A DNA stretch of 64,000 nucleotides from Heliocidaris erythrogramma (Eukaryota; Echinodermata; Echinoidea; Camarodonta; Echinometridae): NCBI GenBank assembly GCA_025617745.1, contig CM046866.1, positions 13,771,725-13,835,724 on the forward strand, written 5' to 3'. How positions within the stretch are numbered: position 1 is the stretch's first letter; the number at the start of each line of letters is the position of its first letter. The translations under genes were made by a program, and so were the position numbers. Below are positions 1 to 64,000 of the stretch, one piece after another. The notes under the pieces were generated by a model. It saw only the letters and a list, made by a program, of their open reading frames with translations. It did not search any database and had not been told where the DNA came from.

Positions 1-109
1 TTTTCAGGACTGATTGATTTTATTCGTCAATTTTAATAGAACATGAAATTCATACCATTACAGGAAAAAAAATATAAATGTATCTTGAAGAGGATGATCC
101 ATTAAAGCT

Positions 110-1417
110 TATTTCCAATGGGGTCCTAGGAAACTTTTAGATATTGATAAATTAAAGATATTCTGTTGATTCTTATAATCATAAAGCTAAGCGAAATTAA
201 GACTGTTAAAAGCTATATGAAAAAAAGATATGGTATGAACAAGCTTATTTACCTCAAAAAGAAACTATATACAGTAATTACATATTATTTCAGGAACTCA
301 TTATAAAATATTCTTCCAGTTCAAATTTGAAATGCGAAAAACTTGAAGTACTCTCTAAATGATTTAGAGTTCCAAAACTGTACACCATTAAAATAGAAGC
401 AATTCCCAATTTGCCTCAGTCTTTTAGGTACAGCAAAATTAAAAATGACCATTTCTTGTATCATGATTATGAAAAATTGACACACGCGTAATATCATTGC
501 TAATGTAATGATCTATACTGATTGTTTTATGTACAGGGTGCAATACGAGTTTTGTTAGTTTGTGTTTTTTTCTTTTTAAATCTTTGATCAACACGGAGAA
601 CACCTGCTGTTTCAAGTTCGCTTATCCAGACATGTGTTCTCGCGCCTGAGCAATTAATAAATCTTACAATCTTATTTTGGATTATCCTGAATTTTTCAGA
701 TCCATCTTGCTAAGACTGCTGTACCAAGCAGCATTTCCATAGTCAAATAAACACTGTATCAAAGCGAAGCAAAATATACGCCTTGACTTCAAATTCAAGC
801 ATTTTTGAAATCTATATACAAAAACTTTAAGCATTCCTAATGTTGTACATGAATGATCACTCATTAAATTAATTCCTATATGTATTTCACAGATACCTTT
901 CTCTCTATTTCTTGATTGTTATATTTCACCCACAGAGTTCCGCAGTATTTTTCAAATTTCTTTTAGTCCTACAGAACAAAGCGCTCCCCGTTTTACCTCG
1001 ATGTAAAGAAAGCTTATTATCTGTCATCCAATCAACACATCTCGACAAATCTTCATTGAGTTTTTCTTCAGTCAGCTTAGGCTGAATATGTAAGAACACC
1101 ATGGGTTCCTAGAACATTACATATATGGATAAATCATAGATATTCTGTTTGATTCATATAATCGTAAAGCTAAACAAAGTAAGACAAATGAGATATTGTA
1201 TGAACAAGCTTATTTAACGCAAAAAGAAATGAAAAATATATACAGTAATTACAGATCATTTTAGGAACTCATGTATAAATATTCTTGCAGTTCAAATTTG
1301 ATATGCGAAAAACTTGTAATAGTTTTTTAAATGAGTTGGAAGAGAGTGCAAAAACTGTACATTATTAAAATAGAAGCAATTCCCATTTGCCTCAGTCTCT
1401 GGGGTACACAAAAGTTA
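110..1417. repeat. Diverged direct repeat pair (about 110-440 and 1100-1417)
   Basis: Two blocks of roughly 320 bp share long collinear stretches, including GAACAAGCTTATTTA, ATACAGTAATTACA, TTCAAATTTG, ATGCGAAAAACTTG and AAAATAGAAGCAATTCCCA, in the same orientation. By eye they are about 80% identical with many small indels. They bracket the LINE fragment at 500-1095. They may be an old tandem duplication, or repeated parts of one decayed retroelement. No coding sequence is recognisable inside the repeats. Confidence 0.65.
500..1095 (-). pseudogene. Non-LTR retrotransposon reverse-transcriptase remnant
   Basis: Read on the minus strand, about 1090-955 encodes a thumb-like stretch with LNEDLSRCVDWM and DNKLSLHRGKT, as seen in jockey/CR1/RTE-type reverse transcriptases (N-DL--W---NKLSLN--KT). 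About 865-680 then encodes ALIQCLFDYGNAAWYSSLSK, matching the family pattern 'LIQ-HFDYA---WY-GLSK' after the YADD core. The pieces are in different frames and separated by stops. It is a 5'-truncated, decayed copy; the clade cannot be fixed by eye. Confidence 0.6.
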
Positions 1418-1420
1418 AGA

Positions 1421-2368
1421 TAAATATTTCCTGTAACAAATTATAACAATTTGAAAGCAGAGTACAATTACTGGTAATGTAATGATCTACATCAGAATTA
1501 AAAGAAATTAAAATAAAAACAATAAAATAAATTGTGCACCAGGATACGAAAGCCTGCCCAAGATATATATTTCCTATCATCGTGTGTTGCTTACAAGAAG
1601 AGAGCATACTTTGAGATTTTAGTCAACAACATTTTGTAATATATTGTATATACCATACTATTTCATCTATTGATTACAATGATCAATAAAAATCAAGCTA
1701 TATACATGTATATCATTTAATCAACACACTGTGTTTTAAAAAAAAAGAAAAATGAAATGAAAGAAAACATTCTCACATATTCAAATTCGCCTTTGGGGAT
1801 AAGAAGCGGGTTTTTTTCAAGCCCCCCCCCCAAAAAAAAATATATATATATATTTTTTTTCTGCGATTCGCTTACAAAGCTAAAAATATTACCAGTCGTT
1901 TGACAGGAGATGTGACTTAGAAAAGGGAATGTTACAACAACGAAAAAGGTAAATTTTAACGATTTGCTTACGAGACTGGACAGAAAATTGTGAAAGGGGA
2001 ATGACACACACCTCTCCCTCTTCTGGTAAAATCAAAGTCAGGAGAGATTAAAACCAGTTTCGTCCGATTAGCGCTTAAACATCATGACGCACAATCAATC
2101 CAAAGTGTTACAGGTAACAGGATAACAATCGACGAGTGAAATATAAATCCCGGCTCACAAGAGGCGTCTTTTCGATTGCGTCAGTACCTGCGCTAATCGA
2201 GCCTGTGAAGGCAATTAACCCATACACCAGTTATTAAAAGTATTGTTTACACTGTTAATTTTGCAATCACTTTACAAACGACATCACTCTTTCATGACGC
2301 GCAAAAGACCGTACCAGTTACTGATGCGATCCCTATACCTCATGCAGCAAATGACGCCTCGTGTGAGC
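1421..2368. other. Non-coding, no feature recognised
   Basis: AT-rich sequence with a short C9/A9 homopolymer junction and a (TA)n run near 1825-1855. The ORFs here are low-complexity or in random frames. Nothing with family resemblance was found on either strand. Confidence 0.6.
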
Positions 2369-2370
2369 AG

Positions 2371-2508
2371 GGGGGCGTTTCATGAAAGGACTTGTCAGAC
2401 ATTTTATCCGACAAATTTGCTCTCAGCCAATCAGATGCAAGGATTTCAGTAGCTTATTACAGTTGTCGGATAAAATATCCGACAACTTCCTTTCATGAAA
2501 CGCTCCCC
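2371..2508. mobile_element. MITE 'GCGTTTCAT' family, copy 1
   Basis: The left end GGGGGCGTTTCATGAAAG and right end CTTTCATGAAACGCTCCC form an inverted pair. The internal core carries TCTCAGCCAATCAGATGCAA. It is about 138 bp with no coding capacity. The core is inverted relative to the copy immediately downstream. The family recurs at 2510-2648, 11267-11403, 38207-38342 and as a 5' fragment at 4934-4996. Confidence 0.85.
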
Positions 2509-2509
2509 A

Positions 2510-2648
2510 GGGGAGCGTTTCATCAAGCGTTTTGTCAGTGATTTTTACCGACAACTGTTATAAGCTACTGAAATCCTTGCATCTGATTGGCTGAGAGCAA
2601 ATTTGTCGGTAAAAATCACTGACAAAACGCTTGATGAAACGCTCCCCC
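2510..2648. mobile_element. MITE 'GCGTTTCAT' family, copy 2
   Basis: A near-perfect terminal inverted repeat, GGGGAGCGTTTCATCAAGCG at the left and its complement at the right, surrounds the core TTGCATCTGATTGGCTGAGA. The element is about 139 bp and lies 1-2 bp from copy 1 with its core in the opposite orientation. Non-autonomous; superfamily not evident because no clear target duplication is visible. Confidence 0.88.
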
Positions 2649-2649
2649 G

Positions 2650-3505
2650 GGCTCTAAAATGTCTAAAGGAAGACAATTGGTAAATAAGTACGTAAGGTTC
2701 AGGATAACCTTTTGTCAAGTGATCGTACACAAAGTAGAAAGGGAACTTCCAAGAAAGACGACAAACCATGTTATGTCACTGAAGTATAATAATTTTGCTT
2801 AAAAGCATCTAATATATTTTTAGCGGACATTGATGAACATTACAATGCAGACCCGAGAGAAACCTTCTGAAAATGTTAATGGTTATTTTGAATTACTTTT
2901 CATTCATTAAATCATTTCATCATTTCTTCACATCAGAGTTACCTTTGATTTCCTTATGCACTACACCATTACACAACATTACACTAAGGTAAATGGCATT
3001 GCTCCTTGGATAGGTTTTATACCAGTAAGTTGAACTCAATGTACATCTGCAATAATTCAATGAATTTGCAATATTGTACGAATTGGTTTCCTTGAATAAA
3101 TTGAATCTGGTTTTTTCCCCTTCAGACTTTTGAGCATAGTGAATTAATTTCTTTAAATACAGTACACGTAACTACATAAGCCAGATTCAGATTTAATTTA
3201 TGTCATACACATTGCATTGCATCGAAATAATAGTACCCCTATATTTCACCTGCATTTGTAATGTTACCCTGAAGCAAGAATAATCTCGATGTACTTTATA
3301 ACGATAACTTTTTCGTGCCTCTCACCATTATGAGTTATCATTATTGTCCTTCCCGGCGCCAATACATGAATGACTGATTCTAGTGTTCATGCTTATTGCA
3401 TATTTTAATGGAAAATAATAATAGAGTACATTTTTATCCTTGGCCGAGGTATGAGGTTCATTACCACATAATCCACATGCTTTTTCATTATTGAAGAGCC
3501 GGGCC
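2650..3505. other. Non-coding, no feature recognised
   Basis: AT-rich single-copy-looking sequence. No credible exon, RNA gene or repeat structure was seen on either strand. Confidence 0.5.
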
Positions 3506-3507
3506 TT

Positions 3508-3541
3508 TTGTGTGTGTGTGTGTGTGTGTGGGTGTGTGTGT
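3508..3541. repeat. (TG)n microsatellite
   Basis: About 17 TG units with one GG interruption. It lies next to the 3' side of the minus-strand SINE head at 3585-3720 and may be the tail region of that truncated SINE. Confidence 0.9.
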
Positions 3542-3584
3542 AATTTGTGAATTAACGGCAAAAACAAGCACATCAACTTTTTGC

Positions 3585-3720
3585 ATTCCTCACCTGGGTA
3601 AGAGGGGCGATGTAGATTAATGTCTTGCCAAAGGACGGTAGTGTCCAGGCGGGACTCGAAGCGCGAACCATGTGATGCACAGTCCGGTGACGTATTCAAT
3701 ATACCACGACACCTCTACAT
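3585..3720 (-). mobile_element. tRNA-derived SINE, 5' head and body
   Basis: On the minus strand a tRNA-like head (box-A-like TGGTATATTGAATACG; box-B-like GGTTCGCGCTTCGAGTCC) is followed by CCTTTGGCAAGACATTAATC and a 'CTTACCCAGGTG' block. The same body block, with GGGTACC downstream, occurs in the SINEs at 39635-39880 and 43084-43920. This copy lacks the ATT-rich tail. It is an old fragment; transcription is not implied. Confidence 0.6.
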
Positions 3721-4284
3721 ATTGGTCCGATTCATGGTAGAACACTATACCGCTCGATCGCCCATGCATGCTCGCAATGTAACACGGGAGTTTGGCCAAC
3801 TCGATTTCAGTTGTACACAATATGGTGCACTTTATGTTTTGTTATAATTATGCTAGCTTGCCCAACAAAGCAATGTGCCATATTGCTATCTTCTGGAACA
3901 GAATTGGCCAAACTCTGTGTTTAGCTGAATGTAACAGCACGATGACGAATGTAACATTAGAATCACGAATTCTGGGGCTGGGGCTGGGGCTAAAGAAAAT
4001 TTACTGATAGAAAACTGCATTTAAAAAACATTGTCTGTTTGTTAATTTTCAACATTTCAGAGCCTTTGATTCTGTTTGTAGAAGACCGACACCTTGAAAG
4101 ATGTGTGGATAACGGCCAGTCATGAAAATACTGTTAAAGATATGTACAACGATGGGGCACACTGGCAGTTCGGACGGGATCAAACGGGGCTGAGTTTTAA
4201 GCCTCACCCTCCCCCCTCATTGTGACTTCCTTGCTGAAATTTACAATCCATGTTCTAATAAAACAGGTGAAGTTAAATTAACCT

Positions 4285-4452
4285 GGGGTGTTTCATAAAG
4301 CTGTTCGTAAAGTTACGAATGACTTTACGAACGACTGGAACATGTTCTTGGGTGCTATACTAATCAGATTCTCAATAATTTAGCACAAGAACTGATCATC
4401 AGTCGTGCGTAAAGTCGTGCGTAACTTACAAACAGCTTTATGAAACAACCCC
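4285..4452. mobile_element. MITE with 'GGGGTGTTTCATAAAGCTG' inverted ends
   Basis: The left end GGGGTGTTTCATAAAGCTG is matched at the right by the complement (CAGCTTTATGAAACAACCCC). Inner subrepeats CGTAAAGTTACG and CGTGCGTAAAGTCG give a strong hairpin. It is about 168 bp and non-coding. The GTTTCATAA motif resembles the ends of the 'GCGTTTCAT' MITEs, so both may belong to one superfamily. Confidence 0.8.
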
Positions 4453-4596
4453 CTGGTCTAACTTAGACCACTGATATGGTTTCATGCCAAGCTTTTTATT
4501 CTGCACAGATTACTGCAATACTGTTACAAGATAGAATGAATCCAGTCATTAGAATGATTTCAAATCACCTGATTTCTGTTTCTTCATTTACTTAGA

Positions 4597-4640
4597 TTTC
4601 AGATTTCAGATTTAGATTTTATTTCATTATGGTTAGAACA
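4597..4640. other. Possible retroposon tail
   Basis: TCAGATTTAGATTTTATTTCATTA resembles the block at 61813-61840 (TTTAGATTTAGAATTTATTTC then ATTA). Two distant copies ending in the same T-rich string suggest the 3' tail of a minus-strand retroposon. No coding part is attached at either place. Confidence 0.3.
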
Positions 4641-4730
4641 GTTAAAGATTTATCGTAATTTCCATGGGATGAGGAGGTTGACATTTGGCACTCCATAAAT
4701 CACTGTTAGTAAGGGATGCGGCATCATCAC

Positions 4731-4750
4731 CCCCCCCCCCCCCCCCACCC
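4731..4750. repeat. Poly-C tract
   Basis: A run of about 16 C followed by ACCCCTCCCC. Other long C/G runs are at 23797-23814, 31632-31649, 42490-42527, 48043-48063, 52785-52800, 53386-53400, 55643-55655 and 56436-56448. Confidence 0.9.
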
Positions 4751-4933
4751 CTCCCCAAACAGCTAGGCCCCGTCAGCGCCCCATCACCTCCAGTCCAACA
4801 CCATCTCAACATATTCCACATAACATCTTAATGAGTTGTATGCAGACCACCGTGGTGATGCGGAAGACCCCTACTGAGGATTAGGCACATCCATTCAAAC
4901 AGATCAGACACAACTTAGCTGTCAGACGCTTCA

Positions 4934-4996
4934 GGGGAGCGTTTCATCAAGGGTTTTGTCAGTGATTGTTACCGAAAACTGTTATAAGCTACTGAA
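4934..4996 (+). mobile_element. Truncated 'GCGTTTCAT' MITE
   Basis: Matches the first about 60 bp of the 2510-2648 element (GGGGAGCGTTTCATCAAG through GTTATAAGCTACTGAA) and then stops abruptly. The right half and second inverted repeat are missing. Confidence 0.75.
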
Positions 4997-5481
4997 TTCG
5001 GAACTTTGATCACGAAGATTTTTACATGTTTGAAGGTTCATATCAAATGTTATAACAACTTTTCCCCAAATCGCATCATAGTCAGATCGTGCAGTGTGCG
5101 TCGGGCTTTAGACGAAGTATCGAAAACTAAAACTCCACTAATACGGCAGGGATTCTTTTTAAATATGAAATTCAGCTAGCAATAGAAAGAGTTCACTATA
5201 GATTCGATTAAAGTGTATACAAAATACTTTCAATTTATTTAATATGGAATTTCTTTTCAAATTTCACATCAGTTTCCTTTCCTGTAACTTTCTCTAAAAG
5301 TATACAATCCTGCATTATCTCACCTTTCCGTTAAAAAAATCTAGAATCGGATAAATCTTTCGTCCCAACGTACGTATGCAGCAGCTTGCACACGTAAGAT
5401 CTTGTAAAGTATCCTTTCTGAAAGGGAAGAAGAGTGGATATTCTAATGTAAAGTGTAATGTTGTTATCGTTATCATATTAA

Positions 5482-6052
5482 AAGTTCAGGCCAAGTCCAC
5501 CTCAATATCAAGTTGATTTTAATAAACGGAGTAAATTTAAACAAGCATAACAGTAAAAATTTCACTGAAATCGGATGTAAAATAAGAAAGTTATGGCATT
5601 TTGAAGTTTTGCATTATTTCATGAAACAGTGCATAACATGGATAACATGGGCGGTATGCAAATGAGTGAACCGATGATGTCATGCACTCACTTTTCCTTA
5701 TGTATTTTATTATATGAAATATAACATATTTCATTTTTTTGCTTCAATAATGTAAAACATGGTTTGACTCCATATGGAACATGTAAAATCATCATTATTG
5801 TAAGTTATTTTCATACAAGGAAGGGATTCTTTATAATATCACATCTATAAAAATTGAACTATTTGAAATTTCATATATTAAAATACATACCGCCCATGCT
5901 ATGCATATCACTGTTTCATGAAATAATGCAAAACTTAAAAATGCCATAACTTTCTTATTTTACATCCGATTTCAGTGCAATTTTGACTGTTATGCTTGTT
6001 TAATTTTACTCTGTTTATTCAAATCAACTTGATATTGAGGTGGACTTGGCCT
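5482..6052. mobile_element. Fold-back element flanked by TTAA
   Basis: Arms of about 190 bp are near-perfect inverted copies. The left arm starts near GGCCAAGTCCACCTCAATAT and the right arm ends with ATATTGAGGTGGACTTGGCC. Each arm contains the ACTTTCTTATTTTACATCCG motif or its complement. TTAA occurs at 5478-5481 and 6053-6056, consistent with a TTAA target-site duplication. It has no ORF. It belongs to the same structural group as 31232-32847, 39119-40091 and 41218-41707. TTAA duplications are known for piggyBac and Kolobok; the Kolobok assignment is inference. Confidence 0.75.
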
Positions 6053-6389
6053 TTAAGGCCATCAGGTATAAAAATAAAAATAGATTTAAAAAAAAGAGAA
6101 ACGCTTTCACACCATTAATCTTTATAAAGTTTTACTGGCTTCCTGAAGAACAAAACGATCATGTGGAGAGGGGGAATTAGAGATAGAAGATATAGTATAT
6201 CAGCTGATATGATGATGATTGTATTCCAGACTCACTGTACATGATTTTAAGAGAAAACTGAAAATAGACAGAATTATGTTTTTACTGCAAGCGATTTGAT
6301 CATTTTTGGAGTGAATATAGTAGAGCAGTTATGGGGCGCGTTGTAGGTGTCTGCATGCATGTTTGTTATTGCTATTAGACCTACCGTAC

Positions 6390-6797
6390 ATCACCACCAC
6401 CATTACCATCACCATCACCATCATCTTCTTCATCATCACAACCACCACCACCATCATCACCATCATCACCATCATCGTCATCATCATCATTATTCATCAC
6501 CATCACCGTCATCACAATAACCATCACCACAATCATCACCACCATCATCATCACCATCACCACCACCATCACCATCACCACCACAATCACCACCACCACC
6601 ATCACCACCATAACCATCACCACAATCATCATCACCACCATCATCACTATCACCACCACCACCATCATCACCATCACCATCATCATTGGCATCATCTTCA
6701 TCATTAATCACAACCACCACCACCACCATCATCCATCACCATCACCACCACCACCATCATCACCAATCACCATCATCACCATCATCACCACCATTTG
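6390..6797. repeat. (CAC/CAT)n satellite, about 400 bp
   Basis: Irregular CAC, CAT and occasional CAA/CGT trinucleotides. Translation gives poly-His on the plus strand and Met/Val- or Asp/Gly-rich strings on the minus strand. All three frames are open because the repeat lacks stops; this is not a gene. Confidence 0.95.
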
Positions 6798-6799
6798 GA

Positions 6800-7549
6800 C
6801 TATATGTACAACAACCACTAACAGGGACAGAAGAATATGAGTCAATACATGCATTTTCATCAGATCTGCACTCTTCTTTATTTCATTGCATTACCTCCAA
6901 GTGAGACATACAGAAGTACAAAAATTATCACCATGGAACCATGATTTGTTCAGTTTCTTTTCTAATACTTCATATTCTGCTTCTTTCCAGAAAATCGTAT
7001 TCAGGATAGGAATAAAAAAAACATTTTGTCACTATGTAAACAAGGCATGTAGGATCGTCTCTGTACCGATTTCAATATTTCAAATATCTTTGTAACTTTC
7101 AAATTATACAAATTAAACTTCAACAACGAGTCACACATTGAACTTATATTTCTCACTAGTGTCATCAAGATCTTTTCCCAAATTATCAAAGTTCGATATT
7201 CATCACTACTGTCTAAATTAGCTTTATTTTCAAATACAATACATACATACATTGGAAAAGACAATTAAAAGCTATCATAAACACGTGAATCAAATATTCA
7301 TCACAAAAATTTGTCCAAGGTTTTCCCAACATAGCCACAATCATGAATCATTAAATGGAACATTCATCACTATCAGTTCTGGGAAAAAAAAACCTCAATT
7401 CGAATTCGAATTTCTATGGGTAATCCAGGGCTTAACAAAAAGAAGACTATAATAATAATCTAAGGAATGTCATATTTTTAGTCATATTTTTATTCATTTT
7501 TATCTGAATGCATTTAAAAAATAAAACGTTAATATGTGACCTGCGCTGT
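6800..7549. other. Non-coding, no feature recognised
   Basis: AT-rich sequence between the CAC/CAT satellite and a retroposon-like tail. Short ORFs lack family resemblance. Confidence 0.5.
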
Positions 7550-7855
7550 TATTCCCAAGCAATTTTTATTCTGGATTTTGATTTTGTTCTTGTAATCTTA
7601 GACTGTACTTTTGTTCTATTTGTATGTCGCTGCTTGTTGTCATGTACATATGTTAAGATATAAGATGACGCCCTTCTGGCTCTCAGCATATGTTATCTCC
7701 TAATTAATGCTCTTAAGTTATCTGTAAATGTTAGTTCATGATATGCTGATGTATTACTATATGCTTTATACAAATGTGAGACCGTAAAGATCTTTATGCC
7801 TGTTCAGTTGTGCATAACAATAAATAAATTCAATACAGTTCAATTCAATAGACCA
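7550..7855 (+). mobile_element. Probable retroposon 3' untranslated end
   Basis: Sequence ending in AACAATAAATAAATTCAATA followed by CAGTTCAATTCAAT looks like the 3' UTR and short-repeat tail of a non-LTR element: polyadenylation-like AATAAA, then a pentamer-like (TTCAA) tail. No reverse-transcriptase coding sequence was found upstream, so it is a severely truncated copy or the 3' end of an unseen transcript. Confidence 0.35.
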
Positions 7856-10800
7856 GTTCAGTAATGTATGCAAGCCTTTCAAACAAAGGTTGTTCTTGAC
7901 AACCTGAAAGCTTCCGGGCCATAGCTACAAATAATGTATGCAAACTGGATTCCAAGCATTGAGGCTCATTTATAAAAAGCAGGTTCATGGAATAGCTCGT
8001 CACTAGGTGCTCAGAGAATATATGTGCATAAATTTGTATACATTACAGAAGCGGTCTATTCAATACAGATGTAAACTGGTCTATTCAAACCTCTTTGAAT
8101 TGGCGAAGACTTTTTACATCTATTTCAAACTTTGGTAACAACAAAAATACATAATATTTTGCACTATTCTGTTTCAGCCCCTATTCAACGTGTTCAAACC
8201 TCTGTTTAAGCACTATTCTATCTTCTCTCAGCATTGTTCCTATTTATGTCAGGATTATCTGTTTGGCATTACAAAATATGCTCTAGGTTTTTTCAATTTC
8301 TTTCTCTTTTGTTGCGAAATATTTCTCCCAGAGATATGTCCATTTCTGTTCTTGGTTCCTATAACCTTTTTGGACTCATGTGGTTCAGTAGTCCCTTTAT
8401 GTTTTGAAAATGACAGATACCAACTTATTCTTTAACAAAGAGTTTCAGCTGTTTTCTAAATGGAAAAAGCTATCTAGCATTGCCAGAGCCTTAAAAATTA
8501 TGCATTCAATATACAGTCTCCTTGAGATAATACATTGAACAACATATCACTGAATTTGCTAATGCAGTTTCACATAATCTATGAATAACATAACTGGGAA
8601 CTACTGAATATATATCTTTTTTAAACTCTTTTTTGCATATCTGTTCAGTGTTAGTACATGGTTACATTTAAATGAGGTCCATATCATATAACAATACCTT
8701 TGTGGGAAAATACAATGCCCACGTCTAGCATAATACAGGAAGAACTTTTCATATCTCAAATAACTTGCAGTGCTTTTCCACCTGCCTGGAAATAATAACT
8801 TTCTATAGACCCACATTTCAATAAAGGTAATACAATAGGCTATGATATAATATCCATCTAGAGTGGTAGGGATATGAAAAAAACACATCATAATCATAGT
8901 ACAATCGCATTTGTGGGTGACTGCTTGCACAAAAAGGAACTCAGGAAACAAGGTAATACCAATAGAGACAAAATTTATATGTGAATATAGTTGAAAGGTT
9001 GAAAAGAAAATATACTAAGGTGAATCTATCCGATCTGATTTTCGAAGCAGTTTAGAATAAATTTACTATGGATAATATAACCACTTTCATTTTTTACTAA
9101 AAAAAGTTAACTATAAGGCCATACCTTAATGTAGTTATCATCAAGTAGGTGAGCTTTAATTGTAGAAGGCACCATCAATAATTTCTAATTTACACACACC
9201 ATAACACAAAAAAATTACATATATAATCGTGCAACTCTCTCGAGGTCACACATTACAAACAGAAAAACATCATTTTTATGTAAAGAAATCTTTATGTAAA
9301 GAAATATGGGTTTGGTCATGTGAAACCCAAACATTGTAACAAAGGACACATTATATCACTTCATTGCATATATCTGTTCACGCTTGATTTCATACCATAT
9401 CATGAAAGAAAGCACACATGAAAAAGAGAACATTCTATGAAATATTTTTTTGAAAAGAAAAAAATAATGACAGGCGTAAAACCAATTGTTACAAACCACA
9501 TTTCATACCAGTACATGAATTATGCCCGGAAAATGTCGGTTTGTCCTCAACAAATTAAAGGATAGGTTTGCGGGACATTTCCTAACATTTTAGAAGGATA
9601 CTATACTGTTTAGCATTTCATTAAAATTTCACTTTATTTGTAAAGTGTTGGCTTATTTTCAACAAGGTGCATGCATATATGGAAAACAAGTTTCAAGAAT
9701 ACTCCTCAGCATTTTAATGAAAAGTTGTACTGCAATCCGTAACGATTTAAAACAGCTCAAATTTACTTTAATCTTAATGTATGAAATACAACTTTTTCAT
9801 TTTTTTATAAGTGCAAGCCTCATAACTACAAGGTATGTCTTCGTATTCAGCCTAAATGTCTTGAATTACAATCATATTGACGATCTAGGTACATGTTTGT
9901 ATGTTCTGTTAACAAGAATAAATTGAAATGAAACCTGATGAATACAGTCCTATTTTGCATTGTATTAACAAAAACAGAATTGCCCAAAATAATGTGATAT
10001 TAATCCTTTATTCGCTAACAGATTGATACACTGGGCTGCCAAGTGTGAGATAAAAAAAAAAAATGTTTGGGTAATGGGTGCCCTTTCAGATCTGAAAATG
10101 ACACATCAACAGTAAACGCTTCATGTCTCATTAACACTTGCGTTACTCTGAAAGAAATAGGAACTGTTTTATCAGTTCTTTTTTTTCTTCACATATTCTA
10201 CATTTGTTGCAAAGTAGATCTGTAATACCTATAGCAACAGCTGAAGATATTTAACACTCACTTGGTGCAGATCGTAAAGTAATGTTAAAGCGAGCGGAAA
10301 TGACAGCGTCATAGCCTGCAAATTACTTTAAAGACACATTTACAATTAAATCATAATTCGTTTTTTAGTACTGGTGCTGTACAAAAGTGCACACAACTGA
10401 CCTACGTGAGACATCAGCCAAACTACAAGTGCTACAAGGTGCAGATTATAATTAACTAATGAAAACATTGTGAAAGCATGACATAAATTAACTTGAAAAT
10501 ATAAATGAATAGTTTGGCCAATCAAGGGTAGTCAGTTGTATCCAGTCAGACTCAGCCTCTAGACAAGAGCAAGAATCTCAAGGTTACAGATTTTTCAAAA
10601 ACCTAGATACCACTTAAGTTAAACAGAACCATACTTACTGGAGCCCAATATATTCTGAGCAATATGAAGACTGAAAAAGAGTGAAAACCAGAGATGTCTC
10701 TGGGCCTGCCCTGAAATCAGCCAAGAGCTCAAACACTGGAATCCCGGATAAAAAAAGGAAGTTAAACTTTGGCGGAACATGAGAAGCTAAGCCTCTTCGC

Positions 10801-11266
10801 CAATAGACCAGTTCGTAGTTGGCATATGTCACATATGACCCCATATATCCAGATATTTTAAACATGGAGATGTCCGACTTCATGCACTTTAGAATAATCA
10901 CTCTCAAAGTGATAGATGTGCCTCATGAATAGCTTTTGTTTTGCCTTTTGAAAAGCAAACTTGGGTATAATGGAATGCACCACCAGTAAATAATTGAATA
11001 ATGATTACATGACTTTAACAAGCACATATCAAGTATTCCTGTTCGTGCTCCCTGTGCAGAGATGTTGTGCAAAAGGCATTTTAATGAACAGAGGAAATAT
11101 TGTTCAGAATAACTGGCGTATGCTCAAATTGACATCAGGGGCTTAATGAGAGCAGGTAATAATGTAATCGAAATGACGCCGTGTGATAATTGGGCATATA
11201 ACTCTTTACTGTTATACTTTTTGAAACACATATTTCATTATGACTTTATGTGGATATCAAAAACCT
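7856..11266. other. Long non-coding stretch, no feature recognised
   Basis: About 3.4 kb of AT-rich DNA. Open frames (81, 116, 93 and 90 codons) have random-looking composition, no recognisable domains and no well-placed splice sites. No tRNA-like or hairpin RNA structure was noticed. It could be intron or intergenic DNA downstream of the epimerase gene. Confidence 0.5.
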
Positions 11267-11403
11267 GGGGAGCGTTTCATCAAGCGTTTTGTCAGTGATT
11301 TTCACCGACAACTGTTATAAGCTACTGAAATCCTTGCATCTGATTGGCTGAGAGCAAATTTGTCGGTAAAATCACTGACAAAACGCTTGATGAAACGCTC
11401 CCC
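11267..11403. mobile_element. MITE 'GCGTTTCAT' family, copy 3
   Basis: GGGGAGCGTTTCATCAAGCG at the left, complement at the right, core TTGCATCTGATTGGCTGAGA. It is nearly identical to 2510-2648, suggesting recent amplification of this subfamily. Confidence 0.9.
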
Positions 11404-12457
11404 TGAAGTCTTCTTACTCCATTACCAAGATATATTCAATTGTTAATGCCCCAATACACTAGGGGATTGCACATATCATGTTACAAAGAAAACATTCAAA
11501 TTCAAAGTAAATTCAGGTCACTTACATGTATAATCCAACAATACCAAAGTATAAAATAATCCCAGATGACATGTGCAATTCTGTCACCCTTACAAATCTT
11601 TCAGAAAGAGGGAATGTACATGTACATGTAGATACAGGTGCAAAAAAGATTTCAATATCACTTATCAATTGTCAAAACTAAACAATTTGTTTGAAAACAT
11701 ATGCTAGTACCTTTCAACTCCTTTCCATATTTCCAAAATGCTACAAAAATATGTGACCAGATGGTTATTCTAAGCAAGTTGATTTGCATATTTTCACACA
11801 CACCATTAGTACTTTCCTAGCTCCTACACTTTCTAAAGCTCCATCGCCTAAATATGTCACATGATTGAAAGTGAAAGTTGGCAATTCAAGGTAATTTTTT
11901 ATTCTCACAGAACTAACAGTAAATGGATTTGCAGCTTAAGCTAAATGTATGTCTGTCCTACAACTAGCAGAAGCAGGAGATCACATCTATATCAGTATGG
12001 GAAAGCACTTATAAGAGTGAAAATTGAAACATCTGTGAATACGCACAGGTGCCACCCGGTAGGAAAAAAATTCAATCTCATAAAAAAAATTTTTTTTGTT
12101 AAACTAAACAGCAAAACTAAACTCATTGTGTACATGTAAATGAAAATTCCAGCATTTCAAGAAAGGCTCTTCCACCAATCTGGTTCGAAATTGCACAGCA
12201 CCATAACAATAGCATATTGAAGGGGCCTACATTACATCAATAATGAGCATGTTTTAGGGGCATACATGTACATTGTAGTTTTTCATTTTGGAGGGGAGAG
12301 GATGGGCTGCAGGGTTTCTCCTTATCAATATGCATCGATTGAACATTAAAGGGATGTCCACACACCAGCTAGACAATGTTAATAGTGATACAGTACATAC
12401 AAATGGGGGGGGGGGGGCTGTGAAAGTCAAGGTTAGCATATAACATGATTTTGGAAA
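11404..12457. other. Non-coding, no feature recognised
   Basis: Sequence downstream of the epimerase gene (which reads on the minus strand). It has a G10 run near 12406-12417 and no supported genes. Confidence 0.5.
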
Positions 12458-12463
12458 TTTATT
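12458..12463 (-). terminator. Candidate polyadenylation signal for the epimerase gene
   Basis: On the minus strand the hexamer AATAAA lies about 230 nt beyond the stop codon of the epimerase gene, in an AT-rich context. It is the nearest canonical hexamer noticed downstream. Cleavage-site evidence is absent. Confidence 0.4.
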
Positions 12464-12690
12464 TTTTTAAGAACATTATTGCTACAGACTCTAGCATAAA
12501 CTCTAGCATAATTGTACGAATGACTGAAAAATGTTGCAATAGAAACTGACAGGCTGCGTTCAGTATCTTCACTGAATGCAGGTCTTCATACAGCAAAGTC
12601 TCTTTTACCTAATGAATTATGATTCAAGAGAATCTGCTCCTCTGAATACAGTGAAAACTAATTATTTGCAACTTTTCACACACATAGTCC

Positions 12691-13686
12691 TTATACATTG
12701 CGTGCAATCCGGACTTCATGCTCCGTCATATGGGGAACTACTTTGAGCAGTTCCTCGATACCCTGTTTGACAGTGACAGTGGGCTTGAATCCCAGCTTGC
12801 GTAGCTTTGCATAAGACACCTCGTAGTCACGCTTGTCTTTGTCCTCGCCGCTGTTGGACGTGGTGATCTTGCACTCTGGGACAAGTTCCTGGATGGTATC
12901 TGCAACGTCCCTCTTGGTCATGTTCATAGACTCATGGCCGACGTTGTATGCCTGCCCGCTCATGGTCTTGTAGTTGTCAATGGCAATTAGGAATGCCTTA
13001 GCAGCATCCTTCACATGAAGGAAGGTCCTTCTGAAACTACCCTGATAGAGGTCAAAGTGCTTCAACGTGACAGCCTTGTGGGTCAGGTCGTTGATCAGGA
13101 GGTCGAGACGTAACCGCGGGGATATGCCAAAGACAGTTGCCAGTCGAAGTCCAACGCCGCCCACTGATCGGGTCAGCTCCTCTCCCTTGGCTTTGGTGCT
13201 TCCGTAGAGGGTGAGCGGACTGATGGGTGTTTCCTCAGTGCAGGTGCCATCGACGGCACCATAGCATGACCCGGTAGAAGCATAGATCATGCGCTGATCT
13301 CGTCTAAGGTTCTTGACGATGTTGGCTGTGCCTTCTTCGTTGACCTCTCTGGCTTCGTCAGGGTCCTTCTCGCAGGCCGGATAGCCGACAATGGCAGCCA
13401 GATGGATGATGACATTGCAATCCTGCATCTCTCGGGCCAGTTTGTCATTGTCCCTGATGTCACCCCGAACCACGGTGAGATTGGGAGACCCTACGATGGG
13501 TAGGATAGACTGTATACCCCAGCTGAGACGATCATAGATCTTGACCTTGTGGCCCCGGGCCAGAAGCATGGGTACAATGGTAGTGCCAAGGTAGCCAGCG
13601 CCTCCAGTCACCATCACCTTCAGCAGGTCACCAGTATTATTGTTAGATTCTGTCATGATGATCTGAGAGTTTTCGTTCATTGACAT
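12691..13686 (-). CDS. NAD-dependent epimerase/dehydratase (extended SDR)
   Basis: The 331-residue product is an extended short-chain dehydrogenase/reductase acting on nucleotide-sugar-type substrates; the substrate cannot be read from sequence. The Rossmann motif GGAGYLGT (GxxGxxG) is near residue 28. An acidic residue after the second strand (KIYDRLS) and RGDIRD line the NAD pocket. HLAAIVG follows, then the catalytic Ser region YASTGSCYG and the YGSTK motif (YxxxK) in the mid-protein. FRRTFLHVKDAAKA and AYNVGHESMNMTKRDVAD are typical of the C-terminal half, and length fits the family. I start at the ATG at 13686 (context CACCATGT) because a splice acceptor lies 9 nt upstream; the 49 residues of open frame before it would be intron. 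The coding part is uninterrupted, and the C-terminal motifs resemble bacterial surface-polysaccharide epimerases, which would fit ancient transfer (inference). Confidence 0.9.
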   Translation of the reverse strand: MSMNENSQIIMTESNNNTGDLLKVMVTGGAGYLGTTIVPMLLARGHKVKIYDRLSWGIQSILPIVGSPNLTVVRGDIRDNDKLAREMQDCNVIIHLAAIVGYPACEKDPDEAREVNEEGTANIVKNLRRDQRMIYASTGSCYGAVDGTCTEETPISPLTLYGSTKAKGEELTRSVGGVGLRLATVFGISPRLRLDLLINDLTHKAVTLKHFDLYQGSFRRTFLHVKDAAKAFLIAIDNYKTMSGQAYNVGHESMNMTKRDVADTIQELVPECKITTSNSGEDKDKRDYEVSYAKLRKLGFKPTVTVKQGIEELLKVVPHMTEHEVRIARNV

Positions 13687-13694
13687 GGTGTGAT

Positions 13695-13720
13695 TCTGAA
13701 ATATAATTAAAAATAAAACC
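13695..13720 (-). promoter_or_regulatory. Splice acceptor before the epimerase coding exon
   Basis: On the minus strand a pyrimidine-rich run ends TTAATTATATTTCAG, followed by AATCACACC and the ATG. This fits a 3' splice site that leaves a 5'-untranslated first exon upstream (at higher coordinates), so the promoter is not next to the coding exon. The first exon was not located. Confidence 0.6.
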
Positions 13721-14339
13721 AACTGACTGTAAATATTAAGAAGCTTCATGAGAAAGGTTATTATTAAAGAAAGAATTTTGCTGTAAGTCCCAATATTGAG
13801 ATTCTTTTCTGACTTGTTTTCATTCATGTGCAAATTAAGCAGCCTATTTCAATACTGGGAATCACAAAACTCACAATACTTCCTTAAAAAAACAGAAGAC
13901 ATTGTAATTTTGCTGGTATTTTCTGAAAGAAAAAGTGAAATCATAATAAATATTTCTGAATCTGAATTTCCATGCAAACATTAATGGGTTTTGGAATGAA
14001 AGTCTACCCTGAAAATAAAAAAAAATCATCAAATGCTTTTATTATCTTTTGACTTTTACAAGCATTACATCACCTTTATCCAACAGTGTATTGAAAAAAA
14101 GGTATCCGGCATGTCCCAAAAGAAACTAGAAATGTGCATTGCTGGTGCCGCGCAATGCGAAATGTATCCCCCGGCACTGGCAGCGATTTGAAAGAGGGAC
14201 AAAGACCCTCCCCCATCCCCTCCCTCAAACAAAAGGATGGTGTAGAAATTGCCGCCAGTGGCCCGGAATATTGTCAACACTAGGAGCAGCATTACCAAAA
14301 CGATTTGTGCAGATTAGAGTATAATGCATTTTTATAGAA
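13721..14339. other. Non-coding, presumed intron of the epimerase gene
   Basis: If the acceptor at 13696 is used, this stretch is intronic. No other feature was recognised. Confidence 0.4.
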
Positions 14340-15540
14340 AATTCGGAAGAAATATGACCTCAGAGCGCACATAAGCCATCCACTAAAATATGACCTTTGA
14401 TCCTATGAAAGACGGAATACTAGAGGCAGCATCACCAAAAACTGTAGAGGTGTAATCTATAATTGACCTACATACAAAATCTGAAAGAAATGAGTTAACA
14501 ACTGTGTCCTCCAGAATGCATGCAACGAAAGTATGACATTTGACCCTAACAACAACCTGAATATGACATTTGACTGTATAGAAAGTGGTACAGTGGGGGT
14601 AGCATCAGCAAACAATTTAGATGTGTAGGTTTCACTAAGACACATATTCATATAAAATTTGAAAGAAATGTGTTGAGAGATATACCAAGATACATCTCCA
14701 TACAAAATTTGAAAGAAATCTATCAAGAAATGTGGCCTGCAGAGTGCACTCACGCCATGCCCTGAAGTATGACCTTTGACCCTATAAAAGACGGAACACT
14801 GGTGGCAGCATCACCAAAAACTATAGGTTTTTAGATTACACCAAGAGACACCTTCATGCAAAATTTGAACGAAATCCATCAAGAAATGCAGAAGAGTGCA
14901 AGAAATGGAAAAATGACCTTTGACCCTATAAAGGACGGAACAATGAGGGCAGCATCACCAAAAATTAAACATGTGTAGATTATACCAAGAAACATCTCCA
15001 TACAAAATTTGAACAAAATCCGTTGAGAAATGTGGCCTGCAGAGTGCACTCACGCCATGCCCTGAAGTATGACCTTTGACCCTATAAAAGACGGAACACT
15101 GGTGGCAGCATCACCAAACACCATAGGTTTTTAAATTACACCAAGATACACCTTCATGCAAAATTTGAACGAAATCCGTTGAGAAATGTGACCGCCAGAG
15201 CGCACACAAGAGTACACACAAGACATCTATCAAAATATGACCTTTGACCCTATAAAAGACGGAACACTGGGGCCAGCATCACCAAAATCTATAGGGTTCC
15301 AGATTTTACCAAGAGACACCTTCATACAAAATTTGAACAAAATCCGTTGAGAAATGTGACCGCTAGAGCGCACACAAACTATCCCCCAAAATATGGCCTT
15401 TTACCCTATAAAAGACGGAACACTGGGGGGCAGCATCACCAGAAACTATAGGGGTCCAGATTTTACCAAGATACACGTCCACAGGAAGTCTGAAAGAAAT
15501 TCGTCGAGAAATGTGACCGCTAGAGCGCACACAAGAATGT
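14340..15540. repeat. Tandem array, about 150-165-bp unit
   Basis: At least six degenerate units repeat the order TATGACCTTTGACCCTATAA / GACGGAACACTGG / CAGCATCACCAAAA / CAAAATTTGAA / GAGAAATGTGACCG. Anchors fall near 14388, 14562, 14767, 14914, 15068, 15235 and 15392. The last units run into 'AGAGCGCACACAAGAATGTG' and the hairpin at 15580-15612. Each unit contains a TGACCTTTGACCC string, close to a direct repeat-1 nuclear-receptor half-site pair, and a TATAAAA string. Confidence 0.85.
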
Positions 15541-15615
15541 GACGCGGCGGCGGCGGCGGCGGTGAAACGCTGCTGAATCAAAAGCATCCTCCGGCATACT
15601 GCCGGGGGATACAAT
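15520..15615. repeat. Array terminus: (CGG)n plus 'CTCCGGCATACTGCCGGGGG' hairpin
   Basis: After the last tandem unit come GTGACG(CGG)n, AACGCTGCTGAATC and a hairpin. The same module recurs at 21427-21520 and 29278-29362 behind a different repeat block, so it is a mobile or shared terminal domain rather than local sequence. Confidence 0.7.
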
Positions 15616-15667
15616 AAAAAAAAACATGACTGCCACCAGTTGAATGATTACACAAACATATCGTCTG

Positions 15668-15732
15668 TCTGGAGCTAGAAGGGCGTTAACTAATATCATT
15701 TTGTACAGAGTTAATGCCCTTCTGGCTCCAAA
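15668..15732. repeat. Short inverted repeat
   Basis: GAGCTAGAAGGGCGTTAAC at the left pairs with GTTAATGCCCTTCTGGCTC at the right around a 20-nt loop. Possibly a tiny MITE remnant. Confidence 0.6.
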
Positions 15733-15739
15733 AGACAAT

Positions 15740-16520
15740 ATGAGCCTAGAGCATTTTCATTCTACAGTAACAAAGATGTAGTTTTGCTTTACTGCTCATC
15801 GGACCCATTACAAAACATTCATTCAACACCTGGAAGCCTAAAGTATTAAAAAGAATGCACATTTCTTGCATTGAGGAAATCTCATTTTTAACAAAGAAAA
15901 CAGATAAAAGAAGCCAAACGATGGATGAACTGCAGCTCAGAACAGAACATGAAAAGTATTTGCCAGGGAAACACCCAATGTCCTTGGGCTATCTAAATCC
16001 AATGTTGTGTACAAAAAAAGATGGAGTTCAAGGAGATTTGGGGCTTACTTTTTTGTACCTTTCAATTTTTAAACAGACAAAGACACCATTCCCTGTAATT
16101 TGCACATGTAGGTACTTTACAAACCCACATAGACAGGAATTTTACAAAAGCTTGTTGAAGTTTGCTAACACTGGAAAGGCATTGACAGATCATTTTCACA
16201 AAAAAAGAACAAACAAAATATTCCAGCATTCATTTGAATAGTGTATTCATATTTTGAATGGTCTAGCTCTAATTGGCCATGGTAAATAATTTCATTGTAT
16301 ATTCATGTATAATGTTAAAAAAGTTTGACTTTTCTTAAAACTTCCACAATGTTTTTTATCCATTAATCTAAAACTACAAATGTACCTTAACTGCTACCAT
16401 GTGTCCACATTCTCGGCAAATGATAGCAGAGCTGAAACTTTCATTGATCCGTTTCTTTAATATTTCTGCTCCTTTTATAACCAAGTTGATATCAGGTCAG
16501 ATTTTCGCTTAAGTTTTCAA
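15740..16520. other. Non-coding; one unexplained ORF
   Basis: A 128-codon plus-strand frame (15855-16241) is longer than most random frames here but shows no recognisable motif, has no good start context and is not flanked by convincing splice sites. I do not call it a gene. Confidence 0.35.
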
Positions 16521-16522
16521 AA

Positions 16523-17010
16523 ACAGATTTTTCAATGTTTTTCTACGATAATCTTTAAAAGCACTCTCCTTCCAAGTGTACACTTTCTCTTTGACAGACA
16601 CTTTATAAACAACCTACTGAGAAAGCCACACCCACATTTGTTCATTACTATTGAGTCGTTAAAAGAAAAAAGATCAAAGGGTTTTGGTAAAATTGTGGCT
16701 TCTTTCACAAGGTTCATTCTAAAGAACAGAACAATGACTACTGTCACTGTCTGACTGACCACAAAAACAAAATTTTCACTGTTTTTCTACGATAATCCTT
16801 AAAAGCACTCTCCTTCCAAGTGTACACTTTCTCTTTGACAGACATTTCATACACAACCTACTGAGAAAGCCACACCCACATTTGTTCATTACTATTGAGT
16901 CGTTAAAAGAAAAAAGATCAAAGGGTTTTGGTAAAATTGCGGCTTCTTTCACAAGGTTCATTCTAAAGAACAGAACAATGACTACTGTCACTGTCTGACT
17001 GACCACAAAG
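16523..17010. repeat. Tandem duplication, two 244-bp units
   Basis: The two units (about 16523-16766 and 16767-17010) are about 97% identical. Each begins near TTTTTCTACGATAATC and ends with GTCTGACTGACCACAAA. On the minus strand both keep an open frame of about 75 codons containing MNKCGCGFLSRL. The duplication is recent; the ORF matches nothing known to me and may be open by chance. Confidence 0.9.
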
Positions 17011-18361
17011 GTTTTCTCTAGCCCCACTTACAGGTACACGTATTGCTGTATCAATGCCACTGACTCAGCTTTCTACCAAAAAGGAAGCCCCCTGATGTTA
17101 TGTAACAAAATAAAAGATGCTCTGAAGCATCAAAGTTTGCTCCATGCCCTTTTGTTGGAGCATGTTTGCTTTGAAGATTAGGGGTTGGATGTCTTGGATG
17201 TCCATGGGTGGCAAATCTGGCCCAAAAATTTGAGTGTTGAACATTTCGTTTTTTACGCTCAGAATGGCTTGAAAATTCTTCCTCATACAGAGACCTGTGC
17301 CTTCAATATAATGTCTATTCCTATGCAACATAACATATCTTTGACCAGTTTACTGTAGAAAAAACTCTTGAAATTGAAATTTAACATTTAACTCTTGAAA
17401 GTTCATTTTTGACAATTTGAGGGAGGGGCAACTCCAGCTTCAGCTTAGTATTCACTAGATTGATGTACATCTCACTGCAGTAATTCAAGCCAGTTAATGA
17501 TTGCAGATTTTCTTCTCATTTCCAAATCAATGCACTTACATGTAAATATCTGAAATAAGCAGCTTTTAAGTACATGTAATTGATTTTCCAAAATATCAAT
17601 GCAAAAAAGAAAAGTAGAATTTGGCAATGGATCAGTGAAAGAACCACATTGACTCTACACACCAAAAAAATCCTCAGGTGATGAGATAATCTGAATACTT
17701 TTTAGATTTTTCCAGAGCCCTTTTCCAGCTGTCCAGACCTAATCACTATTTTTTTTTTGTTTTGTTCTTGTTGTTCAGGAAGGAAACATTTCATACATAA
17801 AATTATTATGAACTTAAGATGTGATGTTTGCTTTGAAAACTGTTTTTGAGAGAAAACAAGATGAATGCGACTGCGTCTCCTATATGCCTCGATCCGGCTA
17901 AATTCAGTTGATTGCTCAAACTGTTCTTGAAATATTGTGATAACCAGCATAAAAAGCCTACAGTTACATGTTAATTGACCTCTTTAACATTTGACCTTAC
18001 ACCTTATAACCCCAAAGTCTGATCACTTTATATCCTCCTAGTCATGAACATGAATACAAAATAGTTGCGAGAGATATGGCCAATAACAAAGATAAAAAAA
18101 ACATTAAAAGAAGACACCACTGGCAAATTTTGAAAAAATATGTTGTTCTGCATGTCCCTAGGAACTTATCAGTATCGAAATTGTAATTTTTGAACAGCCT
18201 ACAAGTGCGTATATTTTGATATAAAAAGTATGTTTTTGCCACTGTCGATACGCAAATTGGCTCGTGTCGGCCAAAGCTGTGACGTTATTGCAGCACTTTG
18301 AGTTTCCACCACAATACGTGTGCGTTACCCGTCCGTAAAAGCAGACGATAGCGCATATATA

Positions 18362-19165
18362 TGGGTCTGTTCACAAAGTTGGGGCACCAAAACGTGACAT
18401 TTTATCGTAAAAACACTGTAGTTTTAACACTATGACTTACACCATTACGGTAAGTTGTTTTACATGAATGTACTTGGTGCCTCCAGGAAGCTTTTGAAGA
18501 ACACAAGACAAATTGTTTTGAGAGGCATTTTCAAAATATTGACAAAAACATACTGGTGTCCCCATGTTACATCCACAACCACCTTTTTTTTTAGTTTACC
18601 AGCATATCTACATGCATGATACCTACATAGCTAAATCCTAATGGGTACAATGTGTTATGGTGCTGACTTAATGAAGCAAAACTTTTAACAAAAGAATAAC
18701 TATCTTCCTTGAGTTTATCATGAATGTTGTGGGTGTAACGGTTTCCAATCAAATGTCACAAATTGTGGATGAACGGGACACCAAAGAATATCTGCAACTT
18801 TCATCAATAGCTCTTGAAGTCAGTATACTCTCATTGCAGTTGTTGTTGCATTGACTTAAATAGAGAGCCTAAAGTAACCAGGCAAATACTTATCATCAAG
18901 AGCATTATGGATGTGCCGTTATGTCTCAAAATGAGACTTTGTGGATGTAACACGGACACGATGTCCAGTTACATCCACACGCTGGTTTTTCATAATTATT
19001 TCCAAAATACATTGTGGAACAACATGTTTATGATTCTCAGATGCTTTTTATTTTCACCAGAGATAGAATGGCCAAGTAAGAAAATTCTAACTAAACTTTT
19101 CATCGAATTACAGGGGATTAAAGAAAAAATGCCTCAAAAGGTGCCCAACTTTGTGAACAGACCCA
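18362..19165. mobile_element. TIR element nested in the Kolobok-like copy
   Basis: TGGGTCTGTTCACAAAGTTG at the left is complemented by CAACTTTGTGAACAGACCCA at the right. Both sides are flanked by TA within TATATA runs, consistent with a TA target. It is about 804 bp with no recognisable transposase. It lies immediately 5' of the THAP frame, so it separates that frame from the left end of the host transposon. Confidence 0.65.
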
Positions 19166-19201
19166 TATATAGCATGCATACATATTCGTGGAGTTGCAAA
19201 A

Positions 19202-19458
19202 ATGCCGTTGTGCCACGCAATTTACTGTTCGAATCGTCGTGAAATTGTCCGGAAAAATCCTTTTTTGCCATCCCTGATCCGAAGAAGGATAGAGAAAGGT
19301 GTGCTGTATGGATAAGGAACATTGGAACAACCAAATTCAACGTCAAAACGTACATTTATTCCCGTTTTCGAGTGGTCTGTGAAGACAATTTTGACGTTTT
19401 GGCGTTCGAGACCAACTATAAGCCGTGTTCCTGGGATACAAACCCAGGAAGCTGCTAA
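19202..19458 (+). pseudogene. THAP-type zinc-finger fragment, frameshifted
   Basis: The frame begins MPLCHAIYCSNRREIV (C-x4-C) and, after a one-base frame change at an A5CCT6 stretch, continues FFAIPDPKKDRERCAVWIRN and ends in VVCEDNF. Spacing, the Pro after Phe, the invariant-type Trp and the Cys near the end fit a C2CH THAP domain, but the final ligand position reads Asn (CEDN) where the family has His (C-x2-H). THAP domains bind DNA and occur in P-element and Kolobok transposases. Both the frame break and the lost ligand suggest decay, though a homopolymer sequencing error could explain the break. Confidence 0.6.
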
Positions 19459-20149
19459 AGCCCGACGCTGTATCAACCATATTCTCCCACAAAATTTTTA
19501 CAAGCAAGCAATCTTTCGTCGCCCAGAAAATCCCTCATTCATCTCCTTAGCTTAGATCACAAGCTTATTGAAGAATGTGATCAGATTTTACTTGAAGATT
19601 AACCAGGAATTTATGTTAATGTCGTACTTGCTATCTATATCGCGAACGTAAGAACGTAAACAATGCAGCTTGCTGCATTAGCTTTCCGCGCGTGCCTTAT
19701 AGTACACGCGTTAATGGGAAGCACGTACGAACGATGACAAACAGTAGTGCCAATTTTAATTTTATTAATTCGATAAATTGTGAAAAAATGTTGCTAAAGC
19801 ACTTTATTTTTTCAGCAGATAATATTCAAAAATACAAAAAACTGAAAAATTAATTTTCTTTTTGTCATACATAATAGTCTCACATATAGCATTTTTATAG
19901 GCGCTGTGAAAGCGATCTGTGTATTGCTCCATATCGGCATTACCGTGATTTGCCGTGGTTTTTGCAGTAGTGCTGCAGTGACGTAACGGACTTTTGCGGC
20001 TCGTACTAGTAGATATTGTAATATTTATTTTTTAAAAATCGAGATCTATGATTTTATCGACCTGAGCGATAAGTTTTTCGGTCAATCTGACTAGTTTTAT
20101 AACATTAAAAATTGTAAAAGTGCTAAAATTTGTCAGTGGTGTCTTCTTT

Positions 20150-21240
20150 TAATTTCACATATAATGACCTCAATGACCAGTCACCTTTGACCTACGTCAA
20201 CAAAAATCTATTCGTCTCACTATGGTGATGCATAATAGTTTCAAGTTTGAAGTAATAATGGCTTAAATTGTTCAAGAGAGTGTTAAGGCAAAAAACTGAT
20301 GTTTCATCATTTCATGGTAAACTTCAAACCTGGCGCTACTATGTATCACCATGAAATATGATCTGATTGGATTTTGGCAAATGTACATGACCATGTACAT
20401 GACCTTTGACCTTTGACCTAAATCAGATTGTATACCTACATGTATGGTGATACATACTAGTACCAAGTTTGAAGTGAAAGATAAAGTTGAGTTCTGGTCA
20501 TGAGACTGAATTGTGAAAGAAACTGTCTCAAAGCAATTGGGAAAGGTCAATTATATAGCAAATAAGAATTGGTGACTCAATTGACTCAATCCTGCTGAGA
20601 GTCACATGCACTACACACAGAAATGTGTATATGGGACTACAAACAAATGTTTGGCCAGAACATTTCAGCTGTTTGTGATATTTTGAATGTGAGAGCATTT
20701 GAAGAGTAATCCTTTTCAGGGGGCATATGTACTAAGATAATCTTCCATACTAACATAAAAAAAGAATGAGAAAACTCACAAATTATTTTTTACCTTTCCC
20801 AGAACTCAAGCTTCCCTTTAAAGGATCAAATGGTTCCTGAGATATAGTGTTAACAAGGCAAAAACCTGCACTATCAGAATTGACCTCTTTGACTTACCTG
20901 GTACATTTGCCAAAATCTAATCAGATTGTCTTCCTATACTAGCACCAATTTTGAAGTTCATACCTCAAATTGTTTGAGTTATCGCGAGAACTAGGCTAAC
21001 ACCTAAAATTTCAGAAATTTAACCTCTGTGATCTTGACCTTTGACCTGCCAACCCCAAAATCTAATCAGATCGTCTTCCTATGGTGATACATACTAGCAC
21101 CAAGTTTGAAGTTCATACCTCATACATGTATATATAGTACTTGAGTTATCGTGAGAACAAGAAAGCGGACGGACAGACGGACGGACAACCAGAAATCAAA
21201 ATGCCTCCGGCACCACTTTCGGTGGGCAGAGGAATAAGAA
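20150..21240. repeat. Degenerate repeats rich in TGACCTTTGACCT
   Basis: Loosely periodic units carry CTATGGTGATACATACTAG, ACCAAGTTTGAAGT and TGACCTTTGACCT. One stretch at 20399-20421 contains overlapping TGACCT half-sites with 1-nt spacers. The block closes with GACGGACGGACAACC and the hairpin CTCCGGCACCACTTTCGG. It resembles the 14340-15540 array in motif order. Its equivalent is at about 27993-29080. Confidence 0.7.
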
Positions 21241-21426
21241 TGCTGCCCTACCATCAGATTCTTATTCAGGAATGATCAAAATCAAAATGTGTAGTTCTGG
21301 TAACAGAAAGGATTTTGGAATTGAACTTGCTGAATATGGTATATTGAATATAGAAATTTGTGTGATGCTAATTTTTCATGTCATGGGAAAGTTTGTTACC
21401 TAGAGTTACGCTTATAACACGCCACA

Positions 21427-21520
21427 GTGGCAGTTAGAGCGCACACAAGAATGTGACGCGGCGGCGCGTAACGCTGCTGAATCCAAAATATCCTCCGGCA
21501 TTCTGCTGGGGGATACAATG
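21427..21520. repeat. Terminal hairpin module, second instance
   Basis: AGAGCGCACACAAGAATGTG, CGGCGG, AACGCTGCTGAATCC and a CTCCGGCATTCTGCTGG hairpin repeat the module at 15520-15615. Third instance (duplicated copy): 29278-29362, where the CGG region differs by one base. Confidence 0.7.
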
Positions 21521-21561
21521 ATTTGTGGGTGATTGTGAGAAATAACTTCTTATTACAGGTG

Positions 21562-22721
21562 CAGAGCTGCCAACCTTGTGCAACCAAAAAAAGGAATCAT
21601 GATGGCCAAAAAAAGGAATTTACAGCAAAAAAAAAGGAATACCTTCAAACAAACTTAAAACCTCGCGCGACATACTTCCATTGCAGAAATAATGCTCATT
21701 TCTTATGCTGAAATGTCTCGTCACATTTTTCCCTTTGATGTGTGCTCACAGTCACGCATTACTTGGGGGGGGGGGTTCAAGGGCAGCGCCCTGATGGGAG
21801 TCTCAAGGGGGAACGTCCCCTTGAAACTGAGAAAATAGCACTATGGAGGATTGGAGGGGCATTATTTAGAGGCCATTAAATCAGCATCTCCAACTCCAGA
21901 GACAGAGTCCAAGGTTGATTTTCAAAAACATAAATGTACATGTAATAGAACTAGAAATTTTCAAAAAAATATACATGTACATGTAATAGAACTAGAAGGA
22001 AAATTATACAAGTGTCAGGAATATTGCATGACCTGCTACACCGCACTGGTTTTGATAAAAATGCTTTAGATTTTGGATTTCATTTTTTTTTTTTTTTTTT
22101 GAAAATCTAAATGAGAACTTACACATGCAAAATGCAAATTCAACGCCTTTTGTGATTGGCTTTATGACAGGAAATCGTTGTTCGTACTCCTCTTTAAACT
22201 TCTGTGACCGTTTTCCACTAATTTTGATCAAATCCTCTCCAGTTTCGCGAAATAATTCCGTTAAATCCACGATCGTGTCAAAGGCCGTGCGCAGTTCAGC
22301 AAGCGGTAATACATTGTCCCACATATAGAGATCGGTGCTGTGCTTACATGCGTTTTGCATGGGTCGCCACGCTACATGGGCACCGCTGCATGCGAATAAA
22401 ACATGTTTTCGCAGTCACACGACCCAGTCACACGACGGAAGAGCGATCGAAACTTGCGTTATTTCAATGATATACTGTACATGTACATACCATCGGTCAG
22501 TTTGGGGTCGGTTTCGTCGGTGGGACTGTAACATTACGTGTATCGATAGCTCAAACCCGGAAGTCATAGACAACACTGTATTTTCGTGTACTAGTACACA
22601 GAACACACGCAAACACTTAAAAAAAAAAAAAAACGTATTTCATGAAGAAAAAACGGAATGCCGTAATATTGGTTAAAAAGTGGTAATAATTCTGTCAAAA
22701 ACGGAATGGTTGGCAGCTCTG
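21562..22721. mobile_element. TIR element with 6-bp target duplication, copy 1
   Basis: CAGAGCTGCCAACC at the left and its complement at the right are flanked by CAGGTG at 21556-21561 and 22722-22727. Near both ends the sequence carries AAAAACGGAAT-like or AAAAAGGAAT subterminal repeats. It is 1160 bp. A minus-strand exon-like ORF lies inside (22124-22360). The superfamily is not identified; few superfamilies make 6-bp duplications. Confidence 0.7.
22124..22360 (-). CDS. Exon-like ORF inside the 6-bp-TSD element, unknown function
   Basis: The frame encodes about 79 residues from an ATG at 22360, including LYMWDNVLPLAELRTAFDTI and TGEDLIKISGKRSQKFKEEY, and runs into an excellent 5' splice site (TGCATGT then GTAAGTTC). 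The composition (amphipathic, charged) looks like real protein. In the second copy a one-base difference extends the frame 19 codons upstream. It may be the first coding exon of the element's own protein or captured host sequence. No family recognised. Confidence 0.4.
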
Positions 22722-23389
22722 CAGGTGTACCCAAACTTTTGGAGGGCAGTGCTGACCGAAGTGCTGCTGATACCGCACATATATATCAGCTTTTGCGGTC
22801 CATATCAAGTGCTGACTATAAACCCTCTTCTACCCCTAATGTGAAAGAGGTATAAGATCATCTAGAATAATATTTGGACAATACCATCAAGGAGAGTTAA
22901 TGTCAATGTTGATCTCCTGTATTGACTCTTAACTGTAAAGATGTATTTGTTCAAGCTACTGCACTTTATTAGTGTTTGCAGGTACTTAAAATAAGCAACA
23001 GAAACTCTCGCTTGTGGCTAGATAGGTATCATGATCTAAGAGCTGATGGGTTAATGAAGCAGCATTTTGTCTGTCCATGACTGACTGATATATTTTTTAT
23101 GATTATAATTTTAGTAGGCGAACATGGCAGCAACCAAATTTTTCAAATTTCAACTCCTTCAGTGATGCCCTTCACACTGCAATAAAATAATAATTGTAGC
23201 TCTCTTCAATTAATTCTTATTTTCTACGGGCCTTCAAACTTAAAATTTGTCAAATGTACGTCTGTGACTAACTGATCAGGCTCTCATATTTTCGCTGTTT
23301 GGTACAACATACTTTAACTGATAGCGAATCTCTGTGTTGTTCTGCATTTTAAAAAACATGCAGCATACAAGCAGTGAAGGGGAAATTCA

Positions 23390-24692
23390 AAATTAATGGC
23401 AAGTTGTTCTGAAAGAAAGAGGAAAAATCAGAAAAGCAGATTGATGAAAGTTGAACGAAATCGGACAAGCAATAAGAAAGTTATGATTTTTTTTTGATGT
23501 TGTAATCACTATACATGTACACATAGGATTTTCAAATTGGCCATCTGTCATGCCACTGATGTAGCGGGGGACAACTCCCCATTTGTTCCAACACACAATA
23601 TGACTTACATGTACAGGTCAAATTTTCAAGAAGTATTACTCTGTCAGATGTTTTTTTTTCATTTTGGAGAACCTATGTGGCAATGCGCTTTCTACACAGC
23701 ACATTTTTGAATTACAGCCAGTGCCTCAAGGGAAATGGCGCTTAATCATGGCATTTGAGTTTACTGACAAACGGGAGAGTTGACCAGCCATTCACCCCCC
23801 CCCCCCCCCCCCCCGAATATATTTCAGTGAGAGGGAGACCATATTTTACATGGATCAGATGATAACGAATAGATCTAACGTAGTGTTGGATGTCCGGCTA
23901 AATCTGCTCGGGAGCTTGGATGGCACTACACTGCAATTATGTTTCAAGGGATCCTGGCAAACATTGCACAAGGATCAGGCCTTGTGTTAGCAGCAGCAGA
24001 ATCTGATTCAAAAGCAAATACTGTACGTTAGTGATTTTTTTTTATTGTAAAATAGTTACTTAAAGGGCAATCCAACCTTGGTAATAACCTGATTTGTATA
24101 AAAGCAGAAAAATAAAAAATTAAGGTTGGTGAAAGTTTGAAAGAAATCGGACAAGGAATGAGAAAGTTATGGATGTTTGAAAAATGAGATCACTACATCT
24201 ACCGCTACCGTTTGCTATTGGCTGGTGAAGAAAGGAATATGTCCCAGACCACATGATGTTATAGTCTGCAAGACAGGGGCGTAACTGATCCTGAATTTAT
24301 ATGGGATGTGGAGTGTCTGGACCTCAGACAGCAAGATCACGGAGTGTGTGAAATCTATCACTGTAGTAGTATCATGAACAAGGGTCACTAATTTTCCGTT
24401 AGATAGTATGAACTGTAGTCCTAAAAAGATCGTGACCGAGTTAAAAAAAATGGGTGAACTACTGAACTGCGTCATGCACTTGAATGCATGAAGCGTGTGT
24501 GTGAGTGTGTATAGATCACCAATTATGACAGGAAACAAACTATTTTGCGGATTTTAGTTCTGTTGCTTTTTCTTTTTATCCTTTACTAAATCCTTTCTTT
24601 TTGTCACTAATTTTCCGTACAGTATGAACTGTAGTTTGGCATGAAAGAGCAAGCGAGCTTAATGTGGGGTGTTTTTTGTTTCACGCGGCGGG
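23390..24692. mobile_element. Left part of TTAA fold-back element, cut by the gap
   Basis: It starts after TTAA with TGGCAAGTTG and carries the GGACAAGCAATAAGAAAGTT motif. The right arm is missing because the contig ends; the whole element is seen in copy 2 at 31232-32847. A single arm of a second TTAA element (AGGGCAATCC, GGACAAGGAATGAGAAAGTT) lies inside from 24064. A poly-C run sits at 23797-23814. Confidence 0.65.
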
Positions 24693-25192
24693 NNNNNNNN
24701 NNNNNNNNNNNNNNNNNNNNNNNNNNNNNNNNNNNNNNNNNNNNNNNNNNNNNNNNNNNNNNNNNNNNNNNNNNNNNNNNNNNNNNNNNNNNNNNNNNNN
24801 NNNNNNNNNNNNNNNNNNNNNNNNNNNNNNNNNNNNNNNNNNNNNNNNNNNNNNNNNNNNNNNNNNNNNNNNNNNNNNNNNNNNNNNNNNNNNNNNNNNN
24901 NNNNNNNNNNNNNNNNNNNNNNNNNNNNNNNNNNNNNNNNNNNNNNNNNNNNNNNNNNNNNNNNNNNNNNNNNNNNNNNNNNNNNNNNNNNNNNNNNNNN
25001 NNNNNNNNNNNNNNNNNNNNNNNNNNNNNNNNNNNNNNNNNNNNNNNNNNNNNNNNNNNNNNNNNNNNNNNNNNNNNNNNNNNNNNNNNNNNNNNNNNNN
25101 NNNNNNNNNNNNNNNNNNNNNNNNNNNNNNNNNNNNNNNNNNNNNNNNNNNNNNNNNNNNNNNNNNNNNNNNNNNNNNNNNNNNNNNNNNNN
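24693..25192. other. Assembly gap of exactly 500 N
   Basis: Exactly 500 N, a conventional placeholder inserted by scaffolding software rather than a measured size. Any frame that reads through it is meaningless. Confidence 0.99.
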
Positions 25193-25952
25193 TTTACTGT
25201 AGAAAAAACTCTTGAAATTGAAATTTAACATTTAACTCTTGAAAGTTCATTTTTGACATTTTGAGGGAGGGGCAACTCCAGCTTCAGCTTAGTATTCACT
25301 AGATTGATGTACATCTCACTGCAGTAATTCAAGCCAGTTAATGATTGCAGATTTTCTTCTCATTTCCAAATCAATGCACTTACATGTAAATATCTGAAAT
25401 AAGCAGCTTTTAAGTACATGTAATTGATTTTCCAAAATATCAATGCAAAAAAGAAAAGTAGAATTTGGCAATGGATCAGTGAAAGAACCACATTGACTCT
25501 ACACACAAAAAAAAATCCTCAGGTGATGAGATAATCTGAATACTTTTTAGATTTTTCCAGAGCCCTTTTCCAGCTGTCCAGACCTAATCACTATTTTTTT
25601 TTTGTTTTGTTCTTGTTGTTCAGGAAGGAAACATTTCATACATAAAATTATTATGAACTTAAGATGTGATGTTTGCTTTGAAAACTGTTTTTGAGAGAAA
25701 ACAAGATGAATGCGACTGCGTCTCCTATATGCCTCGATCCGGCTAAATTCAGTTGATTGCTCAAACTGTTCTTGAAATATTGTGATAACCAGCATAAAAA
25801 GCCTACAGTTACATGTTAATTGACCTCTTTAACATTTGACCTTACACCTTATAACCCCAAAGTCTGATCACTTTATATCCTCCTAGTCATGAACATGAAT
25901 ACAAAATAGTTGCGAGAGATATGGCCAATAACAAAGATAAAAAAAACATTAA

Positions 25953-27991
25953 AAGAAGACACCACTGGCAAATTTTGAAAAAATATGTTGTTCTGCATGT
26001 CCCTAGGAACTTATCAGTATCGAAATTGTAATTTTTGAACAGCCTACAAGTGCGTATATTTTGATATAAAAAGTATGTTTTTGCCACTGTCGATACGCAA
26101 ATTGGCTCGTGTCGGCCAAAGCTGTGACGTTATTGCAGCACTTTGAGTTTCCACCACAATACGTGTGCGTTACCCGTCCGTAAAAGCAGACGATAGCGCA
26201 TATATATGGGTCTGTTCACAAAGTTGGGGCACCAAAACGTGACATTTTATCGTAAAAACACTGTAGTTTTAACACTATGACTTACACCATTACGGTAAGT
26301 TGTTTTACATGAATGTACTTGGTGCCTCCAGGAAGCTTTTGAAGAACACAAGACAAATTGTTTTGAGAGGCATTTTCAAAATATTGACAAAAACATACTG
26401 GTGTCCCATGTTACATCCACAACCACCTTTTTTTTTAGTTTACCAGCATATCTACATGCATGATACCTACATAGCTAAATCCTAATGGGTACAATGTGTT
26501 ATGGTGCTGACTTAATGAAGCAAAACTTTTAACAAAAGAATAACTATCTTCCTTGAGTTTATCATGAATGTTGTGGGTGTAACGGTTTCCAATCAAATGT
26601 CACAAATTGTGGATGAACGGGACACCAAAGAATATCTGCAACTTTCATCAATAGCTCTTGAAGTCAGTATACTCTCATTGCAGTTGTTGTTGCATTGACT
26701 TAAATAGAGAGCCTAAAGTAACCAGGCAAATACTTATCATCAAGAGCATTATGGATGTGCCGTTATGTCTCAAAATGAGACTTTGTGGATGTAACACGGA
26801 CACGATGTCCAGTTACATCCACACGCTGGTTTTTCATAATTATTTCCAAAATACATTGTGGAACAACATGTTTATGATTCTCAGATGCTTTTTATTTTCA
26901 CCAGAGATAGAATGGCCAAGTAAGAAAATTCTAACTAAACTTTTCATCGAATTACAGGGGATTAAAGAAAAAATGCCTCAAAAGGTGCCCAACTTTGTGA
27001 ACAGACCCATATATAGCATGCATACATATTCGTGGAGTTGCAAAAATGCCGTTGTGCCACGCAATTTACTGTTCGAATCGTCGTGAAATTGTCGGAAAAA
27101 TCCTTTTTTGCCATCCCTGATCCGAAGAAGGATAGAGAAAGGTGTGCTGTATGGATAAGGAACATTGGAACAACCAAATTCAACGTCAAAACGTACATTT
27201 ATTCCCGTTTTCGAGTGGTCTGTGAAGACAATTTTGACGTTTTGGCGTTCGAGACCAACTATAAGCCGTGTTCCTGGGATACAAACCCAGGAAGCTGCTA
27301 AAGCCCGACGCTGTATCAACCATATTCTCCCACAAAATTTTTACAAGCAAGCAATCTTTCGTCGCCCAGAAAATCCCTCATTCATCTCCTTAGCTTAGAT
27401 CACAAGCTTATTGAAGAATGTGATCAGATTTTACTTGAAGATTAACCAGGAATTTATGTTAATGTCGTACTTGCTATCTATATCGCGAACGTAAGAACGT
27501 AAACAATGCAGCTTGCTGCATTAGCTTTCCGCGCGTGCCTTATAGTACACGCGTTAATGGGAAGCACGTACGAACGATGACAAACAGTAGTGCCAATTTT
27601 AATTTTATTAATTCGATAAATTGTGAAAAAATGTTGCTAAAGCACTTTATTTTTTCAGCAGATAATATTCAAAAATACAAAAAACTGAAAAATTAATTTT
27701 CTTTTTGTCATACATAATAGTCTCACATATAGCATTTTTATAGGCGCTGTGAAAGCGATCTGTGTATTGCTCCATATCGGCATTACCGTGATTTGCCGTG
27801 GTTTTTGCAGTAGTGCTGCAGTGACGTAACGGACTTTTGCGGCTCGTACTAGTAGATATTGTAATATTTATTTTTTAAAAATCGAGATCTATGATTTTAT
27901 CGACCTGAGCGATAAGTTTTTCGGTCAATCTGACTAGTTTTATAACATTAAAAATTGTAAAAGTGCTAAAATTTGTCAGTGGTGTCTTCTT
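25953..27991 (+). mobile_element. Kolobok-like DNA transposon, copy 2
   Basis: Same ends and TTAA flanks (25949-25952 and 27992-27995) as 18108-20148. It includes the same nested TIR element (about 26206-27009) and THAP fragment. Confidence 0.75.
27046..27301 (+). pseudogene. THAP-type fragment, copy 2
   Basis: As 19202-19458 but one base shorter at GTCGG. The N-terminal C-x4-C part and the FFAIPDP part are again in different frames, with a different net shift. The Asn at the last zinc-ligand position is shared, so that change is not a sequencing artefact. Confidence 0.55.
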
Positions 27992-29404
27992 TTAATTTCA
28001 CATATAATGACCTCAATGACCAGTCACCTTTGACCTACGTCAACAAAAATCTATTCGTCTCACTATGGTGATGCATAATAGTTTCAAGTTTGAAGTAATA
28101 ATGGCTTAAATTGTTCAAGAGAGTGTTAAGGCAAAAAACTGATGTTTCATCATTTCATGGTAAACTTCAAACCTGGCGCTACTATGTATCACCATGAAAT
28201 ATGATCTGATTGGATTTTGGCAAATGTACATGACCATGTACATGACCTTTGACCTTTGACCTAAATCAGATTGTATACCTACATGTATGGTGATACATAC
28301 TAGTACCAAGTTTGAAGTGAAAGATAAAGTTGAGTTCTGGTCATGAGACTGAATTGTGAAAGAAACTGTCTCAAAGCAATTGGGAAAGGTCAATTATATA
28401 GCAAATAAGAATTGGTGACTCAATTGACTCAATCCTGCTGAGAGTCACATGCACTACACACAGAAATGTGTATATGGGACTACAAACAAATGTTTGGCCA
28501 GAACATTTCAGCTGTTTGTGATATTTTGAATGTGAGAGCATTTGAAGAGTAATCCTTTTCAGGGGGCATATGTACTAAGATAATCTTCCATACTAACATA
28601 AAAAAGAATGAGAAAACTCACAAATTATTTTTTACCTTTCCCAGAACTCAAGCTTCCCTTTAAAGGATCAAATGGTTCCTGAGATATAGTGTTAACAAGG
28701 CAAAAACCTGCACTATCAGAATTGACCTCTTTGACTTACCTGGTACATTTGCCAAAATCTAATCAGATTGTCTTCCTATACTAGCACCAATTTTGAAGTT
28801 CATACCTCAAATTGTTTGAGTTATCGCGAGAACTAGGCTAACACCTAAAATTTCAGAAATTTAACCTCTGTGATCTTGACCTTTGACCTGCCAACCCCAA
28901 AATCTAATCAGATCGTCTTCCTATGGTGATACATACTAGCACCAAGTTTGAAGTTCATACCTCATACATGTATATATAGTACTTGAGTTATCGTGAGAAC
29001 AAGAAAGCGGACGGACAGACGGACGGACAACCAGAAATCAAAATGCCTCCGGCACCACTTTCGGTGGGCAGAGGAATAAGAATGCTGCCCTACCATCAGA
29101 TTCTTATTCAGGAATGATCAAAATCAAAATGTGTAGTTCTGGTAACAGAAAGGATTTTGGAATTGAACTTGCTGAATATGGTATATTGAATATAGAAATT
29201 TGTGTGATGCTAATTTTTCATGTCATGGGAAAGTTTGTTACCTAGAGTTACGCTTATAACACGCCACAGTGGCAGTTAGAGCGCACACAAGAATGTGACG
29301 CGGCGGCCGCGTAACGCTGCTGAATCCAAAATATCCTCCGGCATTCTGCTGGGGGATACAATGATTTGTGGGTGATTGTGAGAAATAACTTCTTATTACA
29401 GGTG

Positions 29405-30565
29405 CAGAGCTGCCAACCTTGTGCAACCAAAAAAAGGAATCATGATGGCCAAAAAAAGGAATTTACAGCAAAAAAAAGGAATACCTTCAAACAAAACTTA
29501 AAACCTCGCGCGACATACTTCCATTGCAGAAATAATGCTCATTTCTTATGCTGAAATGTCTCGTCACATTTTTCCCTTTGATGTGTGCTCACAGTCACGC
29601 ATTACTTGGGGGGGGGGGTTCAAGGGCAGCGCCCTGATGGGAGTCTCAAGGGGGCAACGTCCCCTTGAAACTGAGAAAATAGCACTATGGAGGATTGGAG
29701 GGGCATTATTTAGAGGCCATTAAATCAGCATCTCCAACTCCAGAGACAGAGTCCAAGGTTGATTTTCAAAAACATAAATGTACATGTAATAGAACTAGAA
29801 ATTTTCAAAAAAATATACATGTACATGTAATAGAACTAGAAGGAAAATTATACAAGTGTCAGGAATATTGCATGACCTGCTACACCGCACTGGTTTTGAT
29901 AAAAATGCTTTAGATTTTGGATTTCATTTTTTTTTTTTTTTTTTGAAAATCTAAATGAGAACTTACACATGCAAAATGCAAATTCAACGCCTTTTGTGAT
30001 TGGCTTTATGACAGGAAATCGTTGTTCGTACTCCTCTTTAAACTTCTGTGACCGTTTTCCACTAATTTTGATCAAATCCTCTCCAGTTTCGCGAAATAAT
30101 TCCGTTAAATCCACGATCGTGTCAAAGGCCGTGCGCAGTTCAGCAAGCGGTAATACATTGTCCCACATATAGAGATCGGTGCTGTGCTTACATGCGTTTT
30201 GCATGGGTCGCACGCTACATGGGCACCGCTGCATGCGAATAAAACATGTTTTCGCAGTCACACGACCCAGTCACACGACGGAAGAGCGATCGAAACTTGC
30301 GTTATTTCAATGATATACTGTACATGTACATACCATCGGTCAGTTTGGGGTCGGTTTCGTCGGTGGGACTGTAACATTACGTGTATCGATAGCTCAAACC
30401 CGGAAGTCATAGACAACACTGTATTTTCGTGTACTAGTACACAGAACACACGCAAACACTTAAAAAACAGAAAAAAACGTATTTCATGAAGAAAAAACGG
30501 AATGCCGTAATATTGGTTAAAAAGTGGTAATAATTCTGTCAAAAACGGAATGGTTGGCAGCTCTG
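29405..30565. mobile_element. TIR element with 6-bp target duplication, copy 2
   Basis: Ends CAGAGCTGCC / GGCAGCTCTG and CAGGTG duplications at 29399-29404 and 30566-30571. The minus-strand exon-like frame here is open from 30261 to the GTAAGT donor near 29967. Confidence 0.7.
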
Positions 30566-31231
30566 CAGGTGTACCCAAACTTTTGGAGGGCAGTGCTGAC
30601 CGAAGTGCTGCTGATACCGCACATATATATCAGCTTTTGCGGTCCATATCAAGTGCTGACTATAAACCCTCTTCTACCCCTAATGTGAAAGAGGTATAAG
30701 ATCTAGAATAATATTTGGACAATACCATCAAGGAGAGTTAATGTCAATGTTGATCTCCTGTATTGACTCTTAACTGTAAAGATGTATTTGTTCAAGCTAC
30801 TGCACTTTATTAGTGTTTGCAGGTACTTAAAATAAGCAACAGAAACTCTCGCTTGTGGCTAGATAAAAAAAAGGTATCATGAGCCTGATGGGTTAAGAGC
30901 GGGCATTTTGTCTGTCCATGACACTGAATATTTTTTATGGATTATAATTTTAGTAGGCGAACATGGCAACCAAATTTTTCAAATTTCAACTCCTTCAGTG
31001 ATGCCCTTCACACTGCAATATAAAATAATGTAGCTCTCTTCAATTAAATTCTTATTTTCTACGGGCCTTCAAACTTTTAAAATTTGTCAAATGTACGTCT
31101 GTGACTAACTGATCAGGCTCTCATATTTTCGCTGTTTGGTACAACATACTTTAACTGATAGCGAATCTCTGTGTTGTTCTGCATTTAAAAAACATGCAGC
31201 ATACAAGCAGTGAAGGGAAATTCAAAATTAA

Positions 31232-32847
31232 TGGCAAGTTGTTCTGAAAGAAAGAGGAAAAATCAGAAAAGCAGATTGATGAAAGTTTGAACGAAATCGG
31301 ACAAGCAATAAGAAAGTTATGATTTTTTTTGATGTTGTAATCACTATACATGTACACATAGGATTTTCAAATTGGCCATCTGTCATGCCACTGATGTAGC
31401 GGGGGACAACTCCCCCATTTGTTCCAACACACAATATGACTTACATGTACAGGTCAAATTTTCAAGAAGTATTACTCTGTCAGATGTTTTTTTTTCATTT
31501 TGGAGAACCTATGTGGCAATGCGCTTTCTACACAGCACATTTTTGAATTACAGCCAGTGCCTCAAGGGAAATGGCGCTTAATCATGGCATTTGAGTTTAC
31601 TGACAAACGGGAGAGTTGACCAGCCCATTCACCCCCCCCCCCCCCCCCCGAATATATTTCAGTGAGAGGGAGACCATATTTTACATGGATCAGATGATAA
31701 CGAATAGATCTAACGTAGTGTTGGATGTCCGGCTAAATCTGCTCGGGAGCTTGGATGGCACTACACTGCAATTATGTTTCAAGGGATCCTGGCAAACATT
31801 GCACAAGGATCAGGCCTTGTGTTAGCCAGCAGAATCTGATTCAAAAGCAAATACTGTACGTTAGTGATTTTTTTTTATTGTAAAATAGTTACTTAAAGGG
31901 CAATCCAACCTTGGTAATAACCTGATTTGTATAAAAGCAGAAAAATAAAAAATTAAGGTTGGTGAAAGTTTGAAAGAAATCGGACAAGGAATGAGAAAGT
32001 TATGGATGTTTGAAAAATGAGATCACTACATCTACCGCTACCGTTTGCTATTGGCTGGTGAAGAAAGGAATATGTCCCAGACCACATGATGTTATAGTCT
32101 GCAAGACAGGGGCGTAACTGATCCTGAATTTATATGGGATGTGGAGTGTCTGGACCTCAGACAGCAAGATCACGGAGTGTGTGAAATCTATCACTGTAGT
32201 AGTATCATGAACAAGGGTCACTAATTTTCCGTTAGATAGTATGAACTGTAGTCCTAAAAAGATCGTGACCGAGTTAAAAAAAATGGGTGAACTACTGAAC
32301 TGCGTCATGCACTTGAATGCATGAAGCGTGTGTGTGAGTGTGTATAGATCACCAATTATGACAGGAAACAAACTATTTTGCGGATTTTAGTTCTGTTGCT
32401 TTTTCTTTTTATCCTTTACTAAATCCTTTCTTTTTGTCACTAATTTTCCGTACAGTATGAACTGTAGTTTGGCATGAAAGAGCAAGCGAGCTTAATGTGG
32501 GGTGTTTTTTGTTTCACCGCGGCGGGTTCAAAAGTTGGGGATGCGGTTTATATACGGGTGCGGTGTAATAGTACTCGGGGCAGTACTCAAAACATATTGC
32601 AGATAGCATATTGTTACAGGTCCTCATTAAAGAAAAAGATCTTACTGAGTACCATACATTTTGAAAAAAATGACATTTTAGTCATTTTGTGTGTTGTAGC
32701 AAATAGGGGAGTTGTCCACAACTTCATAGGTATAGTGATTACAACTTTCAAAAATTCATAACTTTCTTATTGCTTGTCCGATTTCGTTTTAAACTTTTAC
32801 CAATCTGCTTCTCTGGTGTTTCCTCTTTCTTTCAAAGCAACTTGTCA
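31232..32847. mobile_element. TTAA-flanked fold-back element with long arms
   Basis: TTAA at 31228-31231 and 32848-32851. The ends read TGGCAAGTTG and, in complement, TGACAAGTTG. Arms of about 190 bp share AACGAAATCGGACAAGCAAT, ATAAGAAAGTTATGA and GTGTACATGTATAGTGAT-like text in inverted order. Inside, from TTAA at 31893, sits one arm of a second family member (AGGGCAATCC). An ORF of 107 codons on the minus strand (32048-32371) has no recognisable motif. Confidence 0.7.
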
Positions 32848-33084
32848 TTAAGGTAGGATTTGCTTTTAAGAGGTAAATTTGAAAATTTCAATTCATGATA
32901 TTTTATAAACACACCACACCTCTCAAAAAACCCCAAATTGTATGTATTTCTCACTAAAAAGTTGCCGCCTCTTGTAAATGGTATACAAAAACATATAATA
33001 TAGCCCTCTCCAAAGTGTATACATGATTTATCTAACATGCTTGGAGTTTAGGCATGTTACTGTTAAATAATGGCATCCCCCCCT

Positions 33085-33152
33085 TGCGTGACGTGACGGA
33101 TATGGGCGCTATACAAGTGGCCATTATTATTATTATAATTATTATTAAATTC
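33085..33152 (+). mobile_element. SINE 3' tail fragment
   Basis: GGATATGGGCGCTATACAAG, then TGGCC and (ATT)n. It matches the tail of the SINE at 39635-39880 and resembles the LINE tail at 63525-63575. The 5' part is missing. Confidence 0.7.
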
Positions 33153-33611
33153 ACTAACCTATTGCATTCATGCATAACTGTATCTCAGCTTCATGAGTAC
33201 CTGGTACGATATGTGGGCCAAGTTATTAGCCTACACTGTATATACGCACTCATTATGTAGAGCGGACAGGTGAACAAATGTTCAATCATTCATGCATGAA
33301 TCTTTATTTCTACTCCATTCAAGAAAGTGGCACTGAGTGATTGTCAAAATACACAATTCCAGTGAAGCAGAAAATCAGGACATATCCATATTTATTGGTG
33401 TCAACCCAGTGAGGACATTTTTTTAAATTATTATTTTGGGAGTGGGAAGGCAGAGATCTAAAAACCAGGGCCCTGCCTTATAAAGAGTTGCGAATGATTT
33501 GAATCGATTGTAAATCTTCAATCAACTTCAAATTTACAGTCTCCTATCTCTTATGAAGTTATGTACAGAGTTATGATCGATACTAAGTTGCAATCCATCG
33601 CAACACTTTGT

Positions 33612-33803
33612 GGCCCGAATTCACAAAGGAGGTTTAAACCTCCATAAGCGTACTGAAATAGGCGTAAATAAGCGCACATTGCCGATGCGTGCGCTCAAAG
33701 AAAATATATGACTGGATCGGATTCCGAGCACACGAACGCTTAAAAACCCCAGGAGGGGGTTTAAACCATGGTTTAAACCAAACCTCCTTTGTGAATTCGG
33801 GCC
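33612..33803. mobile_element. MITE with 'GGCCCGAATTCACAAAGGAG' ends
   Basis: A 20-bp terminal repeat GGCCCGAATTCACAAAGGAG, with complement CTCCTTTGTGAATTCGGGCC at the right and extra GGTTTAAACC palindromes just inside. It is 192 bp and non-coding. Immediately upstream (33469-33611) a piece beginning GGGCCCTGCCTTATAAAGAG may be half of a related element. Confidence 0.85.
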
Positions 33804-34164
33804 TATAAGACAGGATAAACCGAAAATGACTCTGCTGAACATCAAATTTATATTTAATACGCTTCTTCATACACAACATAAGATGGAAAAAAAAAAGATT
33901 CTGTATTTGCAGGGATAAACACAAACCTCTCGTATTCACCTTGGCCCACAAAATGTGAAGAATTACATATAACGTAATCAAACTAAAAAGAGTGATAACC
34001 TGTATAGAAAGATCACCTGCCCATAAGAACAATATTTGTTGTATCTCTCAAATTTTGTTTCCCTCTGGAAAAATGAGTGCAAGAGGAACCTGCAGGTATG
34101 TACATAAAGACCACTTTACTGTAGAAGAGTCTACATGTATGACTTCATTCATTGCTTTCGACAA

Positions 34165-34985
34165 TTCCAATCCAATCCAATCAGGGTAATTTATATAGAG
34201 CCAATATCTAGTTGCCTAATCAAAGGTGCGCTGTTGAGACTGAAAAACTGCCAAAATGTCTGTTCACGATTCTACCTGGGAAAGACAGGAATATATGACT
34301 AGTTGGTAAGCAAGCTGAAATAGGTATGTATTGAGTTGAGTTCTGAAAGTGAATAGCTGGTCACAGGAGCGAAGAATTTGAGGAAGACCATTCCACAACC
34401 TCGACGCACAAGCAGTAAATGATCGATCACCTAGAAGAGATCGTGTTCAAGGACTCTCAAGCAGATATTTACCTGCAGATCACAAATTAGTTCGAGGATT
34501 ATAAGGGGTCAGCAAGTCTGATATGTACATGTACACAGGGGCAGATCCGTGCATTGCCTTCCATGTTAACAAAATAATTTTGTATTCAATTCTGTTTTAC
34601 AGGAAGCCAGTGCAGTGCAATAAGTGTAGGGGTTATGTCACTTATGTGGTCAAACTTTCTACCTCTTGATAGAATACGTGCAGAGGAATTCTGAGCATAT
34701 TGTAAGTTCTTTAAATGGTGTTGATTATACCAAAGAGCAAAGAACTGTGATGTTATTAATGCATGTACAATTACAGCAGCTGCCTTATCTGAAAAACCTT
34801 CCCGATACTCCAGACATTTCTTATCTGGGAATACACACTCTGAATTCTTTTCACTTGAATATCCATTATCATCATGCTATCGAAGATGACACCCAAATTT
34901 CGCACAGATGAAGAAGAGGAAATAAATGAATCAGCAACTTGTATGTGATCAACATAAACTTTTGATTGAATGCTTTTAGATTATG
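34165..34985 (-). pseudogene. L2/CR1-group LINE, 3' end remnant
   Basis: On the minus strand the order is VRNLGVIFDS, then ALITSQFFALWYNQ, LQYAQNSSARILSRG, ITPTLIALHWLPVKQ and GDRSFTACASRLWNGLP. This is the conserved post-YADD tail of L2/CR1-type reverse transcriptases (VRNLGV-FD, LVHAFVTSRLD, LQ-VQN-AARI, LHWLPV, GDRAFS--AP-LWN-LP). At least one frameshift is present near 34790 and stops occur downstream. The 3' end is a GGATTGGATTGG tail (plus strand AATCCAATCC at 34171-34181). It is a 5'-truncated dead copy. Confidence 0.8.
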
Positions 34986-35629
34986 TTCCTTAATTAAATT
35001 GATAAAGTCTCAGAATGGGCCATGCCATTTTGTGGGATCTGGCATCCAAAAACATTTACCAAGCCAGGCAATCAAAGAACATGGTTGTGTTTAGCTCTTC
35101 CACGACATCACTCCACATTCTGTGGTTTGGCTCAATAATTTTTGATTCAGAGCCCTAAAAATATACCAGGTGCATGAGTAAAAGAGCAAAAAATTCTGCA
35201 TACACTGTCCCACTTGTGTTTGATCATGCAGGAATTCAAAAAAGGAGAATAAGCTTTCAAATCCTTAAATTGGCAACATATTGAGGGGTTAAAAATCAAT
35301 GTTTTTTTTTTATCAAAAGTGGCCATTTTTTCACCTATTGACATAGTTTAAAAAATTGCCATTTTTCACCTTTCAAAAGGTCCTAACCACTTATTGTTTT
35401 CAAAGTCATTACATCTTATTAGAACCATGCAGAACTAGACCTAAAAGAAAAATATTGCTGCCACTTTGAAGAAAAAAAAAAGTGATCAATTTAGCCCTTA
35501 AAATAATTCTTGTCACAAAAGGGTTACTTAACATCACACAAGGAAAAAAATAAAAATAAAGGATAATTTGAGCATTATTTAAAGATGTAAAATCCTCCCA
35601 AAGCTTAGCGAAACAAAAAACATCAATTT

Positions 35630-36024
35630 GTAAATTGGCAACTTTGTGACATATCTTGCGAGCTCTTCTCCCATCATGGATTTCCATTTTCTCTAAAGGA
35701 AATATTTAATCACCCATGCACCTTAGATATATAATCATTGCTCATGTATTTGCACAAAACCTGGATGAAACAAATCTATTCCTTCATCAAAACTAAGAAA
35801 GTTAACATTTATGAAATTTTCTGTACCGAGTCTGAACAAATGGGAGAGGAACTTGCAATATACAATGTACACCACAGAGTTGCAAATTTGTGTTTGTTTG
35901 AAAATTTCATAACTTTTTTATTTCTTATAATAGGATTCTGCTCAAACTTTCACTAATCCGTATCTCTCCTTTTTCTTCCTTTATTCAAATCAACTACATG
36001 TAAATACCAGGGTGGACTTTCCCT
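35630..36024. mobile_element. TTAA element, right portion
   Basis: It shares, in order, ATATCTTGCGAGCTC, TTTCCATTTTCTCTAA, ACATTTATGAAATTTTC-like text, TGGGAGAGGA and GGTGGACTTTCCCTTTAA with the element at 41218-41707. It ends at TTAA (36025-36028). The left arm is not evident, so it is truncated or rearranged. Confidence 0.6.
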
Positions 36025-36268
36025 TTAAGTTTAACTCATAACTAAATGTGTTAGCACCAATTTTATGCAAAAGCATGCACATTGCACTACTCACCACTAG
36101 GCCACTCATAGGTACACGCCATTGCCGACTGTGTAGTAACGCAGCCAACACACATCCCATACCTAAACTGCATCACTGTGCATTTTGGGCTATATTTAAT
36201 TGAATATCATATATTGCAGTTTAATACATCCAAAGAATTATATTGAATAATAGATGATTAAAACTTAC

Positions 36269-36456
36269 CAGGTTGTTTTGTGACCTTTGAAGAGGGTTTC
36301 CTGAAATTTTGGGTCCTTTTTGTCGATAACTGCTATCGAGACTGTCCCGTCAGCATCCAGTTTGTATTTTTCACGATTATGATGAAGGGAGCCCTCAGCG
36401 CTCGTAGTAGTACCGGCGCGATGGGTTCGTCGATCTCCTACGAAGACGTGGAAGGG
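36269..36456 (-). CDS. Candidate internal coding exon, unknown protein
   Basis: On the minus strand an acceptor-like TTTTTTTACGTCGTCAG is followed by a 188-nt open frame encoding VFVGDRRTHRAG, YKLDADGTVSIAVIDKK and DPKFQETLFKGHKTTW. The frame ends at a consensus donor (CTG then GTAAGTTTT). The phase (two bases needed upstream, two left over) agrees with the tiny upstream exon at 37358-37385. The first about 20 bp overlap the inverted repeat at 36437-36592. I do not recognise the protein. Consensus splice sites and a protein-like C-terminal half support it; the lack of homology weakens it. Confidence 0.35.
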
Positions 36457-36592
36457 CCAAACTGACGACGTAAAAAAATATTAAAAATATTTAAAAAAAA
36501 TTACGTACGTACGTAATAATTACTACGTACGTACGTAATATTTTTTATTTTTTTACGTCGTCAGTTTGGCCCTTTCAGGTCTTCGTAGAATA
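36437..36592. repeat. Near-perfect palindrome containing a splice-acceptor-like end
   Basis: Left GGGCCAAACTGACGACGTAA and its complement at the right frame AT-rich sequence with two ACGTACGTACGTAAT blocks. Homology extends outward into TACGAAGACGTGGAAGGGCC against the complement of GGCCCTTTCAGGTCTTCGTA. Both arms present a TACGTCGTCAG acceptor-like string to the outward strand. It looks like a MITE, or an inverted duplication of an exon start. Confidence 0.8.
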
Positions 36593-37303
36593 GCTTGTGT
36601 GCGTAACATTCTGCGTACGTATCTACGGTGCGTAACCATGTAGAGCGGCCTCACTAGTGCGCAACATTATTGAGAGCAGTCGTGATCCGTATGGAGATGT
36701 GGGTAACAAGTACCAAAAAGAGGGCTGTAAATGTAAGTTTTTATAACTTTCTACATTTTGTATCTTAACGAACTGATAACTTAAAATGTAAAGAATGATA
36801 CTTAAGTATCAGTTTGCCCACAAAAACATCAATTTCAAACAAAATTACATCTGTATCCCCAATACCCAGTATACACACATGTATATGATTCTAATGGTCA
36901 ATATGACCATTGCTTGCTGATGTGCACTAGGCCTACTAGATTTAATCAAGACAAATTGTGGCTGAAAACTCCAATTTCCTGGTATGAAATACCATTTCAT
37001 TCATCTGTACAAATTGTGTGTGTTGTAAAAATATAATTTATAAACAGCTCATTTACCAGTAGGCCTAGTAATATTAAACAAAGTTACTCATTGATAATGA
37101 TAGATAGGCCAGGCTAGGGCCAGTATTGCCTAGGAAAGGGGAATCCCCCTGAGGGCCTGACTGTCATACCATAATTAAATTTGACCCACATCGTTATTCG
37201 GCATGTCACGCCATTTATCGGCTTCCATTGACAGAGCTCAACGCCATTTTCGGGCCAGGCATGGACCTAAGTGAGTAAGTCAGAGAGTCCATGATTCGGG
37301 GAG

Positions 37304-37328
37304 CATCTCTCTCTCTCTCTCTCTCTCC
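37304..37328. repeat. (CT)n microsatellite
   Basis: About 12 CT units, just downstream (in minus-strand terms) of the candidate first exon's donor. Confidence 0.9.
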
Positions 37329-37357
37329 ATCAAGCTCGACCGTGTACTGGTACTTAC

Positions 37358-37385
37358 TTGCATACAGTGGCGTTTCGCTGGCCAT
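37358..37385 (-). CDS. Candidate first coding exon (28 nt)
   Basis: ATGG at 37385 in GGCATGG context encodes MASETPLYA plus one base and ends at AA/GTAAGTA, a strong 5' splice site. Spliced to 36456 the frame continues for 63 codons without a stop. The surrounding 37200-37680 is more GC-rich than its neighbourhood, as expected near a promoter. A competing frame with an ATG near 37532 reaches the same donor in phase 0 but would hit a stop after splicing. Confidence 0.3.
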
Positions 37386-37697
37386 GCCGATGGCGACAGC
37401 GCGGCCACGGTGCAACGCTTTGGCGGTTGATCGGCGACGAAAAATGAGTTTTCACTTCCACATCTGCAAGGCGGATGCTTTCCCAGACATGCAGGAGCAT
37501 CTCTGCCTCCGGTACTGCTTGCCATTTTACTTGAATACTCAGTATTGCCCGGCATTGGAGCTTGAATTTTCTTTGTTGAAATTGAAAGGCAGTCTAGTAT
37601 ATACTGTATTGCAATCATATGCGATACGCACGGGTACGGTGGTACTGGTGCATATCATGCCGGTGATCGTGACGTGACGAATCTGGCCGGGGCGTAT

Positions 37698-38082
37698 GGG
37701 GCGCCAAGTGTTCACTGACTTATTCTGTACAAACTTGCCTCGTTTTGTGACAAAAATCACTAAAAACTCTTTTTTGTTACAAAATGAAAATTGACAAAAT
37801 TACTTTGTGATGTTAATTTTGTAACCCAATGATTTTCGTTACAAAATGAGAATGGATAAAATAATTTTCAATACAAAATATCATTGGACATGTTTGATTT
37901 TGTAACAGAATGGTTTTTGTAACAAAATTAAAATTTTGTCATGCTAATTTTGTAACAGAAATTCGTTTTGTTACAAAATAAATAGCTGTTCAATAATTGT
38001 GTAACAAAAACGAGTTTTGAGTGATTTTTGTCACAAAATGAGGCAACTTTGTACAGAATAAGTCAGTGAACACTTTGCACCC
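37698..38082. mobile_element. TIR element rich in TTTTGTAACAAAAT palindromes
   Basis: AAGTGTTCACTGACTTATTC and its complement lie near the two ends. Arms extend about 80 bp (TGTGACAAAAATCACT in both). The middle is filled with TTGTAAC/GTTACAAAA repeats. It is about 385 bp, non-coding, and flanked by TA. Confidence 0.8.
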
Positions 38083-38206
38083 TATAGAGGCGAGGGGTCT
38101 TTCTTCCTTGCATGCCATGCCAGTTTGCAGGCAGAAACCCTAGTCAGTCGTAAAGTGTCTGCATTGTAAGACTACCATATGCATAGGCCCTGTACAATAG
38201 CTGCTC

Positions 38207-38342
38207 CTGGGCCCTGTTTCATAAAACTTGTCATCAATGACAAGTTGCAATAAATGTTATAAGCTACTGAAATCCTTGCATCTGATTGGCTGAGAGCAAA
38301 TTTGTCAGTAAAATCACCAACAAGACACTTGATGAAACGCCC
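38207..38342. mobile_element. MITE 'GCGTTTCAT' family, diverged copy
   Basis: It contains the diagnostic core TTGCATCTGATTGGCTGAGA. The right end is TTGATGAAACGCCCC and the left end GGGCCCTGTTTCATAAAACT, diverged from the intact copies. It directly abuts the 9-bp target duplication of the next element. Confidence 0.75.
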
Positions 38343-38351
38343 CACTGACCT

Positions 38352-38909
38352 TAGCCTTTTGACAAGGCCTCGTGACTTGGCTATTTTCCTCGTCATGCTG
38401 TACCTGAGATGAGACTAGCAGGCGACGAAAAGAATCAACACGGCCCGGGTGAACGCGCGATCGAGCGACTTTAGTCGTGAGGCCTTTTGGAACCTGGGTT
38501 TCCATCGTCCGATATGAATTATTCACGAGTTGACATTCATATGCTAACACGCCTACCGAGGATTATCGACCAATCACAACAGTATCTGCGGGGCTTGCTT
38601 TCCATGATTGATGTACTAGTAGCTTGCACGGGCCGCGCTAGCTCGAGATGAAGGCGAATTTGCATACCAAATTTATGCTGACGTCATGCGAAGATACGTT
38701 CGCTGATTGGCTCCTACCTATAAGGTAGCAGATCCTCGCTAGGAACAAAGGATAACATAAGAAATACAGGCCAGGTTCCAAAAGGCCCTCGGACTCACGT
38801 CGCTCGATCGCGCATTCACCAGGCTGGGCGGCTAGTCTTGTTACGCAGCCACTACTAGCTTACTTGCCGAGAAAAATAGCCAAGTCACGAGGGCCTTGTC
38901 AAAAGGCTA
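38352..38909. mobile_element. Long-TIR MITE with 9-bp target duplication
   Basis: Arms of about 150 bp start TAGCCTTTTGACAAGGCC and end with the exact complement. CACTGACCT occurs at 38343-38351 and 38910-38918. Further shared arm motifs are CGTGACTTGGCTATTTTCCT-like text and CGCGATCGAGCGAC. The 558-bp interior is non-coding. Long arms and a 9-bp duplication suggest the Mutator-like (MULE) group. Its ends match the helicase-bearing element at 54878-55935 (TAGCCTCTTGTCGAGGCC). Confidence 0.85.
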
Positions 38910-39118
38910 CACTGACCTATAATGACATGACCAGCCTGACCATGCAGTAGGTAGCTGGGTTAGGTTTCTCTCAAGACTTTTTTTTTGTTGATTTTTTTTG
39001 ATAAAGTGTCAAATTAGGGTCTGTGCTTGCAGACTAGGTACGTACGTGCCATAGAGTTACATACACAGAATACGTGGATGGCAGATTCATGCCTGATATG
39101 GTAGACCAATAACAATTA

Positions 39119-40091
39119 AAGGGGAAGTCCAGTCCAAATATAACTTGGTTTTATTAGAAGCAGAAAAATCAGACCTACAGATTAAAAAAAGTTTGAGGAA
39201 AATCAGACAACTAATAAGAAAGTTATGAATTTTTTTAGTGGCATGAAAAACTATAAAAACAATGAAAATCACTAGACAAATTGGCAACTCCGTCATGGGT
39301 TTGTGATGTCAGTGGTACACAATTTTGTTTATATTCATAATAAAAATTCTCAAATTTTGTTCAAGAATATGAATATTCACATAACTTGAACCAAATAGGC
39401 TACATCTAGTAGTCCCTAATATGTTTTTGCATACATGTATAAACATTTACAAAATATTTCACGAACTTCAAGATATTGATATTGTTTTCAAAATATTACA
39501 TTTCCATAAAAACTCATCTTTTATGTATATTGTATAAATATTCAAATTTTCATGATTTTTACAGAAAATTATTTATTCTGTATTAGTGTATACATGCAAA
39601 AACATATTACTATAAATATAAGTTGGTTCAAGTCATGAGGAAATCACGTTCTTGGACAAAAAATTTAAATCCCACCATAGCACTAACGTCCTTTGCCAAG
39701 ACAATAATCTACGTTGCCACTCTCCACCCAGGGGTAAATGGGTACCTGATATGCTTGAGCGCTAGTTACTTTGGCGGCTCGCCTATAACCAGGGTAATAA
39801 TGTCTAAGCGCCATGAGCGTCACTGCGTGATGGATATGAGCGCTATATAAGTGGCCATTATTATTATTATTATTAAAATAGTTGGTAAGACGGTACCCAT
39901 GACATCACAGATTCATGACTGAGTTGCCAATTTGTCTAGTGAATTTCATGGTTTCTCCAGTTTTGCATGCCACTAAAATGCCACCTAACTTTCTTATTAG
40001 TTGTCCGATTTTCCTCAAACCTTTTTTGATCTGTTGGTCTGATTTTTCTGCTTCTATCGAAACCAAGTATTTTTTGGACCGGACTTCCCCT
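39119..40091. mobile_element. TTAA-flanked fold-back element
   Basis: TTAA at 39115-39118 and 40092-40095. Ends AGGGGAAGTCC / GGACTTCCCCT. Arms of about 185 bp include TAATAAGAAAGTTATG and GAGGAAAATCAGACAACTAA or complements. The spacer contains a SINE. Ends resemble other family members in the window (AGGGGAAGTCC at 41218; AGGGCAATCC at 24064). Confidence 0.8.
39635..39880 (+). mobile_element. SINE with GCGCTATATAAG/ATT tail
   Basis: The body CGTCCTTTGCCAAGAC, ACGTTGCCACTCTCCACCCA, AAATGGGTACCTG, then AACCAGGGTAATAATG, GGATATGAGCGCTATATAAG and (ATT)n. The same body is in the 3585-3720 head and the minus-strand SINE at 43084-43920. The 5' tRNA-like part is degraded. Confidence 0.75.
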
Positions 40092-40483
40092 TTAATGATC
40101 ATGCACCCATAATTATGCATGCATTAGTCGTGCACGTACTTACCGGCATTCTGCATTTGTTCAGTCTTCTTTTCCTGGTGAGCGACCGCAATCCGACTAT
40201 TATTATGTCACTTTCATAGAAAGTCGACGTTGCCCATTGCAGAAGTTTATTTATCTTATTGGTTTACTTGTTGAAGTCATTAAATTAAGTTTTAACGTTG
40301 GAGGTAAATAAAGCCAATAAAACAAATAAATGTTTTTAAATTATTTAATAAATATGCAGTTGACTTAGTGTCGATGGTGCAGTTTGCAGTGAATGTGGGA
40401 GTCTATTCCACCTTAGTCTGCAAGCACAGACCCTAATTTGACACTTTAATCTAATTTGACAGACCCTAATTTGACACTTTATC

Positions 40484-41213
40484 AGAAAAATCACTGTGGC
40501 GTATGTAGATTTTGGCGCCCTTGGCAAACCTGAACTTACACTGCAAACTTAGCAGCTCAAAATACAATAGTTAGCGCCATATGTATATTATTCAAAAAGT
40601 ATGACCATATGCGTGAAAATTATATATAATGCACTTTACCTGGGACTGGTAGCTAATTTCTTCAAGGGAAGGGAAGGGAAGAAGTAAAGCGAAGGGGGTA
40701 AAGCTGCCGAGCAGTCTTTTATTATTTATTATTTATATATACATAATAGTTTCCATGTTCAACCATCATAAATTCAATTTCTAATTCAGTCTACTACCTG
40801 TATGAAAACAGGAACACAGCAACCGAGCGTTCGGAATTTCTTTCAACTTGATTTCGAACAATGAAAAAATGAATAAAATTGTCCATGAATTCAGTCAGGC
40901 AACTAACATTAAGGTAACTAACTTGATATCTTTCAAATGCACGTTATCTTGTAATGTTTTGTATATATTGGGATATGCACAGATTTTAGCAAGATTCCGA
41001 TTTAATTAACTTTTATATAGAAGGGAGCAAAGCAACAGAAGTTAGAAAAAAAATCGATTAACCCTTCAAAAGCGCTTTTTATAGGTTATCTCTTGTATTG
41101 GGATCCTGCATGAAGAAACGTTTTCGCTTGACACACTTTTTACATGCTTTATGAGATGGGGGAATAGACACATTTTATGAAAAACACAAACCCGAGCGAG
41201 GAGATTGGATCGA
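40484..41213. other. Non-coding, no feature recognised
   Basis: AT-rich sequence with a GGGAAGGGAAGAAG purine run near 40669. No genes supported. Confidence 0.5.
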
Positions 41214-41217
41214 TTAA

Positions 41218-41707
41218 AGGGGAAGTCCACCCTGATTACAAGTTGATTTTAAAAGAATATGAATATTTTAAGTTGTAATCAATCAAACATAAATAAATAT
41301 TGGCAACTCCGTGATGTATCTTGCGAGCTCCTCTCCAATTTGCCCTTTACTCTAAACATCATTAATTTCCATTTTCTCTAACGAAAATATTCAATCATAG
41401 TTACATGCACCTTAGATAATCATTCCTCGTCATGTTTTTACACAAAACTTGTATGAAACAAATCTCTTCCTTCATCAAACACTTAGAAAATGAAAATTTA
41501 TGAGATTTTTCTGTATGAGCAAAATAATGGGAGAGGAGCTCGCAAGATACGTCACGGGGAGTTGCCAATTTGTGTTTGATTGATTACAAATTCAAAAATT
41601 CATAACTTTCTTATTTCTTGTCGGATTTTGCTTAAACTTTCACGGATCTGTTTTTCTCATTTTCTTCTTTTATTCAAATCAACTAAATACCATGGCTGAC
41701 TTTCCCT
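41218..41707. mobile_element. TTAA-flanked element
   Basis: TTAA at 41214-41217 and 41708-41711. Ends AGGGGAAGTCCACCCTGATT and, in complement, AGGGAAAGTC. Internal inverted pieces GATGTATCTTGCGAGCTCCT and GAGCTCGCAAGATACGTCAC pair with each other. Related to 35630-36024. Confidence 0.75.
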
Positions 41708-41720
41708 TTAAAGGGGGTAT

Positions 41721-42161
41721 CTCACTGAGCGGCGAATGTAGCGCATTTGGGGTTTCGTCAGGGTTCGTAAAAAGTTGCAGAGAAGTGCGCAAACAGTTCT
41801 TATTGTCTCAAACAGTTTTTCTTGTCGCAAAGAAATTGTTCAAAATTTCTTTGCGAATTAATTTTTTCCGCAAACAGTTGCAAGCGTTTGCATAGAACGC
41901 AAATTCTGTCTCTCGTTCGTTAGCTCTTCACTAAGTGAAGACTAACGAACGAGAGACAGAATTTTCGGTCTAGCGTTTGCATAACAGTCGAAAGCCTTGC
42001 AAACGGTTGTAAGACGTGTCGCAATTATACTAGTAGTCGCTAAAGTTCTTTTTGATTCGCCAATGCTACAGCGACCACGTGACCATGCATTTTAGCCAAC
42101 ATTCGTCAGAAAAGTTGAATTCAAAAATCGCAACGTTCGTAAGCTTTCGCCGCTCAGTGAG
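41721..42161. mobile_element. TIR element with a strong central palindrome
   Basis: Ends CTCACTGAGCGGCGAA and its exact complement (16 bp). In the centre (41899-41965) AATTCTGTCTCTCGTTCGTT and its complement surround CTCTTCACTAAGTGAAGAC, a hairpin of about 25 bp per stem. It is 441 bp and non-coding. It directly follows the TTAA element at 41218-41707. Confidence 0.75.
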
Positions 42162-42489
42162 AAAGTAACTAAACATTATTCTGCAGCCTTTCAAGTTTCA
42201 TGTGTTTGATGCGCTTTAATATAATAATAATACAGGGATTTGAAGCGCAAATATCAAACAAAACCACACAAAACACAAGAAAAAATGGAAACCGATCGAG
42301 TCTCTTGATTATAACAGGCCCATTAATTTTCGGATGTGGGGCTGATTTAACCGAATATCAAGTTTCCTGTTCTTAAAGTTTTGCGAGCAAGGGAATTTCG
42401 GGCACATCGCTATTCCCAGCTATATATTCTGGCCGCATGCTGCCCAAATATGGGATGGTGGTTTCCCAAATATATAACTTAATCCCCGG

Positions 42490-42527
42490 AGGAGGGGGGG
42501 GGGGGGGGGAGGGGGGGGGGGGGGGGT
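42490..42527. repeat. Poly-G tract
   Basis: About 36 nearly uninterrupted G (two A interruptions), followed by TCTGCAGCCCC. Capable of G-quadruplex formation; the exact length is likely unreliable. Confidence 0.9.
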
Positions 42528-43083
42528 CTGCAGCCCCAACCCCCGCTCCATTCCTTTTTCAACAAGCGCAGAAAAAAAAGTCACTGAGGAAAATGGACTT
42601 GCCCTATACAATTATTATGAAAATTCGTACAATGGCGAGAAGTCTATTATGACATTCGGACCGAATGGATTCTGTGTGAAAATAACAAAATTGAGATAGG
42701 TTTAGGCTCATACAGTACCAGTCAGCATTCATTGACTACACTATTCAAGCCAGAACAATCAGCTTGAGCAAACCTCGCTCTTCAATGACCACTCTACGGA
42801 GTAATTCTATGACGTCATAACCGACGAGCGAACTCAGAGAGGGTCGCACATAATTCACAACCCTATGAACAAATCGCGACTCTCGGCAAAATTCAACACC
42901 GATGGTGAAATCTGTATTTGAGTCGTGCAATGAGTGACTGCGATTTTTATGGAGAATAATCTATAATGTGATTTATTGATCGTAGCTTTATGCTATTCTT
43001 TATTTTTATCCTATCATTTCCTCTTTCTATATCTTCCTTATGATATTCTTTGTTTTTCCTTCTATCTTCTTCTCTTTCTATAA

Positions 43084-43920
43084 TAATGTTAGATGTTTCT
43101 TATATAGCGCCTTACCAGTTACAATGAACCCGACCAAAGCGCTTACAGCATCATTACCCCGGTCACTGGATTCAATTGCACATTACAGTGCACATTATAA
43201 AACGGGTTCAAGAATGTAGCCATCCTGATTGGTCAAAGAACACCACGTGACCGTGCAAAAAAAAAGTAATAATGCACGGCTGAGCTGCGCTTACGCGTAC
43301 CTCTGGTGCGTGCAAACTTAAAACGCAATAAAATCGCGTAGTTTAATGTTTTTAATTTTAGCGCAGGGATTACATGCGCGCACTGAAACGCGCATGACTT
43401 TTGTTGGCTGCGCTTATGTGATGTCATCCAGAAAAGCAAATGGCAGCCTCCATGACTGTGCGACTCTTGGCGTTTCTATAGACTTCATAATCATATTGCC
43501 GACCCGTTTTGTAAAACTATTAATACATGGTTGTGAGTTCGTGCGTTAGTGCGATCCGGCAACACGCAGGTTTTTATCGTGGTGTCCAACACACTCGGCT
43601 TGCGCCTCGTGCGTATAGTACATTTAGCTTTTAGCTGAATGCGGGCACAATTGTATATTGTTTTTATCCATGAATAGATAAAACAAACAAACAAACACCA
43701 CAATAAAAACCTTTGTGTTGCCAGATCACACCAACGCACTCCCAACCATGTATTAATAGTATATGATCCACTCCTCTGAGGAGCATTCCAGCCATGCAGT
43801 CGCCCGTTTCCAAGCGCGCACATGCTAATCCCTGAACCACAATTACGTTCGCATCCTACCGGGTACCCATTTAACACCTCGGTGGGGAGGAGCAATGTAG
43901 GTAGGTTGCTCAAGGGCATA
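43084..43920 (-). mobile_element. SINE (minus) interrupted by TIR insertions
   Basis: Minus-strand reading begins TGAGCAACCTACCTACATTG, continues CACCGAGGTGTTAAATGGGT and ends GTAACTGGTAAGGCGCTATA then TAAGAAACATC. This is the same body and tail as 39635-39880. The two SINE halves are separated by about 560 bp of inserted sequence (about 43198-43760), including a TIR element at 43516-43760. Confidence 0.65.
43516..43760. mobile_element. TIR element with ACTATTAATACATGGTTG ends
   Basis: Arms of about 75 bp: ACTATTAATACATGGTTG at the left, complemented at the right; both arms carry GATC(C/T)GGCAACAC and GGTTTTTAT(C/T)GTGGTGT or complements. Left of it, 43198-43511 is bounded by AAAACGGGT and ACCCGTTTT and may be another small insertion. 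Confidence 0.75.
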
Positions 43921-44513
43921 TATATGTTTCCTTATGTTATTCTTTGCTTATATCCTTCTTATGCTATTCTTTGTTCTTATCCTTCTATCTTCTTTTCTAT
44001 CTTTCCTTATGCTATTCTTTGTTTCTGTCCTCCTTATGTTTGTTTTCATCCTATCATTTCCTCTTTCCATCTTCCTTATGCTATTCTTTGTGTTTCTTCC
44101 ATCTTCTTCTCTTTCAAACTTTCCTCGTTATTCTTTGTTTTCCTTCTATCTTCTTCTCTTTCTATCTTTCCTCATGTTATTCTTTGTTTCATCCTATCAT
44201 TTTCTCTTGCTTTCTTATATTATACTTTGTGTTTATCCTTCTATCATTTTGTCTTTCTATCTTTCCTTATTTTATTCTTTATTTTATCATTCTATCTTAT
44301 TGTGGGGTTATAATAACGACTGCGTTGAGCCCAACAGTTTCATCGACCTTAAGAGAAGTCATTGTGGTATTTCGCCTCCTCGACCACCGCGTAGCGTGAT
44401 CATTCCGGAACGAAGGTTGCTCAAGCTAGCTGACAATGGGATGAGTGGACCAAAATCTATTGTTCTGGGCTGAACAGCTAGTGTAATAGTAGTCAATCAA
44501 TGCTCACTGGGGA

Positions 44514-44841
44514 AAGACTTCCTTTTGCGACAGCCACTCAAAAAATCGAGAAGGAATATTTTACTCTATAACTCTTCCTTTCTCTCTCTCTACCTCTCCT
44601 TCGATCATCTCTTCCGCTCTCGATTCATCATAGTTAACTGTTAGTCATTAGTCAATCAATCAATCAATCAAGTCATGATAAAGATTTACAAGTATTTACT
44701 AATCTGTTTGTCTTGTTCGCTGTGGGAATTGAACCCGGTACCTCATGATCTGCAGACCAGCGTCGTATCAATAGTGCCACAAAGGTGAGTTGGCAGCTGA
44801 CTGCCCTAACCCTAACCCAAATTCTAACCTTAAACCTCTTA

Positions 44842-44889
<48 letters not shown>

Positions 44890-44940
44890 ATATATATATA
44901 TATATTTCATTTTGGGTGGCTGTCGCAAAAGGAAGTCTTC
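44514..44940. mobile_element. TIR element enclosing tRNA-like and (TA)n sequence
   Basis: GACTTCCTTTTGCGACAGCC at the left is complemented by GGCTGTCGCAAAAGGAAGTC at the right. The 427-bp interior contains a minus-strand tRNA-like segment and a (TA)n run at 44842-44906. No target duplication is evident, so it could also be an inverted duplication. Confidence 0.65.
44717..44785 (-). mobile_element. tRNA(Cys)-like SINE head or tRNA pseudogene
   Basis: Minus-strand reading shows GTGGCACTATTGATACG (box-A-like), a CTGGTCTGCAGATCATGAG anticodon-arm-like stretch with GCA in the loop, and GGTACCGGGTTCAATTCCC (box-B-like). The acceptor stem does not pair properly, so it is not a functional tRNA gene. 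Most likely a SINE head. Confidence 0.4.
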
Positions 44941-45574
44941 TCCTGACGGGTACTGTATGGATTGACTCATGCCGCTGTATGGGAGCAGCATGGTTTGCGC
45001 ATGGTTAAGACCCCGGCCCCCAATTCTAAAAATTGTTGCGTTAAACATGACTTGAGTAACATAGATTGCAATCTTTATGTTAACAAGTCATTTATAACGC
45101 GATACAAGTTCATCAGCATACTGGACACAGCCATTTCCATTAGACTATCACAGTACGAAATAAGAAATAAGAAATATTGATTCGATTTCGTATCTACATG
45201 GATGCAAGTCACCTTACAGATTTTAAGCATTTCATGTGTGTACAGACAAACATTTTGATGACGCAGCTCAATATTCAAATACGCTTCTATTTTTCTTCCT
45301 AAATCACTATGTTGGCTGATCAAGTAATCACTTTCATCGTCTTCCTATTATGACTCAGTACATGATCAAAATTGATAAAGTTTTTTTTAAATTGAACAAT
45401 ACGAGCCTTATTTTGTGATAAGACTGATGCTAATTATTGTATACATGTTTACTAATTTATGCATGTTTCTGTTCACGTGCAGGTTTCTGTGCGAAATAGT
45501 TATTAACCAGGAGTTTATTAACTATTTAATGCACACACCTGCTTTATATAATGGCAATCTGGCAATCTGGCAAA

Positions 45575-45760
45575 CTGGGCGTTGTGGCGTGCGCCTGTAA
45601 TCTAGCTACCAGTGGAAGTTATAAACTGATTCAGTGACCCAGGTTAGAGACTGAGTCACGCCTTTCGGATGGTGACGTTAAAGGTCGGTCCCAGAGGTAA
45701 ATAATCATATCTGATTGATACACGTCTGTAAAAATCCAATTACACACACACACACACACA
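45575..45760 (+). mobile_element. SINE with SRP/Alu-domain-like 5' end, copy 1
   Basis: It begins ACTGGGCGTTGTGGCGTGCG then CCTGTAATC-AGCTACC, which lines up closely with the 5' Alu domain of metazoan SRP (7SL) RNA, including the TGTAAT U-turn segment. A box-B-like AGGTTAGAGAC follows, then TTTCGGATGGTGACGTTAAA, GGTCGGTCCCAGA, and a (CA)n tail. It is about 185 bp. Second full copy at 54534-54727; a 3' half is duplicated at 45946-46041. Confidence 0.65.
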
Positions 45761-46226
45761 ATCTCTACGGATGAAAATCACTTTGCATAATTAATTGTTG
45801 CGTTGTCAGACAAGCATCTGACTATATAAATTGTGCTTTAAATGTCTAACAGATTCCAAATATGCTTTAGGAAATCAATTCTAAAGAGAAAAGTTTGTAA
45901 GTTGTTACCTTTTGTAATGATAATTTTTTCCTCTGCAGGCAGATCTTCGGATGGTGACGTTAAAGGTCGGTCCCAGACGTAAATAATCATATCTGATTGA
46001 TACACGTCTGTAAAAACCCAATTACACACACACACACACAATTTCTACGGATGAAAATCACTTTGCATAATTAATTGTTGCGTTGTCAGACAAGCATCTG
46101 ACTATATAAATTGTGCTTTAAATGTCTAACAGATTCCAAATATGCTTTAGGAAATCAATTCTAAAGAGAAAAGTTTGTAAGTTGTTACCTTTTGTAATGA
46201 TAATTTTTTCCTCTGCAGGCAGATCT
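45664..46226. repeat. Tandem duplication, two 282-bp units
   Basis: Units 45664-45945 and 45946-46226 both start TTCGGATGGTGACGTTAAAG and end CTCTGCAGGCAGATCT. They are almost identical apart from CA-repeat length. The duplication boundary lies within the SINE, so it happened after the SINE inserted. Confidence 0.9.
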
Positions 46227-46310
46227 CGAATAGTGAAAATGTCTGGGAATGCTGTGCGAGCCGTGATCACAAGCTGATGACTTGCTAATGATAGAATGCC
46301 AGATAAATGC

Positions 46311-46357
46311 TCTTCTCTATATCTCTCTCTCTTTATCTCTCTCTCTCTCTCTCTCTG
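46311..46357. repeat. (CT)n microsatellite
   Basis: Imperfect CT repeat; minus-strand translation gives an Arg/Glu-rich string that is not a gene. Confidence 0.9.
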
Positions 46358-46826
46358 CAAGTACGAGCTAATGTGAGCGAGACTCAACGGGGATCGGAGG
46401 CGACTCTTCTGCGATTATCGATTGTTCCATCTTATTAGTTATCTGGTCTTTTCTTATTCAAATGTGAAAAAGAGCGATTGTTACTTTCCTATCGACTATC
46501 TCCTTCTTCCCCTATTACGTAATCGATGACCCCTCCATTTGTTCAAGTCACCTATCTTCTTTTCAACGCGTAGCAACAAGGACGCTCCTTCGAGAAACGT
46601 CACTGAACCAATAGTCTTCAGTCCTTCTTTCATTTGGACCTGATGATGGAACAAACGGGATTATTATTCATAGAGTATGAAGAAGAGGTTGTTGCACGGG
46701 TTTCCCCTTTAATTTCTGCAGCAGACCAATAATAAATCTCTGAAGGAATGTGATTAGACGGACATGATGGGCGCGGTCACCTGATAACCCCAATTCTTTA
46801 CCCCAAATAATGTGAACGTGTTATAC
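46358..46826. other. Non-coding, no feature recognised
   Basis: Unique-looking sequence between the CT repeat and the first TTC microsatellite. No features supported. Confidence 0.5.
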
Positions 46827-46885
46827 TTTTCTTCTTCTTCTTCTTCTTTTTTGCTTCTTCTTCTTCTTCTTCTTCTTCTTCTTCC
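46827..46885 (+). repeat. (TTC)n microsatellite, 5' flank of LINE-A
   Basis: About 18 TTC units with one TTTTTTG interruption. It ends where the first LINE begins. Matching TTC tracts follow both LINEs. Confidence 0.95.
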
Positions 46886-47070
46886 TTTCGTAACGTACGT
46901 ACTTTCTGAGAGCTCTTAAGTAAGTTGGATTTTTACTTAAATATTGACCTTTTATGGTTCACGGACATTTATTGATACGTTTAGACCATTTCCACCAAGT
47001 TTTTTTGTATTTCTTATCGTATTTTAAGCTTTAGTTTGAATCTCAATTTTCTGTGTTTGTTGCCTGTAAC

Positions 47071-48306
47071 ATGGCCGGTGTGGCCGTTCAGGCCTCCCGG
47101 GACCTGCCGGGGACCAGCTCGGCTGACGGGTCTAGGCCGGCTACCGAGCCGTCTAAGCCGTCTAAGCCGGTAAGCAGAAACAATGGAATTTCGTTCAGTG
47201 CAGCAGCCGACATCTCAATTCATGAATATGTAAAAGCTTTTTCACTGACTACACCTGCTAGTCGCATTCTGTCGGCTTCACGCATTAGTAATCAGCGCAT
47301 TGCTATTTATCTCCGTTCAAAAGAAGACGTTCTAAGTGCTGTTAACAATGGACTGACACTTCGTAATACTTTCATTCAGGTTTCACCTCTTTTCTTGCCG
47401 AGCACTCGGCTTGTTCTCTCAAATGTATATCCTGAAATTACAAATCAAGTTCTATCGAAACACATTGCAAGTTTCTGCAAAATAGTCTCCCAAATTCGTC
47501 CAATTCCTTTAGGTTTCAAGGACAGAGACTTTGCACATATCATTTCGCAGACAAGTCATGTTTTGTTAAACCCCAATGTTACTCCACCCAAGCACATTAA
47601 TTTTTCTCACGAGGGCGCCAATTACCGCGTTTTCCTAGAGTACCTTTATGCATGGCGTTTGAATTCTTTCTATTGAGAACACCCAGGTGCTCATCGGAAT
47701 TGAAAAGAAATGTTGCATAGCAGTGGAAACAAAATGGCGTTCAAATCATGAGTTGTCGCTACTCTCTTTATATACCGGTAGGTACTCTACGTTTTCCTAT
47801 CCACAGAGTCAGTACACTGCTTTCAGTGTGGGGAGGTGGGACATATCAGCCGGCAATGCAAAAAGGCTTTACCAAAGGAAATGCATGATCGCCATGATCA
47901 ACACGAAACTCGTGACCGAGCCTCCCCAAAAGGCAAATCCGACCCCAAACATCCCCCAAAATCCCCCAAAAAGATAAAAACCAACCCAATCTGAAATTCA
48001 AGATAGCTCCGTTCAAGAAGGCCGGTCGGGAGGTGCAAAGCCGACCCCCCCCCCCCCCCCCCCCAACGTCGGCTCATGTCTTCGCCCTTGCCCGTTCAAA
48101 AACGCTCGAATGCAACCACGGTAGGCGAGTCCTTACCCGGCCCTTCAAAAGCACCTCCCTCTGCCAAAGAGATTGCAAAGAAGTTTACCCCTAACATACC
48201 TGGACTTGTCCGTCAACTACGACCTTTGCGAAACAGTGCACTGTTTAAGAAAAGCACTCAACAAAGAATACAAAAATTAATCCGAAAACTGGAAGATTGT
48301 TTGTAA
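47071..48306 (+). pseudogene. LINE-A ORF1 (nucleic-acid-binding protein), frameshifted
   Basis: Starts at ATGGCC (47071) with a Pro/Ser-rich N-terminus, then a conserved region (ILSASRISNQRIAIYL, IRPIPLGFKDRDF). An extra about 150 bp near 47640-47795 breaks the frame. A single CCHC knuckle, CFQCGEVGHISRQC, follows at about 47815-47860 in another frame. Beyond a C21 run the C-terminus IAKKFTPNIPGLVRQL...IRKLEDCL closes at 48306. ORF1 proteins of this type coat element RNA. The same modules are in LINE-B. Confidence 0.75.
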
Positions 48307-48321
48307 TTATTCACTTTCGTC

Positions 48322-51300
48322 ATGGATAATATTATTTTAGTGCATTTTTTTACTCTACTCATTATGACACTATCATTTCTTACACTTAACACAGGAGGTT
48401 GCTCATCTGCAATGAAAAATGCCTCAATATTTACTTACGTTTTATGCCTGATATTATCTTCCTTCAAGAAACGAATAATTTATCAAATAGTTCCACTTGT
48501 TGGAATGTTTGGTCTTCTTATAATGCTTTTTGTTCTCCAAGCCATGCTCGCGGTTCTGGAGTAACCACTTTAGTTAAAAATACTAAAATGTGCATCATAG
48601 ATAATTCTGTCATTATTGATGGTCATGTTTTGTACGTTAAGATTGATTTTAATAGTGTCATATATCATTTATACAATATTTTAATCCCTCAAGATGATAA
48701 TTTTGCTATTACAGTAATAAATTCATTTTCTTCTCATTTAGCTTCACGCACAGAAGGCATTATATTAATTGGAGGTGCACACTAAATCCCTCTCTTGATA
48801 GTTTTCACATGTCTACTGAACATAAAGTAAGAGTCTCTAATGCGCTCAAGCATGCCATTCATCAAGCTCAGGTGTGAGATGTCTGGCGCAGAATGCACCC
48901 TTTTAAAAAACAGTTTTCTTGGCAAAGGAAGAACCCTCATAGCACTTACCAAGTTTCGAAGGCTAGACTTGATCGCTTCTATCTACCCATTAATATAATG
49001 CCTTCCATTGCTTCTTGTTCAATTATACCTTGCTCCCTTTCTGATCATTCTGCCATTCTCTTGAAAATTAAACTCCCTTCATCAAAACAAAGAGGAAGCG
49101 CCTATTGGCATTTCAATAACTCCCTATTAGAAGATGAAAACTTTATAAGTATTATCACATATTTTTGGTATGATTGGCAAAAACAAAAAGCCTGCTTTCC
49201 TGACCTTCTTTCGTGGTGGGATTTCGGCAAATCCCATATTAGATCCCTCAGTCAAATGTATGGCTCAAAAATAGCTCATGAGAGAAGAGAATGTCTTTTG
49301 AATATTAACAAAATTATCAATGAACTGTATTCTGCTCCAGACCTCACACATGACATTCAACAAACACTTGCTGAACAAAGAGATGAACTCAATATTCTTA
49401 TAAAAAATCAAGCCAAAGGAGCCTTAATCAGATCGCGATTCAAATATTCCTTAATATAATTCTGCAAGATCTTAATAAACTTGACCCAGAAGTTTCGAAA
49501 AATCTCGATGCAGATTTAACAATTCAGGAGATTACTACTGCTGTTAAAGAGCTCGGTTCTAACAAATCGCCTGGTTTAGATGGCTTATCAACCGAATTTT
49601 ACCAAACTTTTTGGCCCCTCTTGAAACATGATTTTCTATCTGTTATAAAATTTGCCATTACTTTTGGAACTCTTCCACGATCTTTTTCCAGGGCTGTTAT
49701 TACTCTCATTCCAAAGAAAGGAGACCTGTCAGACATTGCCAATTGGCGACCAGTCTCCCTTCTTAATAATGATTACAAAATATTTGCAAAAGTACTTGCT
49801 AATCGATTAAAACTTTGTGTAGATGATTTAATTCATGAAGACCAAACATATTGCGTACCAGGTCGAATAATTTATGATAATGTAATTTTGATTCGAGATG
49901 TAATTAGTTTTGGTAATAACAATAATTTACCTCTTGCTGTTGTTAGTCTTGATCAGAAGTTAGCCATAATTATTTATTCAATACTATGAAAGCCATGGGC
50001 TTTGGTGATTTATTCTTATCTTGTATCAAATTATTGTATATAAATGCTGAAAGCCTTGTCAAAGTATGTGGCTCTTTGACTGCACCTTTTTCTTTTAAAA
50101 AAGGTATTCGCCAAGGTTGCCCTCTATCGGGTCTCCTTTATTCTATAGCTATTGAACCTTTCCTCAATTGTTTAAGACGAAATCTTCAAACCTCTGGCGT
50201 TACCCTACCGAATACAAACAAAGTTTGTTCTGTTTCAGCTTATGCTGACGATATCTCTATATTTGTCACCAATGATTCAGGGTTCAATACTGTGTATAAC
50301 TTATTTAGTAGTGCTTCTAATGCCTGTCTTAATTATAATAAATCTAAAGGTTTGTGGGTCGGATCTTGGTCCAGACGAAGTGACAAACCACTAAATTTTC
50401 AATGGAACAATGAAGGGCTCGTTCTCTTGGGAGTTCACATTGGTATAAGTAACACTTTTATGAATCAAAATTGGATAAAATGTAAAGATAAATTGAGCAC
50501 AACTCTTTCGCGATGGATGTCTCTTGCGAACATACTTTCTTTTAAAGGCAAAATACTAGTTGCTAATCAGTTAGCTGCTTCCAAAGTTTTTCATTGTCTT
50601 GCAACTCTCTCTCCGCCTAAACATATTTTAAATGAACTCCAAAATCTACTAGTCAATTTCGTCTGGTCCAACAAAAGACCCCTCCTTAAAAAACAAATTC
50701 TGTATCAAGAAATTGAAAAAGGTGGACTTGCATGGTCTGGTGTGCCTCCAAGCACGAGTTTTGTCATTTCGTTTTAGATTTCTCCAACGTTTCCTCAATC
50801 TCTGCACACACCCTGCATATGTGTTCTGTTCTTACAATTTAAAAAATTATATGAAACTGGGATTTGATTTTCAGTTATTTTTCATTTATCGTCTCCCAAA
50901 CTCCTTCATAGTTTATCATGTTTTTACTCCGAAATACTGAGTGCTTGGTTATTTTCCGGAGCTCACATAGAAAGTACGTATTTTACACTCAACCATGTGT
51001 TAAACATTCCGTTAAGCTATCCTCCTTTGGTATCACATAAGTTAGAGGGCGCTGCGGCTTTCCCTGCTAGACTTTTCGCTCGTGGAACCAAACTTATCAA
51101 ACACCTTGTCAACCTCAACAATGGTATTTGGCTTCCAGCTGAAGACTTCGTCCACTCTTGTTCTCTTCTTCAACGCTCATCTCTCCGCCTCATCGAACTT
51201 GATCTCTCTCGCTTTCACAAATCACTCTCCAGCATCTTCCCCATGTTTTTCTGTGCAGACGGACTCCGACATTCTAGCCTCAACCTTCATGAACTTGCTG

Positions 51301-51998
51301 CTAACATCATTTCTCCGTTTTCTGTCATGAACAATGACAATATGAACATGCTTATTGCTTCCTCCAAGTCACTATACCGTATCTTCAATCGTTCTATTAA
51401 CTGTTTGTCTTCATCACTTACTACTCCTTGGCATGACAACGGTACACTTAAACCTTCAACCTCTGTAAACTGGACTGCGGTCTACCATCTACCTTCACTC
51501 AAAAAAGATGGAGACATACAGTACAAACTGTTTCATAACGTAATACCTTCACTTCCAGTTCTTCATCACCTGAATCCCAACATCGCGCCTAACTGTGGAA
51601 GTTGTGGCAAAAGAGGAACAATACTTCACGTCTTCTTCAGGTGTCCGTCTCTGAATCTTGTTCATCGACTCTTATCCCGTCTCCTTCCCACAGTTACCTT
51701 TGACTTTGCTTTATATTGGACTTTGGTTCCTCATGTGCGAAGTTGCTGCAGAGATGCTGTGCGCCTCTCTAACTATCTCATTATTAGTCTGAAAAGCACT
51801 CTTTATTGGTTATACCGCACTTCTCGGTTTGTCGATCCTACGCCCATTTGGACACTTCGAATAAAAAATAAAGTTGTCCTTGACTATGAATTTTACAAAC
51901 TTCAAAATAATTTGCGTGCTTTCAAAAAGCGGTGGTCAATAAACGATACACTTTTTGTTATGAATGATAACAGTGTGTCACTCACATGGTTGATATAA
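48322..51998 (+). pseudogene. LINE-A ORF2 (endonuclease-reverse transcriptase), multiply frameshifted
   Basis: Endonuclease parts in order: LSFLTLNTGG, PDIIFLQET (catalytic Glu region), IILIGG followed by loss of the expected GDFN, LDRFYLP and SDHSAI (catalytic His region). The linker QMYGSKIAHERR follows. A deletion relative to LINE-B occurs near 49445. The RT runs from NKSPGLDGLSTEFYQTFWP through IPKKGDLSDIANWRPVSLLN, a frameshift near 49985, then RQGCPLSGLLYSIAIEP and YADD. The C-terminal domain contains CGSCGKRGTILHVFFRC (CCHC-type, zf-RVT-like) and ends SLTWLI. Inactive as assembled. Confidence 0.85.
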
Positions 51999-52344
51999 TT
52001 TTCCTTTATTGTCTTGACTATAATTATAGCATATTATGAATTGTTTACGTCATGTAAAGTCATTTTAATGTGGTTGCGTTCTTGTTTATGAATACCGTTT
52101 TGAAGTTCATATGAGTTTTATTGTTCCTTCAAATTAATTTCATTTTTTTGAAGTGCATATTGGAATCGGTCTTCTTTCAAATTGTAGAAGTTATATTTTC
52201 CCTTTTCAGTCTGGCATTATCGTATTTGTAAATTCACAGTCTTTATCCTTTGTCTGTTTTCTTCATGTTTATATTGTTAATTTTTATGTATAGTTTTTAT
52301 AAAGCCTGTAAATAAAGTTCTATTTTGAAAAGTCAAAAAAAGTC

Positions 52345-52364
52345 TTCTTCTTCTTCTTCTTCTT
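52345..52364 (+). repeat. (TTC)n between LINE-A and LINE-B
   Basis: Six to seven TTC units serving as 3' flank of LINE-A and 5' flank of LINE-B. Confidence 0.95.
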
Positions 52365-52572
52365 TGGAGGCACCAGCGTTTTTTCTTAGTGCTCCCGAGT
52401 AAGTTTATTTTTCGGCTTTTTAGACCCTATTGGTCATTGATATTTCTGTATTAATAGGTTGGTGTTACTTATATCGACCATCTGGGCCTAATCCACCCTT
52501 GTAGTTTTAATTTTTGGTAACATTTTAACGTTTTTTTGAGTGTTTTGTAAACACTGTTTTAGCTGTGCCATT

Positions 52573-54075
52573 ATGGCCAGCGCATCAGTGTCTGCTCCCC
52601 CGGGCCTGCCCGAGGCGAGCACAGCGGCTGCGTCCGCTAAAGGTAGACCTGCTCCTGCTAACGAGCCGTTCCACTCTATTAGCAGGAACAATGCAGTTAC
52701 TTTCAATACAGAACCAAATATTTCTATACAATCGTACATTGTTAGTCTTATTGAGAACATTCCTGCCAAGCGAATTCTATCCCCGCCCCCCCCCCCCCCC
52801 ACTCGGAGGTCGAAGGGACCGCATGCGTGTTCCCAAAATCTCCGGTAAAGGGGTATTTTTTGGGCGACACAATCCGGCCCGTGAATTGTAAAAAAAGGGG
52901 GTGTTTTTTATCTTTCACCCGGAGATTTCATTAAAAAAGGGGGTGTTTTTCTTTCTCTCTCTCTCTCTCTCTCTCTTCGACACCTGAGAAATTAAAAAAG
53001 GGGGGTTATGAAATATCTTGAAAAATTGATCAAATCCCAGGATCAAATTCCTGAAATTCCTGCTAGTTTTGATAGTTCATTCAGCCAGGATTATTTCATT
53101 TTGAAAAGTAGAAACACTGGCCCCCATATCTTCCAAGGTATTGTAATGACAGCTTACTTGGGAGGGGGGTTGGTGTCTGTCCTGAGATATGGGGTTGGAA
53201 TGAGAGCTCACCTGAGATAGGGGGGTACATTGAGCAGTGTTCTGAATTTAGGGGGGTCTCCAAGGCAGGAAAAGCCCGCGCAAAGCCCGCGATAGGGGGG
53301 TTCAGAAATTTTGGCAGCCCTGAGATAGGGGGGTGCTTTCAAAGGGAGGGAACAAGCATACGCGTACCCTAAATAATACTGAGTGTGGGGGGGGGGGGGG
53401 ATTCTATCTGCATCGCGCATCAGTAACCATCGCATAGCTGTCTATTTTGACACACAAGAGTCCATGCAATATGCTGTTGCCAAAGGTTTTGTTCATAATG
53501 AGACTTTCATTCCAATCATGCCTTTAGTTCTTCCAACCACAAAGCTTATTTTTTCTAATGCTTATCCGGAAGTTCCAAATTCTGTTCTTTCTAAACAAAT
53601 CCAGTCTTTTTGTAAGGTTGTTTCACCAATACGACCAATCCCTCTTGGTTTCAAAGAGAAACGTTTAACTCACGTTATGTCATTTAGACGCCAAGTACAG
53701 GTACTTATGAATGACAATACCATTTTACCCGATTATATTAATTTTGCACATGCCGGTTCCACCTATCGTGTTTTTTTGTCAACTGACACATCTATGCGAT
53801 GTTTTGATTGCGGTGAGATAGGTCACTTGAGCAGAAATTGCAAGAAGAACAAACTTGAAGAAAGTGGGATGGGTACTGCTCCTGCCCCTACATCCACGCC
53901 CAATCCCCATAAACCCACCAGCAGGACAAATGCCCCTGGACCCTCATCCAGTATCGATCTCGATAGCAACCCCACTGTGGTAACAGATAAGGGACACCCC
54001 GGGAACTGTGGTGTGGCCCCAGAAGTCCAACCCTCTGGCAAACCTGTGGTCCACCTACTGGACTGTATTGAATAA
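52573..54075 (+). pseudogene. LINE-B ORF1, 5' part, split by an insertion
   Basis: ATGGCC at 52573. The frame (MASASVSAPPGLPEAS...) is cut at 52781 and resumes at 53401 with ILSASRISNHRIAVYF, IRPIPLGFKEKRL and a CCHC knuckle CFDCGEIGHLSRNC. It continues to a stop at 54075 within a Pro/Ser-rich tail. The last part of ORF1 is displaced to 56443-57465. Confidence 0.8.
52782..53400. mobile_element. C/G-capped element with 8-bp target duplication
   Basis: ATTCTATC occurs at 52774-52781 and 53401-53408, and removing one copy plus the insert restores LINE ORF1. The left end is a C-run followed by ACTCGGAGG; the right end in complement is a C-run followed by ACACTCAG. Subterminal (A)GGGNACGC(G)TATGC-TGTTCCC-like text is shared in inverted order. 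The interior repeats GATAGGGGGGT and AAAAAGGGGGTGTTTTT. It is non-coding. 8-bp duplications occur in hAT and P-type elements, but the C-run ends fit neither clearly. Confidence 0.8.
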
Positions 54076-54153
54076 TCCACGCAGCAAGCAGACCAAGCGG
54101 ACGTTGAGGGCGAGTGACTTACACAAATTTGTCGATCCTCAATACAGTCCAGC
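54058..54153. repeat. Small inverted repeat at LINE-B ORF1 end
   Basis: CTGGACTGTATTGA at 54058 pairs with TCAATACAGTCCAG near 54140, with a loop of about 70 bp. It may be a local inverted duplication or mark the start of the inserted block that displaced the ORF1 C-terminus. Confidence 0.6.
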
Positions 54154-54533
54154 CAAACCTGCCATCTCCCCCGAATTTCAGGGGGAACTCTCACCGTCGG
54201 GCTCCGCCTATACGATTGTCAAAGCTCCGCTGATTAGCTTATTGCAAATGTCAATCAAGCTGAATGCAAATCGTGGCCGATTAAGTTATAGTCTAAATTA
54301 AAGGCTTTACAATTTATTAAGTTTAATCCAAAATAGATTTTGACATTATTTCTTTAAATTAGTTTAAAAACCGCAGTGAATATTGAATATATATTTGAAT
54401 GAATCAAATCTTCCCTGCCATTTTCTTCTTTGACGGCCATCGCCATCGCCATCGAGCAGCGAGTATATCAAACACCGTGCACCTCTAGCTCTGGAAGTTT
54501 TCACTCACGGCCACTGCACACATGCACACACAA
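54154..54533. other. Inserted or 3'-ORF1 sequence, unclassified
   Basis: No family resemblance found. Includes CGGCCATCGCCATCGCCATC near 54435. Its boundaries relative to LINE-B are not defined. Confidence 0.4.
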
Positions 54534-54727
54534 CTAGGCGTTGTGGCGTGCGCCTGTAATCCAGCTACCAGTGGAAGTTATAAACTGATTCAGCGGACCC
54601 AGGTTCGAGACTGAGTCACGTCTTTCGGATGGTGACGTTAAAAGTCGGTCCCAGACGTAAATAATCATATCTGATTGATACACGTCTGTAAAATCCCAAT
54701 TACACACATACACACACACACACGCGT
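54534..54727 (+). mobile_element. SINE with SRP/Alu-domain-like 5' end, copy 2
   Basis: CTAGGCGTTGTGGCGTGCGC, then CTGTAATCCAGCTACC and an intact box B-like GGTTCGAGACTGAG. After this come TTTCGGATGGTGACGTTAAA, GGTCCCAGACGTAAATAATC and a (CA)n tail. It is a better-preserved copy than 45575-45760 (box B intact). CA-rich sequence also precedes it. Confidence 0.7.
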
Positions 54728-54877
54728 GCATTGTTTTCTTTTGCTAACATTCATTACGGAGCGGTTACGTATGAATATCAATTAGATGATGTCTTACTAC
54801 ATTATCTCGCTCGTTCAGGCAGGGTATTCCGGACGATTTTCTTCGGGGAGTACAGATTAGTGGAGTCGCGCGATCAG

Positions 54878-55935
54878 TAGCCTCTTGTCGAGGCCCTGCA
54901 TGGCGCTGTTGAAATCCTTGGAGATATGGAGGCTTGCGCCGAGGGCCTCTTGACACCTGATCTGAATTTCTTTTGTATTTCATTGTTTTGACGAATATTC
55001 CGACCAAATTTTGGTCGGTGAAAATCATCCAATAAGCGCGAGCTACCATGACGTAATGTTAAATATTCATGACTCGACTGCACGCTATTTCTTACATATT
55101 AATTAATCGCAGCCCAAAATGGTGTTCAACGTTTCTTCCACGACGAGTGATGACGATATTTGTAAGAGCTTAGAATATGCCGCTAGAATGTTGAAGATTG
55201 ACAGATTCAAAGATTTGCAAGTTGATGCAATCAAATCTGCACTTAAAGGACAAGATGTTTTTGTGAATCTGCCTACTGGCTATGGAAAAAGTGTTATTTT
55301 TCACGCGCTATCGCTCTGTGCTGATTACCTCCGTGGGCCAGGGATGGAGAGTGAGACTGCTGCGCTGCTTCGCGAGCTGGGCCTGGGCCAGGCGGATCCC
55401 CGGGGCCTTGCCGGGCAGTGAAGTTGCTGGTAACTCCTTTTTATCAGAATTGATGGAGATGCATCTATTGTTGAACGGTGACTTTTATTGCCCATTCTTC
55501 ATTATTTGTAAATATATGATGATCTCTTGAGAAATATGTACATTTGTCTTATTTCAAATTACCATGGTTTGTAAGCTAGAGATCGAATTCTTCATAATGT
55601 GCTTGTCTGTGAATGTATTTTGAGCAAAAGATTTACGTAATCCCCCCCCCCCCCCAAAAAAAAAATAAAAAAATAATAGACTAGTCCAGAACTGAAGTAA
55701 GAAATCCTTGAGATTTCATTGGCCAATTTGCTGGGCGATCGCCGCGGTTATTTAACTATTCACGTTTTCATTATAATTCAGTAGAAATCGTGCCTCATGA
55801 ATATATAATTCAGGTCGGGTGTCAAGAGGCCCTCGGCGCAAGCGCCTCGGTTTTTCTTGCTCGCTTCGCTCGCCAGAAATTTTGCCTCCATATCGCCAAG
55901 GATTTTAACAGCGCCAGGGCCTCGACAAGAGGCTA
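54878..55935 (+). mobile_element. Long-TIR element, 9-bp TSD, carrying a RecQ-like helicase exon
   Basis: Ends TAGCCTCTTGTCGAGGCC with exact complement at the right. CGCGATCAG occurs at 54869-54877 and 55936-55944. Arms (about 100 bp left, 140 bp right) share CTTGG(A/C)GATATGGAGGC and TTGCGCCGAGGGCCTCTTGA, with about 37 bp missing from the left arm. End sequence and 9-bp duplication match the 558-bp element at 38352-38909. The interior holds the helicase N-terminal frame at 55119-55421. Superfamily best fits MULE-like; alternatively a lineage with its own helicase, as in helicase-bearing Academ elements. Confidence 0.8.
55119..55421 (+). CDS. RecQ-like helicase N-terminal fragment
   Basis: ATGG at 55119 (context CCAAAATGG). 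The frame contains a Q-motif-like FKDLQVDAIKSALKGQ and Walker A VNLPTGYGKSVIF near residues 50-60, continuing HALSLCADYL. This matches the first part of helicase domain 1 of RecQ family ATPases, which unwind DNA 3'-5'. After LRGPG the sequence turns into low-quality Gly/Ala/Leu-rich coding and stops at 55421, so motifs Ia-VI, the zinc-binding and HRDC regions are absent. It is a truncated fragment, or a first exon whose downstream exons were deleted when the element shrank. Confidence 0.7.
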   Translation: MVFNVSSTTSDDDICKSLEYAARMLKIDRFKDLQVDAIKSALKGQDVFVNLPTGYGKSVIFHALSLCADYLRGPGMESETAALLRELGLGQADPRGLAGQ

Positions 55936-55980
55936 CGCGATCAGCGGCTTTCCGCGGTGAGTGGAGTATGTGAATCAATA

Positions 55981-56347
55981 GGGACTTTTAGAATTGCACG
56001 TCCACTTAGTCGACTGGTACGCAAGGACATCATTCTACGCCACTGTGCATGCGCCACTCGCCCTCTCCCTGTCCTCCTCCCTGACTTGCAAAATCGAGAA
56101 CGTGTTCACTTCTTTTTTGCGGTGCTCCGAAATCTTCTACGAAGTTCACGTATATGACGTCATCAGAACAGCTCAACTATTATGCTCATCCGTTGAGTGT
56201 GTACTTCCGGTTGACGTCGACGGTACGTACACGTCGAGTGAAATCTAAAATGATCAGAACTGTAGTCAACATGGGCAGTCGACGACGTTGACATGCGCGA
56301 ATTAGTCGACTGGGACGAAGTACTAGTCCACTGCTTCTAAAAGTCCC
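55981..56347. mobile_element. TA-flanked MITE with GGGACTTTTAGAA ends
   Basis: GGGACTTTTAGAA and complement TTCTAAAAGTCCC, each flanked by TA (55979-55980 and 56348-56349). Subterminal TTAGTCGACTGG occurs at both ends in inverted or direct form. 367 bp, non-coding. TA duplication is typical of Tc1/mariner. Confidence 0.75.
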
Positions 56348-56442
56348 TAATGGCGTGTGTGAGTGTGTGCGGGAAGCGGACGATTAAGAATTAAAATCGG
56401 CCAGTATCTGGACTAGCAAACCTGTTGTGAAATCCCCCCCCC

Positions 56443-57021
56443 CCCCCAACGCCCTATCAGGCTTTTTTCGGATGCAGTTACTAAAAGGAAACAGTCGACA
56501 GAACTCCCAACTAGTAATAATATTTTCACTGTGCTTGCATCACCTACCCCACCAAAGAAACTAAAGAGGAAAATTCCATCCCCTGCACGAGGATCAGAAT
56601 CCCCTTCCCCTTCAACTTCAAGGTCATCTGTCCCTTCCACCCCAAGTTCCATATACAGGTTGACACTGATCCAGATCGGTCTGATGACAGTCAGACAGCT
56701 GACGATGAGTCAGTTGATTGGGCTTCTTCCCTCCCATCAAGTCAAGGTCCACTTTCTAATAATGAATTAATGAAGTTCTTGCGTAAAGTAAAGGGAAGAA
56801 AAAAGCCACTAGAAATAGCGAAGAGATTTACGCATAATCTCCCAGGTCTACTTAGACAGTTGGAACCTCTTAGAAATAGTTCACTTTTTGATAAGAGTGC
56901 TCAACAAAGAATTGTTGTGTTTCGGGGATCGTATTTGTGATGTTAGTCCATACATTAACAATGACGAGTCAATGAGAGGTATATTGAAGTGCAGTTGTAT
57001 ATATAGTTTATTACAGTCAGA

Positions 57022-57057
<36 letters not shown>

Positions 57058-57465
57058 CGGCAGCATACAACATTATCTTGGAAATATGTCTAGCAGGAGT
57101 TGAGCATGTCTGCTCTCTGTGATGGTCAGTCCTGACTCCCCTTCTTCACTATTTGGGGTGCTCTATTTATATCTACAGAAGTATAGGGGGATACAGTCTA
57201 TCATGTGAACAAAATGTGGAGTTCGCATGAAGAGGGGTGAATTCTGCTGGTACCTTACAAAGTATGCATTAATCAAGAAGTTGTCTAAAGGACAAAGGAG
57301 GCTTATAAACAAAAGGGAGATTATGAATTGGTGTATTATGACGAAGGATTTAAATAACATCATAAAATTTGGGAGTGTGGGAACTGGAGTTGGAGGGGGC
57401 TTGTATTGAGAACTATTACATAACAGAATATATAAATTAATTAGAAAGCTTGAAGACAATGTATA
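56443..57465 (+). pseudogene. LINE-B ORF1, displaced C-terminus
   Basis: Resumes after a C13 run with TPPKKLKRKIPSPARGSES (basic, nuclear-localisation-like), and in a second frame IAKRFTHNLPGLLRQLEPL, the counterpart of LINE-A's ORF1 end. It is cut at 56912 by an insertion and completed at 57426-57465 (LIRKLEDNV stop). Confidence 0.7.
56913..57425. mobile_element. Candidate solo LTR
   Basis: The insert begins TGTTGTGTTTCGG and ends TTACATAACA (TG...CA) and is flanked by GAAT at 56909-56912 and 57426-57429. Removing it restores the LINE ORF1 frame. It is 513 bp with a (TA)n run at 57024-57055 and no ORF of note. The TG/CA ends, 4-bp (or 5-bp AGAAT) duplication and length fit a solo long terminal repeat, but no internal retroelement of this family is in the window to confirm it. 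Confidence 0.5.
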
Positions 57466-57529
57466 AAAAAAATCAATATTTTAATGATGGCTATGACTAA
57501 GCACCTCTTCTTTTATATATACTGACCCA

Positions 57530-58021
57530 CAATAAAAAGTACCCACGACTTTATAATGGTATATCATAATTTTTTATATTGACAGACACAGAATGACAAT
57601 GAACCAGGGTGGAAAGATTGACCTTTTATTGAAACATTTCACTAATTTCGGAAGACAATGCTGTCTCTTGTCAGCGCGCATTACAGCGCAGAACACAACA
57701 AGTTGAAAAATGAAAGTCACAGATCAATAGCGTGTGTGGCCACCATATTTTGTTTGCAGACAGGCATTGCATCTGCGACGCATACGCGCACCAGTCTTTG
57801 AATGAAATCTTGTGGAATCCTGTTCCATTTCTCACCCCTCAGGAATGCAGTGGTTAGCCGTGCAGCATGAGGTCGGGCATTATCATGCTGAAAGATGCGC
57901 AGTCCTCGGCTGTTCTGCAGGAATGGCACCAGGTGTGGTCTCAGGATATCGTCCACATAGCGCTGTGCAGTGATGTGAGACTTTCATTTTTTAACTTGTT
58001 GTGTTCTGCGCTGTAATGCGC
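57530..58021 (-). mobile_element. Tc1/mariner transposon, internally deleted
   Basis: On the minus strand 57960-57717 encodes DDILRPHLVPFL, then FQHDNARPHAARLTTAFL, the second-Asp region of Tc1/mariner DDE transposases, followed directly by NRIPQDFIQRLVR, the usual C-terminal block. The catalytic Glu/Asp segment (normally SPDLNPIEHLWD-like) is deleted, as is the N-terminal DNA-binding half. The stop abuts an inverted repeat: CAGCGCAGAACACAACAAGT, complemented at 57992-58011. It sits where LINE-B's endonuclease should be. Confidence 0.75.
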
Positions 58022-58023
58022 CG

Positions 58024-60993
58024 GACTTTGGTAAAATTCATATACAATCTATAACACAGATGTATGGCCGGAGGATATAGCTGGAGAAAAAAGAGAAGCT
58101 CTTATAAGTATAAATAAAAAGATTGATGAACTGCAATCAACATCTTTTTTCACTCCAGATATTCAACAAGCATTAATCGACCAGAGGTGTGAATTGAATA
58201 ATATTCTTAAAAATCGGGCCAGGGGCGCTTTTGTTCGATCGCGTTTCAAACATATCAATGAAACTGTTTTTTAATTTAGAAAAGAACAATTCCTGTGCCA
58301 AGACTATATCCAGAATTCGAACACCTTCAGGTGATTTGTTAGAAGATGAAAAGCATATTAAAGTCTATGTTAGAAAGTTTTATGAAGGTCTATATAAAGA
58401 AACTTTAATAGATCAGGAAGCACTTTCTGACATTCTAGTTAATGTTAGAAAGCTAAATTCAGTGGATGCTAAGGAACTTGATGATTCTTTTACTTTAGAA
58501 GAAGCAGATGCTGCTCTTAAACAACTGAATAAAAATAAGTCACCTGGATTAGATGGATTGTCTTTAGAATTTTTTCAAACGTTTTGGCCTATTCTTAAGG
58601 AGGACTTTTTTTTCTGTAATACAGCATTCTATTAAATAAATTCAGGAAATCTCCCAGGCTCTTTTAGTAAAGCTGTCATTACGCTAATCCCCAAGAAAGG
58701 GGACCTGGCTGACATCACTAAATGGAGACCTGTTTCACTCCTCAATGTAGATTATAAAATTTTTGCAAAAATACTTGCCAATAGACTTAAACAAATTATT
58801 GGTGATTTAATTCATGAAGATCAAAGTTATTGTGTCCCAGAAAGAACAATTTATGATAATTTGCATCTAATACGAGATGTTATCAATTTTGCTAATTTTA
58901 ACAATATTCCCCTTGCTGTTATTAATTTAGATCAGAAGGCTTTTGACAATGTTAGCCATTCTTACTTGTTTTCAACAATGGCAGCAATGGGCATAGGAGA
59001 TCGTTTTATTTCATGTTATTTAATTATTGTATCATAATGCTGAAGGTCTAGTAAAGATTTGTCGATCTCTTACAGCGCCTTTCCCTTTTCAGAAAGGTAT
59101 TAGACAAGGCTGCCCTTTATCAGGTCTATTGTACTCTATAGCCATTGAACCTTTTCTCAATGTGCTGAGGGCTAAGCTCAATGTACATAATTTTTCTATT
59201 TGTAATGGCAATAGGCCTATGAATGTATCAGTGTCAGCTTATGCTGACGACATATCTATCTTTGTCACCTCCAATCAAGGTTTTGATATTGTACAAAAAT
59301 CATACAATTTATTCAGTAAATCATCTAATGCTTGTTTGAATCATGAAAAATCACAGGGTCTCTGGGCAGGGTCGTGGTCTGGACGCACAGACAAACCTCT
59401 CGATTTTAAATGGAACAGTGATGGGCTTGTTTTTCTTGGAATTCATTTGGGTAATAGCAATAACTATATTAATAAAAATTGGGCAGTGTGTAAGGAAAAA
59501 TTAAGAAAGACACTTTTGAGGTGGACATCCCTTTCTTTCGCATTATCATTAAAAGGCAAAGTGTTAGTAGCTAACCAACTAGCTGCTTCTAAAATTTTTC
59601 ACTGTTTAGCTATTTTGTCTCCCCCTCAGTGCGTCCTCCATGAACTTCAAGATATGCTCGTGAATTTTGTATGGTCAAACAAAAGACATTATTTAAAGAA
59701 AACACTATTGTATTTAGAGCCAAATAAGGGTGGATTAGGCCTAGCTTGTCTCCAAGCACGTCTACTTACTTTTCGTTTTAGTTTTATTCAACGTTTCCTT
59801 AATTTGTGCTTGCATCCAGCATATGCACTCGGTTCATATAATTTGTGTAAATACAAAAGACTCAATTTTGATGTCTGAGCTCTTTTTGATTGAGTTGGAA
59901 CCTAATTAGTTTGTCGTCTTTCTATTCGGAAGTATTAGTTGCTTGGAGAACCTCGGGAGCAGTTTTAGCTGCGGCCTCAATTAACCATGTGTTGAATATT
60001 CCTTTAAATTACCCTCGTTTATTTTCTGGTGAGACAGATGATACAAATGCCTACCCTGCACGTCTGTTTGTAAGTGGAATCAAGCTCGTTAAGCATATTA
60101 TAAATCCAACTGATGGCACCTGGCTTCAAGCTGATGATTTCATCTTCCCCTCTGTTCTTCGACGACCATCCATCCGCATTCTAAGCAACGATCTCTCCCG
60201 CCTGCATGCTGCACTTACCAGTACCTTTTCTGCTTTCTTCACGCATCACGGACTTCGACCACGTCTCTTTTCTTCACAAGACCTCACTGCCACAATCAAC
60301 TCTCCATACGCCGCAACGATCGCTAACGATACAAATGTACTTACTTCGCCCACTAAAAGCCTATATCGCATCTTTAATCGCTCTGTCAACTGTCATCCGT
60401 CTACATCACAAACTCACTGGCATGATTCTGGAATCCTCTCTCAGTCGACATACATTAACTGGACTGAAATATATCAGCTGCCAACAGAAAAAAGAGACGG
60501 TGACACTCAATACAAACTTCTTCATAACGTTTTACCATCTCTTCCAATACTCCATCACCTTAATCCAGATATCCTGCCTTGGTGTGGATGGTGCGGTGAG
60601 AGGGGAACAATTTATTATTCATCTTTTTCTCCAATGTTCTGCCATAGAACCAGCGCTGACGTTTCTACATCATCTTATAGCTCGAGTTCTTCCTGATATA
60701 AAAATAGACTTTGAACTCTACTGGGCCTTGGTTCCGCATGCTCTTGGGCGTTGTAGGGAGGCTGTCATCTGTCAAACTATTGTATTATTAGTTTTAAGAC
60801 CACCGTTTATTGGCTTTATCGTACATCACATTTCTATGATCCGCTTCCATTTTGGAAAATGAGAATGAAAGCTAAAATTCTTTTGAATTATGAGTATTTT
60901 AAGTTGTGTAATAACATTCATGCTTTTGAGAGACGGTGGTCGCACAATGTACTTTTTGACCTTAATAATGGGTCACTCACATGGTTAATTTAA
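58024..60993 (+). pseudogene. LINE-B ORF2, reverse transcriptase to C-terminus
   Basis: It resumes with DFGKIHIQSITQMYG (counterpart of LINE-A), then EDEKHIKVYVRKFYEGLY, NKNKSPGLDGLSLEFFQTFW, IPKKGDLADITKWRPVSLLN, RQGCPLSGLLYSIAIEP, AYADDISIFV, and the C-terminal WCGWCGERGTI zinc-type motif. At least four frameshifts occur (near 58085, 58620, 59030 and 60610). It ends SLTWLI stop at 60993. It retains the about 180-bp segment deleted from LINE-A. Endonuclease absent. Confidence 0.85.
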
Positions 60994-61254
60994 AGTGCAA
61001 ATACATTATGCACTTATGTAAGGAGTTCCTGGAGCGTTTTCCCCCCTCAGTTGTATTTTGGTACTTGTTTTATAATGTGATTTTCATTTTGTATTTCAAT
61101 GTTTACAAGTTTTGAAACTGTTATCATTATATGGTAATGTTTTTGTTTTCATTGAAATTAATTATTTTTACATTTTTAATTATTGGAAATAATTTTACAT
61201 ATGTTATTGTAATTAGTTGTAAATAAAGTGCCATTTGAAAAGTCAAAAGAAGTC

Positions 61255-61292
61255 TTCTTCTTCTTCTTCTTCTTCTTCTTCTTCTCCTTCTC
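61255..61292 (+). repeat. (TTC)n, 3' flank of LINE-B
   Basis: About 11 TTC units then CTCCTTCTCC. Third TTC tract in register with the LINE boundaries. Confidence 0.95.
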
Positions 61293-62324
61293 CAATACCG
61301 TTTTGACCCAATAACACAATCTGGTATTTCTTGTCCGCGTTGAGATTAAGTACAGTCATTTTGTGAAATACAATAGACATGATTATTTCACTCATAGAAA
61401 ATTTTTTTTTTCATTTTTTTTCATTTATTCATTAATTCCATTCAAAGATAAAAATACAATTAAAAATAGAGTAAATATATTATACATAGAATGCGGAGAC
61501 AGCAAGAAAGAACAAAATGTCTTATAAAGAGCTGCCACCAAATAAAATACGCGTTAACATTATTAAATAACCTGGAGGTACAAAACAAAATTTGTATAAT
61601 AGAACAGAGTTCTCGTATTAAGTAACTAAGAAATGCAGGTGGTGGAGAGTATTGTAATTTCCTTTTCAGTGCTGCTACCATCGGCATAGAAGCATAATTT
61701 TTCCCGAGCTTCTGTAAAATAAGCCTCTAATACAACCAAGTAGGGAGTCTTCAGAAGTTTGTTATAAAGAGCTTAGAAAGTGTGTTTTTGAATTATTTTT
61801 TAAAACAGATTTTTAGATTTAGAATTTATTTCATTACACTTTCATTTTTCAAAGTACATGTATATAACAATATGTATTATGCAATCAACAATATACACTA
61901 TAATTGACAACACAACTTTGCGCAGAAACGTTTTTGATTATTACAAGCAAAATAAAGTGCATTAAATTTTGAGTTGTAAGAAAAAAAAGTAACAGTAAGG
62001 AAGACTACATTAGATAAATTTTATGAAAATGAGAATGAAAACAGAGACCAGCATAGAAGCATAGCTTGTAGAAGCGCTGGTCCCTGCATGGCAAAAGATA
62101 AATCATGAATACAGTACAGCAAAAACTAGACTGGGCAACCATGCATAAAATGCCCAATAAAAAAACACATTTTCCATCGAAGAGAAAACATTGAAAATAA
62201 TGTGAACACAAAAAGCTTGGAATAGTAACAATGGAAAGGAGTAAACTTTACAAAAGACAGAAGAAGAAGGACAAAGTGACAGGGGGTGAGGATGGGGGAG
62301 GGGCAGGATCTGGAAGGTTTCATT
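61293..62324. other. Non-coding; possible retroposon tails
   Basis: AT-rich. T-rich strings at 61390-61440 and 61800-61840 (TTTAGAATTTATTTCATTAC) look like 3' tails of minus-strand retroposons, the second similar to 4597-4640. No coding content recognised. Confidence 0.4.
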
Positions 62325-63575
62325 ATTTTAATCTATAGATTTTACTACACAGGTAAACAAGAATCATCATTGAGGGATCAACGTTCTGTGTCTAAGCCTG
62401 TTAATGATGTCTGCGGAGTCCCTCAAGGGTCAGTAATAGGACCCCTTCTGTACACGCTCTATGTTACACCAATGCAGAACATCATCCGAGCCCACGATCT
62501 AGGTGCAATGCTCTATGCCGACGATACACAAGTCTATACACCATCTTCAACAGCGCCGACCGTGACAATGCCATCAGAAACGTAAACAAATGCCTCCGAG
62601 ACATCCGAATCTGGGCTACAAGGAACAGACTCACCTTAAATGACACCAAAACAGAGGTGGTCCATTTCACGTCGAAGTTTCTGCCGAGATGTAGCCCTGA
62701 CATCAAGATATGTATGGGAAGGCAAGTTGTAACAACTTCTGAGGTTGTTCGCAACCTTGGAGCCATGATGGACCAACACCTCACAATGAAGTCTCACGTA
62801 AAAAAGACCTGTCGATCAGCAATGGGGGCAATACGCAAGATAGGTCACATTCGAGATTATTTGGACCAGCATACAACACAAATGCTAGTTCACGCGTTTG
62901 TCACCTCTAGGCTTGACACCTGTAATGCTCTTCTCGGAAACCTGCCAGACGTGGAGATCAAGAAATTACAACGCATCCAGAACATTGCAGCGAGAATCGT
63001 AACAAGGACACGCAAACATGAACATATCACACCTCTTCTTCTGCAATTACACTGGCTTCCAGTCCACCATCGCATCCAATTTAAGATCCTGCTGATGGTG
63101 TACAAAGCCTTAAATGGTACTGCCCCGTCCTACATATCAAATATCATCAGTGAATATACCCCTACCAGAAACCTTCGATCCACGGACATGAACCTCCTCC
63201 AGACTCCCAAGGTTAGGACTAAATTCTACGGGGACCGGGCTTTCAGCAACGCTGCGCCGACACTTTGGAACTCTCTTCCTTTCCAGCTCCGGGATGCACC
63301 ATCTGTTCACAATTTCAAGAAATCTCTGAAGACATACATGTTTACCTTAATGAAATAATTTTAGTTATGGTTATTGAAATGTTAAGATAATTTTTGAATA
63401 CATCTATCATGTTCTAATTATTGTCATTACATTAATTTTAATTCTGATATCACTATATGATTATTGTACCTTAAGTTGTTATGTTTATAAATTATGTTTA
63501 CTTTGTTAAGCGCATAGAGACAATTTTGTATTTTGCGCTATATAAGCATCTTATTATTATCTTATTATTATTATA
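62325..63575 (+). pseudogene. L2/CR1-group LINE, 5'-truncated
   Basis: It starts inside the RT (YYTGKQESS), continues GVPQGSVIGPLLYTLYV and MLYADDTQVYTP (catalytic YADD). A frameshift near 62545 leads to IRIWATRNRLTLNDTKTEVV, then VRNLGAMMDQHL, LVHAFVTSRLDTCNALL, LQRIQNIAARIVTRTR, LLLQLHWLPVHHR, APSYISNIISEY and LWNSLPFQLRDAPS, stop at 63358. The 3' UTR ends TTGCGCTATATAAGC and an ATT-rich tail at 63551-63575. A typical dead, 5'-truncated copy; the RT strand-exchange half and endonuclease are missing. Confidence 0.88.
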
Positions 63576-64000
63576 AAAAGCAATAAGTGATTTTCCCAAT
63601 TTACGTTTGAGTGTACTCAAACTTATACTGTCTCGTATATTTAAAGGGAGGGAATTCCAAAATTTAGGAGCTATATATGAAAAAGTATTCTGGGTTAATG
63701 TTGTACGAGTTCTTGGCAAGTGATATAGATTGATTTGTCTGGTGGGGTAATGATGGATCTCATTAGTTGCTGTAAATATATTATTGAAGACAATGGGCAA
63801 TTCATGATTATGATACTGAAACATAAGTACAGCAAGATTGAGGCGGTAAATATCAATTTTTTTTAGTACATTATTAGAGTGAAAAAGACCATCAGTGTGG
63901 TGGCGATTATTAACATTATTTATAATTCGCATAGCCTTTTTCTGTAATAAAAAAACTCTGTCTAACAGGCATGCCGCATTGTTTCCCCAGGCTAATATTC
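63576..64000 (-). pseudogene. Non-LTR retrotransposon C-terminus, runs off the window
   Basis: Minus-strand reading from the edge: ILAWGNNAACLLDRVFLLQK, KAMRIINNVN, then APKFWNSLPLNIRDS and LKRKLGK. This is the post-YADD tail of a jockey/CR1/RTE-type RT (WG...LQK-A-RII...FW-SLP--IR). The frame is open for the whole visible length, so this copy may be younger. It meets the plus-strand LINE tail to tail across the ATT-rich repeat. Confidence 0.75.

Follow-up and report, generated by a model that had tools for sequence, protein, structure and literature searches.

Sequence-specific insertion is common, though not universal, among LINEs of the Tx1 clade. Koshi and Kibi are Tx1-clade LINEs that carry an APE endonuclease and have microsatellites as their targets, Koshi of fish reportedly residing in (TTC)n and Kibi in (TC)n. 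TRAS and SART, R1-clade elements of insects, are APE LINEs that enter a short telomeric repeat in a single orientation, where head-to-tail arrays are possible. The LINEs described here resemble Koshi and Kibi in being microsatellite-targeting APE LINEs, and Koshi also in the (TTC)n target itself, a likeness of description that implies no kinship; they differ from both in that several families occur side by side in the present genome and that arrays of mixed families are documented. With TRAS and SART they share the APE type, the single orientation, a short tandem repeat as target and the formation of head-to-tail arrays, whereas those elements belong to another clade, recognize another repeat and occupy telomeres rather than interspersed microsatellites.

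Microsatellite-targeting LINEs are already known, and the present families add to that kind. The title of Kojima and Fujiwara (2004; doi 10.1093/molbev/msg235), as it stands in reference lists, gives microsatellites as targets, and excerpts of a fish survey name the elements KOSHITN1 and KIBIDR (PMC2684134). According to the excerpted text of PMC4640811, most of the target-specific families reported fall into three groups, namely the early-branched, Tx1 and R1 clades, and microsatellites figure among LINE targets, as they do in the target list excerpted from PMC5035012. Utopia and Keno, as portrayed in PMC4640811, are distinct families that use the same site in U2 snRNA genes, Utopia-1_NVit being occasionally found in tandem (PMC4640811). 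The LINEs examined here are similar to this pair in that distinct families use one shared site, but the target of Utopia and Keno is a gene and Utopia has a restriction-like endonuclease (PMC4640811). In the portions of the literature searched, a set outside which Kojima and Fujiwara (2004) itself lies, we found no description of the arrays reported below.

Two LINEs and three TTC tracts in the window

The window, by which we mean the whole stretch of 64,000 nucleotides of Heliocidaris erythrogramma DNA that was analysed, is part of contig C14 in an assembly that totals 1.06 Gb in 26 contigs. Its positions 46,829-61,291 hold, in this order, a (TTC)n tract, LINE-A, a second TTC tract, LINE-B and a further (TTC)n tract, with both LINEs on the + strand:

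46829..46884, + strand, TTC microsatellite 5' of LINE-A, with a short TTTTTTGC interruption (Tandem Repeats Finder)
46886..52342, + strand, LINE-A, 5' and 3' ends present, frames broken
47071..48306, + strand, LINE-A ORF1, broken in the window; CCHC zinc knuckle in an intact relative
48322..51998, + strand, LINE-A ORF2, broken in the window; comparison with intact copy P0001 indicates an APE-type endonuclease and a reverse transcriptase
52311..52342, + strand, LINE-A 3'-terminal motif AATAAAGT..ATTTTGAAAAGTCAAAAAAAG, common to at least six 3'-end types genome-wide
52343..52365, + strand, TTC tract common to the LINE-A 3' end and the LINE-B 5' end, with a 21-bp run at 52343-52363
52366..61252, + strand, LINE-B, both ends present, several foreign insertions within
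58024..60993, + strand, LINE-B ORF2 remnant with reverse transcriptase and C-terminal part, frames broken
61222..61252, + strand, LINE-B 3'-terminal motif (AATAAAGTGCCATTTGAAAAGTCAAAAGAAG)
61253..61291, + strand, TTC microsatellite 3' of LINE-B (Tandem Repeats Finder)

The initial annotation had placed three TTC tracts at the start of LINE-A, at the A/B junction and at the end of LINE-B, and had described the two LINEs as lying on the same strand and as too diverged to be a duplication. Tandem Repeats Finder located the two outer tracts, and a scan of the whole window for runs of at least 15 bp bore out all three: every TTC/GAA run of 20 bp or more falls within them, with TTC on the + strand, and two runs outside them, at 43065 and 44149, are 15 bp long. 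The common strand was likewise borne out. LINE-A and LINE-B are 66% identical at the DNA level over ~2.1 kb of the reverse-transcriptase region (77% over their last ~90 bp); the pair is thus not a recent duplication, and its origin as duplicates of one LINE was discarded on the strength of this figure. LINE-B, at 8.9 kb, is swollen by other repeats inserted inside it, and a search within it returned no match to the endonuclease part of LINE-A ORF2.

We consider it very probable that LINE-A and LINE-B represent L1-group families that use target-primed reverse transcription to enter (TTC)n, in a set comprising four families read at both ends and at least two further 3'-end types. An element-encoded endonuclease of the APE type, the putative reader of TTC, would nick the GAA strand of the tract and thereby fix the orientation, placing TTC on the coding strand on both sides of the new copy. 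As an inserted copy would leave adjoining TTC, the tract would remain a target, and a further element, whether of that family or a different one, could insert on either side of the earlier copy, always in head-to-tail order. In the window, LINE-A and LINE-B would represent one A-B event of such sequential insertion.

Families and junctions across the genome

Family A was searched for with 394 bases of its 3' region, the query ending before the TTC; match counts from this and similar searches of genome DNA are lower bounds. Of the 40 matches, 21 are A copies (two partial), and the remaining 19 cover the last few dozen bases only and belong to other families. Five genome stretches of ~10 kb were read for complete copies, which are ~6.15 kb long and directly abutted by TTC at both the 5' and 3' ends. 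Pairwise differences among six copies amount to 0 to 0.3%; the five complete ones (C5_2, C5_3, C19, C14 and C16) are less than 0.3% apart, with ORF1 and ORF2 open and an ORF2 of ~1,305 codons, and the sixth, C5_1, runs off the edge of its stretch and has interrupted frames. Over most of the coding region, LINE-A of the window is ~96% identical to these near-identical copies. From complete copies so alike and with open frames, we infer that the family A lineage moved recently; at least one family in this genome thus appears, as judged from its sequences, to have been recently active. ORF2 of the C19 copy harbors an APE-type endonuclease and a reverse transcriptase (Pfam Exo_endo_phos and RVT_1) and its ORF1 a CCHC knuckle. 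The best PDB match of P0001 ORF2 is human L1 ORF2p (E 1.2e-74, residues 17-882, endonuclease through reverse transcriptase), which places family A ORF2 in the L1 group, at group level only, the PDB holding few LINE types.

Queries from family B yielded at least 41 genome matches for the 3' end and at least 34 for the 5' end. The 3'-terminal motif was also searched genome-wide as a pattern without any TTC in it, resulting in 82 exact matches and none to the reversed control pattern. The variable letters divide these 82 among six or more types (A, B, C, E, F and G), of which 5' ends were read for A, B, C and E only, F and G being defined by the 3' motif alone. In the C-terminal part of ORF2, A is 60% identical to E and 52% to C. 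The genome offers a well-populated natural system in which several diverged LINE families use one simple target. The motif usually closes with (A)nGTC ahead of the target, with 3 to 10 A residues before the GTC in 83/87 cases, a variation in length that could stem from slippage as reverse transcription begins.

Copies were located through similarity in the 5'- or 3'-UTR or through the 3'-end motif, using queries devoid of the TTC tract; the exceptions are three C junctions (L003, L072 and L209), which do not count as TTC-independent, having been reached by way of TTC or of a neighbour. A 5' junction is readable only where the copy retains its 5' end, and 5' windows predicted from family C 3' ends revealed one in 13 of 20 cases and none in the other 7. 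Eighty 5' junctions were available (A 17, B 31, C 16, E 16), two of which are the window's own. In 79 of the 80, or 76 of 77 upon omission of the three C junctions, TTC on the element's own strand ran for 12 bp or more within ~60 bp of the element, and the lone exception, L050, has a run of 11 bp; a GAA run of 12 bp was found at none of the 80. Junction counts are not all independent, some loci having the look of duplicates (L060/L066, L108/L109, L114/L115 and L116/L117, for example).

Within 60-70 bp of the 3' end, 86 of 108 junctions had 12 bp or more of uninterrupted TTC on the element's strand and 97 had 9 bp or more; none of the 108 had as much as 12 bp of GAA. GTCTTCTTC begins within 12 bases of the motif in 66 of the 82 exact genome-wide matches, the remaining 16 not reaching it, and the reversed patterns gave 0. 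The 11 junctions with less than 9 bp of TTC are L068, L071, L073, L112, L114, L115, L031, L128, L136, L140 and L149; the 3' ends of L114 and L115 continue into CATCTGCTTCTC. Since 22/108 junctions lack a 12-bp run and 11/108 lack even 9 bp, pure TTC is not required downstream of the element. In many 3' flanks, impurities peculiar to the locus begin with the very first triplets. Separately, L153 was seen to adjoin tRNA-Gln-like genes.

The 22 junctions short of 12 bp, and the fact that many 3' flanks are impure pyrimidine tracts, would also fit an insertion process that is only loosely pyrimidine-specific and strikes TTC tracts because they are common. We regard this explanation as quite improbable in view of the 5' side, where the run of at least 12 bp is present in 79/80 junctions, and of the control, in which none of 20,000 random 60-mers drawn from window positions 1-46000 contains such a run (26 of the 20,000 contain one of at least 9 bp). 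The 5' register, moreover, is nearly fixed: CTTCTT is followed by GCGG in 15/16 family E junctions and by AGTGG in 14/16 of family C, most B copies read TTCTTC then GGAGG, and most A copies TTCTTCCA then TTCG. These observations suggest a fixed requirement for pure TTC upstream of the element.

The TTC tract as target

Two B insertions, at C16:7.49 and C9:22.86 Mb, sit in one and the same interspersed host repeat. A search for this repeat returned 95 candidates, 40 of which were scored, all 40 matching, and eight sequences were read, namely the filled C9 copy and seven unoccupied ones from among the 39 other scored copies. All seven unoccupied copies carry a pure TTC run at the insertion point (11, 14, 14, 14, 14, 17 and 23 bp). 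Two loci on C10, ~190 kb apart, provide a further comparison: their 5' flanks are 98% identical over 1,016 aligned bases and their 3' flanks 91% identical over 727 aligned bases, and one locus harbors a B element and the other a C element, in the same tract and the same orientation. Each locus is in effect the empty site for the other's element, and this reading is unaffected by whether the pair is a segmental duplication or two separately placed haplotypes. Empty sites and duplicated loci serve here as before-and-after pictures of insertion.

The TTC could alternatively be a tail made by the element, through a UUC repeat at the 3' end of its RNA or through slippage, rather than a target. Indeed, the motif, usually with (A)nGTC, precedes TTC in the junctions read, and extra TTC may be added near the element at some loci such as C9:3.56 Mb, where a pure 3' run precedes an impure stretch that is also present in the 5' flank. 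A tail, however, would not be expected to account for TTC at the 5' end in 79/80 junctions, for 3' flanks that often show locus-specific impurities from their first triplets, or for a TTC tract in unoccupied copies of the host repeat. A tail in place of a target was therefore rejected on the 5' TTC and the empty sites, and we find it scarcely credible. From the TTC at 5' ends, the impure 3' flanks, the empty host repeats and the C10 pair, it follows that TTC is the target of these elements and not merely their tail.

The initial annotation had proposed that an active TTC-targeting lineage exists in this genome, and had asked whether most copies lie in non-TTC DNA and whether TTC is found at 3' ends only. 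Neither is the case, the ends of the copies lying in TTC in one orientation and TTC being present on the coding strand at 79/80 5' ends, with GAA at none of the 80, as well as in 7/7 empty copies. The proposed targeting is thereby supported, and the near-identical family A copies with open frames suggest that the lineage may be active. By their 5' and 3' junctions and their empty sites, these LINEs insert sequence-specifically, and TTC on both sides in a single orientation, together with TTC at unoccupied sites, makes them (TTC)n-specific.

Target-site duplications are rarely legible inside a microsatellite. Fifty of 55 flank pairs were usable for their analysis, and 9 pairs shared at least 15 impure bases, compared to a permuted mean of 2.2, with 0/200 permutations reaching 9; self-similarity of microsatellite loci can account for part of this excess. 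One clear target-site duplication, of 20 bp, was found at the boundary of the insertion at C19:26.31 Mb. A 46-bp shared stretch at C7:32.21 Mb was dismissed as a candidate, in that it lies off the boundary and reads as a local duplication.

Arrays and the TTC between elements

Eight of the 108 3' ends run into a known 5' end. The joins are A-B in the window, A-A twice on C5, C-A on C21, C-B and B-C on C8, and B-B twice on C16. The span searched for arrays was 420 bases of 3' sequence at some ends and about 200-320 at the others. A ninth join, B-C at C10:41.0 Mb (L209), emerged in one of eight longer 3' stretches, and two more were met from the 5' side, at L042 (another family before A) and L087 (a B-like end before B). 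Array counts are lower bounds that cover the 5'-end signatures of A, B, C and E, to the exclusion of F and G.

The proposal made at the outset that repeated use of one site builds arrays holds for the arrays of mixed families and is uncertain for the same-family arrays on C5 and C16. The A copies on C5 are 0-1 substitutions apart in ~6,100 bases (the first copy showing 10 gap positions in addition), compared to 15-18 substitutions from copies elsewhere, and the tracts at their junctions are identical, at 24 bp. Because these copies are so alike, duplication may be as likely an origin of the C5 array as repeated insertion. The C16 array consists of three B copies at an even spacing of 5.74 kb, and the choice between repeated insertion and duplication is uncertain there. 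Both arrays lend weight to tandem duplication, or unequal crossing over between TTC tracts, as the main source of arrays, an explanation that we nevertheless hold to be rather unlikely, for A-B in the window, C-A on C21, C-B-C on C8 and B-C on C10 join different families, and duplication of one element cannot explain such mixed arrays. Re-use of one site is what these mixed arrays display.

A special mechanism of array formation was considered and set aside, 8/108 being compared to the few per cent that chance re-targeting would give, and no excess is claimed. By our own estimate, TTC tracts of at least 24 bp number very roughly 2,700-5,700 genome-wide, based on 29 tracts counted by eye among the 100 matches listed (11.6 Mb) out of 19,592 overlapping matches in total. 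As the target is read on one strand, neighbouring elements come to lie head to tail, and no extra mechanism is necessary. It would seem that targeting of one strand is enough by itself to convert scattered microsatellites into head-to-tail arrays of LINEs.

The pure TTC run abutting the element has a median length of 25 bp at the 5' end and 13 bp at the 3' end (58 5' and 87 3' pattern-fitting junctions; Mann-Whitney p 3e-6), raising the question of whether such elements only use TTC tracts or create them too. This asymmetry would follow more simply from an endonuclease that requires 4-5 pure repeats on the upstream side of its cut and favours long tracts. We tentatively put forward, as a possibility with the odds against it, that the LINEs create or extend the very TTC on which they land, insertion adding pure TTC chiefly on the 5' side and arrays being self-seeding. 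In the two filled copies of the host repeat, the pure runs on the two sides measure 39+18 and 15+28 bp, as against 11-23 bp in the seven empty ones. At C4:53.03 and C12:41.62, the impure stretch with which the 3' flank opens is present again in the 5' flank, where extra pure TTC separates it from the element; the same pattern of a recurrent impure stretch and extra pure TTC was recognized by eye at C20:17.09.

Divergence of the 3′ UTR among relatives of LINE-B

Some genomic relatives of LINE-B (the B family), among them the copies on contigs C20 at 4.03 Mb and C10 at 41.01 Mb, were ~97% identical at their 5′ end to the LINE-B copy of the window, but only ~80% identical to it in the 3′ UTR. This disparity between the two ends may reflect exchange of 3′ UTRs among B subfamilies.

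LINE-B itself carries foreign DNA, including the following insertion:

52784-53404: insertion within LINE-B with C-rich and G-rich ends, delineated by eye

An apparent 8-bp repeat, ATTCTATC, was seen by eye on either side of this insertion. In a block inserted into LINE-B, the reading frame at 55119-55400 bears a resemblance, judged by eye, to the first part of a helicase domain of the RecQ-like kind.

A repeat with a 7SL-like head and tandem repeats of the window

45574-45631, + strand: repeat with an SRP (7SL)-like head, matching Rfam RF00017 below the gathering score
near 54535-54590, + strand: another copy of this repeat, recognized by eye only

The initial ~45 bases of the repeat at 45574-45631 matched the 5′ domain of SRP (7SL) RNA in Rfam (RF00017), with an E-value of 3.2e-6 and a score of 31 bits that lies below the gathering score of 70. 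This repeat appears to be a 7SL-headed SINE. It is adjoined by a tandem 280-bp unit (45664-46226), the copies of which are 98% alike. Elsewhere in the window, one pair of tandem repeats occurs twice, at 21918-22436 and 29762-30279, at a distance of 7.8 kb, and part of the window thus seems to be duplicated.

LINE copies beside apparent genes

At locus L043 (contig C16, 37.93 Mb), what looks by eye like a splice donor belonging to a subtilase-like gene is shortly followed by a complete LINE-A copy. Two further loci involve family F, a 3′-end type known from its 3′ motif alone:

C1, 72.50 Mb: L153, family F copy
C1, 72.52 Mb: L154, family F copy

tRNA-Gln-like genes were noted by eye just downstream of the ends of both copies.
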